This document shows positions 1-64,000 of a stretch of DNA of 64,000 bases, in pieces. Position numbers and translations under genes: made by a program. Every line of letters begins with the position of its first letter. The first letter of the stretch is position 1. The stretch covers positions 2,467,036 through 2,531,035 of the forward strand of contig OX335643.1 of the NCBI GenBank assembly GCA_946894095.1, in the 5' to 3' direction. The notes beneath the pieces are model-generated. The model was not told the DNA's origin. It did no database searches and saw nothing but the letters and a program-made list of their open reading frames with translations. Source of the stretch: Incurvaria masculella. Its lineage: Eukaryota > Arthropoda > Insecta > Lepidoptera > Incurvariidae.

Positions 1-138
1 CTCCATAACGTTTCTTTTTTCATAATGTTACTTTGGAACATATTCGATATAATTGAAGAAATATTCAGATACCAATAAATGGTTTTTTATGGTAATTGAA
101 ATAAATAATTAATATAAAAACTGCGCAATTTGGTAGTA

Positions 139-690
139 GACTAGGAGGTCGCGAAAAAATGGTAACGATAACGTAAATTACTGAAACTGGGTTCACAGAA
201 TAAAGAACAACCCTCTAAAGCTAAATGTGTCAGTCTGCCTGCGAAAAGTGGTTGCGTTACGTAGATAAGGCGTCTGAAAAAGTAGTTATGGTGACAAAAA
301 TATATATGATAAGGTAAATGGCTGCAAATAACGAAGCATGAAAGTATCAGTACCTACTTGCTTAGCAATACCAAAACTGAACAAAACGTTGGTTGCATTT
401 CATAGTTGTAGACGTTTTAGGTTACAGATATAACTTTAGGTATATTGAATTATTTAATTAAAAACCGACTGGTTATTGTTGTATAATTAATAGGTATAAA
501 TATTTCTAGACAATCAGTACATTCATCAGTAGGTACACACCAACATCTATTTTATGCAGCAAATCTAGATAACGCAAACTTGGCGCAGGCAGACTGACAT
601 ATTTAGCATCAGAGGGTGAGTCTCTAACATGTGAACCCAGATTCAGCCATTTACCTTATCGTGACCAAAAAATGGCGTGATCTCCCGGAA
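139..690. mobile_element. Non-autonomous inverted-repeat element, copy A (552 bp)
   Basis: The two ends form an imperfect inverted repeat of roughly 100 bp: the stretch from 139 (GACTAGGAGGTCGCG) to about 240 matches the reverse complement of about 585-690 (ending CCCGGAA). It is flanked by TA on both sides (137-138 and 691-692), as expected for a Tc1/mariner-type target duplication. No ORF lies inside. A close relative occurs at 12706-13254. It sits 90 bp upstream of the 7TM start codon, so it may contribute to that gene's 5' region. The class is inferred from structure alone. Confidence 0.7.
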
Positions 691-780
691 TATAGAGCCT
701 TTGCGCTATTGCCCATTATAAAGCGAACAGATCGACTCAACTACGGAACAAACAGACACGTCCTTACGTAGTTCCACAAC

Positions 781-1626
781 ATGAGTTGCACGCCTTCTGA
801 TGATGAAATCATCGTCTGGTCCGGGCTGGCGCTGTCGACCGCCGGCTACCTGCTGATGCTGCTGACGGCGGCCATGTTCCCGGCCTGGCGGCGCAGCCAG
901 GTTAACCAGCTGTGGCTGCACATGTGCGGAACTAAGCTTCTGTGGGGCTACGTGAAATTTTGTTTGGCTATTTTGGATTTTATTTTTGAATGCAACGAGT
1001 TCATTCTGAATTTTGAGTTATGGATGTACATCGTTATTGGTTTCGTGGACAATTATTTGATGCTTGTTGCGTGCAGCTGGATACTAGTCGGAGCTTGGTT
1101 GGCTCACAAGCAGCTGGTCAACGTGATGTCGACAGCAAGCGATCGAGGGTACATGTGGAGAGTTGCACTTTTATGTTGGCTGTCGCCTATTCCAAGCAGT
1201 GCAATTTACAATATCGTAATTTACATCTTGTTGGTTACTATCGATTTCAATTCACTATGGTTCATTATTTCGCGCGCAGTTTACGCCATCCAAGTGCTAC
1301 TGGCTGTGGTCTGCAGTGTGTGCCTGTACTCTCGCGTGGTGTACTCCGTGTGTCGGAGCGGCAGGGACTGTGGACACCGCCGGAACATGCTCCAAACCAC
1401 TGTGCTAGCAGTCATGTTCACTCTCACCTCTGGGCTGCAATATATATTGATATTATTTCATCTCTATGGTTATCAAGCTGGATTCCTGTTTGCGGAAAAT
1501 CAAATAATCCTAAAAGTTGTATCGTGCATAATTTCATTTAATGTTTTTATGTATTCGTTGCTGTTTTTATTTGGTGTGAAACAATCTCGACAGCTTTGGT
1601 CTGAATTCTGTGGCAAAACATTTTGA
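781..1626 (+). CDS. Intronless seven-transmembrane protein, possibly class B/Mth-like GPCR
   Basis: An uninterrupted 281-residue ORF starts at ATG 781. Hydrophobic segments lie at about residues 10-33, 46-69, 79-113, 124-152, 158-190, 204-230 and 243-266, giving seven membrane spans with a ten-residue N-terminus and a short basic C-terminus. A Trp-rich TM4 with CWLSPIP and a TM7 ending NVFMYSLLFLFGVKQSR recall the secretin/Methuselah class, but the large ectodomain of that class is absent and no signal peptide is seen. GC content and codon use are gene-like, and a partly preserved second copy (12536-13885) shows that a real coding unit was duplicated. Ligand and pathway are unknown. It could also be an unrelated lepidopteran 7TM family or a processed, non-expressed copy. 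The 7TM topology is well supported; the family assignment is weak. Confidence 0.65.
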   Translation: MSCTPSDDEIIVWSGLALSTAGYLLMLLTAAMFPAWRRSQVNQLWLHMCGTKLLWGYVKFCLAILDFIFECNEFILNFELWMYIVIGFVDNYLMLVACSWILVGAWLAHKQLVNVMSTASDRGYMWRVALLCWLSPIPSSAIYNIVIYILLVTIDFNSLWFIISRAVYAIQVLLAVVCSVCLYSRVVYSVCRSGRDCGHRRNMLQTTVLAVMFTLTSGLQYILILFHLYGYQAGFLFAENQIILKVVSCIISFNVFMYSLLFLFGVKQSRQLWSEFCGKTF

Positions 1627-1930
1627 TCCTGTCAAATACCTCTATTATTGGACTAACCGATGTTAAAACTCTCATGGATATAGTCTGGCACCACTCATGT
1701 ATACGTACGTCATATGCCGCGATTAAGATATATAAAACTATACGAAACACATATATTTTTCAAACCAAATTTCAACTACATTGAATCAGAATTGTCTGCT
1801 ACTTACTTGAAAAGTTCGAGTGGGCAATGGATTATTTACGACTTCAGAAGCGCCTATTTTACCAACCATTGAATTAAACAAATTTAATGTGTACCTTTTA
1901 AATGTGGCCCTATACAGTGCTAACGAATTA
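1627..1930. other. 3' flank of the 7TM ORF
   Basis: AT-rich sequence with no ORF or recognisable repeat. Confidence 0.4.
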
Positions 1931-1934
1931 TAAG

Positions 1935-2150
1935 CATTTATAATCGGCGGTGAAGCAAGGACACATTAATTGAAGAAAGAGCTCAGTAAAAAGAATTACT
2001 TTACAAATATACTGCAATGCTGGACCCGAACCAGCAAAAGCTAGCGGGTATTGCGTCTACCAATTTCGCCACCGGCTGTATACCCATTAATGTACCCTTG
2101 CTTCACGGTCGATTATTCATACATACATATCACATTCCTTAGAGTAAGCA
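1935..2150 (-). mobile_element. SINE-like repeat with tRNA-Leu-like head, copy 1
   Basis: Read on the minus strand, the unit contains GGTGGCGAAATTGGTAGACGC (A-box-like) followed by a GGTTCGGGTCCAGC B-box, then a tail ending near TGTCCTTGCTTCACCG. Related copies lie at 25261-25560, 37205-37450 and 40049-40310. A partial tail in the opposite orientation follows at 2098-2130. Confidence 0.6.
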
Positions 2151-2220
2151 ACATACCTGCTTAGTACGAAAAAGTACTTGAACTATAAGTTGCGACGCAA
2201 TAAAAAAAAATTGATAAAAA

Positions 2221-2450
2221 AAATAACCGACTTCAAAGAAAAAGCACTAAAAAGTATAAAATAATTGCCATTTTTGTAGTTAAGATTTTTGTTATTTTTT
2301 GAGTCGGCGTCAGCCGGGCACGCGCTGCGCCAATCAAGAGAACCTTGGCTACCTTGGCTGACACCGAATCAAAAAATAACAAAAATCTTAACTACAAAAA
2401 TGGCAATTATTTTATACTTTTTAGTGCTTTTTCTTTGAAGTCGGTTATTT
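2221..2450. repeat. Near-perfect 95-bp foldback
   Basis: The arms 2221-2315 and 2356-2450 are reverse complements with very few mismatches and a 40-nt GC-rich loop. Each outer end carries the AACCGACTTCAAAG motif common in lepidopteran repeats. A transcript would fold into a long hairpin. No coding content is seen. Confidence 0.75.
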
Positions 2451-3318
2451 TTTTTGTTATTTTTTTTTATTGGTTTATTTTTAGTGAATTGTATGTACAC
2501 TTACTAATTTGTACACGTCCTTTCCAATAAAAAAAGAATCACCGAAATCGGTTGGCGTTATATTGAGTTATTCGTCCATTTGTCGTGCAAATCTTCATAC
2601 AAATTTAAGACTTATATGATTTTCTCATGGATATCATTGTCAGAACTTAACCAAATTAAAATGGGACCACTTGGGAAGCACTAGCTTTCATTTAAATATC
2701 ATCTAAATCGGTTCACCCAGGCAAAAGTTTTGAGGTAACAAACATAAAAAAAAGGCAAAAAAAAATTAACATACAGACGAATTGATAACCTCCTCCTTTT
2801 TTTGAACTCGGTTAAAAAAAATGTTTTAATTATTATTTTTTGGACTTTTAAGCCACTAAAGAGGTTTTAATGCAAATTTAGTGCTAGGATTACCAAAATG
2901 TTTGCTGTCAGCTACAAAACTGAAAAAAAATTTTGTATATAAAAATGTTCCTACGGAACCACATTCGTTTTTAAAATTAAAAAACACTATGGGTATATTT
3001 TTTTCTTTTAGCTTAAAATACTTACTACTTTAAAGCATTGTGGAAAATGTAAAAAAATATGCCTATTTTGGCAATTTTTTCTGTCGATTGTGCTATGGAA
3101 AAGAAAATCATTCTTTACATGTGGATACCCATGAAGTTATTAAATATAAATTTGAGCTAGATAATTTATGTTCTCTCTGACGTTAACAAATAATTGAATG
3201 TCACCTATCGACCCTCCCGGGTCAATTTCGTTTTGGACATTCCCCCGAGCGGATCCCGGTAAAATGACAGCAAACTTAGCTTTTGTTTAATGTTTCTTGT
3301 TGCCGTTGTTTATTGTTT
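2451..3318. other. AT-rich repeat-derived stretch
   Basis: No gene is seen. Near 2790-2815 is the motif CCTCCTCCTTTTTTTGAAC, matched again at 59948-59975, which marks the edge of a dispersed repeat. Confidence 0.4.
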
Positions 3319-4671
3319 ACTAGCAGCCCGTCCCGGCTTTGCACGGGCATAATATAATTGAAAAAATATTATTTTGACACAATGATACACAAATAAACCC
3401 CTTATTACGTAGAGTTCCTAAAAAAAGAGCATAAACCTACATTGCAATATTTGAAATAAAAATAACAAATTTTGTGAAATTTTTTTTTTGTATTTTTTTT
3501 CCGATTTGTGTTTTTTACTTTTATGTATTTTTCATACTATTAATTATTTTAAAAAGGTCATAACCACAAAACAAAGCCATTAAATAAATAATTTATTGAG
3601 TTAAAGCCAGGGAGTAAACATTATTTGATGTTGTTTTATTTTTCACTAAATAATTAGCTTAACTGTTATTATGATACTTTTGAGATTACCGCGGTCGTTA
3701 GACATGTTTGAAAAATGTTACGGCTTTTGAGAATGTGTTTGGAGAGTGTATCTTCCTGCCGCGTGAAAAGCCGTAACATTTTTCAAACATGTTTAACTGT
3801 TATTAGCTACCTACATTTTAATTAATTTTTAATTTAATCGAAAATCATAAAAACTATTTAATTCACTTATTTATTAGGATAACTAAATGTACAACATAAT
3901 TAATGGGTCTAGTTCTGAAAAGAACTTTTTGAATGCGTTTAGTTACCTACTAAACTAATTATCATCAAGCGACAAAATATTATCAAGCGACAATTTCTTA
4001 AATTCCGCACACGGCTGCTGCGTAGGGAGCCGACTGACTCCCCTCCCGTATCTCTGAGTGACGCCTACAAACTCTAAAACGCATAGTTTGTCAAAGGGAA
4101 GTTTTTTCTAATTTTTAAACTCATGATATCTTTCGAATGAAATGTCGGAATCGAATAATTCAAAAAGTAATATAAAGGTATTGAAACAGTCTTAAATAAT
4201 AATTTATTTATTTTGATAAGGATTCATATCTAGGTACAAATAAAGAGCCTTTTCTAGCGGCGGTATTTAAATTTTAATTTTAAAATAAATGCACACTTAT
4301 TGTGACATAACTATAATAGTTAGATGTATGCTGTCGCGACATTTTTTGTAGATAATAATGTGTTCTATAAAATTGTACTACTTCATTTTGTTCTATCGTG
4401 AATAGTTTTCGCAGCGCACGCGATGTAAGGAACATTCTTGGTAATTTTTTTGCACCTTGGGTTACGTTATCGGAGTTTTGGTAAGGATCCCTAATTTTTT
4501 TAAGATAAAACATAGTCTATGTCCCTCGGATAGACTGTAGCTTTCCAACGGTGAAATAATTTTTCAAATCCGTTCAGTAGTTTCCTATCTGTTCATGTAT
4601 TTGAGCCTATTCGGTTCAAATACACAAACAATCAAACCTTTCCTCTTTATATAATAGTATAGATAGAGTAT
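3319..4671 (-). mobile_element. Non-autonomous Helitron
   Basis: Reading the minus strand, the 3' terminus has a GC-rich hairpin (CCCGTGCAAAGCCGGGACGGG) followed by GCTGCTAGT, the CTAGT end of lepidopteran Helitrons. The other end at about 4671 begins TCTATACTATTATATAAAG, the usual 5' signature. No Rep/helicase ORF is present. A 27-29-nt hairpin lies inside at 3701-3793. The 77-codon minus-strand ORF at 4280-4513 is not recognisable. The element may instead extend to about 5348. Confidence 0.55.
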
Positions 4672-5345
4672 AGATTAGAGAGCTCCGATAATAAACGCGT
4701 CCGATCGCTGCTAAATTCAAAGTGCTAGAACCGCAGCCTCCGACGCACTATTTATAGGCACGCTCCCACCGCCCCGGCCGGCCCGTACTGCCGCAAACCT
4801 ACGTCCCGCAATTTTTTAATCTGTAATATCTTCGAAAATATTCATTTAAATCATATGCTGTAAACGGCCATATAAATCTATATTAAATCAACAATGTATT
4901 TAAGGTATTTAATTGGATAAGGATTAATGCTGTATTGGTTAAAATCGCCTCGAAAATTAGCCATTATTTGTCGTAAAAAGTTAATGACAAAAAATTTTTA
5001 TTGTGGTATATCCATAAGAGATAGACATATACCATCGCGGAGTTTTCTGTAGACTTTTTCAATGTGTACAATACTTAGTACATTATTTTGATAAATCTCG
5101 TAGGATTCAGCCTGCGTTTGCAATGTAAGCGGAAAAAATGTAATTTATTACGACATCACATTGGAAACCTCAAAAATAACAGTATTTCTCCACTATTTAA
5201 TGGATGTTATTTTACATATAAACCTTTCTCTTGAATCACTCTATCTATTAAAAAAAACCGCATCAAAATCCGTTGCGTAGTTTTAAAGATTAAAGCGAAC
5301 ATGGGGATATAGGGACAGAGAAAGCGACTTTGTTTTATACTATGT
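4672..5345 (-). mobile_element. Helitron-related fragment
   Basis: The sequence from about 5110 to 5345 is the reverse of the element at 24088-24300: it shares the blocks around GCAAACGCAGGCTGAA and CTATCTATTAAAAAAAACCG, and both end near ACTATGTAGT. No coding content. Confidence 0.5.
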
Positions 5346-5702
5346 AGTGATTCATCATCCATATACAGTACACTGCACTCGGATTTGTCATATTTTATCG
5401 TTTCATCATTAGCCAGTTCGGCAATCCCAGCGAAGAAGAACTGGCAAGAAACTCCGCTGATTGTTTTTCAACGTCCACTTAGTCTAAGTTTACAAAAGTA
5501 TAAAGCACAAACAATTAATATCATATGCAACAGTTCATGACGAATATCAGTTTATTTGAAAAGACTATTCCCGCCCTCTAACATGTTGCCAATTGGAGCA
5601 AGACAGTCCCCACAAACAGCACCCGTTCACGAGCATCACGCCGGGGTCAGCCATCGCCTCTGTCAACCATATTTTAGGGAAAGAGGAGACACGAACCTAG
5701 CG
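5346..5702 (+). repeat. Dispersed repeat R, copy 1
   Basis: Nearly the same ~360-bp sequence occurs at 29012-29405, and a partial inverted copy at 41941-42080. It contains the phrases AGCGAAGAAGAACTGGCAAG and CAGCACCCGTTCACGAGCAT. The ORFs across it differ in frame between copies, so it is treated as repeat rather than gene. Confidence 0.65.
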
Positions 5703-6890
5703 TGGCAACATGAAAAAGTTGTGAAAGCTTTGTACGATTTAGTTTTAATACTATTATTTCTGTCACGAACTACTAAGTGACCTCTAAACAAAGAGTCAAA
5801 ATACATAATATATTATTATTCTTACAGCTAAAAAAATATTTAATATTAACCCTTTAAATGCTACCACCTGAAGAGTACAATGGTTTGAGAGCAATCTGTA
5901 TAATAATATACGAATAAGAATCCTGTAAGAGATTCTGACCAAAACTTACAATTAAATAATGCTTTACTACAGTTCGGGTGTACAGAGCCCTCGTCATTTT
6001 TGATACGAAATTGTATCAATTCAATATTATTTTGTGCGTACCAAAGTTTTATTGCAATCCGAAAAGACATACAGGACAAAACATTTAGGGATAGAATTTC
6101 CTAAAATCTTCCCTCATTACAACTATAGGGTACGTAAGGAAAAGTTATTTTATACCTGTGAATTAATTGAAAAGATAACGCTGGATTACGACCAATTACA
6201 TAGGCTTAATGGCCAATGTAATTAATGGAAATAGAGTAATAATCCTTGAATAAATGGAAAAAATATACAAATGACATAGTTACAAATTATATAACATGGT
6301 CCTATTCCCAATCTAATCAAGAGTTATCTGATTTAACTTTATTTTTACTAACCAACGGAACAAAACCGCCTAACCGTTACAAACATAATCACTTTTATAA
6401 ACTTTTCATCAGTAAAGACATCAAGTATTTCATTTTAATCACGCAATTTTACCAATATTATCCTTGTAAATGTCACCTAACTCCTCCTAAACGGTTGCAC
6501 TGAGAAAAATGAGAATTTGGCGTAATGAAGAAGTATCAGCTTCGTGTTTTGCTTTCATTTTTCCTGAACCTTTATCAGTATACCGACCCGTGTCATTCCT
6601 GTACCAACGATATTAGCTTACTCGGAATGAGAAACTATCAGTACTTGGCATGTTAATTATCGTAACGATAATCTATCATTATGCCTTGTATTGTTACAAT
6701 TACATCCCGTTAAGTTGTCATGACAATCTTCCTGATAAAGCGTGACGTCACGCGTGCATCAGGATAAACCGATACATTCTCAAGAGGGCAGAGCAAAATA
6801 TGGTGATCATTGATAAAACCTAGCCATATTGAAATACTTTAAATGTATCACGCTTATGACAAAAAAAACAAGCGTAAGTAATGATATCTT
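5703..6890. other. No gene recognised
   Basis: AT-rich sequence. Short ORFs at 6034-6225 and 6246-6503 lack recognisable motifs and have intergenic-like composition. Confidence 0.4.
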
Positions 6891-6894
6891 AACA

Positions 6895-7045
6895 TGGCGT
6901 AGTGCTAGTGGCGGCTCAGTGGTGTAGGGACTTGTTTTGCATACCAGAGGTCTGGGTTCAAATCCCCGCCGCGGATAAGTGCATTTCGTCACAAAAACGA
7001 GATGTTCCATAGGTAAGGTCCTCGCTGGATTATACAACACTGTAG
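6895..7045 (+). mobile_element. tRNA-headed SINE fragment
   Basis: The head GGCGGCTCAGTGGTGTAGGG is an A-box-like start, and GGTCTGGGTTCAAATCCCCG supplies a B-box and T-arm. The downstream body contains GATAAGTGCATTTCGTCAC. It is not a functional tRNA because no proper anticodon stem or acceptor stem is seen. Confidence 0.55.
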
Positions 7046-8185
7046 GCCTAATTAGGGAGTTATTATGATTAGAAGAAAACAGTCCCCATTAGGTACACAA
7101 TCCGAAACTCCAAAACCGGCTCCATACAAATTCAACAACAAAATATGTAGGTACGAGTATATGCGTAACTTAAAAACCGTAAAAATTTGGTTTTGTGTGA
7201 AATACATATTGAAGTCATAAAAGGAAGCGATTCCTTCAGAAGCTTGTTCTGAATGTTCTGAATCATCTTCTGAATAGTTATACAATGTTTTGTCTCTTTC
7301 TCCCGAATTCTAAACTGCATGTCAATGCAAAGGACAGAACATTGTAAAACGATTCGAAGGATTCTCTTGGTTTATTAGTAACAGAGTATATATGCAGATC
7401 TGAATAACAAAATATATTTTTATGTGGCCGATAAATAAGAAATTTAGGTATTTTTTTTAAATAAGGTTTCTAAATATGGAAGCTCTCATATAATTGGTAC
7501 CTTACTGAGAGGCTAAGGGTCTCATCCACCAAGCACTGATTAGCTTAATCCTAACAGTAAATGGTTTTTTTACCATCTGGCAATCGATACCAGTACAAGA
7601 TAATCAGCACTTTGAGTGTAAATTAAAATAATTCAGCACTTGGTGAAAACCAGGCTAAGAAGACTATGCCTAATGGAAATATATTGACGATGTATAAATC
7701 TATAAATAAACAATTTTTTTTGGCAACGGTCACAATTTATGACTGTTTTTAAAAAAAATAATGTCATGTTGCATCTACTAATGTTTTCGAAAAGTACCTC
7801 CATGGAAACAATTGGTACCAGGAATGCCGAATATTAATCATCCTGCCAATTTTGTGAATTCATTTAAAAGCCAAAGATGATCAATTTTCCTAAAATAAGA
7901 ATTTATAGTGTGAAGTAACAATAGAAATAAAAATAATTACCTGATTTCAAAACAACAACAAGCGAACTACCGCAGTCCTTGTCAGTTTACAATTGAATAT
8001 TTGAACGCATAGTGCCCTTGCCTTTCCCGACGACATATAAAAATAAAAAATATATAATCGTATTGAACCTAAAGAACTCAAATAATATAATGAGAAAGTA
8101 TCATGACGACTGATGATTTCTCCATACTGCACGATAATTCATCCGTAAAGTTACGAAAAATAAGCAGGAACACGCACAAACGCAC
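7046..8185. other. No gene recognised
   Basis: AT-rich sequence with only short ORFs without motifs. No strong repeat structure was seen by eye. Confidence 0.35.
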
Positions 8186-8342
8186 ATGATTCTGCGAGCG
8201 CGCACGAACACAGCCGGCTGGCTGGCTAGCGATTGGGGCTGGCCGCCGCCATTTGTAATGTTGGTGTTGTCGCGTCGGTGTGCATACGGTGTGCAGCTCT
8301 GCCAAATGGATCAATACATTGGATCTATTGATAAAATCGGAC

Positions 8343-8888
8343 ATGCTGCAGTACCTCAACACGTTCGATGGTAAGTACCTCTTATCTTCTACGTCAGTGA
8401 CAGACATCGATGACTTATGGCAATGCCTTGACTAGATCATGGTTCGTGCGTTCGATGAAGCCAACCAAACCAAGCTAACCTTTTTACTATCAGTCGTATT
8501 CAGAGAGCCCCTCGAAACTTATTACGAGATTAGCAACGGACTAACCGTATAAAAACCGGTTTAGTCCGGCGGATTAAAGTTAGTCCGCCCACTCTGAATA
8601 CGACAGTTTGTGCTCAATATTTGTGCGTGTTTTTGCCGCACGATCGTGACTATTAATCATTCCGAAAAGGATTTCATGTTAATAGGTTACTAAGTAAAAC
8701 TGCATGGCAAATTCGGTCAAACTGCTTGCAAACTTACGTATTTATTTATCCACATTCATAGTTTTCGTTCGTTTAATGGGAATAAACGTTCAAATTTTAC
8801 CATTGTGTAATAATCTGTTTTTTACTTTACAGCTGCATGCATCGACATCGCATTACAAATGTTGACAGAAAAGGAAATCAAACAATGA
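8343..8888 (+). CDS. Candidate two-exon micro-ORF (27 aa)
   Basis: ATG 8343 opens nine codons plus one base up to a strong donor at 8371 (GATG/GTAAGTACC). A strong acceptor with a pyrimidine tract ends at 8832 (TTTTTTACTTTACAG). Joining 8343-8370 to 8833-8888 keeps the frame and gives a 27-residue peptide beginning MLQYLNTFD and ending EKEIKQ, with stop TGA 8886-8888. Upstream, 8190-8290 is GC-rich and promoter-like, and AATAAA lies at 8997-9002. A further donor at 8961 (TATAT/GTAAGTATG) means these could be 5' UTR exons of a longer transcript. Function unknown; coding status is uncertain. Confidence 0.35.
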
Positions 8889-8996
8889 ATAGCACCCGTT
8901 GGTGGTCGGTTCAAGTTCAAGACTAATTTAGCTTTATGGAAAGAAGACACAAGTGTATATGTAAGTATGTCATATTATAATATTTTTTCGTACAGC

Positions 8997-9002
8997 AATA
9001 AA
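8997..9002 (+). terminator. Candidate poly(A) signal for the 8.3-9.0 kb transcript
   Basis: A canonical AATAAA lies 109 nt after the micro-ORF stop. In AT-rich DNA this can occur by chance. Confidence 0.25.
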
Positions 9003-9179
9003 ATGAGAAACTGCTAATCATTTACCTAAAGATCTTTTCCTATGAAACAATAACTCATCGGACCTGGCTCGCTAGTTGGGGCTGTCAAGTATTGAAGCTC
9101 TTATGAGTATAAAAAACAATTTCAATTAGTCAACAAATCTCAGGTGTCATTATAATATGAGTTTTATTGTGAAAATCTG

Positions 9180-9410
9180 AAAATCCCGTCGCATGTCGCA
9201 AGACCCGACTAAGGGATTCGTTGTTCGTGGTTCGGATTCCTTACTTGATTTGCTTACTAGGTGGTAGTCTAGTTTAGGTTAGCTTAGCTTAGGTAGCGCC
9301 CAGGTTGATACAATCGCATTGAACGAACGATGATCGAAGCAATGAACATTTTCTATATTTTCCATTCGGTTCAATGTAGCTGTGCAATAAAAAGCCTTAT
9401 TAATGATATA
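9180..9410 (+). mobile_element. SINE body fragment
   Basis: Contains GTGGTTCGGATTCC, TTACTAGGTGGTAG, AACGATGATCGAAG and GGTTCAATGTAGC in the same order as the SINE at 52186-52560. Confidence 0.6.
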
Positions 9411-9529
9411 ATCGATCTCGATCAAATCGACGACACATTCTAACTCTGTGAATGTTCCACTTTATATTTATTTATAGATTTAATCTTTTTTGTATTCAAC
9501 CTGACATAGATGGCTAATTATTACATTCC

Positions 9530-9670
9530 TGACGGGATTAGGTTCCATGCCAGGGCCTTCCCTTTATGAGCACGGCTACACTGAACTGGATGGAAAACAC
9601 GGACAGTTGTTCATTGCCGCTTTAAACATAGTTTCATCCAATGCGGTGGTAACATTACCAAAGTGGTGGG
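9530..9670 (-). mobile_element. SINE body fragment, inverted
   Basis: Holds the reverse of the shared SINE body: TTCCATGCCAGGGCCTTCCC, then GAGCACGGCTACACTGAACT, then CATCCAATGCGGTGG. Confidence 0.6.
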
Positions 9671-9794
9671 TTTACAAGTGAGGAATTACGAATTGTTAAA
9701 ATCTTATGCAATGATCATAAAATAGGTAATGCGATTTACAGAAAATTATATCTTGGAATCTTAACTATTTTTGAGATGCAAATATAAATGTGAG

Positions 9795-10060
9795 GGGCTC
9801 ATAGTTTAGGGTCGCGGAGTCTTGCTTCTCATGCCGGAGGTCACTTTCTAAGTTGCAGGTCCGAAATCCATTTAAAACAGCGGGGCTCCCCTTTTTCAAC
9901 TAGGTGAAAGGATTATATCTCTCTGGTTGGTACCATCGACCACAAGCGGCAATTCAAATCAGCTAAATTAAAATCTGCAGAGATATTCCGTGCTATTCAG
10001 TTCAATGTAGCAGTGATCATAAAGTGAAGGCATGCGGTGTGTTATGATGATATTATGGTG
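9795..10060 (+). mobile_element. Degraded tRNA-headed SINE
   Basis: A tRNA-like head (GGGGCTCATAGTTTAGGG ... CCGGAGGTCAC) is followed by the shared body with GGTTGGTACCATCGACC and AGTTCAATGTAGC. About 120 bp after the inverted fragment at 9530-9670. Confidence 0.45.
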
Positions 10061-10738
10061 GGGTGTGGTATTTATTTATCCATCCATTTTCACTTAGGTA
10101 CTTAAAAAACTTCATTTTACGTAATCACCTTTAGATTTAAGCACAAAAGTATCTAACAACACTGTAATTAATAATGTGATTTGTTAAAGGTGAATTGGAG
10201 GTGGTGCAAAAAATATTGGAATGCAGCGAAGCGGGAGAAAAACCTCGACAGACCATTCAGACTCTCCTGGGCATACACAACTAAGTCACGCGCTGTTGCA
10301 CTACGGTCAGGGCAACCTTAAACGGAGCGCATCACCATCAACGCCACGCTACGCATTGGTATTCGCAAGGAAAACGTATGTAGAGTCAAAGTCCAATGTG
10401 TGACGGCGAGAATGAAGCCGTTTGTACATGCGAAATCTTTGTTTTCAAATAGAGAGACTCATTTAACAATGTTGGTGCATTTTGGCCTATCATTTCCATA
10501 AAATGTTGTCATGACATTTAACAGGTCATTATTTCTCTTGTATTCCTGTCTCTGATGCACGCTATTGATATACTGTATACTAGTTTTAAGATTGTCTAAT
10601 ATAATAATAAATTTGTTTGTTCAATATTTTTTTGATGATTTCATTTAAAACCTCATGCATCTAAAACTAAAAGATATAAAATTAATAATACCAATTTTAA
10701 TCATTGATACCTTTACATAATTTTCTTGAAATTTCTAG
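10061..10738. other. No gene recognised
   Basis: A 60-codon ORF at 10221-10403 has no motif. Nothing else is seen. Confidence 0.35.
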
Positions 10739-10739
10739 T

Positions 10740-11247
10740 TACAAACGCATGTTATAATTACAATGTACTGATGCGTTTAATTTCCTTCGTGATCTTTTAA
10801 CTTTACTCTCCCTATGAATATTTATTACATACCAATAGTTCAGCGCCAATTCACTGTTTTTTCCTCATACTTTCATAATACAAGTACATATTTTCAAAGC
10901 ATGGTCTCTTTTCAATGTGATTTTTTTGCATGAAACTAAGCAAATTTTTTTAAATTTTTTTAAAGATGAAACTACTTGACTGAACTCTTAGAACATTTTA
11001 GGGTTCAGTTAAGTACTTACTTTTAACTTTAAAAATGTTTTCAAACGAAATTTGCTAAGTTTCATGAATCACCTTGAAAATACCATGCTTTGAAAATATG
11101 TACTTGTATTATGAAAGTATGAGGAAAAAACAGTTAATTGGCGCTGAACTATTGGTATGTAATAAATGTTCATACGGAGAGTAAAGTTAAAAGATCACGA
11201 AGGAAGTTAAACTTATCAGTACATTATAATTATAATATGCGTTTGTG
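10740..11247. mobile_element. Large foldback element with ~215-bp arms
   Basis: The arms 10740-10955 and about 11030-11247 are reverse complements over almost their full length; for example GCGCCAATTCACTGTTTTTT in the left arm pairs with its near-exact complement in the right arm. The short centre holds GAACTCTTAGAACATT. Outer ends read ACAAACGCAT / ATGCGTTTGT. No ORF. Consistent with a MITE or foldback transposon. Confidence 0.75.
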
Positions 11248-11249
11248 AA

Positions 11250-11835
11250 TGAGATTTTATCAGGAAATGTTGCACAGAATAATGGTGTAGACTCGATAAA
11301 AGTACAATACTTACCCTACTTTTTATTGGTAACATCCCGATGAAGTATCAGGAACAGACTGGTTCATTGCCTGACCGTACCGATTGTGCTTCTATTTATT
11401 CATATTAAAACATCAGAGTGATCATGATACCTTAACATGACGTCTGCATGTGGTATCATTATTGTCTTGCTCTATTAGTTGTAGTAAGCCTTACGCTTTA
11501 CACTTCCTGTCCTGTTGATTGTCTGACGACATGGCTTCTGACGTCATAACTTCTAACAATCCAAGTCATGATGTATCAGTGCAGTGATTTCCTGTTAATT
11601 GATTCGTTTGGACGCTGAGTCGGTTTTTAAGAGGAATTCCTTCTAACGGAACGAGAATTCCGCTTAAAATCAGGGGTCAATTTTTCTCAGTGTGGACCGA
11701 TTTTGATGATTTTTAATAATTTATTCGGGTGGGTCCCTGAATGGTTTAAATTTACAATTGAACCCGGTAGGTAGCGCTGTTACCGCTGTTAGCGCTGGTA
11801 TATTGACCCGAGCGGAGTCAGACACCTCATCTAGT
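11250..11835 (+). mobile_element. Region ending in a Helitron 3' terminus
   Basis: The segment ends with TTGACCCGAGCGGAGTCAGA then CTAGT at 11831-11835, the lepidopteran Helitron end, though the hairpin is partly decayed. The 5' end is not evident. Confidence 0.45.
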
Positions 11836-12535
11836 AGTGTATAAGTTTCTTATAGAAGAGGTTGTGGGAGGTACTGGGAGAAAAAATGATCCAAATTTCT
11901 GTCGAATTCAATTTAAGGTGGAAACAAGACTCAGGTAGTTGCCGTAGCAAGCAAGAGTCAGAGTGGCTTGGCAAAATACCTAAATTTATTATTTCCACCT
12001 AGTAGAAACAGCGTTTTAGAAACGTGAAATAAAAACAAAATTACGTTAATAAAGAACATCAAAGTCCATACTTTTACATTTGTAAGGTAGGAAAACGTTA
12101 GGACCTAGAAGACAAATTGTGCAAAATTGTGCCTTGGCAATGCATTACTTTTTTTTTTTAATACGTTTCCTGCGACTTCACGACAGCCTGAATGGATTCT
12201 GGTAGCGGGTAGGAACCAAAATGATGTGTCTACTATTCGATCTGCAAGCACCCTTTTTTTCATGAGGATCGTGAGATGTAAGCAGCTTTCAGCTTATGAG
12301 TACTGTTTTTTATACATATAATAGGGCCATTGAAAGTAAATATCAATTTCCATAGCATTCGATGTAATTGAAAATACATTCAAAAGTTATTCACCAATGA
12401 CATTTACATGGCATGCGAAATTGTTATGTAATTTGCACAATTAAGTAGGAAAATTTCGTTATTGCCCATGAGAAACCATGAAGGTGAAGAATGTACGTAA
12501 AAAACGAGAACATTGCGTTAATCGCTGAACAAAGA
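11836..12535. other. No gene recognised
   Basis: AT-rich. The 64-codon ORF at 12127-12321 has no recognisable motif. Part of 11890-11960 (AAGACTCAGGTAGTTGCCG) is weakly echoed near 14975-15000. Confidence 0.35.
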
Positions 12536-13885
12536 GAGACACGTCTTTACGAAGCAACACAAAATCATCATCTGGTCCGGGCTGGCGCTGTCGACCGCCG
12601 CGCCGGCTACCTGCAGATGCTGCTGACGGCAGCCATGTTCCCGGCCTGGCGGCGCAGCCAGCTCAACCGGCTCTGGCTGCACATCTGCGGGACCAAGCCG
12701 CTGTAGACTAGGAGGTCGCGACAAAAATGGTAACGATAACGTAAATGGCTAAAACTGGGTTCACGGGATAAAGTACAACCCTCTGAAGCTAAATGTGTCA
12801 GTCTGCCTGTTCCAAGTGGTTGCGTTACGTCGATAAGGCGCCTGAAAAAGTAGTTATGGTGACAAAAAATAAGTAAATGGATGCAAATGACGAAGCATGA
12901 AAGTATCAATAATACTTGCTTAGCAATACAAAAACTGAACAAATATTTTGTTGCATTTAGTAGTTATAGGCGATTTAGGTTACAGATATAACTTTAGGTA
13001 TATTTAAGTATTTAATTAAGTAACCGTCTGGTTATTGTTGTATAATTAATAGGTATCAATGTTTCCAGATAATCAGTATATTCATCAGCAGGTACATACC
13101 AGCATCTATTTTATATAGCCAATCTAGAAAACGCAACCACTTGGGACGGGCAGACCGACGTATTTAGTATCAGAGGGTTGGTCTCTAACATGAGAACCCA
13201 GATTCAGCCATTTACTTACCTTATCGTGACCAAAAATGTCGTGACCGCCCGGAATACAGTGGGGATACTTGAAATTATTTACAGTGATATTTCTTTTGAT
13301 TTCTACGTGTTCATATATTGGGATACTTGGGATAGGAAAGTGGTGCTTCGGATAACACCATTTTTAGACGATTACTTGATGTTGGTTTCGTGCACCTGGA
13401 CAATGTCCGGCCCTTGGTTGGCTCACAAGCAGCTGGTGAGCGTGATGTCGACAGCAAGCGACCGAGGATACGTGTCGAGCAGTGCTTTAAGGCGCTAGGA
13501 CCAGTCAACTACTCACGCCATATTATATATTGTAAGAATGACACTTCTAATCGTCAGACTTAGTTAGTTTACTTGGGGTACCTCGTCTAACGTTGCGATT
13601 TGGCTAGTGCAAGGGCCTTAACAATATCGCATATTACTTGTGGATAAGTAACTCATAGAATTTAAAGTTTTAGTGGGTTCAACTTGTGTTTGCGCTCTAC
13701 GCTCTACGCGTTGCTGACTGTGTGTTCTGACCTCTTGCGTGGTGTACTCCGTGTGTTAGTGCGGCAGGGACTGCTGACACGGGCGGAACCTACTCCATAA
13801 CGCTGTGCTTGCAGTCATGTTTACTATTACCTCTGGTCTACTATATTTCTTCATATTATTTAATAGATATGGTTGTGCCTTAAAA
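12536..13885 (+). pseudogene. Broken second copy of the 7TM gene
   Basis: Three blocks match the gene at 781-1626 in order. 12536-12703 matches the 5' UTR edge and codons up to about residue 57, 13257-13500 matches TM2-TM3 and the first loop (WLAHKQLV.VMSTASDRGY), and 13690-13885 matches TM5-TM6. The first block has lost its start codon and gained small insertions. Blocks one and two are separated by a 549-bp element (12706-13254), and the segment between blocks two and three is heavily decayed with stops. It cannot encode a full receptor as it stands. Confidence 0.8.
12706..13254. mobile_element. Inverted-repeat element, copy B, inside the 7TM pseudogene
   Basis: Closely similar to 139-690 along its whole length and with the same ends (GACTAGGAGG ... 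CCCGGAA) and flanking TA. It separates codon ~57 from the TGGGGATAC block of the pseudogene, so it inserted into the coding sequence. Confidence 0.75.
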
Positions 13886-14294
13886 AGAGAGACAAACCAA
13901 CAAATGTACTTTCAAATGGATAATGTTAGTAGGATGTATTTGACGTGTCATAAACTACCACACTAACCTAGTTACGAAGAGCAAAATTGATTTTAAGATT
14001 AACAATTCCTGAAAATTTACTTTGACAAAATGTATATGTGGAAAAGCATATTTGACGCCATCTGACATGGATCTCCTTGTCGTCCAAGCTCATCCTCGTT
14101 TGGCGCCTAAAAGTAAGCTGTAGCAACAGGTCGAATGATCATTACTAAAGTTGCCAAGACATTTAGAGGCAGCTGCAAATGTCATTGTTTTGTCTTCATT
14201 TACACTTAATTCATGTTGGTCAGCCTCAGTAGCAAGTATGTATGGGTTCTGAATCAATAAGTCCTTAGTGAAATTGAACATTTTAATTATATTT
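13886..14294. other. No gene recognised
   Basis: A 63-codon minus ORF (14090-14281) is not recognisable. No repeat structure seen. Confidence 0.3.
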
Positions 14295-14297
14295 GTA

Positions 14298-14375
14298 CAG
14301 CTCGTGGTCTAGGTGCTAGAGTACTTGCCTTTCATGCGAGAGGTTATGGGTTCGAATGCTCGCCCAGGTTTTTTT
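14298..14375 (+). mobile_element. tRNA-like SINE head
   Basis: CAGCTCGTGGTCTAGGTGCT resembles a tRNA A-box region, and GGTTATGGGTTCGAATGCTC a B-box/T-arm. It lies beside the 3' end of the LINE remnant at 14440-14790. Confidence 0.45.
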
Positions 14376-14439
14376 TGCTCGGAAACAGGAAAGGTTTTTA
14401 ATAGAGGTAAAGATAGACAAGGTTAATAATAGAATAAGA

Positions 14440-14790
14440 AATTAAAATTAAATAAATAGAAAATTTCATTAAATTCATCCGAGGCTGCCATTGTCCCTAA
14501 TACACTTATGGCATTACCTTTTTGAAATTCCACGCTTATGCGGCGAATAAAGAATGCTTTGGAGCGTGAATCACCCGATGCTTCACTTAACAGGTTACCA
14601 AGTGCAACTGAAAAGGATAAAGTATCGGGGGACCACGCGCCAAGGGTTTCCACCGCAAAAGGTAGAAACTCAAAGAGGGGTAGTAGGGACTCGTACTTTT
14701 TTCGCTTACGTAGTACGGCGGAGGCCGCGGCAGCTCCGGTTATGCACCGCTTTCTTGCTCTTTCTGAGTTCAATAAAAGCATTATCCGTT
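14440..14790 (-). pseudogene. LINE ORF2 C-terminal remnant
   Basis: The minus frame encodes a conserved tail seen in many invertebrate LINE-encoded polyproteins: PFAVETLG, a GDSRSKAFFIRRISVEFQ block, then GNAISVLGTM close to the end. Only about 110 residues remain and no reverse transcriptase core is present, so it is a 5'-truncated dead copy. Family assignment is from remembered motif pattern only. Confidence 0.55.
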
Positions 14791-14879
14791 GTCTCCATCC
14801 CTTTCAGCGTAGCCATGAAAATAAAAAGAATGTGTTGGAATGGAAGGCTAACATCATGACGGTAGTTGTGTGGTATTAG

Positions 14880-15600
14880 CTATCCATGTTAGGTTCCATA
14901 AAAAACGAATAATATAATATAATAAATAAGATATCAAACAACACGAAACTCAAATTTCTACCGAATACTAGGCGCGCTCAGTCTTGTCGTAGTAAGCAAG
15001 CCACTTAAAACGTTAGGACCCTTTTAACTTATCAATTTTAATTTACTTATCAAAGTGATGGATCAACAATGTTGATCTGCGGGACTCGCCTGACAAAATA
15101 AAAATGTTAAAGCTTAGCAGTTTTGGTTGCTGGCGGTGAACTCAATAATATTGAAATCAAAGAAATAAATAACCTTTAATAACTTTTGAGTTAGGTGCTA
15201 AGATGTGACCTTTCCATTTCCACGAGGAAGTAAACTTCCGCGATAAATTCGGACATTAAGACATTTTAATTTTTAACAACACATAGAGACAGTAATGAAT
15301 CCACAGATCCGTCGCCAATGATCATTCAAAACATCGAAAAAACTCTTAATAAACCTACAAAATGTTTCAAAATTTCACCTCGGAATCTTTCGGAAATATA
15401 TTTTTTATCTTTCGAATGAAACATTTCGTTCGCATCGTTCATTATTCGGTTCCCATATTAAACACTTTGCGCATGCATTGAATTTTTTTGGCTCTACCTA
15501 CAATACTTGGAAGAAATAACGTAACATGTGAAAAAAAATCTTGGCGATTTTTTCTATCGAGCCAAATTGGTGCTATAGAAACGAACATCATTCATTTTAT
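14880..15600. other. No gene recognised
   Basis: AT-rich non-coding sequence without clear structure. Confidence 0.3.
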
Positions 15601-15639
15601 GCGGATACACCTAAAATTATTTCATTTTATTTCATTTAT

Positions 15640-15750
15640 TTAAACTTTTTGGTAGTCAAACTACACCAAGTCACAAAGATCCGCGGATTCGATCAACCCA
15701 GTAAAGAAGAACCCGCAAAGAAACTTCACGGGCTTACATAACATATTTTT
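15640..15750 (+). repeat. Dispersed repeat S, copy 1
   Basis: The block around GGATTCGATCAACCCAGTAA and AAGAACCCGCAAAGAAACTT recurs at 45840-45940 and 55775-55880. It resembles the 3' region of a retroposon, but no coding part is attached. Confidence 0.5.
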
Positions 15751-16371
15751 CCGTCCACAATTATGAAATACATACTTAGATCTAAATGCTAATTATATAA
15801 TATTAAATTTGATAATGATAAGTTAAGTACCCTATAAGAAAGTGACGAATAACTGAGTGTCACCTGGCGGCATACGCAGCGTTAGGTGGCCGACGACGCC
15901 CATGGGATGACGAAGTTTCAGGGGCGCTGCAAAAGCCATGCCGGCCGGCCAGGTGCGTCACATCATGTTTGAAGGACCCCAGCATGTACTTTGGGGGGCA
16001 CACCTCGAAAGGAGCGTTCTTTCCATTGTTTACCGACCCTACAGATAGAGGATCTAGAGGATCGGTGGGTTCTTACATTTGGTAGGTCAACTGTGACTTT
16101 ATCTAATTGATAAACTACGATAAAGTTTTGATAATATTTTTGGTTAATATTTTTTTGATTTGAGGCAAAAAGTCAAAAATTCTACACCTGTTACCAAGTT
16201 CTGACACCGCGCCACGCTTGCGACAAAGGCGTAACATGGAGTCATGAATCTTTCGAAAAGCATTTAATTCTATATGCTGTCTAGGATGTTTTACAATAAT
16301 TAATTGAAATGAATTAATTTTAAAAAATGACTCGACTTTATTTTATGTTTACAATGTTTTTTTTTACACAG
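15751..16371. other. No gene recognised
   Basis: Contains a GC-rich patch at 15865-15970 with no ORF or known motif. Confidence 0.3.
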
Positions 16372-16660
16372 AACGCAAAAAGTATTGCACTTTAAGGCAC
16401 GAATTCGTCAAAAATATTAAATATAGCCATAGTAGTTGCAGCGAAAACATATTCACAATTTCAGTTTTAATGGTTTCGTTGTAATTGCCGATTAGAAGTT
16501 TTACACCGTTAGATGGCGCTGTTAAATAAAACTCGTATTTAAATAAATTGTAACAAAACCAATAATCCTGAAATTGTGAAATTGTTTTCGCTGCAAGTAA
16601 TATGACTATATTCAACTTTTATTATTAATTCGTTGCTTAAAGTGCAATACTTTTTGCGTT
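16372..16660. mobile_element. Foldback MITE (289 bp)
   Basis: Arms of about 105 bp are reverse complements. Both termini read AACGCAAAAAGTATTGCACT on their respective strands, and the arms share TTGCAGCGAAAACA and TTCACAATTTCA. No ORF. Confidence 0.75.
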
Positions 16661-17268
16661 ATGTGTGCAAACAACTTTATATGGGTCGGAACAGCCTTAA
16701 TGGTATTGCCAAACATTTTTGTGTAGAACAGTTTACGGCAACGAACAAGAACGAAAGAAACAAACACCCTCAGTGCAAATGGATTATAAATAGAACTTAC
16801 TTAACCATCAATGATACAATAAACGTATAGTCTTGCAAGTATTCTCTGGTGTAAAAGCCGTCTTCAACTTAACAACCTATGTCGGGTGTATCTACAAACC
16901 ACCAATCAACCAGCAATAACCAGGTACGTACGATGTAAACGTCCACCATTTGTATTATGTATACAGGTAAATCAAACCAGCCTTACACGGATAATTGCTG
17001 GAGAAATAGTAGTATCTGTTTGAATTTCATTATTTGTCACCGCCTTAATGCTAAGTGATAGATACTTATTTTTTTGTAAATATTTGGTATTGTTATTTAT
17101 AAGTGTGATTTAAAATAATTTCTAACATATTCTTAGTTATGACTATTTTAATATGTAATAAGTTAAAATGTCGTTTACTGGAAGTTTAGCTTTTTAGGTA
17201 TTTCATCATCATTTGATAATTTTATGTATTTAATGGACTATCTCCTTTCATTCAACGAGCTCCTTTAT
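16661..17268. other. No gene recognised
   Basis: AT-rich; a 65-codon ORF starting inside the MITE arm is spurious. Confidence 0.3.
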
Positions 17269-17802
17269 TTAAGGTGGCCCATCCCGCTCATCTCCCACCA
17301 CGCCCATATTTCTTGTCAGAGATCCAAAATTTTTTCATCTCAAAATAGCTTTATTTGATCGAACTAGATGTCTGATGACCATTGGCATTGTAAAATTGTG
17401 TTTGGTTTCTAAGTGATAAGGTCCGAAAGTTCGCATTTTTCGCGCGTTTTATACAATAACTTTGGAGGTGGATTACGCAATGATAAAGTAAGAATATTTT
17501 AAAAATATTAGTCATCAAACGTAGCTTATTTAATCAAGATTTATAATCTATTTGGTTTTTGTTCGATTTTTTACTACAGCGGTCGTGGTTTACTTTTAGC
17601 TATAAGTCGTTTTAAAATTAAAATTTTCGTAAATCTTACCAAATCATACACTATGCACATTGTCTTTTTTTTGGACATGTTGCATCTTCCTCATCACGGA
17701 GCCTGTCTTATTCTTTGAAACAGAGAAGGTCCCAGAGCGCAACAGCACGGTTTTGTACCGTGCCCGCGAATGAGTTAGGCCCGCCGGGTTGGGCCATCTT
17801 AA
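17269..17802. mobile_element. TTAA-flanked MITE family M, copy 1
   Basis: Bounded by TTAA at 17269-17272 and 17799-17802, with inverted ends GGTGGCCCATCCCG / GGGTTGGGCCATC. The same ~530-bp sequence recurs at 26070, 40500, 42578, 50050, 50596 and 62662. TTAA targeting suggests piggyBac-type mobilisation (inference). Confidence 0.75.
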
Positions 17803-18057
17803 GGGGGTGTGTGCGTCTATGTAGATGGCGCCACAGTCGTTCGTCGCTATATCTGCTATACCTCCCCAAAAATAGGAAGTTACCAGCCATAACTATGTTA
17901 GCAAGCACACTACGCAGTTATGTGTTTAATCTCATAAAACACAATTTATAAAACATATGAATAAATTATGAGACAAAGTGCAAAAAAACAATGCTAATTA
18001 TAAATGGCAAATGTTTTCAAAAATCCTCAGAATGATCTAGGCGATCCAGGTTATTTT

Positions 18058-19990
18058 TGAATGAATAATGAATGAATAAATTCTTTATTGTGCAATAGAA
18101 AACAAGTACAATTACAAAAACAATTCGTAACAACAACAAAATTGCACAAAGACGGACTTATCACTAGGAGTGATTTCTTCCAGTCAACCTTTGGGGTGAT
18201 GAGGAGAGACAATCTAAAATATCTGTAGGTAGGTACACAATAGCAATTTGAAAGGAAAAGAATAAAGCAAATAAAATAAAAATATATACATACAGTATAA
18301 ACATACATAAACCATAATTTACATAACAATACAAGCATGCTTTGAATAAAATAAACTAATATATATAATACAATATACTAAAATATATATTGTATATCCA
18401 CAATTTAGGAACAAATTAAAACAAAACAAAAATATATACCTATTTCTTTGATGATAATAAAAAGAAAGATGTACAGCGATAAAAATAGTATATTCAGATT
18501 TCATTTAAATAAAACTCCTTGATTCTCGACTTGAAAGAGCCGATAGTTTGACAAGAGCGGATGGAGGAAGGCAACGAGTTCCACAGACGTACTGCATGTA
18601 CAGTGAAGGAGTTGGAAAAGAAGCAAGTTGTATGGCGGGGAATCGCAAGGATACTGTCGTCGCTAGAATGTAGAGGGAGACCGTGTGAAGATAGGTGCAA
18701 GAATCGGGAACGAAGGTACTCAGGAGAGTGAGGGTTATTTAAGACCCCAAAAAGAAGAGTGAGTATGTGACAGTTCCTTCGATAACGAATGGGTAGCCAT
18801 TTAAGCTGACGACGGTACTGCGATACATGGTCGTATTTACGCAGACAATATATGTAGCGAATGCAGAGATTCTGTAAACGTTCCAATTTATCAAGGAGAA
18901 CTTCAGTTAAATCCAAAAAGCACACATCTGCATAATCTAAAATTGGAACTAGGAGAGTTTGCGTCAACGTGATTTTGGTACGGATTGGAAGGAAACTCTG
19001 TAAGCGTTTTAAAGAGTGGGCGGCAGCAAAGATTTTCCTGCTGATCTCATTTACCTGGGGCGCCCATGACAGGGTGTCATCAATTAAAATGCCTAGATTT
19101 TTTACTGTTTTAGAGTACGGTATAACTACTTCATTGTAGATTACCGCTGGTAATGTATTGTGATCAATCTTCGATACAAGTCTAGGGCTGCCGACTATTA
19201 TGACTTGTGATTTCATAGGATTTACCGTCAGACCAAATGATTTTGTCCAATTTAGGATATGATCCAAATTCACATTCATTTCTGATACGGTATGTGCCAA
19301 ATTATCAAAGGAGCAATGCAAGTACAGCTGTAAGTCATCGGCATAAAGGTGGTAAAGAGAAGTTAACATATTTGTAATTAGATTAATAAATATAGAGAAT
19401 AACAGAGGAGATAACACGCCACCCTGTGGAACACCAGCAGTTAAATCAGCCCAGTCAGAACACACATTGTCAATTCTGATACACTGATGTCGACCACAGA
19501 GATAAGACGCGAACCAGTCAAGCACTGCCGGAGATAAGTTAAGCGTTCGTAGAATACCAAGCATGATGTCAAAGTCAACTGTATTGAAGGCGTTGCTGAA
19601 GTCCAACAAAGTTAAGACTGTAAGATTCTTGTTTTCTATATTTGTTCGGACATCTTCAGTGACTTTGACGAGAGCAGTAACGGTGCTATGGCAAGGTCGG
19701 AAACCTGACTGCATTGGGTTCAGCAAGTGATTGTCGGCAAGGAAGCTGGCCAACTGCTGGTGAACAATGCGCTCCAGAATTTTCGACAATACAGGTAAAA
19801 TAGAAATAGGGCGATATTGACTGAAAGAAGAAGGATTTGAAATTTTTGGGACAGGAATGATGTAAGCCCTTTTCCAGGTACTCGGAAAAGATCCACTGGA
19901 TAGGGAATGATTTAGAATAAATGTAATTATAGGTAGCAGTATTTGTAATTGTTTAAAAAGATTACATAGGAATAATGTGCTCGCATAAAG
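18058..19990 (-). pseudogene. 5'-truncated LINE with reverse transcriptase
   Basis: The minus strand carries a near-intact reverse transcriptase reading frame (stop near 18494). In order it shows QYRPISILPVLSKILE, QSGFRPCHSTVTAL, DFSNAFNTVDFDIM, the GVPQGGVLSPLLFSIF turn and the catalytic YADD box, followed by the thumb and a conserved C-terminus (AVRLWNSLPSSIR). The 3' UTR runs to about 18058 and ends in ATTCATTC repeats, typical of CR1/jockey-group elements. The N-terminal endonuclease is missing; the frame upstream of about 19990 is poly(A)-like low complexity and not part of the protein. It lies inside a TIR element. Confidence 0.85.
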
Positions 19991-20327
19991 GTACTTAATC
20001 AGAAAAAAAAAAGATAAAAAAGTGCGAAAAAAAAAATTAAAAAAAAAAGAAGCAAAAAAAAAAAAAAAAACAAAAAACCACAAGCACTAGTACCAATTTA
20101 TATTTATAATAAGGATTAGATGTAGATGTTTCTCCGCTTATTTATTTATTTATGTAAGTCTCTCGATTTGTTTTAGCAACGTATACATGCAAAAATTCCC
20201 GGAAGGTCTAGTCAGCCAGGGAATTAAAAGACTACACCTCATGCCCGCAAGCATGAGAGGCCATATAGCCCAACTGAGGGTGGCACAAACAAATATCAAA
20301 TATATATATAGTTTAGGATATTATTGT

Positions 20328-20365
20328 GCGAAACATGGCTTAATAATAATAATAATAATAATAAT
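20328..20365. repeat. (AAT)n microsatellite
   Basis: A run of AAT units at about 20342-20364. Confidence 0.8.
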
Positions 20366-20479
20366 GTGCTCGCAACTACGGTTATAGTTTGTAACATCAT
20401 TTGTTGAAGGAGTTATAGCGGAAATAACTACGAACGACTGTGGCGCCATCTACTTCGACGCACACACCCTCTTAGACAT

Positions 20480-20612
20480 TTCGCATCGACACCATAATAC
20501 ACGCCCGTATCCCCGAGGTTGCTGGCTCCGCGCGCCGAATTTTGCAACGTTTCTTTCGCAAAGTTTGCCGCCAACGAAACCAGTCGGACCGGCAACCGAG
20601 AATTACTCAGTC
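20480..20612 (+). promoter_or_regulatory. Candidate promoter with arthropod initiator
   Basis: A GC-rich island in AT-rich surroundings contains the arthropod initiator TCAGT at 20607-20611 (context ATTACTCAGTCGAAG). No TATA box is seen at -30. The downstream 200 nt lack ORFs and end at a strong splice donor. The next + strand gene with an open 5' end is the FAR at 33317, so this is proposed as its promoter. The link rests on position only. Confidence 0.4.
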
Positions 20613-20809
20613 GAAGCGTCCGTTCCGCGCTCTCAACACATTACGTGCGTTAGAAGTGTTGGGACACTGGACTTTGGGTCACCGTTTTGTGGGTCAGTGT
20701 TGAATTCTGGGCTACCATTCCGAATTTGAGGGTTTATGTGTCGTAGCAGGAAGCACTGAAGAGGTCGACTGTGATCGAGAGAACACGCTCACCGGATAAA
20801 ATAACGTAG
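20609..20809 (+). other. Candidate non-coding first exon of the FAR gene
   Basis: Runs from the initiator to ATAACGTAG/GTAAGTTTTT (donor at 20810). It would splice to an acceptor just before the FAR start, for example CCGACAG ending at 33310, giving a ~12.5-kb intron in the 5' UTR. That acceptor has a weak pyrimidine tract. Confidence 0.35.
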
Positions 20810-21049
20810 GTAAGTTTTTTTTTTACCCGACTACGGCGAAGCTAAGGAGGTTTGTGTGTTTACCCTAAATGTATTCATTTCGCGATTATTCGGAAACAAG
20901 GCAGATTAATGATATGGTGAATAACAGCTGAACGGGCAAAAGAGAACCTTAAATAAAAAAAAAACAGAAAAGCAAAGATCGCTAAGGGCGCAAAGATCGC
21001 TACCACTGAAGATATTATACCATTTTTATCTATGGTCACTACCTACGCT

Positions 21050-21425
21050 TTAAGGTCGGCCCGTAAGCACCTGAAAATTTCGCCTCCCATACAAACGTAG
21101 TTTACTAATAATTTGAAAACCACTGTTCCAACTTACTTCAAATTTGGTATCTAATATTAGGCTACAAATATCTGTGTCTGCATGCCTTTGTTTTTTCGGT
21201 AAATGTATTCCGGGTCAAACCACAGAGAAAACCAAATATGTATGAAGATTTTTTTTTTGCATTCATTTCATTCGGTTTAGATTTTTCAAAAAAACAAAAG
21301 CATGCAGACACAGATATTTGTTACCTGATATTAGATATTAAATATCAATTTAATTGGAATAGCGGTTTCCAAATGATTAGTAAACTACGTTTGTATGGGG
21401 AGCATAGCTTACGGGCCGTTCTTAA
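21050..21425. mobile_element. TTAA-flanked foldback MITE family N, copy 1
   Basis: TTAA at both ends (21050-21053, 21422-21425) and arms of about 150 bp. The arms share CCCATACAAACGTAGTTTAC and ACAGATATTTGT, with ends reading GGCCCGTAAGC. A second copy is at 27113-27482. Confidence 0.75.
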
Positions 21426-22290
21426 GTAAATTACTCCTTTTTAGAATAATTACAAATAAATATACAACTAGATTTATAGTGATAAGATCAAAACAAAATT
21501 TGTTTGAATAGTCGATTTTTCACGTTTTGATTCCTTGTGTGTTAAATCTGACGTTTATTTGCATTGTACGGTGGTAAATTTCAGTTTACTCGTCCGAATA
21601 GCACGTCGTTTGACAGTTAGCATAATACCAAATGCAACAAAACGTCAGATAATCAATCTCTTGCCTATTCACCGGGCAATTTGACTCACCACGGTTACCC
21701 CAGGAATCTAAACGTAAAAAACAGTCCATTTAAACACATTATTTTTAGTTCTGAACCTATAAAAAAAATTTGTCATATTAAATAAAAATCCAGGTGTAAA
21801 ACAAATCCAATACCTAATTCTAATCGAGTAATATTCTTTACTAAGTCAAAAAAAGAAAAATAATAAGAAAGGTATTTTGCCTGCATTAAACGGTTTTTAC
21901 CACGCGAATCTGCCTTCACTTCATATCACAGAATAAGGAATAGTGCTATTACTATGGCAACTAAGTTATTTTTTTGTTTCTGATTTCCTCTCATTATATT
22001 GTAGTTATCTCCTTGTATTTAAAATATTTTACCCGTAAATATATTCTTAACCAAAGGACGCCCGTCATCTTCCAAGATGTTTTTTTTCTTCCCTATCTTT
22101 CATATTTAATAACATTCTCTGTTGGTCTTTATTCTATTTATTCCATCCCTAGGTAGGTGTGTTTTTAGGAAACTTCTCATGGATGGCAACATTTCCTGTC
22201 ATTATATCTAATGAAATTTGGTACCATATTACCGGTAGGACCATTCTTGCGCTACTTAGTTTACATAGGGAATACACGTTCCTGATTCCT
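21426..22290. other. No gene recognised
   Basis: AT-rich probable intron sequence without clear structure. Confidence 0.3.
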
Positions 22291-22310
22291 AACTGAATCA
22301 GTAAATAACT

Positions 22311-22584
22311 TCCGACCAGCAGGTATATTCCTGGCATTCAGTAATCAGGAATGAGGAATCCTGAGTCTAGCCGCTTTTTGTAGCAGTATTTAAAGCGATT
22401 TACTTGACGAAAATATTCCAGAGCACAGTTTTTTTTTAATCAATCATGGTTTTCCGTGGAATAACAAGCTTTAAAAATCGCAATAAAAGGGGTTTTCTCT
22501 CTATCTCTATCCTCCGTGGGTTTTCTAGACTCAGGAATCCTGATTCCTGATTACTGAATGCCAGGAATAGACCTGCTGTTCTGG
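22311..22584. repeat. Foldback with ~58-bp arms
   Basis: The arms 22311-22368 and 22526-22584 pair through CCTGGCATTCAGTAATCAGG and AGGAATCCTGAGTCTAG. The smaller foldback at 26818-26937 uses the related GGCATTCAGTCATTGCGG. Confidence 0.65.
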
Positions 22585-24087
22585 TGAATTTACGGATCGC
22601 TTATGGAAATGGTTACATAATTTTTCGTTAGCGTTGAATTCTGAAACAATTTTTTTTTATTTCTTGCCACTCATCTCGTGGTGATCGATTTACCAGAGTA
22701 CCAAAGTAATGTCAAAGTGAATTCCTCTCCTGGGAACCCTGCTGACTCACGAACTCGGAATTCCCAGAATTGGCATGCAGAACCTTCATTTAGTATTATT
22801 CACGGATGCTAGATTCAGTACCGTACTAGTACAATAAGGTTTTCGCGCCAAAATCTCTCTCAACATCGACTTTACTTCTCCTTTTGTAAAAAGGCGTAGA
22901 CATTTTGGCGCCAAAAACTCAGTAGATATCGACCGAAATGAGGCCAGCAGTTTATAGGTATGCGATGGCCTTAATTACTTAAAAGGAACTCTTTTACTGC
23001 GAGGGGTTCTAAAGTTAAAGATAAATTCCTAACTCAAACTCCTAACTAACGCAACTAACTTTTTGAAATAGGTTGAACGCTAACTAATAATCTATTTATG
23101 TATGATTTTTTTATTCACTTTAAAAAATCTCTATTCACGTGAATACGAATTGAAAATGCGGAAGTTAAAACATTAGATAGGAGGAAGATGGTCGAATATA
23201 TTCAAGGATATCGTTGATACACCTACTTTTGCGCTAATGGCACAATATATGTAAAACATAGTATTCAAAAGCACACCCCTCTAATTGGAAACTAGATGCT
23301 AGGAAACAAACGATTCATGGTTGCATTAAAAACCTGCTATTTTGCAAAATCTAAGATTATGGCTAAGCAAATGTGCAAGCTGTCATGGTAGACCACGCTC
23401 GTACAGTACGCGACCGAGCAAGAGTTCACTCCATCCGCGTTTCCCGCATGAGTCGATCACTCCCTTGCCGGCCGTGTGTCAATTAGTTTAGAGTAGATAT
23501 TTTATTGTTTTTGGTTTATCGTTACCGATGGGTCTTTATATTACGTCGGTAGTCAGATGGCAAAAGGGGTTATCCGTCACTTATGTTTGCTTAAACTTTC
23601 ACTGGTATTTGACAGGATACAAATGTTTTCATATAAACAGTGTTAATTCGCTTATTAGTTAAATGAACGTTGACTTATCTAATTCTTTTTAAAATTACCT
23701 GTTTATTATATATTTTCTCCGAAAACATTTTAATCATGTCAAATAACAGTGAAAGTGCAAACAAACATAAGCGACAGATAACCCCTTTTTCCATATGACT
23801 ACAGACGTGTTCTAATATGACTGCGAAAGTACCATCGGCAAAACATCAAGTCATTCACAGTCAAGCACGTTATTTTTTTAAACATATAATAAACATGGGT
23901 ACGGAAGAGAAACAAAATCGTAGTTATAGATTTTTCGTGGAACAAGTAATGAACAGAGTTGAATATTATATTTATTTCTTCTTGACTTCAATATGATTAT
24001 AAATTGAGCAAACAGATATCGGTAATGCATTATGTTAATGTATATATCTTAATTGGCATTAAGTTATAATTCATACTTCACTACATA
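22585..24087. other. No gene recognised
   Basis: Long AT-rich stretch. A GC-richer patch at 23395-23475 has no ORF with recognisable motifs. Confidence 0.3.
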
Positions 24088-24361
24088 ACTATTACTACAT
24101 AGTATGCTTAAATCTTTAAAACTACGCAACGGATTTAGATGCGGTTTTTTTTAATAGATAGAGTGATTGAAGAGGAAGGTTCATATGTGTAAAAACATCT
24201 ATTAAATAGTGGGGGAATACTGTTATTTTTGAGGTTCCTAATGTGATGTCGTAAATAATTACATTTTTTCCGCTTACATTGCAAACGCAGGCTGAACTTG
24301 ATCAGCCCGCTATCAGTCAAAAACGATATTGACCCGAGCGGAGCCGGGTACCTGAGCTAGT
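24088..24361 (+). mobile_element. Short Helitron
   Basis: Starts near ACTACATAGTATG and ends with GACCCGAGCGGAGCCGGGTA then CTAGT at 24357-24361. Its 5' half matches the inverted sequence at 5110-5345. Confidence 0.55.
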
Positions 24362-24633
24362 GTATTATAAATGCGAAAGTAACTTTGTCTGTCTGTTACT
24401 TTTCACGCATTAACCGCTGAACCATTTTTGATGAAATTTGGTGTAGGACCTGACATAAACTGTCACTTACTTACCTGGGAAAAGACATAAACTACCTTTT
24501 GTGGCGAAAATTAAACTCAAAGGGGGTGAAACGGGGGAATGAAAGTTTGTTTGGGGAACTCAAATAACATACAATGTTTGGTCATCAGTACAAAACGACA
24601 TTGACCCGAGCGGAGTCGGGTACCACAGCTAGT
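24362..24633 (+). mobile_element. Short Helitron, in tandem with the previous one
   Basis: Starts near ATTATAAATGCGAAAGTAAC, the usual lepidopteran Helitron 5' sequence, and ends with the hairpin CCCGAGCGGAGTCGGG and CTAGT at 24629-24633. No ORF. Confidence 0.7.
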
Positions 24634-25075
24634 TATCAATCAAGACAACATCGATAACGATTGCTTTTCTTACTAGACATTTCAGTACATCACACATTAC
24701 ATACATACAAAATAAAATCACTAGTGAATTCCTCTAACCCGCACTCTTGCTCTGTCGCGTACTGTACCTTGGATAACTACGACGTTAGGTAAGAAATGAG
24801 TCGGTTGGTCTCATTGACGTTCGGAACGACGACCTTGCGGTGTTGGCCATTAAACATAATCATGGCGTGTCTCGTATGGAGTTGTTGCATCACGCTTGAT
24901 CGCAAGAGCTCTTCAAGAAAGTGGGACTGGTTCAAGGCTACGTTATGTCTTGCTGCTGTTTTATTGGTCAATGAGATATCAGTGAGAGAGTGAGAGTGAG
25001 ATCATAATCATAAGTAAATATACTTTTTTGTACTAAGCAGGTACGTAGCTTAGCCAAGTACGTACGGAGCCAAGG
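24634..25075. other. No firm gene; one unexplained minus ORF
   Basis: A 64-codon minus-strand ORF at 24777-24971 has a protein-like composition (SHFLEELL, NGQHRKVVVPNV) but no domain I recognise. It may be part of a decayed mobile element. Confidence 0.25.
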
Positions 25076-25226
25076 AATGACAAAAAATCAAAATCAACGT
25101 CAAAGTATGATCAAACACGTCACTTTGTATGGACCGTATGGCAGGAACTCAATGCGGTTCACTAAAAGTGACGTGTTTGAACATTGATTAACTCAGCCGT
25201 CTCGTCGTGCAATCGGGGCTGAATAT
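25076..25226. repeat. Dispersed repeat T, copy 1
   Basis: About 150 bp almost identical to 34183-34330. Internal inverted motif AAACACGTCACTTT / AAAGTGACGTGTTT. Confidence 0.65.
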
Positions 25227-25260
25227 AAATGAATATGTTTGAATTTTCAATCTTTGCAGT

Positions 25261-25560
25261 CAATGTCCGCAACGCAGATGAAGCGTTAAATAAATGTATG
25301 TAGGTATAATCTTAAACACTGTGTTAGTAGTAGGCAGGCCAGGCATTCATAACGGGAGGAGGGAATGTAGGAGAATTCCAAATTGTGGGTACCTATGTAT
25401 ACAGTAGGTGGCGAAATTGGTAGACGCGAATGGTATGTTTTGCTGGTTCGGGTCCAGCCCTGCAGTGTAATGTAGTTCTTTTTACTGGGCTCTTTCTACA
25501 ATAGTGCTTCCTTGCTTCAAGGTCGATTATACATACATATATGTCAGTCATAATCTTGGC
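25261..25560 (+). mobile_element. SINE-like repeat with tRNA-Leu-like head, copy 2
   Basis: The left flank (GTTAAATAAATGTATGTAGG) is shared with copy 4 at 40049. The head GGTGGCGAAATTGGTAGACG lies at 25407, and the T-arm GCTGGTTCGGGTCCAGC forms a perfect 5-bp stem. The tail contains TTGCTTCAAGGTCGATTATA. Confidence 0.65.
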
Positions 25561-26069
25561 TGTATCTTTTTCTATGAAACTTGACATGGAGGATGTTAGC
25601 GGCATATCCGTACAGCGGCAGCGTACGCCGAACAGTCAGTCCGCTTACGAATACGGGACGCCCAACATAGAATATCCGTTGCACTAAATGGCGCTTTGGG
25701 AAATTCTTTTGTGTCGTTGGAACTCTAGAACATCATCGTCTAATCCTGAACGAATTGACAGAAGCGAAAACGATAACTTCTCGCTTTCTTTTGCTGAGTA
25801 GAAATGATATGCTGAAGTGAGCGAATTCGTAAGCAAACTGACCGGCCCGGAGCGTTACGGTCAGCGTGGGCAGTCAGAGTTCTCACCTAAATTGGCGTTT
25901 ACGGAACTTCGAAGTTACGTAAAAACGACAAACCCATACGAGATTTAGTTATAAACAAACTCAGACTACGCCGGTTACTATGAAAACGCGAAGTCGGCGT
26001 GCACGGTAATGGTGAAAACGCGTACGTAAACTGTCAAATCAAACTCGGACTCGTAAATGTTGTTTGCTT
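25561..26069. other. No gene recognised
   Basis: Moderately GC-rich at 25610-25680 and 25840-25900 but without an ORF or known motif. Confidence 0.3.
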
Positions 26070-26600
26070 CAGGCCCACCTCCAACTCCCCATATAAACGT
26101 GGAAAGAAGATCATGCCCATATTTCTTGTCAGAGACCCAAAATGTTGCTCAAATCTTTATTTGATCGAGCTAGATGTCTGATGACCATTGGCATTGTAAA
26201 ATTGTGGTTGCTTTCTAAGTTATAAGGTCCGAAAGTTCGAATTTTTCGCGCGTTTTATACGATAACTTTGGAGGTGGATTACTCAACGATAAAATAAAAC
26301 CACAATAAAAAGATTAGTCATCAGATATAGCTTGTTTCATGAAAATTTATAATAAATTTGGTTTTTGCTAGATTTTTGACTACAGCGGTCGTGGTTTACT
26401 TTTAGTTATAAGTCGTTTTGTAATTAAAATTTTCGTAAATCTTACCAAAACACTATGCGCATTGTCTGCTTAATGGACATGTTGCATCCTCCTCATCACG
26501 GAACCTGTCTTTTTCTTTGAAACAGAGAAGGTCCCAGAGCGTAATAGCACGGTTTTGTACCTTGCCCGCGAATGAGTTAATCCTGCCGGGAAGGGCCACC
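26070..26600. mobile_element. MITE family M, copy 2 (ends decayed)
   Basis: Homologous to 17269-17802 across its length. The terminal GGCCCACC / GGGCCACC is kept but flanking TTAA is lost. Confidence 0.65.
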
Positions 26601-26817
26601 AAATTCAAATTATCCGTCGCTAGTGGATACTATCGATAGTGGATAATTATCCATCAACTCGATTGGCATAAACGCCAATCGAGTTGAAAAGTCTGAGTAC
26701 GGGATCATATTGTATTATCACCAAAACGTGATTACGATGTCGCTATACAGATGAGTTTCTATCGCTACTGCAGTCCTTCCATGCTCGCTGGTCCTGGTAG
26801 ATTATTAGATAGGACAG

Positions 26818-26937
26818 GGCGTGTATTCTTGGCATTCAGTCATTGCGGATTCAGTAGAGTTAACAGTAATGTCAAAGTAAATTCTTCTTCTGTTCACTCT
26901 ACTGAATCCGCAATGACTGAATGCCAAGAATACACGT
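26818..26937. repeat. Foldback, 45-bp arms
   Basis: GTGTATTCTTGGCATTCAGT on the left pairs with ACTGAATGCCAAGAATACAC on the right; the loop is about 26 nt. Confidence 0.7.
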
Positions 26938-27112
26938 CCAGCACACGAAAGCACGTGTACACGCGGATTAAGAATGGATGCGTACAATCGCTAACCTTGC
27001 AGAGCGTTCGGAAAATGTTGGAATACGTTAATAACCAGTTCCTTGAGTTCGCCACCTCTTATGACGCAGATCTCCACGCACGAACGTCTACCAGAGGCCG
27101 CATTATGACCAC

Positions 27113-27482
27113 TTAAGAACGGCTCGTAAGCTATGCTCCCCATACAAACATAGTTTACTAATCATTTAAAAAACACTGTTCCGATTTGCTTGATATTTGG
27201 TATATAGTATTCTACAATAAATATCTGTGTCAGCACTTTTTTGTTTTGCAGAAACATCTAAAGCAAGTCAAATAACAGGAAAATCTTCAAACAAATTTTC
27301 TTTCCTCTGCTGTGTGACACAGGATACATTTTTCGAATAAAAAAATACGTGCAGACATAGATATTTGTTGCCTGATTTTAAGTCCCAAATATCAAGACAA
27401 TTGGAACAGTGGTTTTCAAATGATTGGTAAACTACGTTTGTATGGGGAGCGTAATTTTCTGATGCTTACGGGCCCACCTTAA
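27113..27482. mobile_element. TTAA-flanked foldback MITE family N, copy 2
   Basis: TTAA at 27113-27116 and 27479-27482. The arms are homologous to 21050-21425. Confidence 0.7.
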
Positions 27483-27654
27483 ATGCGCACGGTTAGATAC
27501 GGAATGATGTGTTTATGGAGGATATCATGGCGCGCTTACGCCATTACGCCATGTGCACGCATCGACGTACCAAAGCAAGTATTTTTTAGATTATATCGAT
27601 GCGTATACGCTATCATAGTTGAGCGTTCGCCCCGTTCATGCACCTTCTTTCTTT

Positions 27655-28530
27655 GTCTTTATGAGTTGGATATTATGCCATTAAAAAAATCAAGGAACTC
27701 TGTGGCACACAAGCTGCAAAAACTGTCTACTTTGCTTACTTCGATAGTCTCATGTTGTATGGACTAATGTTTTGGGGAAATGCAGCAGAAGCAAATAGAA
27801 TATTTGTCTTGCAAAAAAGAGCCTTGCGTTGTATTCTTAGCATGAAAGCTATAGATTCTTGTAGGAATGTATTCAGCGAAATAGGAATTATGACCCTACC
27901 TAGCGCATATGTGTATCAAAATATCTGCCATGCTAGGAAATATAAGCACCATAATACCTTAAATGCTGATGTACATGACTACGATACTAGACACAAAACT
28001 GATTTACAAAATGTTAAGCATAGGTCATCAAAATTTTCAAAAAGTTTTATATGCAATAGTATTAGGTTATACAACAAAATTCCAGAGGAGATTAGGAAAT
28101 TAGGAGATAAATGTTTTAAGAGCAAATTGAAATCAGTATTAATAAAAAAAAGCTACTACACTATCCAGGAAGCCTTATTAGATAGAAAACTTGTTTAAAT
28201 TAAAGCTCATGACTACATACTTGACCGGGTACCTAACACGGTACTAACAATTATTATTTTTTTATTATTATTATTATTTTCTATTATTATTATTTTCTCT
28301 GACATGGGTACTACATTGTAGTATGAATTTGTTTATTTACTAACTTATATTTAATTTGATATTACCTTGTATCAAAAATGACGATGGCTTTTTACACCTG
28401 AATAATTTAGATCATAATTCCTTTTAATTTAGAATAAGATGTCATTATAGTAGTCAAGAGTTTGCTCCTCACCAATGTATATAATGTTCTTATAATAATG
28501 TTCTTTGTGAGCAGCAGTAATCAATCAATC
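27655..28530 (+). pseudogene. LINE reverse-transcriptase C-terminal remnant
   Basis: The frame beginning near 27690 (GTQAAKTVYFAYFDSL) shifts into the ORF at 27752-28198. It carries the conserved post-RT region: YGLMFWGN, then LQKRALRCILSMK, a YDTRHK block and IRLYNKIPEEIR. The reverse transcriptase core is absent. The 3' end carries AATCAATCAATC at about 28519-28530, the microsatellite-like tail of CR1-group LINEs. One frameshift near 27750; not functional. Confidence 0.75.
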
Positions 28531-28559
28531 ACTGTAAACTAGTTTGTAAGTATCACTGG

Positions 28560-28725
28560 AAAAAATAATAATACAATGACCAACCTGACGAAGTTTCTTG
28601 TCGGCTCTTCTTCGCCAGAAGTAATCGAACCGACAGGAAAAAAAAATGACGAATCCGAGTGTGTAATATACATCTAATGGAGGAAATAAAGAAACTGAAA
28701 CTGAAACTGAAACTGAAACTGATAA
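28560..28725 (+). repeat. Retroposon 3' tail with (GAAACT)n
   Basis: Unique-looking sequence ends in AATAAA and a run of five GAAACT units (28689-28721), typical of a retroposon 3' terminus. Confidence 0.5.
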
Positions 28726-28734
28726 GTGCACGTC

Positions 28735-28860
28735 ACTTCTTCGTTCGGAAATAATCGGTTCGGGACTTAAACCCACCTAACAGGGGAAGGGGACCTGAAG
28801 TTTTACATGGGTTTCGAGCCATAGAGCAGCTCGTATTCGTATAAAGCGTCCGTTTCCCAT
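28735..28860 (-). mobile_element. SINE fragment, inverted
   Basis: Contains GGGGAAGGGGACCTGAAGTT and CATAGAGCAGCTCGTATTCG, the reverse of the shared SINE head-body junction. Confidence 0.55.
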
Positions 28861-28971
28861 CAACTATCGTTTAGTAAAAAAAAAAAAAACTGGTTGACGC
28901 CATTGCTACGCTGATGCCATGCTGATGCCTAACAACATGTTGTTCGCATAATTTTGACCAAATATCTTTAG

Positions 28972-29547
28972 ACTAGCTGAGGTCCGCTCGGGTCAATTGT
29001 TTATTGTTTATTCATCCTCCATAGACAGTACACTGCACTCGGATTTGTCATATTTCATCATAAGCCAGTTCGGGGCAATCCCAGCGAAGAAGAACTGGCA
29101 AGAAACTCCGCTGGTTTTTTTTTTTTCAACTTGTCCACTTAGTCTAAATTTACAAAATTATTTAGACTCACAGATAAACACGCTAAATTCATATGAATTG
29201 ACGAGAATCAACAATTCATGTCATATGCAACAGTTCATGACAAATATCAGTTTATTAGTAAAGACCATTTATGCCCGCCATCTAGCATGTTGCCAATTGG
29301 AGCAAGCCAGTCCCCACAAACAGCACCCGTTCACGAGCATCACGCCAGGCACAGCCATCGCCTCTATCAACCACATTTTAGGGAAAGAGGAGACCCGAAC
29401 CTAGCGTCACCGGAATGTCGGTTTGGACTGATTTCGGGCTGAATTATTCCGTGGATAATTTATTAGTTCTCCTTACTAACTTTCATCCCCTATTTCACGC
29501 CTTCGAATTTACAGAGAGATTTACTTTCGCATTTATTATATTAATAT
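28972..29547 (-). mobile_element. Helitron carrying an internal copy of repeat R
   Basis: On the minus strand the 5' end starts ATTAATATAATAAATGCGAA near 29547. The 3' end has the GACCCGAGCGGACCTCAG hairpin remnant and CTAGT at 28976-28972. Most of the interior (29012-29405) is repeat R, also found at 5346-5702 outside this Helitron. Confidence 0.65.
29012..29405 (+). repeat. Dispersed repeat R, copy 2
   Basis: Close match to 5346-5702, including CATATGCAACAGTTCATGAC and TTTTAGGGAAAGAGGAGAC. Confidence 0.65.
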
Positions 29548-29589
29548 GAATGCTGTGTCTCCATACTATTTCTTTTCTTTTATTTAATA

Positions 29590-29740
29590 CCTTTTTAGGG
29601 TAGGGTGAAGCCCGCCTGGACTGGCACCATCGCGTTGAACATTCAATAATATATGGTATCTCTCTTGCTCAAAGGGATGGTCCTGGCAAGGCACTTAGTT
29701 CATTAGGGAAAATGGTGTGATGGGCTAGTGACAGTGAGTG
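29590..29740 (+). mobile_element. SINE body fragment
   Basis: GGGTAGGGTGAAGCCCGCCT, GGCACCATCGCGTTGAA and GGTCCTGGCAAGGCACTTAG follow the order of the shared SINE body. Confidence 0.5.
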
Positions 29741-30040
29741 TTAAATTAGACAGGTCCTATAAGAAAATCCATCGCAGTTAATATTGGATCTAGAATGCTA
29801 GAGCCAAGTTGACACCGAAAATCAAATATATGCATGCAATGATTAGCAACATTATCATACAATCGATTGAGGGCAGAATTTTGTCATTGTTTCCAATGCA
29901 TTGCACACGCACACGTAGTGTGTAGGATATACCATCAAATAAATCTATTCAGGGTCGGGAAATACGTCAATGAAAATCTTAGTCAGGCTTATCTAGCCAG
30001 CGAGTAAGAAAAGTGGTGATGAAAGATATTATTATTATAT

Positions 30041-32330
30041 TATATTTATTGAGCATAAATAACCCTTGCGGGCCGTGCACATGTTATAATACATTAAAAT
30101 AAAATCATTACATTAAATTTACAAATTATTGAAAATTACAATTATAATTATACAAAAAATTACATTTAAATTAAATTAAATATTTCTTGAAAATCATTAT
30201 TATTAAAAAACTATAATATGGCAAAATCGAATGTTATATGTATTATTATAATTATTATATGTAAGTCTTAATTGCTATCAGAGTCATTGAAAAATTCTTC
30301 TAAATTATAAAATGGGTGGCACAATAAATATTCCTTCAACTTAATCTTAAAATCGGTCAACGTATTACTATTTCTAATCGATATATCTAAATGATTGTAA
30401 ATTTTAACTCCTAAATAATCAAATGAATTCTTAAATAATAAACATTTAGGTCCTTTTTGTCTAAAACTTTCATTATTTCTTAAGTTATACCTTTGTACTT
30501 CTTTTACTTTTTCCAAATCTTCCTTTATCTTATGGATTTCTATGCATAATATGAATATATATAACGAAATTACGGTCATTATTTTTAATTTCACAAAAAG
30601 GGGCCGGCAAGTATCATCATATTTCGCACCACAAATTATTCGAATAACCTTTTTCTGAAGTTTGAGAATATTATTTTTTACATTGCAATTATTACCCCAT
30701 ACATCCAGTCCATACCTTAAAATCGATTCTATATAACTAAAATATAATATTCTTAACGTACTTGTGTCGACAGATTTTCTAATTGTTCTAATAGCATAAC
30801 ATGCACAGGCTATTTTATTTCCTATGTTATCTACATGTGGTTGAAATGACATTATATTATCAAAAGTGACCCCTAAAAATTCTGTTGCTTTACATTTCTC
30901 TAGTTCGAAGTCACTAGTGTCTGGCTCTTTATAATTAATAGATTTCTGAAAAATAATGTATTTCGATTTTGCTTTATTAAGTGTTAGTTTGTTGTTAAAA
31001 AACCAGTATTCTAAATTTTGTATACATATTCTTAGGTTTTCTACTAATTTTTCTTTGCTGTCAGCAACTGCTATTCCGCTTGTGTCATCCGCAAACAAGT
31101 AAACAGCACTAGACACGTTAATGGGCAAATCGTTAATAAATATTAAAAAGAGTAACGGACCTAAGACCGATCCTTGTGGTACACCTTTAGTGATATTCGT
31201 TACTTCTGATTTAGCTGTTGACACCTCGTTCCTTTCATTTACGTAAGTCACTTCTACATATTGTTTACGGTTACTTAAATAACTTTTTAACAACTCCAAT
31301 TGTAACCCTCGTATGCCATAGTACTCTAATTTATTTAATAGGATGTTGTGATCTACACAATCAAAAGCCTTACTTAAGTCACAAAAAACACCGGCACAAC
31401 GTTTTCCATTGTTTAAATGGTTTAGAATGTCATTAGTTAATTTTCTGATGGCCATATTAGTGGATTTATTTTTTCTGTATCCATATTGAGCATGAGATAA
31501 GTAGTTATTAGATTCAAAATGTTTTATTAAACGACTAAATATTATTTTTTCGAAAATTTTTGATAATGGCGACAATAAAGAAATTGGACGATAATTATTA
31601 ACATCACATTTATCGGCTTTCTTAAACAACGGTATTACCTTAGCTATCTTTAATTGTTCAGGAAATTTCCCTGCACTTAAATTTCCATTAATTATATCAG
31701 TAATTGCTGTAGATATTTGGTCAACATTTTCTTTTAGAATATTTATGTGGATATCATCTTCACCTGTAGAATTTTATTTTCTAATTAACTGGTAACAAAC
31801 ATAAAATACACTTAATTAAATATAAAAAAAATCATCCATTGGGACTGTTGTCATTTTGTCTGTTGTCATAGAATTACTTTGCTTTAATTGCTCAATTATA
31901 CTTTTTCCTTCATTATTATTCGTAGGAGTTAGGAAAAATGATCTGCTATTATTTATTTTATATTTATTTAAAAGATTAAGATATTCATTATCATTAGTAG
32001 TGTTATTATTATTAATTGAACTATGTCCTATTTTAGAAAAAAAATTATTAAAATAATTTGCGACTTCTACTGGGTCATCTATAATTGCATCATTTTTGTT
32101 TAATGTAATCTTTTAAATTTTTTTGGTGGATTTATTTTTATTTGTACTTCTTTTTACTATGCTCCATGTTGCTTTAATTTTGTTTTTGGAATTTGAAATT
32201 TCTTCTATATTAGCATTCCTTTTGGCTGTTTTTCTCACCCGTTTTAGTATTTTATTATATTTTTGATATTTTTCTTTCAATGGTTTAGAATTTGATAATT
32301 TTATAGTTAAACCAACCAACCAACCGATGG
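30041..32330 (-). pseudogene. 5'-truncated LINE with reverse transcriptase
   Basis: The minus frame from 31629 to 30268 encodes an RT: NNYRPISLLSPLSKIFEK, QYGYRKNKSTNMAI, DLSKAFDCVDHNILL, GVPQGSVLGPLLFLIF and FADD at the active site, then the thumb and the LRYGLDVWGN and KLQKKVIRIICGA tail. The frame continues upstream in pieces: 31640-31780 (SAGKFPEQLKIAKVIPLF), 31850-32100 (DDPVEVANYFNNFFSKIG) and 32113-32319 (linker with KATWSIVKRSTNK). Those pieces are separated by frameshifts, and 31785-31850 holds extra sequence. The endonuclease is missing. The 3' end near 30041 has an ATT-rich tail. Jockey/CR1-like; the RT frame is long enough to be fairly young. Confidence 0.85.
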
Positions 32331-33316
32331 TCTAACCAACTCAGCTGCGGATACAGGGGGGGCGATGAGTGCTCTTGCCGCCCCCTGAGTCAATTTATTT
32401 CGATCAATTCATGGCATGACATGTTCGTGCCGTGTCGGTTCCGGCATTAAACAATAATACACGTGCTCTAAATGCATTTATTTTTTATCGTGCATGTCGT
32501 GAAAGCCAACTAAGGGATCCGTCGTTCGCGGTTCAGATTCCACATAAAACTGTAGGTCCCTTTATTACTTACTAGGTCAGCCGAAGTTGGTACGTTTGCA
32601 TCGAAAGAACGATGGTCGAAGCAGGAAAGAAAATTGTTTTTGTTTTATTTCCGGTTTTTTTATTGCAGGAGGAAAACCGATATATTACAAATTCACTGAC
32701 AACGCCTATTTCCTACCTATTCCTCGCGGGAACTCGAACAGTAAATAGGTAACATATAGGCTTTATGATTAGATTACACGTCTACGTAAATTAACTAATA
32801 ATTGTAACTGCACATTTATTTTTATTTTAAGTTGCAATATTAGTCCGATAATGAGGAATGCTGTTTGAAACAGTTAGATTACATGATCTGTTAATGTTGT
32901 GTTGGAATTCTTCTGTTTTATCAGTTGTTCGTAATCTTAATCTAATACCATGCTCTGTACTGAATTAATCACACGAATATGTGCAAAAACTCTCACACCA
33001 GAAAAAATGTGAGCTGACCATATGAATAGATGAGGCGGTAAGATTAAAGAAAAAACCGACGTTCTGACGTCGGAGTAGTTTTAATAGACACGTCATCTTT
33101 TTTTTATGAAAAACCGGTGTGGGCGGCAGTGCAGAGAAACCAAAGCCGGGGTATTTCCCCCCAAGTACAACCTGGGAGGGCCGGGAGGACTGGAGAAAAG
33201 TTCAAAGTATTTCGACTGTTCATCTTTCATTCAACCGGATGTGTATCCTAAACTCTTTGTTCGACTGTACACTGAGCCGGTGAATTCTAACATGTTTGGA
33301 CGTCCGACAGATTGCA
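32331..33316. other. Proximal FAR upstream region with SINE fragment
   Basis: A SINE body fragment lies at 32505-32640 (CGTTCGCGGTTCAGATTCC, then GAACGATGGTCGAAGCAGG). The GC-rich stretch at 33110-33200 contains no recognisable gene; 33230-33310 would be the last part of the 5' UTR intron if CCGACAG at 33304-33310 is the acceptor. Confidence 0.4.
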
Positions 33317-33453
33317 ATGGCGACGGCGAACATGACGGAAGCGGAGATAGACGCGTTGCCGGACCGCATCGGCGGGATGTACGCCGGGAAGACACTTCTC
33401 GTGACCGGCGGCACCGGCTTCCTGGGCAAGGTACTCGTGGAGAAGCTGCTGAG
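33317..33453 (+). CDS. FAR exon 1 (start and Rossmann motif)
   Basis: ATG at 33317 is followed by a second in-frame Met at residue 6. The exon encodes residues 1-45 and two bases of 46, including TGGTGFLG. Donor AG/GTGAGT at 33454. Confidence 0.93.
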
Positions 33454-36400
33454 GTGAGTAGAGTGCTGATACACTGTCGCGGTGAGCACATGGTATAAAT
33501 ATAGAATAAGTAAAAATAACAGAAGATCACAACGGTTTCCTGGAGCCAGCGAGCAGGAAAGCAGTTGCAATCGAAACCCGTCTGTATGGGAACGCGGAGT
33601 AGCCAATTTTACATACAAGTAAGACGTTCTCCACTAATTTGTAGCTACGCTACCGCCATAAGAAAGCGTTTTGATCGCTACTCCGCATCCTTCCTCGCAG
33701 TGGCGTAACTATACCATCCAGGGCCCGTGGCAAATTCTTTTGACGGGGCCCATGAATCTCTAAAAATAAATCAATATCGTTTTGTTAAGATTGGTTGAAA
33801 TGCTTTATTTCGTTATTTATTATTATTTTATTTATTTATTTATTTATTTATTTGATAAAAACAGTAGTTACAAAAGTAAATGTTACCTCCTATACTAAAC
33901 TAGGTTTGTCCTACAGGAGGCAACGATTAACTTTGCGATTAACTTGAAATTGTACTATGGTCTTTAGTTGTCTCACTTTGGATTTTAAGCCGAACTTATA
34001 AAAATATACTTTTTAAATAAAATAAAATACTCAAGTACAACGTAAAAAAAAGTTTTTGTTGGGCCGGGGCCCTCTCGGGTCGGGGGCCCGTGGCATTTTG
34101 CCAGCCCTGCCACCACCCTATTGTTACGCCACTGCTTCCACGGCCGCTGGCCACACCCCAGTCTAAGGGCGGAGTGCACGAAAGGACAAAAAATCAAAAT
34201 CAACGTCAAAGTATGATCAAACACGTCACTTTGCGTGGACAGTATGGAAGGAACTCTATGCGGATCACTAAAAGTGACGTGTTTGAACATTGATTAACTT
34301 GGCCGTCTCTTCGTGCAACCGGGACTAAATATCGCCGCCATGCGCAGTTCCCATCAACACGAACCCTCCAATACGTCTACGACTATATTTGCGTGCGTCA
34401 TACACATTTAAATTACAAAATTGGCCACAGCCCATCTCGTAGTAGGCGCCATAGATGGCATATCTCCTTCCTTTATTTTATCTGAGGAATAAATAGTTTA
34501 TTTAGGGGGTCCCCTAATTCATGCGTTGTATTATTCTACAATGTAACACCATTGCTAAATCTTGATTCAAACCTGTTTTGAGGGATTTTCAATGGCAAGA
34601 CGCGATATTACTCTGCCCTTGGCGAATGGGTTTGTTGCCGTAGTAACCACTACAACAAAACGATACATGTGGACCGGGGGAAAACCAAAAACCCAGACGG
34701 TATTCTTTCCTTATAACTCGGTTGCGAGTTTTTTTGTTTCGGAATGATGACTTGGTACTTAACAAACAAATGATGGCAAAAATGAAGGCGATGATAATTA
34801 AAAAGCAACTTCTCTTCAAAATTCGTACGGACAAAAAATACTTCTCGTTTCTTCCAATAGATTTATACAAACTTATGTATTCTATCGTTAAATGCCGCAT
34901 CTCGTAGTTCAGGGGCACGGCGACTTGACTTGTATGCCACAGGGCATGGTTCAAATCTCCGCCCCGTTCATGCACCACTTCCTTTCGCTTCCTGAGTTGG
35001 ATAAGTTCGGGATCCATGTAAAAGTGTAGGTCCCCTTTCCTTACAAGGTGGTAGGGTAAAGCCCGCTCGCATATTTGATGAAAAATCATCGAAGCGGCAA
35101 TGAAAAATTGTCCGTGTTTTCCATACAGTTCAATGTAGCCGTGCTCATGAATAAAAAAAGGCACTGGCATGGTACTTAATTCCTGCGGTGTTATGGGCTG
35201 TACGGTGGTATATGGCTGTGGTATCAGCCATCAATGTCCATTACAAAACGGCAACACTAGTACATGTATTTACAGAATCATTTCATTTATTACTTTTAAA
35301 AGCATTGACAATATTTTTTGGAAGATTATGAGACAAATCTCCATCGCACTAGGTCAAGGGTTTCTTAACATTTAGTAGTCAAGGACCCCTTGCGGAATTT
35401 AAAAATTATTACGAACTTAATTTCTCACTTGTAGGGAAATAAAACAAGGCATTTTGAATTCCACAGAAAAAGTAAGGATATGTAAATTTGTTTCCATGGA
35501 CCCCAGGTTATTCTTAACCTAACCCTGGTCTAGGATGATTGACTTAGGAAATGTCAGCGCGAACTGCCAGTTGGACCCACCTGGTCAAGTGTTTACAGCT
35601 TAGGGTATTGTTTCAGGAAATGTCCCGACGTGAAGAGGATCATCCTGCTGGTCAGGACCAAGAAGGGCAAGGACCCTCGCCAGCGACTCGACGAGATGTT
35701 CAGCTCCCCGGTAAGTCATCCCGGTAGACAACAGGGCCATGACGGTACAAGGTGAAGTGATAACAACTCACTTTTAGTACCTGGGAGTCCATTCAGGCTA
35801 AGAGTAAGAGTAGCGAATTCGTCGCTAAATATCAACTCACTTTTTTAAATATTTAATGTTTCCACACTTCTGAAACATCATTACAGTTAGGTAACAATCT
35901 TGCCTGTCCCGTAAATACGTAGGAAGTATAAATTACGGTTCCGTTATTTAAATAATAATATATTTCCTAGCTATTTTTAGGTTAACTCACTCCCTAACTC
36001 GAACTCACTCTTACCTGAATGGGCCCCCTGATCACCGCTTATCAGACCACAGACAGTGCTTCATCATTGTTTCATATTTAGTTTCAATTTTTAGTAGCAG
36101 ATTCCATTTGTTTTTATTTAGATTTTCATGGTTGTTCGACATAATACTTAATGTTTACGAATGTACAGTGTTAAGTAAAGCTTACTTCTTTCCGACGTTT
36201 CGTCCACCACGTTGCGGACATCAACAGTCAACAAGTTGACTTCTGACTGGACGACGCGTCAGAGGTCTCGAGGTCGCGCCGCGATCCTGACGATGTCCGC
36301 AACGTGGTGGACGAAGCGTCGGAAAGAAGTAAGCTTTACTTAACACTGTACATCCGTAAACATTAAGTAAGTATTAGATTCCATTTGTTCTAAGCAAACT

Positions 36401-39400
36401 GGGTTTCAACCCACGAACTGGGTCGTTACGTCACAGTGGACGTCATAAGAAGGCGTGGCTTCGCGTCAGTCGCGACCAAATGCCTTGCGACGTTGCAGAC
36501 AGATGGTGCGCAATAATTTTGTTCGTACGGTCAGAAATGTTGATCTCATTATGCGTAATTTTATGTCATTTGGAAATTAAAATTATTTAAATCCGTGCGA
36601 TGGCATAGATTTCAGTTTTTGGTATGTGTTTGAACCATTGACAACATTTCCGGCAGATGGATGTAGCAAAAAAAGTCGGAGCCCCACCATGAAGTGTTGT
36701 TCCGTGACACTGCGCTCTATAGTAATGAGAGCTAAGATTTTCTCAACGACGCTTCTACTCAAAATATCAGGTCTAAAAGAACGGTTTGTCAAAATTCAAA
36801 AGAGATGTTACCAAAGTAAGAACGTAAAATAGTATATTCAAAATGTCATAGAACTCATATTGAACTTTCTAAGGCATTGAGTCGGCCATGGTAGTCCCGT
36901 CTTACGAAATGTAGTCGATTACATACTCTTTGAGAGGTCTATCTCAAAATGTTTGAACTAAATTCTGTGCGTGCACACACTCGAAGAAAATAGTCGTGGT
37001 TCTTGCATTAGGTAATGTTTGTGAAGTAACATACACGTAAGCGAAAGTAAATAAGGTATAACTCAGTTACGCTTGACGTATTGACATAGCGAACTTATTT
37101 TCTATTATAACGACTGCATCAGTGAGAACTTGAATGTAATTTATTTAAAGACACATCCATCAAAGAAACAGCCCTATAAAAATATATATTTTATGAATAT
37201 TTTGCAAGCTTAAAACCGAACCAGCAAAACATACCATTCGCGGGTATTGCGTTTTCCAATTTCGCCACCTGCTGTATAGGTACCCATAATTTGGATTTCT
37301 CCCACAGTCCCTGCTCCCGTAATCAATGCCTCCTAATAACACAGTATTTACTTGCGTTAACATATTGCAGTATATTCATAAAGTAGTTATTTTTACGGGG
37401 CTCTTTCTTAAATTAATGTGTCCTTGCTTGACGGTCGATTAACCATACATCAAATTACCAATAGTAATACGCAAGTACGAAAAAGTATAGTCACTTAAAA
37501 CAATAATGATGTATGTTTTATTACGACGTACGCGTATTGAGGCGGTGATGACATTTACGCAAAAAACAAAATATCGGTTTAATGACCACCAATAGTAAAA
37601 ACTTGACCGGTGAAAAGGCAAGGCAGTGATTATTGACTTAACAGGAGACAAAATGGCAGCAAGTTATTTAATACAAAGACTGAGCATTGCTATCCAGAGG
37701 GGCAATGCAGCTAGCGTGATGGGAACACTGCCATGCGGGTCGCCGCTGGACGAAGTCTTTTACCGTTTTTTCTCATGTTTTTAAATTTATTATTTATTCA
37801 TGTTATCAAATAAATTATGCCCATTAAGGCAGTGATTAAAACTAACATCTAACTGTCAAACGGCGTATTATTCGGCCAAGTGAACTGAAATGTACCAGCC
37901 AGGTAAAAAAGCATCTAAACTTTAGATTTAATCACTCACGTGCCTGTTCACCTGGCTAGTGAATTTACCAGGGTATCTCAGTGTTACAGTTCTTATGTGT
38001 ATTGGGGACTATCGAGAACATCAGGAGTGAGCGAATTCGTAAGCGAACTGACGAATCGGTGCAACCGCCAGTGTATCATTCATCATTATCATTGTATGCA
38101 TTGTATGTATATCATTGTATCAATCATTAAAACGTGGCTACACTCTCGTTCTATCTTAATAAATTAATGCCACGCAACAGGAAAGTTGGAGCAACACGTG
38201 ACGAGTGATAGTAAGCGCGCGGAGTGAGAGTGTTCTCGCCGAACGAGGGTGCGTGCGAGAGTGCCGGCGAGATGGAAGTGTGTCGCGTCAAGTATGCCAA
38301 GGCTGTTGGCGAGACGGCGCATGATGCGGGCGTGGTGCACGGCTCATTGATCATCCGAGCGAAATTATTGCGCCGGTAATAGTTGCCGTACACTGGGACA
38401 GTTTGAGTTTCTTCATTTTCTCGATTAGACGAAGATTACATAATAGGATTCGTCAACTTTTTTCTTTTTCTGCCGGTTCGAGTACCTCTGGCGAAGAAGA
38501 ACCGACTATATAGTTCGCCGGGTTCGCCATTTTTCTCTTTCCCACCTAAAACTTACAAACTAACTAACAGTAGTCCATAGATCACTACTGCTCCTTCCAC
38601 AATGAATTACTAGAAACAGCAAAGTTACAGTACAGTGATACCTAGTAATCGCGCGGAGTGAGAGCGGTCTCGAACGAGAGTGAGAGTGAGTGCGAGAGTG
38701 GCGGCGAGATGGAAGTGTGTCGCGTCAAGTGTGCCAAGGCTGTTGCGTTGCGGTGCATGGCTCATTGATCATCCGGGCGAAATTATTGCACTGGTTATCG
38801 TACCCTAGTCATTCTATCTCGCACATTATAGGCGCGTTCAAAAACTCATAAAAATGCTGCTAAGTGTGGGTGCGGTATTAGCATAACTTATCCAATTAAT
38901 TTTCAGTTTTTTTTTTATGGAACCCGAGAAAGTTGACTTATACCACATAATTACCGTCGATATTGGCTCAATACACCACATTCACGAAAATATTAGTTGC
39001 CATTCCAGGACCTCCCCTTTATGAGTACTTGCACTATTATTAAATGTTAGGACATGGGATGTATATGAATATACTAAATGTATTTATCCCATGATATGAG
39101 CCCGATACACCTCAGGGAACTTGGTGGCATATCGGGCACTTTCTTACTTTGCGCGGCTACTCTGTACCCCATTGTTCATTCAACGCGATGGTCACTAAGG
39201 ATGGCAAACCTACAGTTTTGCATGAAGTCCGAACAATGAACTTAGTAGCCTCTTACTACATCCTAGGGAAGAGAGGCACTGAGACCACGAACTCACTCAG
39301 CGCTATGTAAAAAAAAATGTTTTCATGGTCTGACATTGACTAAACATCTTGACCCAAGCTAAGCTGAGTCGGTGGCCATTGAAGTGTGAATGGAATTGAA

Positions 39401-42400
39401 AGTTATTACCTCATCAAATAGGTAACCTTCCTGATATTCTTTAGTCGTTACATCACAGAAGTGAAGTGATTACGTTCTGGTATTGACATTGGCTTGGGTC
39501 TTTGTTATTTACATTTCTACCGCTTTTGCGAAACCAATTTCAACCACAGAAAATTGAGGTGTCTGTGATGTCAATGATTCATTATGTCATTATTTTATAT
39601 CCAAAACATAGAAGTGCATTAGGGGCTGTAAAGTGGAAGCATTTGCCTTTTCGGAAGGAAAATACATAAAACATGTAATAGTGGCTCTCTGCATATCTAC
39701 TCATGGGATTCTCACCTGGTGAGGTCACAGGTGGGTCACTGGTGACTCACTGGTGGTTCACAGAACTTTCTTTGTGGCTGTCATTTCATGAGGGTACTTT
39801 CATAAGTACGTAAGGGTTGTTAATCACCAGTGAGGGACCTGTGACTCACAGGTGAGAATGAGATTCCTGAGAGCTGTAGATCTCGCGATTCTGTCTTTGT
39901 ATAGCTTGCGCCCCTCGAAACAAAGACTTATTACTTTAATTTTATGTTTCTCACTCGGCAATTACCTAACGCTTTAGGTCTTATCGCAAACACAGTTTTG
40001 TGTCATTTTTGAACATATTTTAAAGTGGATCCGCCATTTTGAAAAACTTTAACGCAGATGAAGCGTTAAATAAATCTATGTAGGTATAATCTTAAACACT
40101 GTGTTAGTAGGAGGCATTCATTACAGGAGGAGAAACTGCAGGAAGATTCCAAATTATGGGTATACAGCATGTGGCGAAATTGGTAGACGCAATACCCGCG
40201 AATGTTATGTTTTGCTGGTTCCGGTCCAGCTTTGCAGTATGCTCGTAAACGGCCACATTCCTTGCTTCACGGCCGATTATGCATCCATACATATCACATC
40301 CATATAATAATCGAACCAGCTCACAATTCACGAGAATCGCTTGAGAAATGCGACCTGTAGATGAGCACAGCCGGAAAGGCGGACGCCCCGGAGAGACTAA
40401 CGAAAGCATTTTTGCACAAGTTGAAACGGAGATGAAACCCTACCGAAATAGAAAAACCGGCCAAGTGGGAGTCGGACTCGCACACAAAGGGTCCGGGATT
40501 CTCTGTTTCAAATTAATAGACAGGCTCCATGATGAGGAGGATGCAACATGACAATGCGCAGTGTTTAATTTGGTAAGATTTACGAAAATTTTAATTTCAA
40601 AATGACTTACAGCTAAATGTAAATCAAGACCGCTGTAGTAAAAAAACAATTAAAAACAAAATTAATTATAAATCTTCATGAAACAAGCTACGTCTGATGA
40701 TTAACCTTTTTAAGATATTTTTATTTCATCGATGAGTAATCTACGTCCAAAGTTATTTTTAAAACGCGCAAAATATTTCATCTTTCGGACCAAATAACTT
40801 AAACACCAAAAGCTATTTTACAATGCCAAATGTCATCAGACATCTAGTTCGATCAAATGAAGCTGATTTGAGTATTATTTTGGATCTCTGACGAGAAATA
40901 TGCCCATGATCTTTTTTCCCCGTTTGTATGGGGAGTTGAGCGGGAAGGCCCACCTTAAGATATTCAGCGCATAAAAGATAAAACCCAAAGCGGAAGATTA
41001 ATTCCAAGGTTGCGTTGAAGATGCTCGGTTGTACAGAATACAAATTGACTAATATTTTAATGATTCTTTATTCACCTGTGATGACTGTTAACTATAAATT
41101 TATTTATCCATCGCATCAATATATTAATTCGTTTTTTAACTTCAGCACATGTTTTAATGTTCATGGACTATGGTAGTTTATCTCTATCTTGTAAGAGGCG
41201 ATATAAATAGCGAAAACACGAAATAAGAAATCATGAAGGGGGAAAAACTTGGCAACATTATACTACAATAACAATGTAAGACGTATACACGCATAGGTAC
41301 TACATATTATTTAGTATTATAAGTATTGACATAGTACAGGGTCGAATTGATCGCGCCGAATTGCTGAACGAGTTGGATTTCAATGTGCCTTGCCGTCGTA
41401 CCCGACACATACCATTATTTCACGTGCCACTTCAACGCACAAACTATGCTGAAAATAAGATATTAACACGTATTACACGAAACTATAATCGTAAGTTCAA
41501 TGAAATTGATATCTTCATCCACACCAAATATACATTTCGAAAAAAAATTATTGAAGCTCTTGTGACACTTGAAGACATTTAAGCATAAATTTAAATAATA
41601 CGAAATAAGCAAAATCATTCATCAATTTCATACATCTTCATTCTCATTCCACCCATATTTATATATTTACATCAAGATGATTTACGCACATACATATACA
41701 TACACACTCTCTCACACACCACACACACCCTCACACAATCTCTCACCATCATAGACGATACAGTTGGAGCACAGTCTTTTTTGTACAAGAAGTGGAAATC
41801 TGTTATTGGCTTATGTTTTGCATTTTTGTCATTGTATAAAAGCTATGTTTATAAAAGCTGTTGATTTCCCAAATAAATAAATAAATAAATAAATACCCCG
41901 AAGAAAATAGAGTTTAGACTGAGCGATCACAGATTATTACCTCTTTCGATTTCTCTACAGAAAAATGCTTAGTTCGGGTCACCATTTTCCTAAAATATGA
42001 TTGAGAGAAGCAATGGCTGTAGTCGGCGTGATGCTCGTGAACGGGTGCTGTTTGTAGCGACTGGCATGCTCCAATTAGCAATATTATGTTAAAACGTTGG
42101 TCACTTAGTACCATATACATAGATTAAAGAAAAATGTGTAGATAGCTAACGTCATACAATGTACAAAACTCGCCGAAAACTTGATTTTGAATTTGAATTT
42201 TGAAGTGATGGAAACGTTACATCTGAACTATTAATTAGGTAATGTTAAAATAATGAATTGCAATGTCAGCTGGGGACTTCTATTATCCCTATTCAACACA
42301 GTATGTCGTAAATCTATGACATAGATAGATAATTTGTCAGCAATTTCAACTGGAAATGTTTTAGTATCTGGTGCCAGACTCTTGGGCTGTCCCTTTTTTT

Positions 42401-45400
42401 ACCCGATTTTCTGGTTGTTGTGACACGGTGTGACTTAATTTAACCATATTATTATCTCAGTGATACTACAAGTATCTACTCCCAGATGCTTGGACCCAGG
42501 GAGGAAAATGACCACAACCTCAAAACCTGTAAGATTGAGAGAGGCCTAAGCCCTGCAGTGGGTGGCACTAGAACGATTTAAGGTGGCCCAACCCGCTCAT
42601 CTCCCCATACAAAAGGGGAAAGAAGATCACGCCCATATTTCTTTTCAGAGATCCAAAATTTTGCTTAAAATAGCTTTATTTGATCGAACTAGATGTCTGA
42701 TGACCATTGGCATTGTAAAATTGTGTTTGGTTTCTAAGTTATAAGGTCCGAAAGTTCGATTTTTTCGCGCGTTTTATACAATAACTTTGGAGGTGGATTA
42801 CGCAATGATAAAGTAAGAAGATCGTAAAAAGATTAGTCATCAGACATAGCTTATTTAATCAATATTTATGATCTATTTGGTTTTTGTTAGATTTTTGACT
42901 ACAGCGGTCGTGGTTTACTTTTAGCTATAAGTCGTCTTGAAATTAAAATTTTCGTAAATCTTACCAAATCATACACTATGCACATTGTCTTTTTTGTGGA
43001 CATGTTGCATCTTCCTCATCACGGAGCCTATCTTATTCTTTGAAACAGAGAAGGTCCCAGAGCGCAACAGCACGGTTTTGTACCGTGCCCGCGAATGAGT
43101 TGGGGCCGCCGGGTTGGGCCACCTTAAGATAAGCTTAGGTTCAAATAGTGTAATTTGTGTGCTAGAAACGCTTAAATATTAAATAATAATAATAATTTTC
43201 TCAGTGTTAACCTGACAACCTGATTTACCTTTCCTTGTGCCATGATGCACCAGTTCGAGCTAGATCCAATCGCGTGTGCAATAGGCCTTGATACACATGC
43301 AACTTTCTACCGCTGCACCGAGCGTTGCAGCATTCAGGCGGAGGAGGAAGGAATGCTCCGGTGCATATCGCTGCGCTCTGTTGCAACAGTGGGACGCCGC
43401 ACTTGCCTCTGGATGTACTAAGAAATATTGTTACGAGCGCGCCATCTGTGGGGCATAGCGCAACTGCGATTACCAAAACGCAAAAACCGTTATCGTGCGA
43501 ACCGAATTTGCTCAACAGATGGCGCGACTTACATGTTTGCATGGCAGCGCTAACATCTCTGGAAATGAAATGAAATGAAAATATTCTTTATTGCTTACAA
43601 CTATTTCATAGTATGCAAAGGCGAGCTTATTGCCAAAGGCAATCTCTAACAGCTAACCTTAATATTAGAAAATATATCTCTTCGGTCTGACGAAACAGGA
43701 AATCATGGAACATTCGAGATACTCCAGAGTGGTTATCATAGCAAATTTACTCGTCGGGTGAGCCGACACGTAAGTGATTAAATCTGACTTTTTGCAAAGT
43801 TTAAAAAGCTTAGCAGTCCCATTCGGGAGAATGTCCAAAATTAAATAATGGCGTGACCGATGTTGTTGAAATTTTCAGGTAATCTTCAGATTACCTCACC
43901 TAGTAGATGGTAAATTAAGAAATAATAAAAATACTATCAATATGAATAGCAAGATTGATACGTAGATATAATGTGAATATCTCATTAAAATATGTAAAAC
44001 CTCGTGCATTGAAGTCTAAAGCTGCGTGCATCACATACTGTTGTTGTATCACATACTGTATCAAGTGAGTACAGCGACCTGCCGCGTGGGGGGCGCTGCT
44101 CGCAGTGGGCTTGCGGGCAGCTGTGCATAAGTAGTGAGTATGTCGGCACAGAATATAACGTTAGCGCAAGCTTCAAACGAACAAACGAGAATGGAGTGAA
44201 CGGAGGAAACTACATTTAAAATATCAACTACATCAAAATAATCCCCCAAGATCAACACGCTTGCGAAAATATGGATATGCCAGATGACAACTGAATATAC
44301 TAGATTGCTAGGAGCAGACGTATGACACCTTGTCAGACGACTGTCGGCCGACGAGCGCCACGTCACGTGGTGGGTACCTTATAGGTTTGCTAAACGAGTG
44401 AGAAAATATAAATAAAAAAAAGCTATATACTGGAAAATGAAGCAATACCAAAACGTCCGCTCGTCCGTTTGACTCGAACTCGACAGCCCGGCTGTTTTAC
44501 TCGCAATGTAGATAACGGAGGTGAAGAAATTATCCTCCATGACGCAGATGGACTCGAGTTTTGACGACACATAAGGACTCCAATTAGTGAAACGAGAATT
44601 GTGCGTTCCGAATTCGTAAGCAAACTAAGTACCATCATGACAATATGCATAACTACGACATCAGCTCTGGTGAATGTCCAAAACGAAATCGGCACGAGCG
44701 GAGTCGGGAACTACAGCTAGTCGATTCATTCCATTCCTCATTCACAAAGTGAACATATTTTTGGTCTTTTGCTTTGGCTAAAAATGAATGCGTGGTGTAC
44801 GCTCAAACATTAGTAGCGGCATTGTTTGATGAAACTCATTCAGCTATTTGACTCAAGTTTCGTCACTTTTTGAAGTCCGCAGTTCGCCACCTAAGTAAAG
44901 GCGACTCGATTATCACTTTTGATACAGAAAGGCATTAAAAAACAAGCTTTTTAAGTTAATAGTCATAAAGAATGTCTACGGCCATGTGTGGATGCATATT
45001 CATCATGTCACAGAATATTTGTAGGCACGATTGACGATTTGATAATAAGTGGGTCGTCGTAACCTTGACCTGAAGAGCTCACTGGTCAGTCAGTGGGGAG
45101 GCGATACTGGGTGGATTTAAGACACTGGGCTCGGTGCTTTCCAAATCTTTTTTTTGCTTCAAATTAACTATCTGCTTGGATTGCTGAAATTGATTTTTAC
45201 GGAGAATACTCTCTGGAGCTGCAAACCCATCCTCTAGATAATGTAATACCACAGGGCATGTGGCGTAACTAGCGCAAGACCCGAAAGCAAGGAGATCTAT
45301 GTCTTTCAAAGACACAAAGGAAATTGAATTATCGACGTTGTCGCAACCGGCGAATGCCGCCCGATTGGAAACGTTTGTCATATTGTAATGTTCTCTGATT

Positions 45401-48400
45401 GTTAACGTGAATATGTAGAATGTGAGTGTTTATTGCAGGTAATGTTGCAATGGATGACCCGGTCGTCAGAATGACACGTTCCTTGACCGCATACGCTTGG
45501 GTTATATTGTACCTGCAACCGCTCCCACGTTTCGCAATGTTAAATGCTGTACGATGTAAAATACATTTTGATAATTCTGTAGATTTTCCTATCAGATGCA
45601 TCCTCGAGATGGTTTATGATTTATTCAAATGTGCAGGATCCTTCAAATTTGTTTGGTTCATGGTTAAACCTTATCGACATCAGTAGGTTATCTATCTTCC
45701 TATTTACCTACGTATTGTATTGGTCCAGCGCAGTAGTGATGTCACACCACCGAAAATAAATATTATTTAATTAGTATAGTTTTGATGCCATCCCAATGAA
45801 CAAATAAGGCTAATTTTAATTCATTTCAATTTTTTTAAACGTTTGGGGGTCGAAATACACTAAGCTACGTCACAAACTGATAGATCCGCAGATTCGATCA
45901 ACTCAGTAAGGAAGAATCCGCAAATAAACTTTACTGATTACGGTAGCAAGTTGTCTAATCAAAGTAAGGGTCCTTGTATTGCGGAATGCGAGGTAATGGG
46001 TTCATGACGACGCGAACTACCCATGTCCAGTTACATGGTATATTGAATTAAGAACAGTGAGTTCTAGAGCGAGAGCGTCTTTGCACGGAGGATAGAGGGA
46101 GAGAGGAGATGTTTTAACACATATTACTAAGGATCGCAGCGAGACACTGTGCGGGGAAGCGGGGGGAAAATCGCTTCATGGTGGGGTCATGGGGGGGTCA
46201 TGCACCGCCCATTTTTGCGAAATCCATCTTCCGGAAGAATCGATATTCTGGTAGCAGCTATTCCGAGAGCTATTCTAAGTGGTTTTATTTAAATCTATGC
46301 CTTCGCGCGGATTCAAATAATTTTAATTTAAAAATGTCAATAAAATTTGCATCATGAGATCAACATTTCTTACCGTAAAACGAAAATTATTGCGCGCCAT
46401 CTATCAGCACATAGCAAGAGCGATACATCGATACCATGCTCGAATATTGACTCAAATTAAAAAGTATGAGGTGTTTTACTGACAAATAAAACGTAATTCC
46501 ACCTACAAACTTTAGATTATTTTGTCCTGTATAATGTTTGCTACATTTTATACAAAATCTCATCCTGTAATCGACTATTCGCCGAAAATTGCGCAGCAGA
46601 CCATAATATTGTCCCACAACCTAACACCGCCAGCGCCATGTCGCGAATGTCGCTAAGCCACGCCTTCTTTATCACGTGGGCTGTGACGTAGCGACCCACT
46701 TGGTGGACACAGACCCAGTTTGCTTAGACCATCTCCTCTCTACCTCTATCCTCCGTGGTCTTATGTGACCTAATAGAGTATATGTTTAGTTTTCAAATGA
46801 AAATATGTTCTAAACTTTTAAAAATAATATTAAACTCTTCCAAAAATATGCACTAGAAGAGCTCTGAATATAATAATATCTAAAACGGAAACGTGAGACC
46901 CTACTAATTACATTTTTTGCCCATGCAGCTGTTCGACAAAGTGAAGGCTCTCCGCGGAGGCACGGATCACCTCATCAAGAAGCTAGACATAGTGGGAGGC
47001 GACTGCAGCGCCGCCGACCTGGCGCTGAGCGAGACCGACCGCGCTCGACTCATCGAGACCGTCGACTTCATCATTCATGCCGCCGCCACGATCAGGTGAG
47101 TGGGTGTGCTTTCCGAGTGTATCCAATGAGACGGTCACTGAGGAATAGGCGACCTCTCCAAGAAGCTCAACATTATGGGAGGTGACTGCAGCGACGTTAG
47201 CCAGGCGCTGAGAGAACCCGCTCGACTCATGGTGACCGCCGATTTTATCATCCATGCCGCTGCCGATATCAGATAAGTGTGTACGCCCTTGAGTGTATCC
47301 AACGCGACCATCACTGAGGAATAGGTGATCTCACCGAGAAGCTCAAAATTATGGGAGGTGACTGCAGCAACGTCAACCAGGCGCTGAGTGAATTCGATGA
47401 CATTCGACTCATCGAGATGGTCGACTTCATCATCCTTGCCGCCGCCACGATCAGATGAGTGTGCGTTCCTTCAGGGTTTATCCAACGCGACGGTCACCGA
47501 GGAATAGGCGACCTGACCAAAAAGGTGTATATCCCGGAAGAAGGCTGCAGTGCCGTCGACATTATGCTGAGCGAAGCCAACTGCTCTCTACTCATCTATT
47601 ACCCCTCGCAGGGGATGGGAACCTAAAGTTTTGCATGATTCTTTCTTAATTCTCTCATTTATGACATCATTCACATATCCATCATTGAAACAGATACAAA
47701 TTGGCGTTTGAACGGTGTGCAGACTCAACCCATAGGCTCTGGCAAGGAAAGCGAGGCTCTCTCTGTCTTCCGACAGGCCCCTGAACTAAGAGCCTGTCGG
47801 TATTGCCACTATCAAGTAATTGTTAAAGGTCTACACAGACTCACCAATAAGGTAGAGACTTCGCCGTTGGACTGGAGTCTTGCCAGTTAAAAAGTGGGCA
47901 AGAAAACAGAACATTGATTTTCAAAGAAAGGTTTCATATTTGCATGTTAGAAAGCGTATAAATGGATCGATTTAGTTATCAAGCGTAACCATTTAATTGA
48001 CTGTTGCAGATTCGACGAGGAATTGAAAAAGGCTGTGCTGCTGAACACACGCGGGACCAAGCTCATGTTGGAACTGGCGAAGGAATGCAAGAAGCTCCAG
48101 GTGATCTTTTTAATATATCCTGAGAATATTTGTAGATTATTAGTTGCTTTAAAAACCTTAGAAATTGAAATCTATGCCTTCGCGCGGATTCAAATGATTT
48201 AAAAAAATGTCATTAAAATTTGCATCATGAGATCAACATTTCTTACCGTAAAACGAAAATGATTGCGCGCCATCTATCGGCACATAGTAAGAGCGATACA
48301 TCGATACAATGCTCGAATATTGACTGAAATTTTAAAATATGACGTGTTTTATTGACAAATAAAACGTCATTCCACCTACAAACTTTAGATTAATTTGGCA

Positions 48401-51400
48401 TGTGTGTGTTTACACAAAATCTCATCGTGTAATCGACTGTTCGCCGAAAATTGCGCCGCAGACCATAATATTGTCCCACAACCTAACACCGCCAGCGCCA
48501 TGTCGCGAATATTGCTAAGCTACGCCTTCTTTATCACGTGGGCTGTGACGTAGCGAACCACTTGGTGGACACAGACCCAGTTTGCTTAGACCATCTCCTC
48601 TCTACCTCTATCCTCCGTGCATACAACGCACTGAAAAAAATATATGCAACTGTTTACTGTTTCAGCACAGTTAAAATTCAGTCATTTATGGATAAGTATT
48701 TCTCATTATTATTTATTCACGGCAAGCCGATGAACTAAAACAGTATTTAACCATAGTTTAAACCAATTGAACAGTATCGCTTGGTGAAAAGAACATGTAA
48801 TGATTTTGTATGTTAACTGATTCAACATTACGGCTGACTACAAACTGTCCCGTTTCAAGAGGTACAGGAATGTTAATAGATTGAAGAGTACCTTTTCACT
48901 GAATAAAACACGTAAGTGAAAATGGAAAAAATACTCACGCTAGAAACAGTTTTGACACAGTTAGAGAAACAGTAAGAGAAAATAGTAATGGCAAATAGTT
49001 AAAAAAACAATTAAAAGATACAGTAACATTAAATGTGTAAGTCTAACCGTTTTCACTCAGTGTAACCGATTTACTTAGTTGGCTCTATTTTAACGTTGCA
49101 AGACGGTTGTTATTATTGGAATTACAGTTAGATTCACTGATTATTTTATTCAATGCACATATTGGCACAATAGCCAGATTTTTATTCAAAGTATTGATAG
49201 CACTTAATCAATTTAAGATCTTTCTTAATGTTTCAGCAGTTCGTGCACGTGTTCACTTCCTATTGTCACCTAGCATCCTTACTGGCACAATATCAATAAA
49301 GCTGTTTCTTAATGTTTCAGCAGTTCGTGCACGTGTCCACTTCCTATTGTCACCTAGCATCCCTACTGGCACAATATCAATAAAGCTGTTTCTTAATGTT
49401 TCAGCAGTTCGTGCACGTGTCCACTTCCTATTGTCACCTAGCATCTCACTGGCACAATATCAATAAAGCTGTTTCTTAATGTTTCAGCAGTTCGTGCACG
49501 TGTCCACTTCCTATTGTCACCTAGCATCCCTACTGGCACAATAACAATAAAGCTGTTTCTTAATGTTTCAGCAGTTCGTGCACGTGTCCACTTCCTATTG
49601 TCACCTAGCATCCCTACTGGCACAATATCAATAAAGCTGTTTCTTAATGTTTCAGCAGTTCGTGCACGTGTCCACTTCCTATTGTCACCTAGCATCCCTA
49701 CTGGCACAATATCAATAAAGCTGTTTCTTAATGTTTCAGCTGTTCGTGCACGTGTCCACTTCCTATTGTCACCTAGCATCCCTACTGGCACAATATCAAT
49801 AAAGCTGTTTCTTAATGTTTCAGCTGTTCGTGCACGTGTCCACTTCCTATTGTCACCTCCAGGAGAAGTTGCTGGAGGAGAGGCCGTACCCGCCGCCGGC
49901 GGACCCGGACGCCATCATCCAGTGCATGGAGTGGATGGACGAGGCCACAGTGGCTGCGATCACTCCGCAGTAAGTTTCGCAGGGTCCGCGTGGAATTGAA
50001 CACCTGGAGAAGAAACATTTGTAATTCTATACGATCAGAAAAGATTGTTTTAAGGCGGCCCAACCCGGCGGGCCTAACTCATTCGCGGGCACGGTACAAA
50101 AACGTGCTGTTGCGCTCTGGGACCTTCTATGTTTCAAAGAATAAGACAGGCTCCGTGATGAGGAAGATGCAATATGTCCACAAAAAAGACAATGTGCATA
50201 GTGTATGATTTGGTAATATTTACGAAAATTTTAATTTAAAAACGACTTATAGCTAAAAGAAAACCACGACCGCTGTAGTAAAAAATCGAACAAAAACCAA
50301 ATAGATTATAAATCTAGATTAAATAAGCTATGTCTGATGACTAATCTTTTTAAGATGTTCTTACTTTATCATTGCATAATCCACCTCCAAAGTTATGGTA
50401 TAAAACGCGCGAAAAATGCGAACTTTCGGACCTTATAACTTAGAAACCAAACACAATTTTACAATGCCAATGGTCATCAGACATCTAGTTCGATCAAATA
50501 AAGGTATTTTGAGCAAAATTTTGGATCTCTGACAAGAAATATGGGCGTGATCTTCTTTCCCCTTTTGTATGGGGAGATGAGCGGGATGGGCCACCTTAAG
50601 GTGGCCCAACCCGGCGGCACTAACACAATCGCGGGCATGGTACAAAACCGTGCTGTTGCGCTCTGGGAACTTCTGTTTCAAAGAAAAAGACAGGCTCCGT
50701 GATGAGGAAGATGCAACATGTCCACAAAAAAGACAATGTGTATAGTGTATGATTTGGTAAGATTTACGAAAATTTTGTACCGTGCCCGCGAATGAGTTAG
50801 TCCCGCCGGGTTGGGCCACCTGCGTAAATGTAACCGATTTCGTCGTTCATTTCAGCCTCCTGAACAAGCTGCCGAACTCGTACGCGTTCACGAAGGCCCT
50901 CTCGGAGGGGCTGGTGGTAGAAGCGATGAAGGACATACCCGCTGTCATTCTTCGTCCTTCCATTGGTGAGTTTCCTAATCTATCTTAATATAATAAAGAT
51001 GAAGACTCTTCAAGAAGAGTCTTTTTTGATAGCTTAGAATAACTAAGGAATTGCGATGGTTAGTAAGGCTGATATAGTTTATCCTATCCAACCCCAATAA
51101 TTGTGTCAATGTAAAAAATGCATGAAACCTGCTGAATATATAGATTTCGTTCTAAATTACGAGAAATAAAATGTTAACTCGACTTTTACCGCGAGTGACG
51201 CATACTAATGAATTCTTTAATGTCCCTGTAAATAGTAATAATAATAATAATAATAAAAATCTTAATAATCTTAATAAAACAGTTTACAAAACGCGGACCG
51301 AATGCCAAAATGCATTCTCTTTCTACCTACTCTTGTAATAGTTTTGGAATTAAACTGGATTCGATTTATTGCAAAGCTATAAAGGATATACGGAATTTAT

Positions 51401-54400
51401 CCTTCCACCTAATAAGTAAGGAAACAATTTAAAGCTGCATCCGAGCCACGAGAGGTGGATTCCACTTCACCTTAGTCGGCTCATAATGCATGCTCGGAAA
51501 GAAATACCCAATTGTATTAGTCCTATATGTCATTGGTATGGCTTTCGTGATTTGCAATGATAACTTTTTCGCCCACTAGGTGGCAGTGTTAACATTTTTT
51601 CATTTTAAATCTTCAGTTATCCCGATCTGGCAAGAGCCCATTCCTGGATGGACCGACAACATCAACGGACCGACTGGACTCCTCATCGGTAAGATAGAAT
51701 ACCAAAGAAGAAAGATAGAAGAAGATACGACACTTGTAACATGGATGTAGAAATATTAGCAATATTGGAAATCCGACGGATTTCAAAGGAGTCTGTTCAT
51801 TAGTTGTACAACAAAATGTATCCATCTTTTTTGTTTCAAATATGTCCATGAATATCTAGCTAACGTTTGGATCATAACTCCGTTAACACCTTTTTTTAGG
51901 GTTCCGTACCCAAAGGGTGAAAACGGAACCCTATTACTAAGCCTCCGCTGTCCGTCCGTCTGTCACAGGGCTGTATCTCATGAACCGTAACAGGTACCTG
52001 AAATTTTCACAAAGTATGTATTTATTTTGCCGCTATAACAACAAATAGGTAAAATAAAAAAAATATAACAATTAAAGGGGGGCACCATACAAAAAACGTG
52101 ATTTTTTGGCGTTGATGTTACGGAACCCTTCGTTTGCGAGTCCGACTCGCACTTGGCCGGTTTTTTTATGCAACCTGAGATGGATGAGCAAGCCTCGGTG
52201 GCCCAGTGGCGCGACACTTCGGCGATCGCTCTCCGAAGTTAAGCAACGCTGGGTCCGGTCTGGTCTTGGATGGGTGACCATTCGACCGTTGAGAGAGGCT
52301 GGCCGTGGTTCGGATTCCACGTTAAGCTGTAGGTCCCCTTCCTTACTTACTAGGTGGTAGGGTTTATCCCGCCCGGGTTGGTACCATCGCATTGGATGAA
52401 CGATGGTCGAAGCGGCAATGAAAATTGTCCGTGTTTTCCATCCAGTTCAATGTAGCCGTGCAATATAAGGAAGGTCCTGGCATGGCACCTAGTTCCCATG
52501 TGGTGTGTTTGGCTAATACCATGACAGAACTTGTGGTATTAGCCATCCATGTCCAGTCACATAAAAAAAAAAAAAAAACAACTACCGTTATGATATTAGC
52601 CTAATACACCACATTCCCGAAGGAATTAAGTTCCATGCCAGGACCTTCCCGTTATGAGCACGGCTACATTGAACTGGATCGAAAACACGGTCAATTTTTA
52701 TTATCGCTTCGACTATCTTTTCATCCAATGCGATGGTACCATCCCGGGCGGGCTTAAACCCTACCTTCTAGTAGGGGAAGGGGACCTACAGTTTTACATG
52801 GATTCCGAATCATGGAGCAGCTCGCATTCGTGACGAAATAAACTCAGAAAGAGAAAGAAAGTGGTGCATGAACAGAGCAAGGATTTAAACCCAGACCTCT
52901 GGTATGCTAGGCAAGTCCCCGCGCCACTAGGCTACGACCCGCTCCAAGAGAATTATAAAGAATATTAAAACTCTATACTTTAACATTCGTGTGTCGTCGT
53001 TTCTCGTTTACGTTCATATTGTTCTCTAGACAGTTTAAATTTATAGTTATTAATTACGCTTGACGTTTGGATTTTTTTAAACTATTTTAAAGTAGATACA
53101 AAACAATGATAAAGCTATAGATTTGTAGTTTTAAGTATGATATATATGTTTTACGGATTTTTAGTATTTATGAATAACTCAACTAAGTATATTTTTCACA
53201 AAGTGCTGATTTATATTGATCGACACTTAAAGCGCCTTTATTACTAAATTGCGGATTATCTTGTACTGGTATCGAAAGCAAGATGTTAAGAAAGGCCCTT
53301 TAATGTACGGATTAAGCCAATCAGTACTGGGTGGAAGAGACCCTAAATGCCCTTAAATCGTCGGCGTTTCTCGTTTTGAGTCCCGTTTACGCCTTAAATG
53401 CATTTTCAGGTGCCGGCAAAGGTGTGATCCGCACGATGTACTGCCAGAGCAACGGCTACGCCGACTTCCTGCCGGTTGACGTCTTCGTCAACGGCCTCAT
53501 GGTGTGCATGTGGAACTACATCGCCAACAAGTGAGCGTTTAGCTTTGTAAACAGCTTAGAACGCTAAAAACCAATTTTCAGAAATCAAAGGGATTTTCTC
53601 GTCAGAAAAGTAGCAATATTTGTAATTTAATTCAAGCTTCAAACATTTTTGTCATCCTTCCGTTCAACAGTTATTATAAACTAGCGAGGAACCTGGCTTC
53701 GCTTAGTTCAATGTCGTTTCAGATTGATGTCGGGCTGAACCTAACAATTTATGTTATATGAGTTCCCCGTACAAACTTTCGTCCCCTCTTTCACTCCCTT
53801 TAAGTTATTTTTGCCACAATTGGTAGTTTATGTCCTTTCCTAGGCCCTCTCTACACCAAATGTAATTAAAATTGGTTCAGCAGTGCAGGCGTGACAGACA
53901 GACAGAGTTACTCTCGCATTCATAATATTAGTATGGATAGCATGGATTACCATGCAATATTTTTAAGTCTCATTTTGATAAGAAAACATTCGACATATGT
54001 AATACGTAAGAGTCAAAGCTTAGACTTTAAACATAATTTTGCTGTTTGGCACTGGAGTATCCGTATGCAATAATTATCTCAGTAACATTTTAAAATTAAC
54101 CTCCTGTAGCAAATTTTGGAAAAAGCTGGAATATAAGTAATTGTGTGTTCTTAGGGACACAGAGAAGACCGTGTACAACTTCACATCCTCGGCGGAAGTG
54201 AAGGTTTCATGGTCGGAGATGATCGAGACGGGACGCGAAATCATCATGAACCGCGTGCCACTCAACGGAGTCGCCTGGTTGGTATTATTTTATTTTATCA
54301 TTATTTACAGTATACATTCAATGCATCTTAAACTGAATTTACCTTAAGGAGGTCCCACCGGAGACAGATCCTAGAAGACCGCTCCGAGCTACAAATAAAT

Positions 54401-57400
54401 AAACCTCAGAACGATTCTGGTGTTCGAGAGCAGAACCTAAAACTGAATTCAATCATATGCAGAGATTCATAGACGTTACTCGTACTTGACTAAGCCAAAG
54501 TATGACTACTTTGACTCAACCAGGTACGAGTAACTTCTATGATTCTCAGCATTAGGGAGTTCCCACGTGGGAAATCTCTTAGAAGACCGCTCCGAGCTAC
54601 AGAGACGGAAACCTTCGAAAGATTGTCGTGTTCGAGAGCAGAATATAAAACTGGATTTAACTTAGGGAGGTCCCACCCGGAAGAAATCCTAGAAGGTCGT
54701 TCCGAGCTACAGAGAAAGAAACCTCCGAATGATTCTCGTGTTCGAGAGCAGAACCTAAAACTGGATTTAACGTTAGGGAGGTCCCACCTGGGACACGTTC
54801 TAGAAGGCCTCTCCGAGCTACAGAGAAAGAAACCTAAGATCGATTCTCGTATTCGAGAGTAGAACCGCTTTCTGCATCTGGAATCTGGGCACACTTCCAA
54901 ATTCTGCTAAATTCTATATGTTTTGGCATTTTGTTTTAAACAACGCCGTTCTAAGATTCGTTCTAAGATTAGCACGATGGTTAATTTCCGTGCACGCTAC
55001 ATTACGATAATCTCGTGGGCCAGGTATTCAGTTTCTCATTTTCAGCCTTGTCAAGGTTTTCGTCATGTGGTATTGTAATGTCTACTTATCTCGTTGGTCT
55101 TGGCATCGACCATGGCAATATCAGGCTTTTTTTCTTTGAAACCTGAACACCCGATATGATCCCGACATAACCGATTTTACGCTGGACTCAGTTGGAGCCT
55201 TAATGTTATTAGCCTTATACACCACATTCCCGAAGGAATTAAGGCCATGCCAGGACCATCCTTTTATGAGCACGGTTACACTGAACTGGATGGGTGATTT
55301 TCCATAGCCCCTTCAACCATAGTTCAAGCCAATGCGGTGGTACCTCTCTCTCCCGGCTCTATTACTAGATGGCGCGGGTTTCGCATATTGATCCTATGCT
55401 AAGGCATTTTGACTGCAATGGTTAAAATATCAACCTATGCTATCGTCACCAAAGTCGACTTTTGTTTGATTTTGGTATCGGTTATTTCTAGTGTTGATTG
55501 TTTCTCTCCAGGTACCCTGGCGGGTCCATGAAGCACTCCAGACTGCACCACAACATCTGCGTGTTTCTCTTCCACCTGCTACCTGCCATATTCGTCGACA
55601 CCTTGCTCTTCTGCCTCGGCTACAAGCCCGTGTAAGTCATGTTACTCAGTCGCTTCTATTTATTTTTCTTTATAACGGTAACTATTTCATTTTTCAATTA
55701 AACAAATTGTGACACATAGAAAACTGTCCTTTTCTGACTGCGTTCAAAATCAAATAAAATATTTTTCTATTAATTTGTATTTCATTTATGTAAGCTTTTG
55801 GCGGTCAAACTACACTAGTTACGTCACAAACGGATAGATATGCTGATTTGATTAAAGCACTAAATAAGAACTCGCCAAGATATGTTTATATATTTTTTCC
55901 GTCCACAATATGTATTATTTGTATTGTATGTTAGTGGGTATTTCATTGTCTCTCTAACTCTAGATCTAAATGCTAATACCACACAATTGTTCGGTTGAAC
56001 AGTTTAACACAAAGAAAAAAAATGAAACAGCAACCCTCGGCGTATGTGGATTCATTGGTTTTTCATTCAGGAAAATTATCTTGTTACAGGCTGATGCGGG
56101 TCCAACGTCGAGTCAATAAGGGATTTGAAGTGTTCGAGTACTACGCCAACAACCAGTGGGACTTCCAGTCCAACCATGTTCAGGACTGTCGCCAACGCAT
56201 GAACAGCAGGGAACGACGTGATTACAAGATCGACTCCGAAGGTAGGCGCAGGCATATTATTCGTCTGCTAAGCTAATTAGCAGTGGGATTTTCAGTCGGA
56301 CCCCGCACAGGTCTGTCGCCGAATTTGGCGCTGGCTTTTTTTTCGTATGCTATGGTAACAAGCCATGGGATTAGAGCACATACAGTTCTGTCGCCAGCGC
56401 ATGAGCTGACCACTTGAACAACTCATAAGTTGGTCTTGAAATTCTCACATTTCTTTCCTTGAAAGCCCTTTCTTGTGCTTCAAGTGCTGATTTATTTTAA
56501 TTTACACTTAAAAGGTCTTTATTAATAAAGTGCTGATTATCTTGTTTTGGTATCGATTGCGAGATGGTAAGAAAGGCCATTTAATGTGAGGATTAAACTA
56601 ATCAGTACTTGGTGGAAGGGACCCTAAGACAACTACTTAATCAACTCCGAAGTTGTCGCTGGCATTTTTTTGTGCTACGCTAACAAGACGTGGGATTTTC
56701 TGTTCTGTCGCCTCCGAAGTTGGCGCTGGAATTTTTTTGCATAGCGTAGCATAACGCTAACAACCCGTGCGATTAGACCGCAAACAGTTCTGTCGCCGGC
56801 GCATGAAGTGACCACTTGAAAAACTCCTAAGTTGGCCATGGCATATTGTTCGTGTGCTACGCTAACACGCTGTTTTCGCAGGTCTGGACATCTCCAACTA
56901 CTTCGAGGACTGCATCAAGGCAGCCAGGATTTACATCCTGAAGGAGTCCGAGGACACCCTGCCTGCCGCGCGCCGCCACATGTTTGTGTGAGTGTTTACC
57001 TGCATTATTCTGTGCACATTTAGAAGAATATGTGACAGGCGGTTCTTACCAGCGAGTAATCGGCTTGCATGGTGCCTCCCTGTTTGGCTACCTTTGGTGC
57101 ATCGGCACAGGTATCCTCAACTAGTTTGGATCTAGTCGTAGAAAAAAAACGACGTACTTGCTTAGTACGAAAAAGTATACTCACGCTGCATGTTTATTTT
57201 AACCCGAATATGTTAAGGAAAAATTGCTGACGTAGTACAAGTGTTGAATAGGGACAATAAAAGTCAACAGATGGCGTTGCAATTCACATTTGAAAATTTG
57301 GAATGCAGCTTAGTTTAATAACGGTGTAACTAGTTCTCGCAGTGACGGGAGATGGCGCTCGTTAGAAATGTCATATTAACGGCGAAAATAAGAAGTATTT

Positions 57401-57643
57401 AGCGCGTTTTGCACGTTGTATGACTATTCCTACTATCCTTTGTCTATGGTAAAGAGAAGCTCCTCAATGCAAATGTGTTGTTTCACACAATTTTTTTTTC
57501 ATTACAGGATGTGGATTGTGGACCGCGTGTTCCAGCTCGTCTTCTGGTCGGCCATGCTCTATTGGCTGGGCGGATACTTCGTCTCTTTCTATAGGTCTCT
57601 GTCCACGCCTATCGCCGGCGCACTTCCCGTGCGCGACATGTAG
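33317..57643 (+). CDS. Fatty acyl-CoA reductase, 13 coding exons, 524 aa
   Basis: Reduces long-chain fatty acyl-CoA to fatty alcohol with NADPH; the family acts at the ER or peroxisome in wax, cuticle-lipid and pheromone synthesis. The exons are 33317-33453, 35617-35710, 46929-47095, 48010-48100, 49824-49969, 50856-50965, 51617-51688, 53410-53530, 54155-54277, 55512-55631, 56090-56241, 56882-56987 and 57508-57643. They sum to 1575 nt and stay in frame. The Rossmann motif TGGTGFLG is at residues 30-37, the catalytic Ser at 169 (HVSTSYC), and Tyr221/Lys225 lie in YAFTK. The block [15 protein letters not shown] follows, then the C-terminal FAR_C (sterile) domain. Hydrophobic segments lie near 368-390 and 488-508. 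Length matches the usual 500-540. All introns are GT-AG. It resembles the CG5065/waterproof-type insect FARs, but the exact subclade is not resolved. Confidence 0.95.
33698..34134. mobile_element. hAT-type MITE in FAR coding intron 1
   Basis: Terminal inverted repeats CAGTGGCGTAAC / GTTACGCCACTG are flanked by CTTCCTCG and CTTCCACG, a 7-of-8 match to an 8-bp target duplication typical of hAT elements. Inside, 33820-34040 looks like a LINE 3' end in reverse, with a (TTTA)n tail at 33824-33855. Confidence 0.7.
34183..34330. repeat. Dispersed repeat T, copy 2
   Basis: Almost identical to 25076-25226. Confidence 0.65.
34900..35210 (+). mobile_element. tRNA-headed SINE in FAR coding intron 1
   Basis: Head GCATCTCGTAGTTCAGGGGC and GGCATGGTTCAAATCTCCGC, then the full shared body (TGTAGGTCCCCTTTCC, GTGGTAGGGTAAAGCCCGC, TTCAATGTAGCCGTGCTCAT, GGCACTGGCATGGTAC). 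Near full length. Confidence 0.65.
35617..35710 (+). CDS. FAR exon 2
   Basis: Follows TTGTTTCAG and encodes [20 protein letters not shown] and on to FSSP (residues 46-77). Donor CCCCG/GTAAGT. The LLVR.KKG pattern is standard after the Rossmann motif in FARs. Confidence 0.92.
36147..36370. repeat. Foldback with ~80-bp arms
   Basis: Left arm 36147-36231 and right arm 36291-36370 pair through ACTTCTTTCCGACG and CCACCACGTTGCGGACATC, with a ~60-bp GC-rich centre. In FAR intron 2. Confidence 0.75.
36391..36560 (-). repeat. Partial inverted copy of the 460-bp repeat U
   Basis: Shares AGCAAACTGGGTTTC-like, TGACGT-rich and GCGCAATAATTTTG blocks with 46289-46757 read in reverse. More diverged than the two direct copies. 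Confidence 0.45.
37205..37450 (-). mobile_element. SINE-like repeat with tRNA-Leu-like head, copy 3
   Basis: On the minus strand the head reads CAGGTGGCGAAATTGGAAAA with GAATGGTATGTTTTGCTGG downstream. The left flank (GAGGCATTGATTACGGGAGC) matches copies 2 and 4. A direct tail copy follows at 37410-37440. Confidence 0.6.
38203..38393 (+). repeat. GC-rich duplicated segment in FAR intron 2, copy 1
   Basis: A CpG- and GAGAG-rich block with a 35-codon ORF at 38272-38379 (begins [10 protein letters not shown]). Copy 2 begins 437 bp downstream. Its composition contrasts with the AT-rich intron. Whether it is an alternative promoter or first exon, or a repeat, is unresolved. Confidence 0.55.
38634..38810 (+). 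repeat. GC-rich duplicated segment in FAR intron 2, copy 2
   Basis: Shares GAGATGGAAGTGTGTCGCGT and GGCTCATTGATCATCCG with copy 1, but a deletion cuts the ORF to 19 codons. Confidence 0.55.
38990..39300 (-). mobile_element. Two degraded inverted SINE fragments
   Basis: TACACCACATTCACGAAAAT and CCATTCCAGGACCTCCCC at the left, and CATTCAACGCGATGGTCACT with ACCTACAGTTTTGCATG at the right, follow the shared SINE body in reverse. Confidence 0.45.
39301..40048. other. FAR intron 2, no gene
   Basis: 39715-39870 contains a small imperfect inverted repeat around CACAGGTGGGTCACTGGTGA / TCACCAGTGAGGGACCTGTG. Nothing coding is seen. Confidence 0.4.
40049..40310 (+). mobile_element. SINE-like repeat with tRNA-Leu-like head, copy 4
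   Basis: GTGGCGAAATTGGTAGACGC at about 40170, CGCGAATGTTATGTTTTGCT and a slightly altered B-box GGTTCCGGTCCAGC. Flanks as in copy 2. Confidence 0.65.
40440..40958. mobile_element. Chimeric MITE family M copy 3
   Basis: From about 40500 to the TTAA at 40955-40958 it matches family M. The left end is replaced by ACCGGCCAAGTGGGAGTCGG, the terminus of another lepidopteran repeat seen at 52125-52150. Confidence 0.6.
41355..41920 (+). pseudogene. LINE C-terminal remnant and 3' tail
   Basis: The short ORF to 41582 encodes [30 protein letters not shown] and a basic end, the pattern of LINE ORF2 C-termini. The 3' UTR includes a CA/CT-rich stretch (41690-41750) and ends in (AAAT)n at 41873-41897. The RT core is absent. 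Confidence 0.6.
41941..42080 (-). repeat. Dispersed repeat R, partial inverted copy
   Basis: Reverse of the 5610-5690 part of repeat R, around ATGCTCGTGAACGGGTGCTG. Confidence 0.6.
42525..42570 (+). repeat. RTE-like LINE 3' end fragment
   Basis: GAGAGAGGCCTAAGCCCTGC followed by AGTGGGTGG resembles the conserved 3' end of lepidopteran RTE-type elements. Confidence 0.4.
42578..43127. mobile_element. TTAA-flanked MITE family M, copy 4
   Basis: TTAA at 42578-42581 and 43124-43127 with ends GGTGGCCCAACCCG / GGGTTGGGCCACC. A complete copy of 550 bp in FAR intron 2. Confidence 0.8.
43562..43690 (-). mobile_element. LINE 3' end fragment
   Basis: GAAATGAAATGAAATGAAAA followed by TATTCTTTATTGCTTACAAC and GCAAAGGCGAGCTTATTGCC is the reversed 3' end of a common lepidopteran LINE. 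Confidence 0.55.
43691..44690. other. FAR intron 2, no gene
   Basis: GC-richer patches (44070-44130, 44330-44380) lack ORFs with recognisable motifs. Confidence 0.3.
44691..44721 (+). mobile_element. Helitron 3' terminus
   Basis: GGCACGAGCGGAGTCGGGAA then CTAGT at 44717-44721. The 5' limit is not seen. Confidence 0.45.
44722..45839. other. FAR intron 2, no gene
   Basis: Several short overlapping ORFs on both strands without motifs. No repeat recognised. Confidence 0.3.
45840..45940 (+). repeat. Dispersed repeat S, copy 2
   Basis: Matches 15640-15750, including GATCCGCAGATTCGATCAAC. Confidence 0.5.
46289..46757 (+). repeat. Repeat U, direct copy 1 (upstream of FAR exon 3)
   Basis: About 460 bp nearly identical to 48166-48619 in the same orientation. 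Both start near TCTATGCCTTCGCGCGGATT and end CTCTACCTCTATCCTCCGTG. No ORF. Probably a transposon or a segmental copy. Confidence 0.8.
46929..47095 (+). CDS. FAR exon 3
   Basis: Follows CCATGCAG and encodes residues 78-132 plus two bases: [22 protein letters not shown] and [12 protein letters not shown]. The IVGGDC and [11 protein letters not shown] stretches are typical FAR motifs. Donor CAG/GTGAGT at 47096. Confidence 0.93.
47145..47611 (+). pseudogene. Three tandem decayed copies of FAR exon 3
   Basis: Units of 176-183 bp follow exon 3, each opening near AGGAATAGG (47141, 47317, 47500). Copy 2 (47150-47272) reads [16 protein letters not shown] ... [10 protein letters not shown] in frame. 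Copy 3 (47326-47454) reads [16 protein letters not shown] ... [10 protein letters not shown] in frame. Copy 4 (47509-47611) is more diverged. The donors after copies 2 and 3 are ATAAGT and ATGAGT, so both have lost the G of GT, and no good acceptor is seen before any copy. They are pseudo-exons in the intron between exons 3 and 4. Confidence 0.85.
47612..48009. other. Rest of FAR intron 3
   Basis: No repeat or gene recognised apart from a short SINE-like patch (GGGGATGGGAACCTAAAGTT) at 47612. Confidence 0.35.
48010..48100 (+). CDS. FAR exon 4
   Basis: Follows CTGTTGCAG and completes R133, then encodes [20 protein letters not shown] to KKLQ (residues 133-163). Donor CCAG/GTGATC is weaker than the others. 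Confidence 0.92.
48166..48619 (+). repeat. Repeat U, direct copy 2 (downstream of FAR exon 4)
   Basis: See copy 1 at 46289. Together the two copies bracket exon 3, its decayed copies and exon 4. Confidence 0.8.
48620..49187. other. FAR intron 4, no gene
   Basis: AT-rich with no recognised repeat. Confidence 0.3.
49188..49858 (+). repeat. 84-bp tandem array spanning the exon 5 splice acceptor
   Basis: Eight copies of ..TTTCAG then (C[AT]G)TTCGTGCACGTG begin at 49237, 49321, 49405, 49488, 49572, 49656, 49740 and 49824. Spacing is 84 bp except one of 83. Each unit holds 49 nt of intron end (branch-like CTTAAT, pyrimidine tract, AG) and the first 35 nt of exon 5, ending TCCTATTGTCACCT. Only the last unit continues into the rest of the exon. 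In the exon 5 frame every upstream unit meets a TAA 20 codons later. Confidence 0.95.
49824..49969 (+). CDS. FAR exon 5 (catalytic Ser)
   Basis: Uses the eighth and last acceptor of the array. Encodes [25 protein letters not shown] and [14 protein letters not shown] (residues 164-211 plus two bases of His212). Donor CGCA/GTAAGT at 49970. Confidence 0.92.
50050..50599. mobile_element. TTAA-flanked MITE family M, copy 5
   Basis: TTAA at 50050-50053 and 50596-50599. Complete copy in FAR intron 5, inverted relative to copy 4. Confidence 0.8.
50596..50820. mobile_element. MITE family M, copy 6, internally deleted
   Basis: Starts at the TTAA shared with copy 5. After about 170 bp it jumps to the opposite end (TACCGTGCCCGCGAATGAG to GTTGGGCCACC). 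Ends 35 bp before FAR exon 6. Confidence 0.75.
50856..50965 (+). CDS. FAR exon 6 (YxxxK)
   Basis: Follows GTTCATTTCAG. Encodes [20 protein letters not shown] and AVILRPSI with catalytic Tyr221 and Lys225. Donor CATTG/GTGAGT. Confidence 0.94.
50966..51616. other. FAR intron 6
   Basis: Contains an (AAT)n microsatellite at about 51235-51258 and a small hairpin GACTCTTCAAGAAGAGTC at 51003. No gene. Confidence 0.5.
51617..51688 (+). CDS. FAR exon 7
   Basis: Follows AATCTTCAG. Encodes [20 protein letters not shown] and GLLI (72 nt), the diagnostic FAR block. Donor ATCG/GTAAGA. Confidence 0.94.
51898..52155 (+). mobile_element. Common lepidopteran repeat (GGGTTCCGTACC type)
   Basis: Begins GGGTTCCGTACCCAAAGGGT and ends GAGTCCGACTCGCACTTGGC followed by CGG. 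The beginning carries a short hairpin, GGGTTCCG / CGGAACCC. Confidence 0.65.
52186..52570 (+). mobile_element. 5S rRNA-headed SINE
   Basis: The head carries the 5S rRNA internal promoter: CTCCGAAGTTAAGCAACG, GGGTCCGGTCTGG and CTTGGATGGGTGACC. The shared lepidopteran SINE body follows from about 52312, ending in a poly(A) run at 52562-52578. Too diverged and fused to be a 5S gene. In FAR intron 7. Confidence 0.8.
52580..52950 (-). mobile_element. tRNA-headed SINE, inverted
   Basis: On the minus strand the tRNA-like head (GGGTCGTAGCCTAGTGGCGC, then AGACCTCTGGGTTT-like T-arm context GGGTTTAAATCC) lies at about 52880-52948. The full body follows and ends TACACCACATTCCCGAAGG on the + strand. Tail to tail with the 5S-headed SINE. 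Confidence 0.75.
53410..53530 (+). CDS. FAR exon 8
   Basis: Follows CATTTTCAG. Encodes [20 protein letters not shown] and [11 protein letters not shown] (residues 273-312). Donor CAACAA/GTGAGC. Confidence 0.93.
53680..53937 (-). mobile_element. Short Helitron in FAR intron 8
   Basis: Reverse-oriented: CTAGT end at 53684-53680 after a decayed hairpin, and start near CATACTAATATTATGAATGC at about 53937. Confidence 0.6.
54155..54277 (+). CDS. FAR exon 9
   Basis: Follows GTGTTCTTAG. Encodes [20 protein letters not shown], then IETGREII and NGVA (residues 313-353). Donor GCCTG/GTTGGT is non-consensus; it is the only one that keeps WYPGG in frame. Confidence 0.9.
54343..54872 (+). repeat. ~110-bp minisatellite in FAR intron 9
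   Basis: Four units start at about 54343, 54552, 54661 and 54773; each opens TTAGGGAGGTCCCAC (or a variant) and includes GCTCCGAGCTACAGAGA and GTGTTCGAGAGCAGAA. Units 1 and 2 are separated by ~100 bp of other sequence. Confidence 0.8.
55195..55355 (-). mobile_element. SINE body fragment, inverted
   Basis: ACACCACATTCCCGAAGGAA, CATGCCAGGACCATCC and GAGCACGGTTACACTGAACT. Confidence 0.6.
55512..55631 (+). CDS. FAR exon 10 (first C-terminal hydrophobic segment)
   Basis: Follows TTTCTCTCCAG. Encodes [15 protein letters not shown] and the hydrophobic [19 protein letters not shown]. Donor CCCGT/GTAAGT. Confidence 0.93.
55775..55880 (+). repeat. Dispersed repeat S, copy 3
   Basis: Matches 15640-15750 and 45840-45940 with more decay. 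Confidence 0.4.
56090..56241 (+). CDS. FAR exon 11
   Basis: Follows TTGTTACAG. Encodes [29 protein letters not shown] and DYKIDSE (residues 394-444). Donor GAAG/GTAGGC. Confidence 0.93.
56242..56881. other. FAR intron 11 with small internal duplications
   Basis: Exon-11-like phrases recur after the exon: CAGTGGGATTTTCAGTC (56282), TCTGTCGCCAGCGCATGA (56387) and TCTGTCGCCGGCGCATGA (56791). They echo the exon's CAGTGGGACTTCCAGTC and TGTCGCCAACGCATGAAC, so the intron holds decayed partial copies of exon 11. Confidence 0.5.
56882..56987 (+). CDS. FAR exon 12
   Basis: Follows CTGTTTTCGCAG. Encodes [20 protein letters not shown] and PAARRHMF. Donor TTTGT/GTGAGT. Confidence 0.93.
57508..57643 (+). 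CDS. FAR exon 13 (terminal)
   Basis: Follows TTTTTTTCATTACAG. Encodes [20 protein letters not shown], a hydrophobic anchor and a C-terminus LPVRDM, stop TAG 57641-57643. Confidence 0.94.
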
Positions 57644-57930
57644 ACAGCGGAGTCGTGTACCGGACGTCGTAGCGCGCGGACGTGCGTCTTGTGAAATTGT
57701 ATAGCTAATGCGCATATCAGTGGTTACAAAGGAGTGGAGTAGCGTTTAATGTACCATATCATGTATCGATAATTTTAATCGAAGTTTGATGAATATGTAA
57801 TTAAAGTTAGAGAATTTATAAATAATGTTAGCGGCGAATGATAGCAAAGTAGAAGAATAATTTGACAATATATTTTATGTATACAAAGATTTTATTTGAA
57901 GTAATCAACGTTCCACACGGCGAAATTACC

Positions 57931-57936
57931 AATAAA
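57931..57936 (+). terminator. Likely FAR poly(A) signal
   Basis: AATAAA 288 nt after the stop in AT-rich 3' UTR. No closer AATAAA was found; ATTAAA at about 57800 is an alternative. Confidence 0.45.
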
Positions 57937-57939
57937 ATT

Positions 57940-58999
57940 GCGGCCTTTACCTATAGTCTTGAGGTGCACACGCGCAACTTCGATCCTTGACGCCAGTTAT
58001 TGTAACCATCACGTTTAACGTAAGCGTGGAGGGTGTACACTGATAGACCCTATTAAAGGGACGAAAAATACACTGTTAAATTATACGAATTGATTTTGTA
58101 GGTAGCACGTTATGGCTAGGGAAAACAAAACAAAATATAAAACAAGATAGGTGTTGCTACAACTTGTATATTGACGGAATTTCCATCGCCAGGATGAAGT
58201 GGTATACACTGATTATGTGGTGTTTTTAGTTACATGTATGTTTTTAATGTGGAATCAAATATCCAAAACTGAATATGAATCCGTGTCACTTACATTTTTA
58301 AACTTTCATAGTTATCCAAACACATATTTTAGTAGATTCCATCTCTGGAAAACTACCAAGATTTAAAAAAAAAAAAATCAAAGAGAGCAGATTGCTCCAC
58401 TCAGAGCGGTTCTTATTTCAGTTTTTTGAGGATTCGAACTAAATTGCCTTACATCTCTAATACATTTTAAGTAGCAGTTTTAGATTTATTCTTAAGTTTC
58501 ATTTTGTTAAAAATTCACGGTAAAAGTTTGTTGCTCAATACAATCTCCTGAAACTTATTTCATGTTTGAGCTGGTTTTCTATTGTTTTTATTTAGTTAAC
58601 TTATAATTTTTGACTGAATTTCGTTTTTTAATCAACCGAATAAAAATATAAAATCTCTATCTTTTATCTTTTTTTTTTCGTTACCTTAGCCAGGGCCTGA
58701 TGGTGCCCATAGACTTCAATACTTTCAGAGGGACTGCGAAAATCACGTTTTTGTTTTTTTATGAATTAACTTATATCCGTGCTAGATGCCTCTAAATATG
58801 TGTATACAAATACAAAAACGCGTACATCAAAAAAACAAAAACATACAGACGTAGCTCTCCGTTGATTTATTTATTAAATTTTAAAAATATATTTCTTATT
58901 TTGATGGATCAAACAGGCACGAGCCATTGTATGAAACTTGATCACCTCATAATCTTCTTCAGCCAGGTGGTAACGTTCAAGATCTCACCTCTCCCACTG
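57940..58999. other. FAR 3' flank, no gene
   Basis: AT-rich, no repeat recognised. Confidence 0.3.
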
Positions 59000-59019
59000 T
59001 CCCTCCGTGTACCTACATG

Positions 59020-59115
59020 CTTTTCATCCAGTTCAGTGTAGCCGTACTCATAAAAGGAAGGTCCTCGCATGGCACCAAATTCCTTCAGGAATGTGGTGCA
59101 ATAAACAGCATTATA
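59020..59115 (+). mobile_element. SINE 3' body fragment
   Basis: TTTTCATCCAGTTCAGTGTA, GCCGTACTCATAAAAGGAAG and TTCAGGAATGTGGTG. Confidence 0.55.
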
Positions 59116-60260
59116 CTAATAATTTCACAGTTGCTGTAAATACTATGGAAATAATAAATAAAAATTCTGAATTGTGGAATTTACGTTTATTGATATTTTC
59201 GTCAACCTGTTTACATTAAAATAACATGCTTGGTCTTATTTTAGGCTGGCAATATTAAAACCTGAGAATAATACATAGTACAGTGAAGGGCATATGGTGT
59301 CATGCAGCAAAAGCACTGGCATAACTAGAGCGATCGCACATTTGTTTTCGTAACATCTCGCTCAAACAAACTTAGCGTTCGTCTTTTAGCGGCGACACAC
59401 GACGAAATATTGTCGTCCCTCTCACTAACGTATCACAATATTTATTGCTTTTAAAAGAGCGCATTAGCATGGGCCGGCTCCGTAAAATATTTGACATAAT
59501 TTATCATATAATTCCTTGTTTGATACCATATATCTTACAATGAGCAATTAATTGGGCATGCTCGGATTATGTCGCATTAAAATAATAGTCTACATTTCTT
59601 AAAAAAACTGTAGGTACTAGATGGACAAACATTATTTACTTTTGAATCTAACTACATGCCTACATAATTATTAAAAAATCTTATTCAATAGCTTTTTAAG
59701 GCAAGAGTTTATTACGCAATGAGTGGTACTTACATTAATATTAATTCATAATATACTTATTACATAAATTAGCCAATTATTTTAAGTAAATAAAGCTGAA
59801 AAAATATTTTATCATTTTATGCTACCTAACTAGGTGAGGATAAGTGCTTTGTAGGTGCTGGCAATCTGGAACACAGCTGAAATATCGTTGTAGATGGCAT
59901 GTGAGCAACTGTATCCTTGCAAACAGCAATAGAAAATTCGAACATAGAACCTCCTCCTTTTGAGAAGTCGGTTAAAAAATCATGTCTTAATGTTATTGTT
60001 ATTCCTGTCAAGCTTTATTTTCGAGTTCACAAATATATGTAGAGAATTTACGGAGATGGCCATGAAACATTATTCACATATAGTGAAATTTTGTGGACAA
60101 ATAGAATACTTTTTTTCCAGAATGGGAAACAAAGTATTTAAAAAATTAAATAAACGAATCTATCAAGTTTCCTTCCTCTACCATGCTTCTTAACCCTGTC
60201 ATCTAAATACCAATCACCATGATAAACCATCCACCGTTTCGTTCCTGCCTTCAAACAATG
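59116..60260. other. No gene recognised
   Basis: AT-rich. The repeat edge CCTCCTCCTTTTGAGAAGTC lies at 59949. The ORF at 59960-60193 has no motif. Confidence 0.3.
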
Positions 60261-60269
60261 CAGTCAATG

Positions 60270-61080
60270 CGTTCAATAAAACCGGACTCGGAGTATAGAC
60301 GACCTCATCAAGATTTCCAGTGTTTCTCAGACCTGACCTTCGGATGCGATATCAAGAATAAAGCCAAGCTCGCCTTTAAAAACTGCGAAATCTAAACAGG
60401 TTACGTCAGTATTTTACGACGGACTAAAAACTGCTGCTGCAACGCCCAGGTGAAGGCTTGGGTAGAGTATTGTTTGTATCTGTGGGACGGATCAGCTTAG
60501 TACCTGCTTGGCTTGCTGGACTCGATACCGAGTCATGCCATTCGTCTCATTGGTAACATCAAGTATACCAGAATTTAGAGACCCTCCAACTTAGAAGTTT
60601 CTTAATTTAAGGTTTTTGATGTGTTTAATCGTCTATACTACAGAGATATTAAATTTTAAAAAGAATGAATAACGTTTACTCCATTTCATTTGAGAGGTGG
60701 CTACGAGTTAAATTTCAGTCAAGTTTGAGGTTGGACATCCCATTAGACGGCTGTGCTACATCTTTTTCTAGATACGTGGCTTAATTCGCGTGAAGTGCTG
60801 TATTTAAAATTATTCAAGCACATCACCAGTACCGTAATGCACTAACGTATGTCAAAGAAACATTTCTAGCCGTATTCAATGTGCACAAAATAGGCTCTAT
60901 CTTAAAATTAGGGATGCTATTAATTCGTTTTCTTCTCTTTCGATTTTAAACAAGGCTTGGCTTCACAACCGTTGAAAAAACACCGCCAAGTTCGGGGTGT
61001 CTGCGTTCTCAGTGTTGAAAACTTACGCTACCTTCCTAAAGAATCGAACACACTGCTTGCATAATAACGGATTTGAATGT
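60270..61080 (+). pseudogene. Heavily decayed LINE ORF2 remnant
   Basis: Scattered phrases in shifting frames (LLDSIP-like near 60515, a FNRLYYRDI-like stretch near 60630, FHLRG near 60690) follow the C-terminal order of LINE RT proteins, with many stops. Weak call. Confidence 0.35.
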
Positions 61081-61098
61081 TCTGTGGACGTTTAAACT

Positions 61099-61282
61099 AT
61101 TGTCTGATATTGGCTTACCACAGTTATTTTCCTCGGTCCTTGTGGCCGACGTTTCGAATTGTCCCGTGCAGTTCATTGTCAAGGCGAGTACGTGCGTGCG
61201 GCTGGGCGCACCTTTGACAGACCACTGACAGAGTGATCAAGGACCGAGCAAAATAACTGTGGTAAGCCAATATCAGACAATA
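61099..61282. repeat. Foldback, ~45-bp arms
   Basis: ATTGTCTGATATTGGCTTAC and CACAGTTATTTTCCTCGGTC on the left pair with 61235-61282 on the right. Confidence 0.7.
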
Positions 61283-61338
61283 CACTGCTTGCAGTACATC
61301 AGCAGTACACAATACAAGGATCGTGTTGACGGTGAAGT

Positions 61339-61414
61339 CTACCTCCGCGGTGCGACCAGACGGAACAGATAGTAACCAGTGAAGGCCTGGAAGAGCCGGT
61401 ACACCCAATACAAT
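61339..61414 (-). CDS. Possible terminal exon of a second FAR gene
   Basis: On the minus strand TATATGTTTTCAG precedes one base plus 25 codons: LYWVYRLFQAFTGYYLFRLV then APRR and stop. The exon begins at phase 2 like FAR exon 13, and LYWVYRLFQ aligns with MWIVDRVFQ there. Upstream exons would lie above 61414; none was recognised up to the window end at 64000. It could be a relic exon or a convergent paralogue continuing outside the window. Confidence 0.4.
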
Positions 61415-61813
61415 CTGAAAACATATACGGACGGGTTAAGTTCAATATACCCACAATTTGTCATACATATTGTCTTGAAACAATATTTTTCTCGCAACCG
61501 AGCCTTAGACTTCCAAGGTAACCAGCTTGGCTCTGAGACGGTATATGAAAAAAATAACTTCACAAGCGAATCCTTCTTGTTTTTTTTGGAAAGAATAGGT
61601 ACCATTATTTAGATGTCAGATTTCGCAAACTATTGTCCGAAATACATCTTGCGCTAAAGGATAAAGTACCATCAAAATATGATAAACTGTTAACTTTATT
61701 TATTAGCATTCATGTCATTGGCTTACATGAAATTAAATGGAGATACGAGAAAATGGTATGATGGGCCACTGCAAAGACACTTTGTGTAATGTCAGCTATA
61801 TATTGTAGGTAGC

Positions 61814-62626
61814 GTGAAATGTTTTAACAAAAAAAAAATGGCACCTGTTGAGCTTAGTTCTGGCGGCTGGCAAGGAGTCAGGCGAGTCCTTGAGGACGTA
61901 TTTCCGAATACCCATTATGTACGCGCCAACGTACGAGCTCCAATCAAAAGCAGCGACGTCCTGTGGACAAAAAACGTCTATGAAAATAATTCACAAAACT
62001 CTTATTATCTTTTGGGAATAAACAGGGGTTTACAGATAGATGGTGTAAACGTTAAACCGTTATTCGTTGGCATATTTGGAGGTAAATTTATACTTTCTCT
62101 TACAAAAATATTAAACACACTTCCAATTACAAAATTCTCCAATGCAAATGTTTTGATATTAAAACTGGCAACTTCGCATCAGTTGGCAATGAGGCCGCTA
62201 GGCTGGGACACTGACTTCATAGCATTTCGGAAGTTTCGCACCATCCACCACGTTTCTATGCAAAGGGGATGAAAGATCATTCATCTGGCATCGGTTCACA
62301 ATTTGCGAGGGTTTTTCCGCTCGCAAACGGAATTAATTAGTAAATCCATAAATACTGCACTTCAGGTAAAATATGATTCCAATCCTTTTGCTCCAAATGA
62401 ACCAAGGAACCAACTTGGATCAAAACTTCATCAAGATTTATTAATTAAGACATTGTCTATTGTGTTGAGGTCCTGTTTCAGATACGCGGTGCCAAAACTA
62501 TTTCTGTTTTTTAAACTGAGCCGTTTTAGGGAGTCAGTTCAATGTAATAACCAAAAAGCAAACGTTCTCGAAACTGTAGAAGGTGAGCAGCTCATAACTC
62601 TATCGAGGCTGCTAGCTTTGCCTTAA
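61814..62626 (+). pseudogene. Unrecognised ORF pair (152 and 107 codons)
   Basis: 61814-62272 and 62303-62626 lie in succession in different frames with only 30 bp between them, and both have protein-like composition (GGWQGVRRVLEDVFPNTH; NPFAPNEPRNQLGSKLHQDL). This suggests one longer frame broken by a shift and a stop. No domain is recognised, and a mobile-element origin is possible. The second ends 36 bp before a TTAA MITE. Confidence 0.3.
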
Positions 62627-62661
62627 GCTCCACGTATCGAAGCAAAATCAATAATAAACAC

Positions 62662-63190
62662 TTAAGGTGGCCCAACCCGGCGGGACTAACTCATTCGCGG
62701 GCACGGTACACAACCGTGCTGTTGCGCTCTGGGACCTTCTCTGTTTAAAAGAAGGAGACAGGCTCCGTGATGTGGAAGATGCAACATGTCCACAAAAAAG
62801 ACAATGTGCATAGTGTATGATTTGGTAAGATTTACGAATTTTTTTATTTCAAAACGACTTCCGCTGTAGTCAAAAATCTAACAAAAACCAAATAGATTAT
62901 AAATCTTGATTAAATAAGCTATATCTGATGACTAATCATTTTAAGATTTTCTTACTTTATCATTGCGTAATAAACCACCAAAGTTATTGTATAAAACGCG
63001 CGAAAAATTCGAACTTTCGGACCTTATAACTTAGAAACCAAACACAATTTTACAATGCTAATGGTCATCAGACATCTACTTTGATCAAATAAAGCTCTTT
63101 TGAGCAAAATTTGGGATCTCTTATAAGAAATATGGGCGTGATCTTCTTTCCCCGTTTGTATGGGGAGTTGAGCGGGTTGGGCCACCTTAA
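62662..63190. mobile_element. TTAA-flanked MITE family M, copy 7
   Basis: TTAA at 62662-62665 and 63187-63190; ends GGTGGCCCAACCCG / GGGTTGGGCCACC. Complete. Confidence 0.8.
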
Positions 63191-64000
63191 CTCTGCGTAA
63201 CGGGCACCGGGGATTTTAACATGACGTAAGTAAGGCGACACATAACAACCTTTAGAGCGGCTGCATCCTATGGGCTTCTTCTTTAATCTATGTCTATCGG
63301 TAACACCTGAGGTATCTAATGTCGTCTTTTTGAAGTGAAACTTTTTTGCGGGAAGTTCTGAACTTTGTATAGGTTACCAAAAATTAAGATGTAAATGGAT
63401 TGTAGATGCAGGTTTTACTTCTACCGCGCGTGACCTCCACGCCCTGCCATTTTTTTAAATACATTCATGTGAAATAGAATGTGCATTTAAATTAAAAATT
63501 TGAGCGACTGTATGGTTCAGGGCCCTATCTCTATTACAAGTATTAAACCTGGCAACGGTCGAAAGAGACATTTAATATTGGCCGTATGTTTAGGTTCAGT
63601 ACAATACAGCGATGCTTAATAAAGGGAATATCATATAACCATTATCGTTTCTAAGGATTTTACAAACCTTCAAAGACGTTAAATTGTTTTTGTAATGCTT
63701 AAAATGATTCAAAGTTCTGTTGCTTTGTTTGTGCTGTGAACTTCCAATTTACATCATAGCGCGTCGTGCGCGTAGTCGACATTACTATGGGCTCGTTGGA
63801 TGGAGTTTTCCTGTTTAGTAAAACACTAGGCGTCTTCGGTAAAACAGCCGGCCGGTCTATATGGCTATCCGTATTCAGTACGTTCCCCAAAAAGAGATAA
63901 GATGTTAAGTATGCTTGTCTAAGGACCTAAACAACGGAAATATTGTAGCTAACCTAGAAAAGTCAAAAGCTAATCTAACGCTCACAACAGCACAACCTCG
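63191..64000. other. No gene recognised
   Basis: A 63-codon minus ORF (63699-63890) has no recognisable motif. Confidence 0.3.

Follow-up and report, generated by a model that had tools for sequence, protein, structure and literature searches.

In a fatty acyl-CoA reductase (FAR) gene of Incurvaria masculella, the intron 4/exon 5 boundary is present in eight tandem copies with a period of 84 bp, and only the last copy leads into the rest of exon 5. The array, which lies in the window (the whole stretch of DNA that was analysed, 64,000 nucleotides), is one instance of a process seen repeatedly in this genome at exon edges in FAR and P450 genes. On balance, we lean towards the reading that a recurrent minisatellite process acts at exon edges and is tolerated by splicing, and that the seven upstream acceptors are by-products rather than selected regulators.

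The reading frame of the FAR gene is open across 13 exons (Table 1), some of whose ends were placed by eye from the reading frame. The 478-aa conceptual protein without exon 1 matches the Pfam families PF07993 (2.4e-67) and PF03015 (3.6e-28), and the best protein matches, at 73–74% identity, are FARs of Manduca and Bombyx with a CG5065-like annotation. In an alignment of 22 relatives, the identity to CG5065-like lepidopteran proteins is 68–73%, with two more distant proteins at 64%. A protein of the caddisfly Arctopsyche is 65% identical to the window FAR. By both its domains and its similarity, the predicted product is a CG5065-type fatty acyl-CoA reductase. Exons 4 and 5 join in phase 0, and the resulting protein has no gap relative to the 22 aligned relatives. 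Elsewhere in the window, positions 61859–61960 on the minus strand weakly resemble the C-terminal part of FAR proteins (41–44% over 34 aa) and may be a remnant of a further FAR gene.

Table 1. Positions of the FAR gene, its arrays and the arrays at other loci (window positions unless a locus is named; a slash marks the splice junction)
Feature	Position	Strand	Details and basis
FAR gene, 13 exons, NAD_binding_4 + Sterile	33317..57643	+	reading frame, tblastn with FAR proteins
FAR exons 1–4	33317-33454, 35617-35710, 46929-47095, 48010-48100	+	
FAR exons 5–8	49824-49969, 50856-50965, 51617-51688, 53410-53530	+	
FAR exons 9–13	54155-54277, 55512-55631, 56090-56241, 56882-56987, 57508-57643	+	
Exon 4, upstream partner of all eight acceptors	48010..48100	+	donor CAG/GTGATC
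Productive exon 5, 146 nt, copy 8 acceptor	49824..49969	+	donor GCA/GTAAGT; in frame with exons 4 and 6; alignment with 22 FAR proteins
Tandem array, eight copies of intron 4/exon 5 boundary	49221..49858	+	TRF, copy alignment, genome search
Seven decoy acceptors	49237..49823	+	stop after 18–24 codons from each
Decayed tandem copies, 3' part of exon 3 and donor	47138..47600	+	blastn; TRF 176 bp x 3.1; alignment
Decayed exon 11 pieces and donor, intron 11	56260..56860	+	blastn, repeat families D2-D4, alignment partly by eye
L040 FAR paralogue	C3:1932001-1940000, sense 4066-6938	-	170 bp x 16.9, 17 GTACGT donors
L039 FAR paralogue, donor array	C3:2557001-2566000, sense 1979-3762	-	224 bp x 8.0, GTGAGG, 7/8 donors intact
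L039 FAR paralogue, next array	C3:2557001-2566000, sense 4627-6828	-	178 bp x 12.4, 12 identical acceptors
L041 FAR paralogue	C3:5221001-5229000, 2741-4196		246 bp x 5.9, exon 1 and donor in six copies
L018 FAR exon, donor-edge array	C3:5233498-, 1723-2222		114 bp x 3.4
L043 P450 exon array	4369-5137		181 bp x 4.2; Pfam
L049 P450 exon array	1110-1524		162 bp x 2.6; Pfam

TRF finds 7.6 copies of the 84-bp period with 98% matches (score 1227), and units of 84 bp at this identity are not the result of chance. The first exonic bases at the eight acceptors are 49237, 49321, 49405, 49488, 49572, 49656, 49740 and 49824, exactly as the first-pass annotation had placed them, and the spacing is 84 throughout, bar a single 83. 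The array had been drawn from 49188; the repeat itself begins at 49221, and the first ~33 bases of that interval are non-repeated flank. Each repeat unit comprises 16 nt of the intron 4 end and 35 nt of the exon 5 start, with a 33-nt spacer between copies. In copy 1, the flank before the final 16 intronic bases differs from that of the other copies, and the 33-nt spacer that precedes the other acceptors is missing. A genome-wide search (552 Mb) with the 84-bp unit gave eight matches, every one of which falls in this array.

The copy alignment shows that TTTCTTAATGTTTCAG is kept in all eight copies. Copies 7 and 8 do not differ at any position from -49 to +35, and the sole difference of copies 3 and 6 from copy 8 is at +2, where A replaces T. 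The acceptor reads CAG/CAG, a NAGNAG, in copies 1–6 and CAG/CTG in copies 7 and 8. The 11-residue stretch with the catalytic Ser, which was said to be encoded in every copy, is retained in seven of the eight; in copy 1, the Ser within VSTSY is replaced by Phe. The near-identity of the copies bears out the view that the array is young or homogenised.

Splicing of exon 4 to any of copies 1–7 leads to a stop codon, which leaves the last copy as the productive acceptor. The stop comes after 20 codons in copies 1, 2, 5, 6 and 7, as had been estimated for all decoys, and after 18 and 24 codons in copies 4 and 3, respectively. The description of the seven decoys as apparently intact also holds. The length of exon 5 is 146 nt from the acceptor of copy 8, 230 nt from that of copy 7 and 733 nt from that of copy 1. 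Nonsense-mediated decay (NMD) applies where a stop codon precedes an exon junction by more than about 50 nt. For each of copies 1–7, the stop has this geometry and lies 167–670 nt upstream of the next exon junction, so NMD of the decoy transcripts would be expected.

The array has no donor comparable to those of the gene. By a simple consensus count, the best GT within it fits five of the nine positions of MAG/GTRAGT, and eight of the nine gene donors scored reach 6–9; the ninth, that of exon 9, gave 3 in a reading shifted by one base. With no comparable donor in the unit, the decoy acceptors would merely extend exon 5 into a stop, and new introns between the copies were discounted. In Dscam-type mutually exclusive arrays, each unit is a whole exon that has its own acceptor and donor. 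The FAR array is like these in that exon sequence stands in tandem copies, and unlike them in that its unit has an acceptor and no usable donor; mutually exclusive exons were rejected because the 84-bp unit holds an acceptor only, not a complete exon. Docking-selector pairing was also rejected, as none of the seven inverted-repeat pairs of at least 12 nt in 48090–50860 has an arm inside the array.

Similar arrays are found in FAR paralogues. A search of the same genome with the FAR protein gave 75 matches (82 of 155 candidates scored), some of which form evenly spaced series at further FAR genes of the same contig. In L040, 17 donors match exactly, and an 18th near-match with 5 mismatches is spurious; the real copy comes first. 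Blocks of sequence variants reappear through this array, which suggests that several units were duplicated at a time. Each copy in L041 contains the ATG, the TGGTGFLG stretch and the donor, whose GT is present in the real copy and in five decoys. In L018, the donor GTAGGT stands in the real copy and in two further copies, and the two most distant copies read ATAGGT and CTAAGT.

Exons of P450 genes carry arrays too. TRF detected three arrays with a period of at least 60 around P450 genes (12 stretches, 106 kb). Those of L043 and L049 are tandem P450 exons, which encode I-helix and heme-binding parts. L042 (277 bp x 1.9) resembled a P450 exon on visual inspection and was discarded, as it has no Pfam match. 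The L049 stretch was picked with knowledge of a close pair, and the remaining eleven P450 stretches were not so picked. Because L049 was chosen in this manner and L039–L041 for repeated exon matches, no frequency is obtainable from these loci. Five arbitrary stretches (35 kb) contain no array with a period of at least 60, and the 21 matches to AMP-binding exons (12 of 147 candidates scored) include no tandem series, both samples being too small for a frequency. Arrays that are not exonic are also present, such as a GC-rich short-unit array in L027 and one of 55 bp x 2.1 in L040, and we make no claim that arrays are specific to exons. The arrays in FAR paralogues and P450 genes indicate that the window array is not the device of one gene, and the P450 exons led us to reject a FAR-specific device.

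The conservation of the decoys was compared with a neutral expectation across five young arrays. The decoys were compared with the consensus of their own array, and the expected losses were computed from the substitution rates of the units. The GT or AG is kept in 45 of the 46 decoy sites, and the single loss seen compares with 1.31 expected. Since the losses match mutation alone, the intact decoys are no sign of selection, and their intactness was rejected as proof of it.

In the reading that we favour, a stretch made up of the last part of intron 4 and the initial 35 nt of exon 5 was duplicated in tandem, and the unit was multiplied and kept homogenised, as the sequence shows, probably in this order. 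When a tandem duplication spans an exon edge, the additional copies always come to lie towards the intron, so that the productive site gives the shortest exon. Exon 5 lies between long introns (1723 nt for intron 4 and 886 nt for intron 5), which should give the last acceptor the advantage in recognition across the exon. Splicing to the decoys would be a minor loss cleared by NMD. A study of human data reports that the smallest recognition unit is favoured, and with long introns this unit spans the exon (PMC9225289). The same study also reports that, taken together, human 3' sites are biased towards the upstream acceptor, a preference that is reduced, not reversed, between two long introns (PMC9225289). 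The tolerance argument rests on the FAR gene being intact.

A crude branch-point scan gave the best score to copy 1, a decoy (TTAAT at -30, score 8.0), and 6.0 to copies 7 and 8; the productive acceptor is the weakest of the 12 acceptors scanned. The score of copy 1, the upstream-acceptor preference in human data and the poor splicing of duplicated strong 3' sites in vitro (PMC5389562) speak against our preferred reading; the published evidence points in both directions. Copy number beyond two would alter the output very little if the acceptor chosen is the one that gives the shortest exon, or the one that gives the shortest intron. Copy number would act as a dial only under equal competition or concurrent occupancy of the sites.

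Equal competition would be leaky: the acceptors would be near equal, about 1/8 of the transcripts would be productive and the rest would go to NMD, with a load, mild or serious, carried by drift. We hold this to be possible but unlikely. The identity of copies 7 and 8 over -49 to +35 means that no local signal in this stretch separates them, and human acceptors of similar strength with long introns are described as having no strong downstream bias (PMC9225289), both of which favour such competition. However, the exon lengths vary fivefold (146–733 nt), so the copies are unequal in context, and the open frame through the exons found argues against a dying gene.

Concurrent occupancy is the more doubtful of the two. 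U2AF and U2 snRNP on several acceptors at once would slow the splicing of intron 4, in which case copy number would set the speed and the decoys would rarely be joined. A precedent exists in a globin substrate, in which both copies of a duplicated strong 3' site were bound, splicing was poor and a competitor oligonucleotide rescued it (PMC5389562). The precedent is limited to two sites and mammalian extract, however, and the weakest branch-point candidate of the 12, by the crude score, at the productive acceptor makes strong double occupancy uncertain.

The first-pass annotation had raised a possible copy-number rheostat, in which array length would differ between individuals and tune FAR output via NMD. 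The geometry permits it, and a human intronic VNTR in TERT is reported to affect splicing and NMD (PMC11830802), but like arrays occur at several FAR and P450 loci and the intactness of the decoys fits the neutral expectation. These observations do not support a tuning of FAR output by the array, and we consider a selected rheostat improbable. An assembly artefact is least credible, since the assembly consists of 552 Mb in 31 contigs, the copies differ in an ordered way (A at +2 in copies 1–6 and T in copies 7–8, one 83-nt unit and private changes) and several unrelated arrays exist.

The array has partial parallels in known systems. Like the potato RdRp gene, it is a tandem duplication of the 3' end of an intron and the start of the next exon. 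In potato, a two-copy tandem duplication across intron 1/exon 2 copied the branch site, the pyrimidine tract and the acceptor, and a cryptic donor GTAAG made a new intron; an 83-bp tandem duplication inside the intron of that gene is reported as well (PMC4974935). Unlike this two-copy case with its cryptic donor, the FAR array has eight copies without a comparable donor. A duplication across the boundary, as in intron gain by duplication, is thus present, and a donor in the copied exon piece is absent. As in duplicated 3' splice-site substrates (globin, PMC5389562; Reed and Maniatis 1986, as cited in PMC9225289), identical acceptors compete for one donor; those substrates were engineered with two sites, whereas the present arrays are natural, the FAR array having eight acceptors and one paralogue as many as 17 donors.

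The TERT intron 6 repeat VNTR6-1 is similarly an intronic tandem repeat tied to splicing choice and NMD, but it is a 38-bp G-quadruplex repeat whose unit, as described, has no splice site, and both its polymorphism and its effect are proven (PMC11830802). Copies 1–6 of the FAR array read TTTCAGCAG and in this respect are like NAGNAG tandem acceptors, which lie 3 nt apart and have a common branch point (PMC2875228), whereas the sites of the FAR array lie 84 nt apart. A literature search, in which few subscription papers were covered, brought up no paper on exon-edge arrays of more than two copies with intact splice sites.

The interest of these arrays lies in their recurrence. The choice among equal splice sites has so far been studied with engineered two-site duplicates, and the natural genes described here have 6, 8, 12 and 17 near-identical sites, of which the productive one is always nearest the rest of the exon. 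The arrays form a natural dose series for splice-site competition. Junction counts in the array genes would tell directly whether sites are chosen exon-first or intron-first, and would show if exon-edge tandem repeats are a hidden source of expression differences. We give rather little credence to a broader proposal, that this lineage amplifies exon edges into donor or acceptor arrays of 6–17 copies in working genes and that copy number lowers or slows productive splicing through occupancy or decoys. If it were true, the genome would be such a dose series, and FAR output would be one of the traits to change with the length of an array. Should the process be common in the lineage, it would also bear on gene annotation, which stacked exon fragments can confuse.

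Older, decayed copies of exon edges are also found in the FAR gene. Downstream of exon 3, three copies derived from it (47152–47282, 47330–47472 and 47545–47596) have 76–78% identity, and its donor CAG/GTGAGT is changed to CAG/ATAAGT and CAG/ATGAGT in the first two. The piece at 56260–56320 is 72% identical to exon 11, whose donor GAAG/GTAGGC is replaced by GAAGTTG in the pieces that extend that far. The lost GT is common to several copies of these decayed arrays, which implies few events, so that no conclusion on selection is drawn from them. Intron 9 contains a ~110-bp repeat in four copies (54325–54881; TRF 110 bp x 2.9) that is derived from no exon seen. By eye, the segments 46294–46765 in intron 2 and 48171–48610 in intron 4 resemble each other and probably represent a dispersed element.
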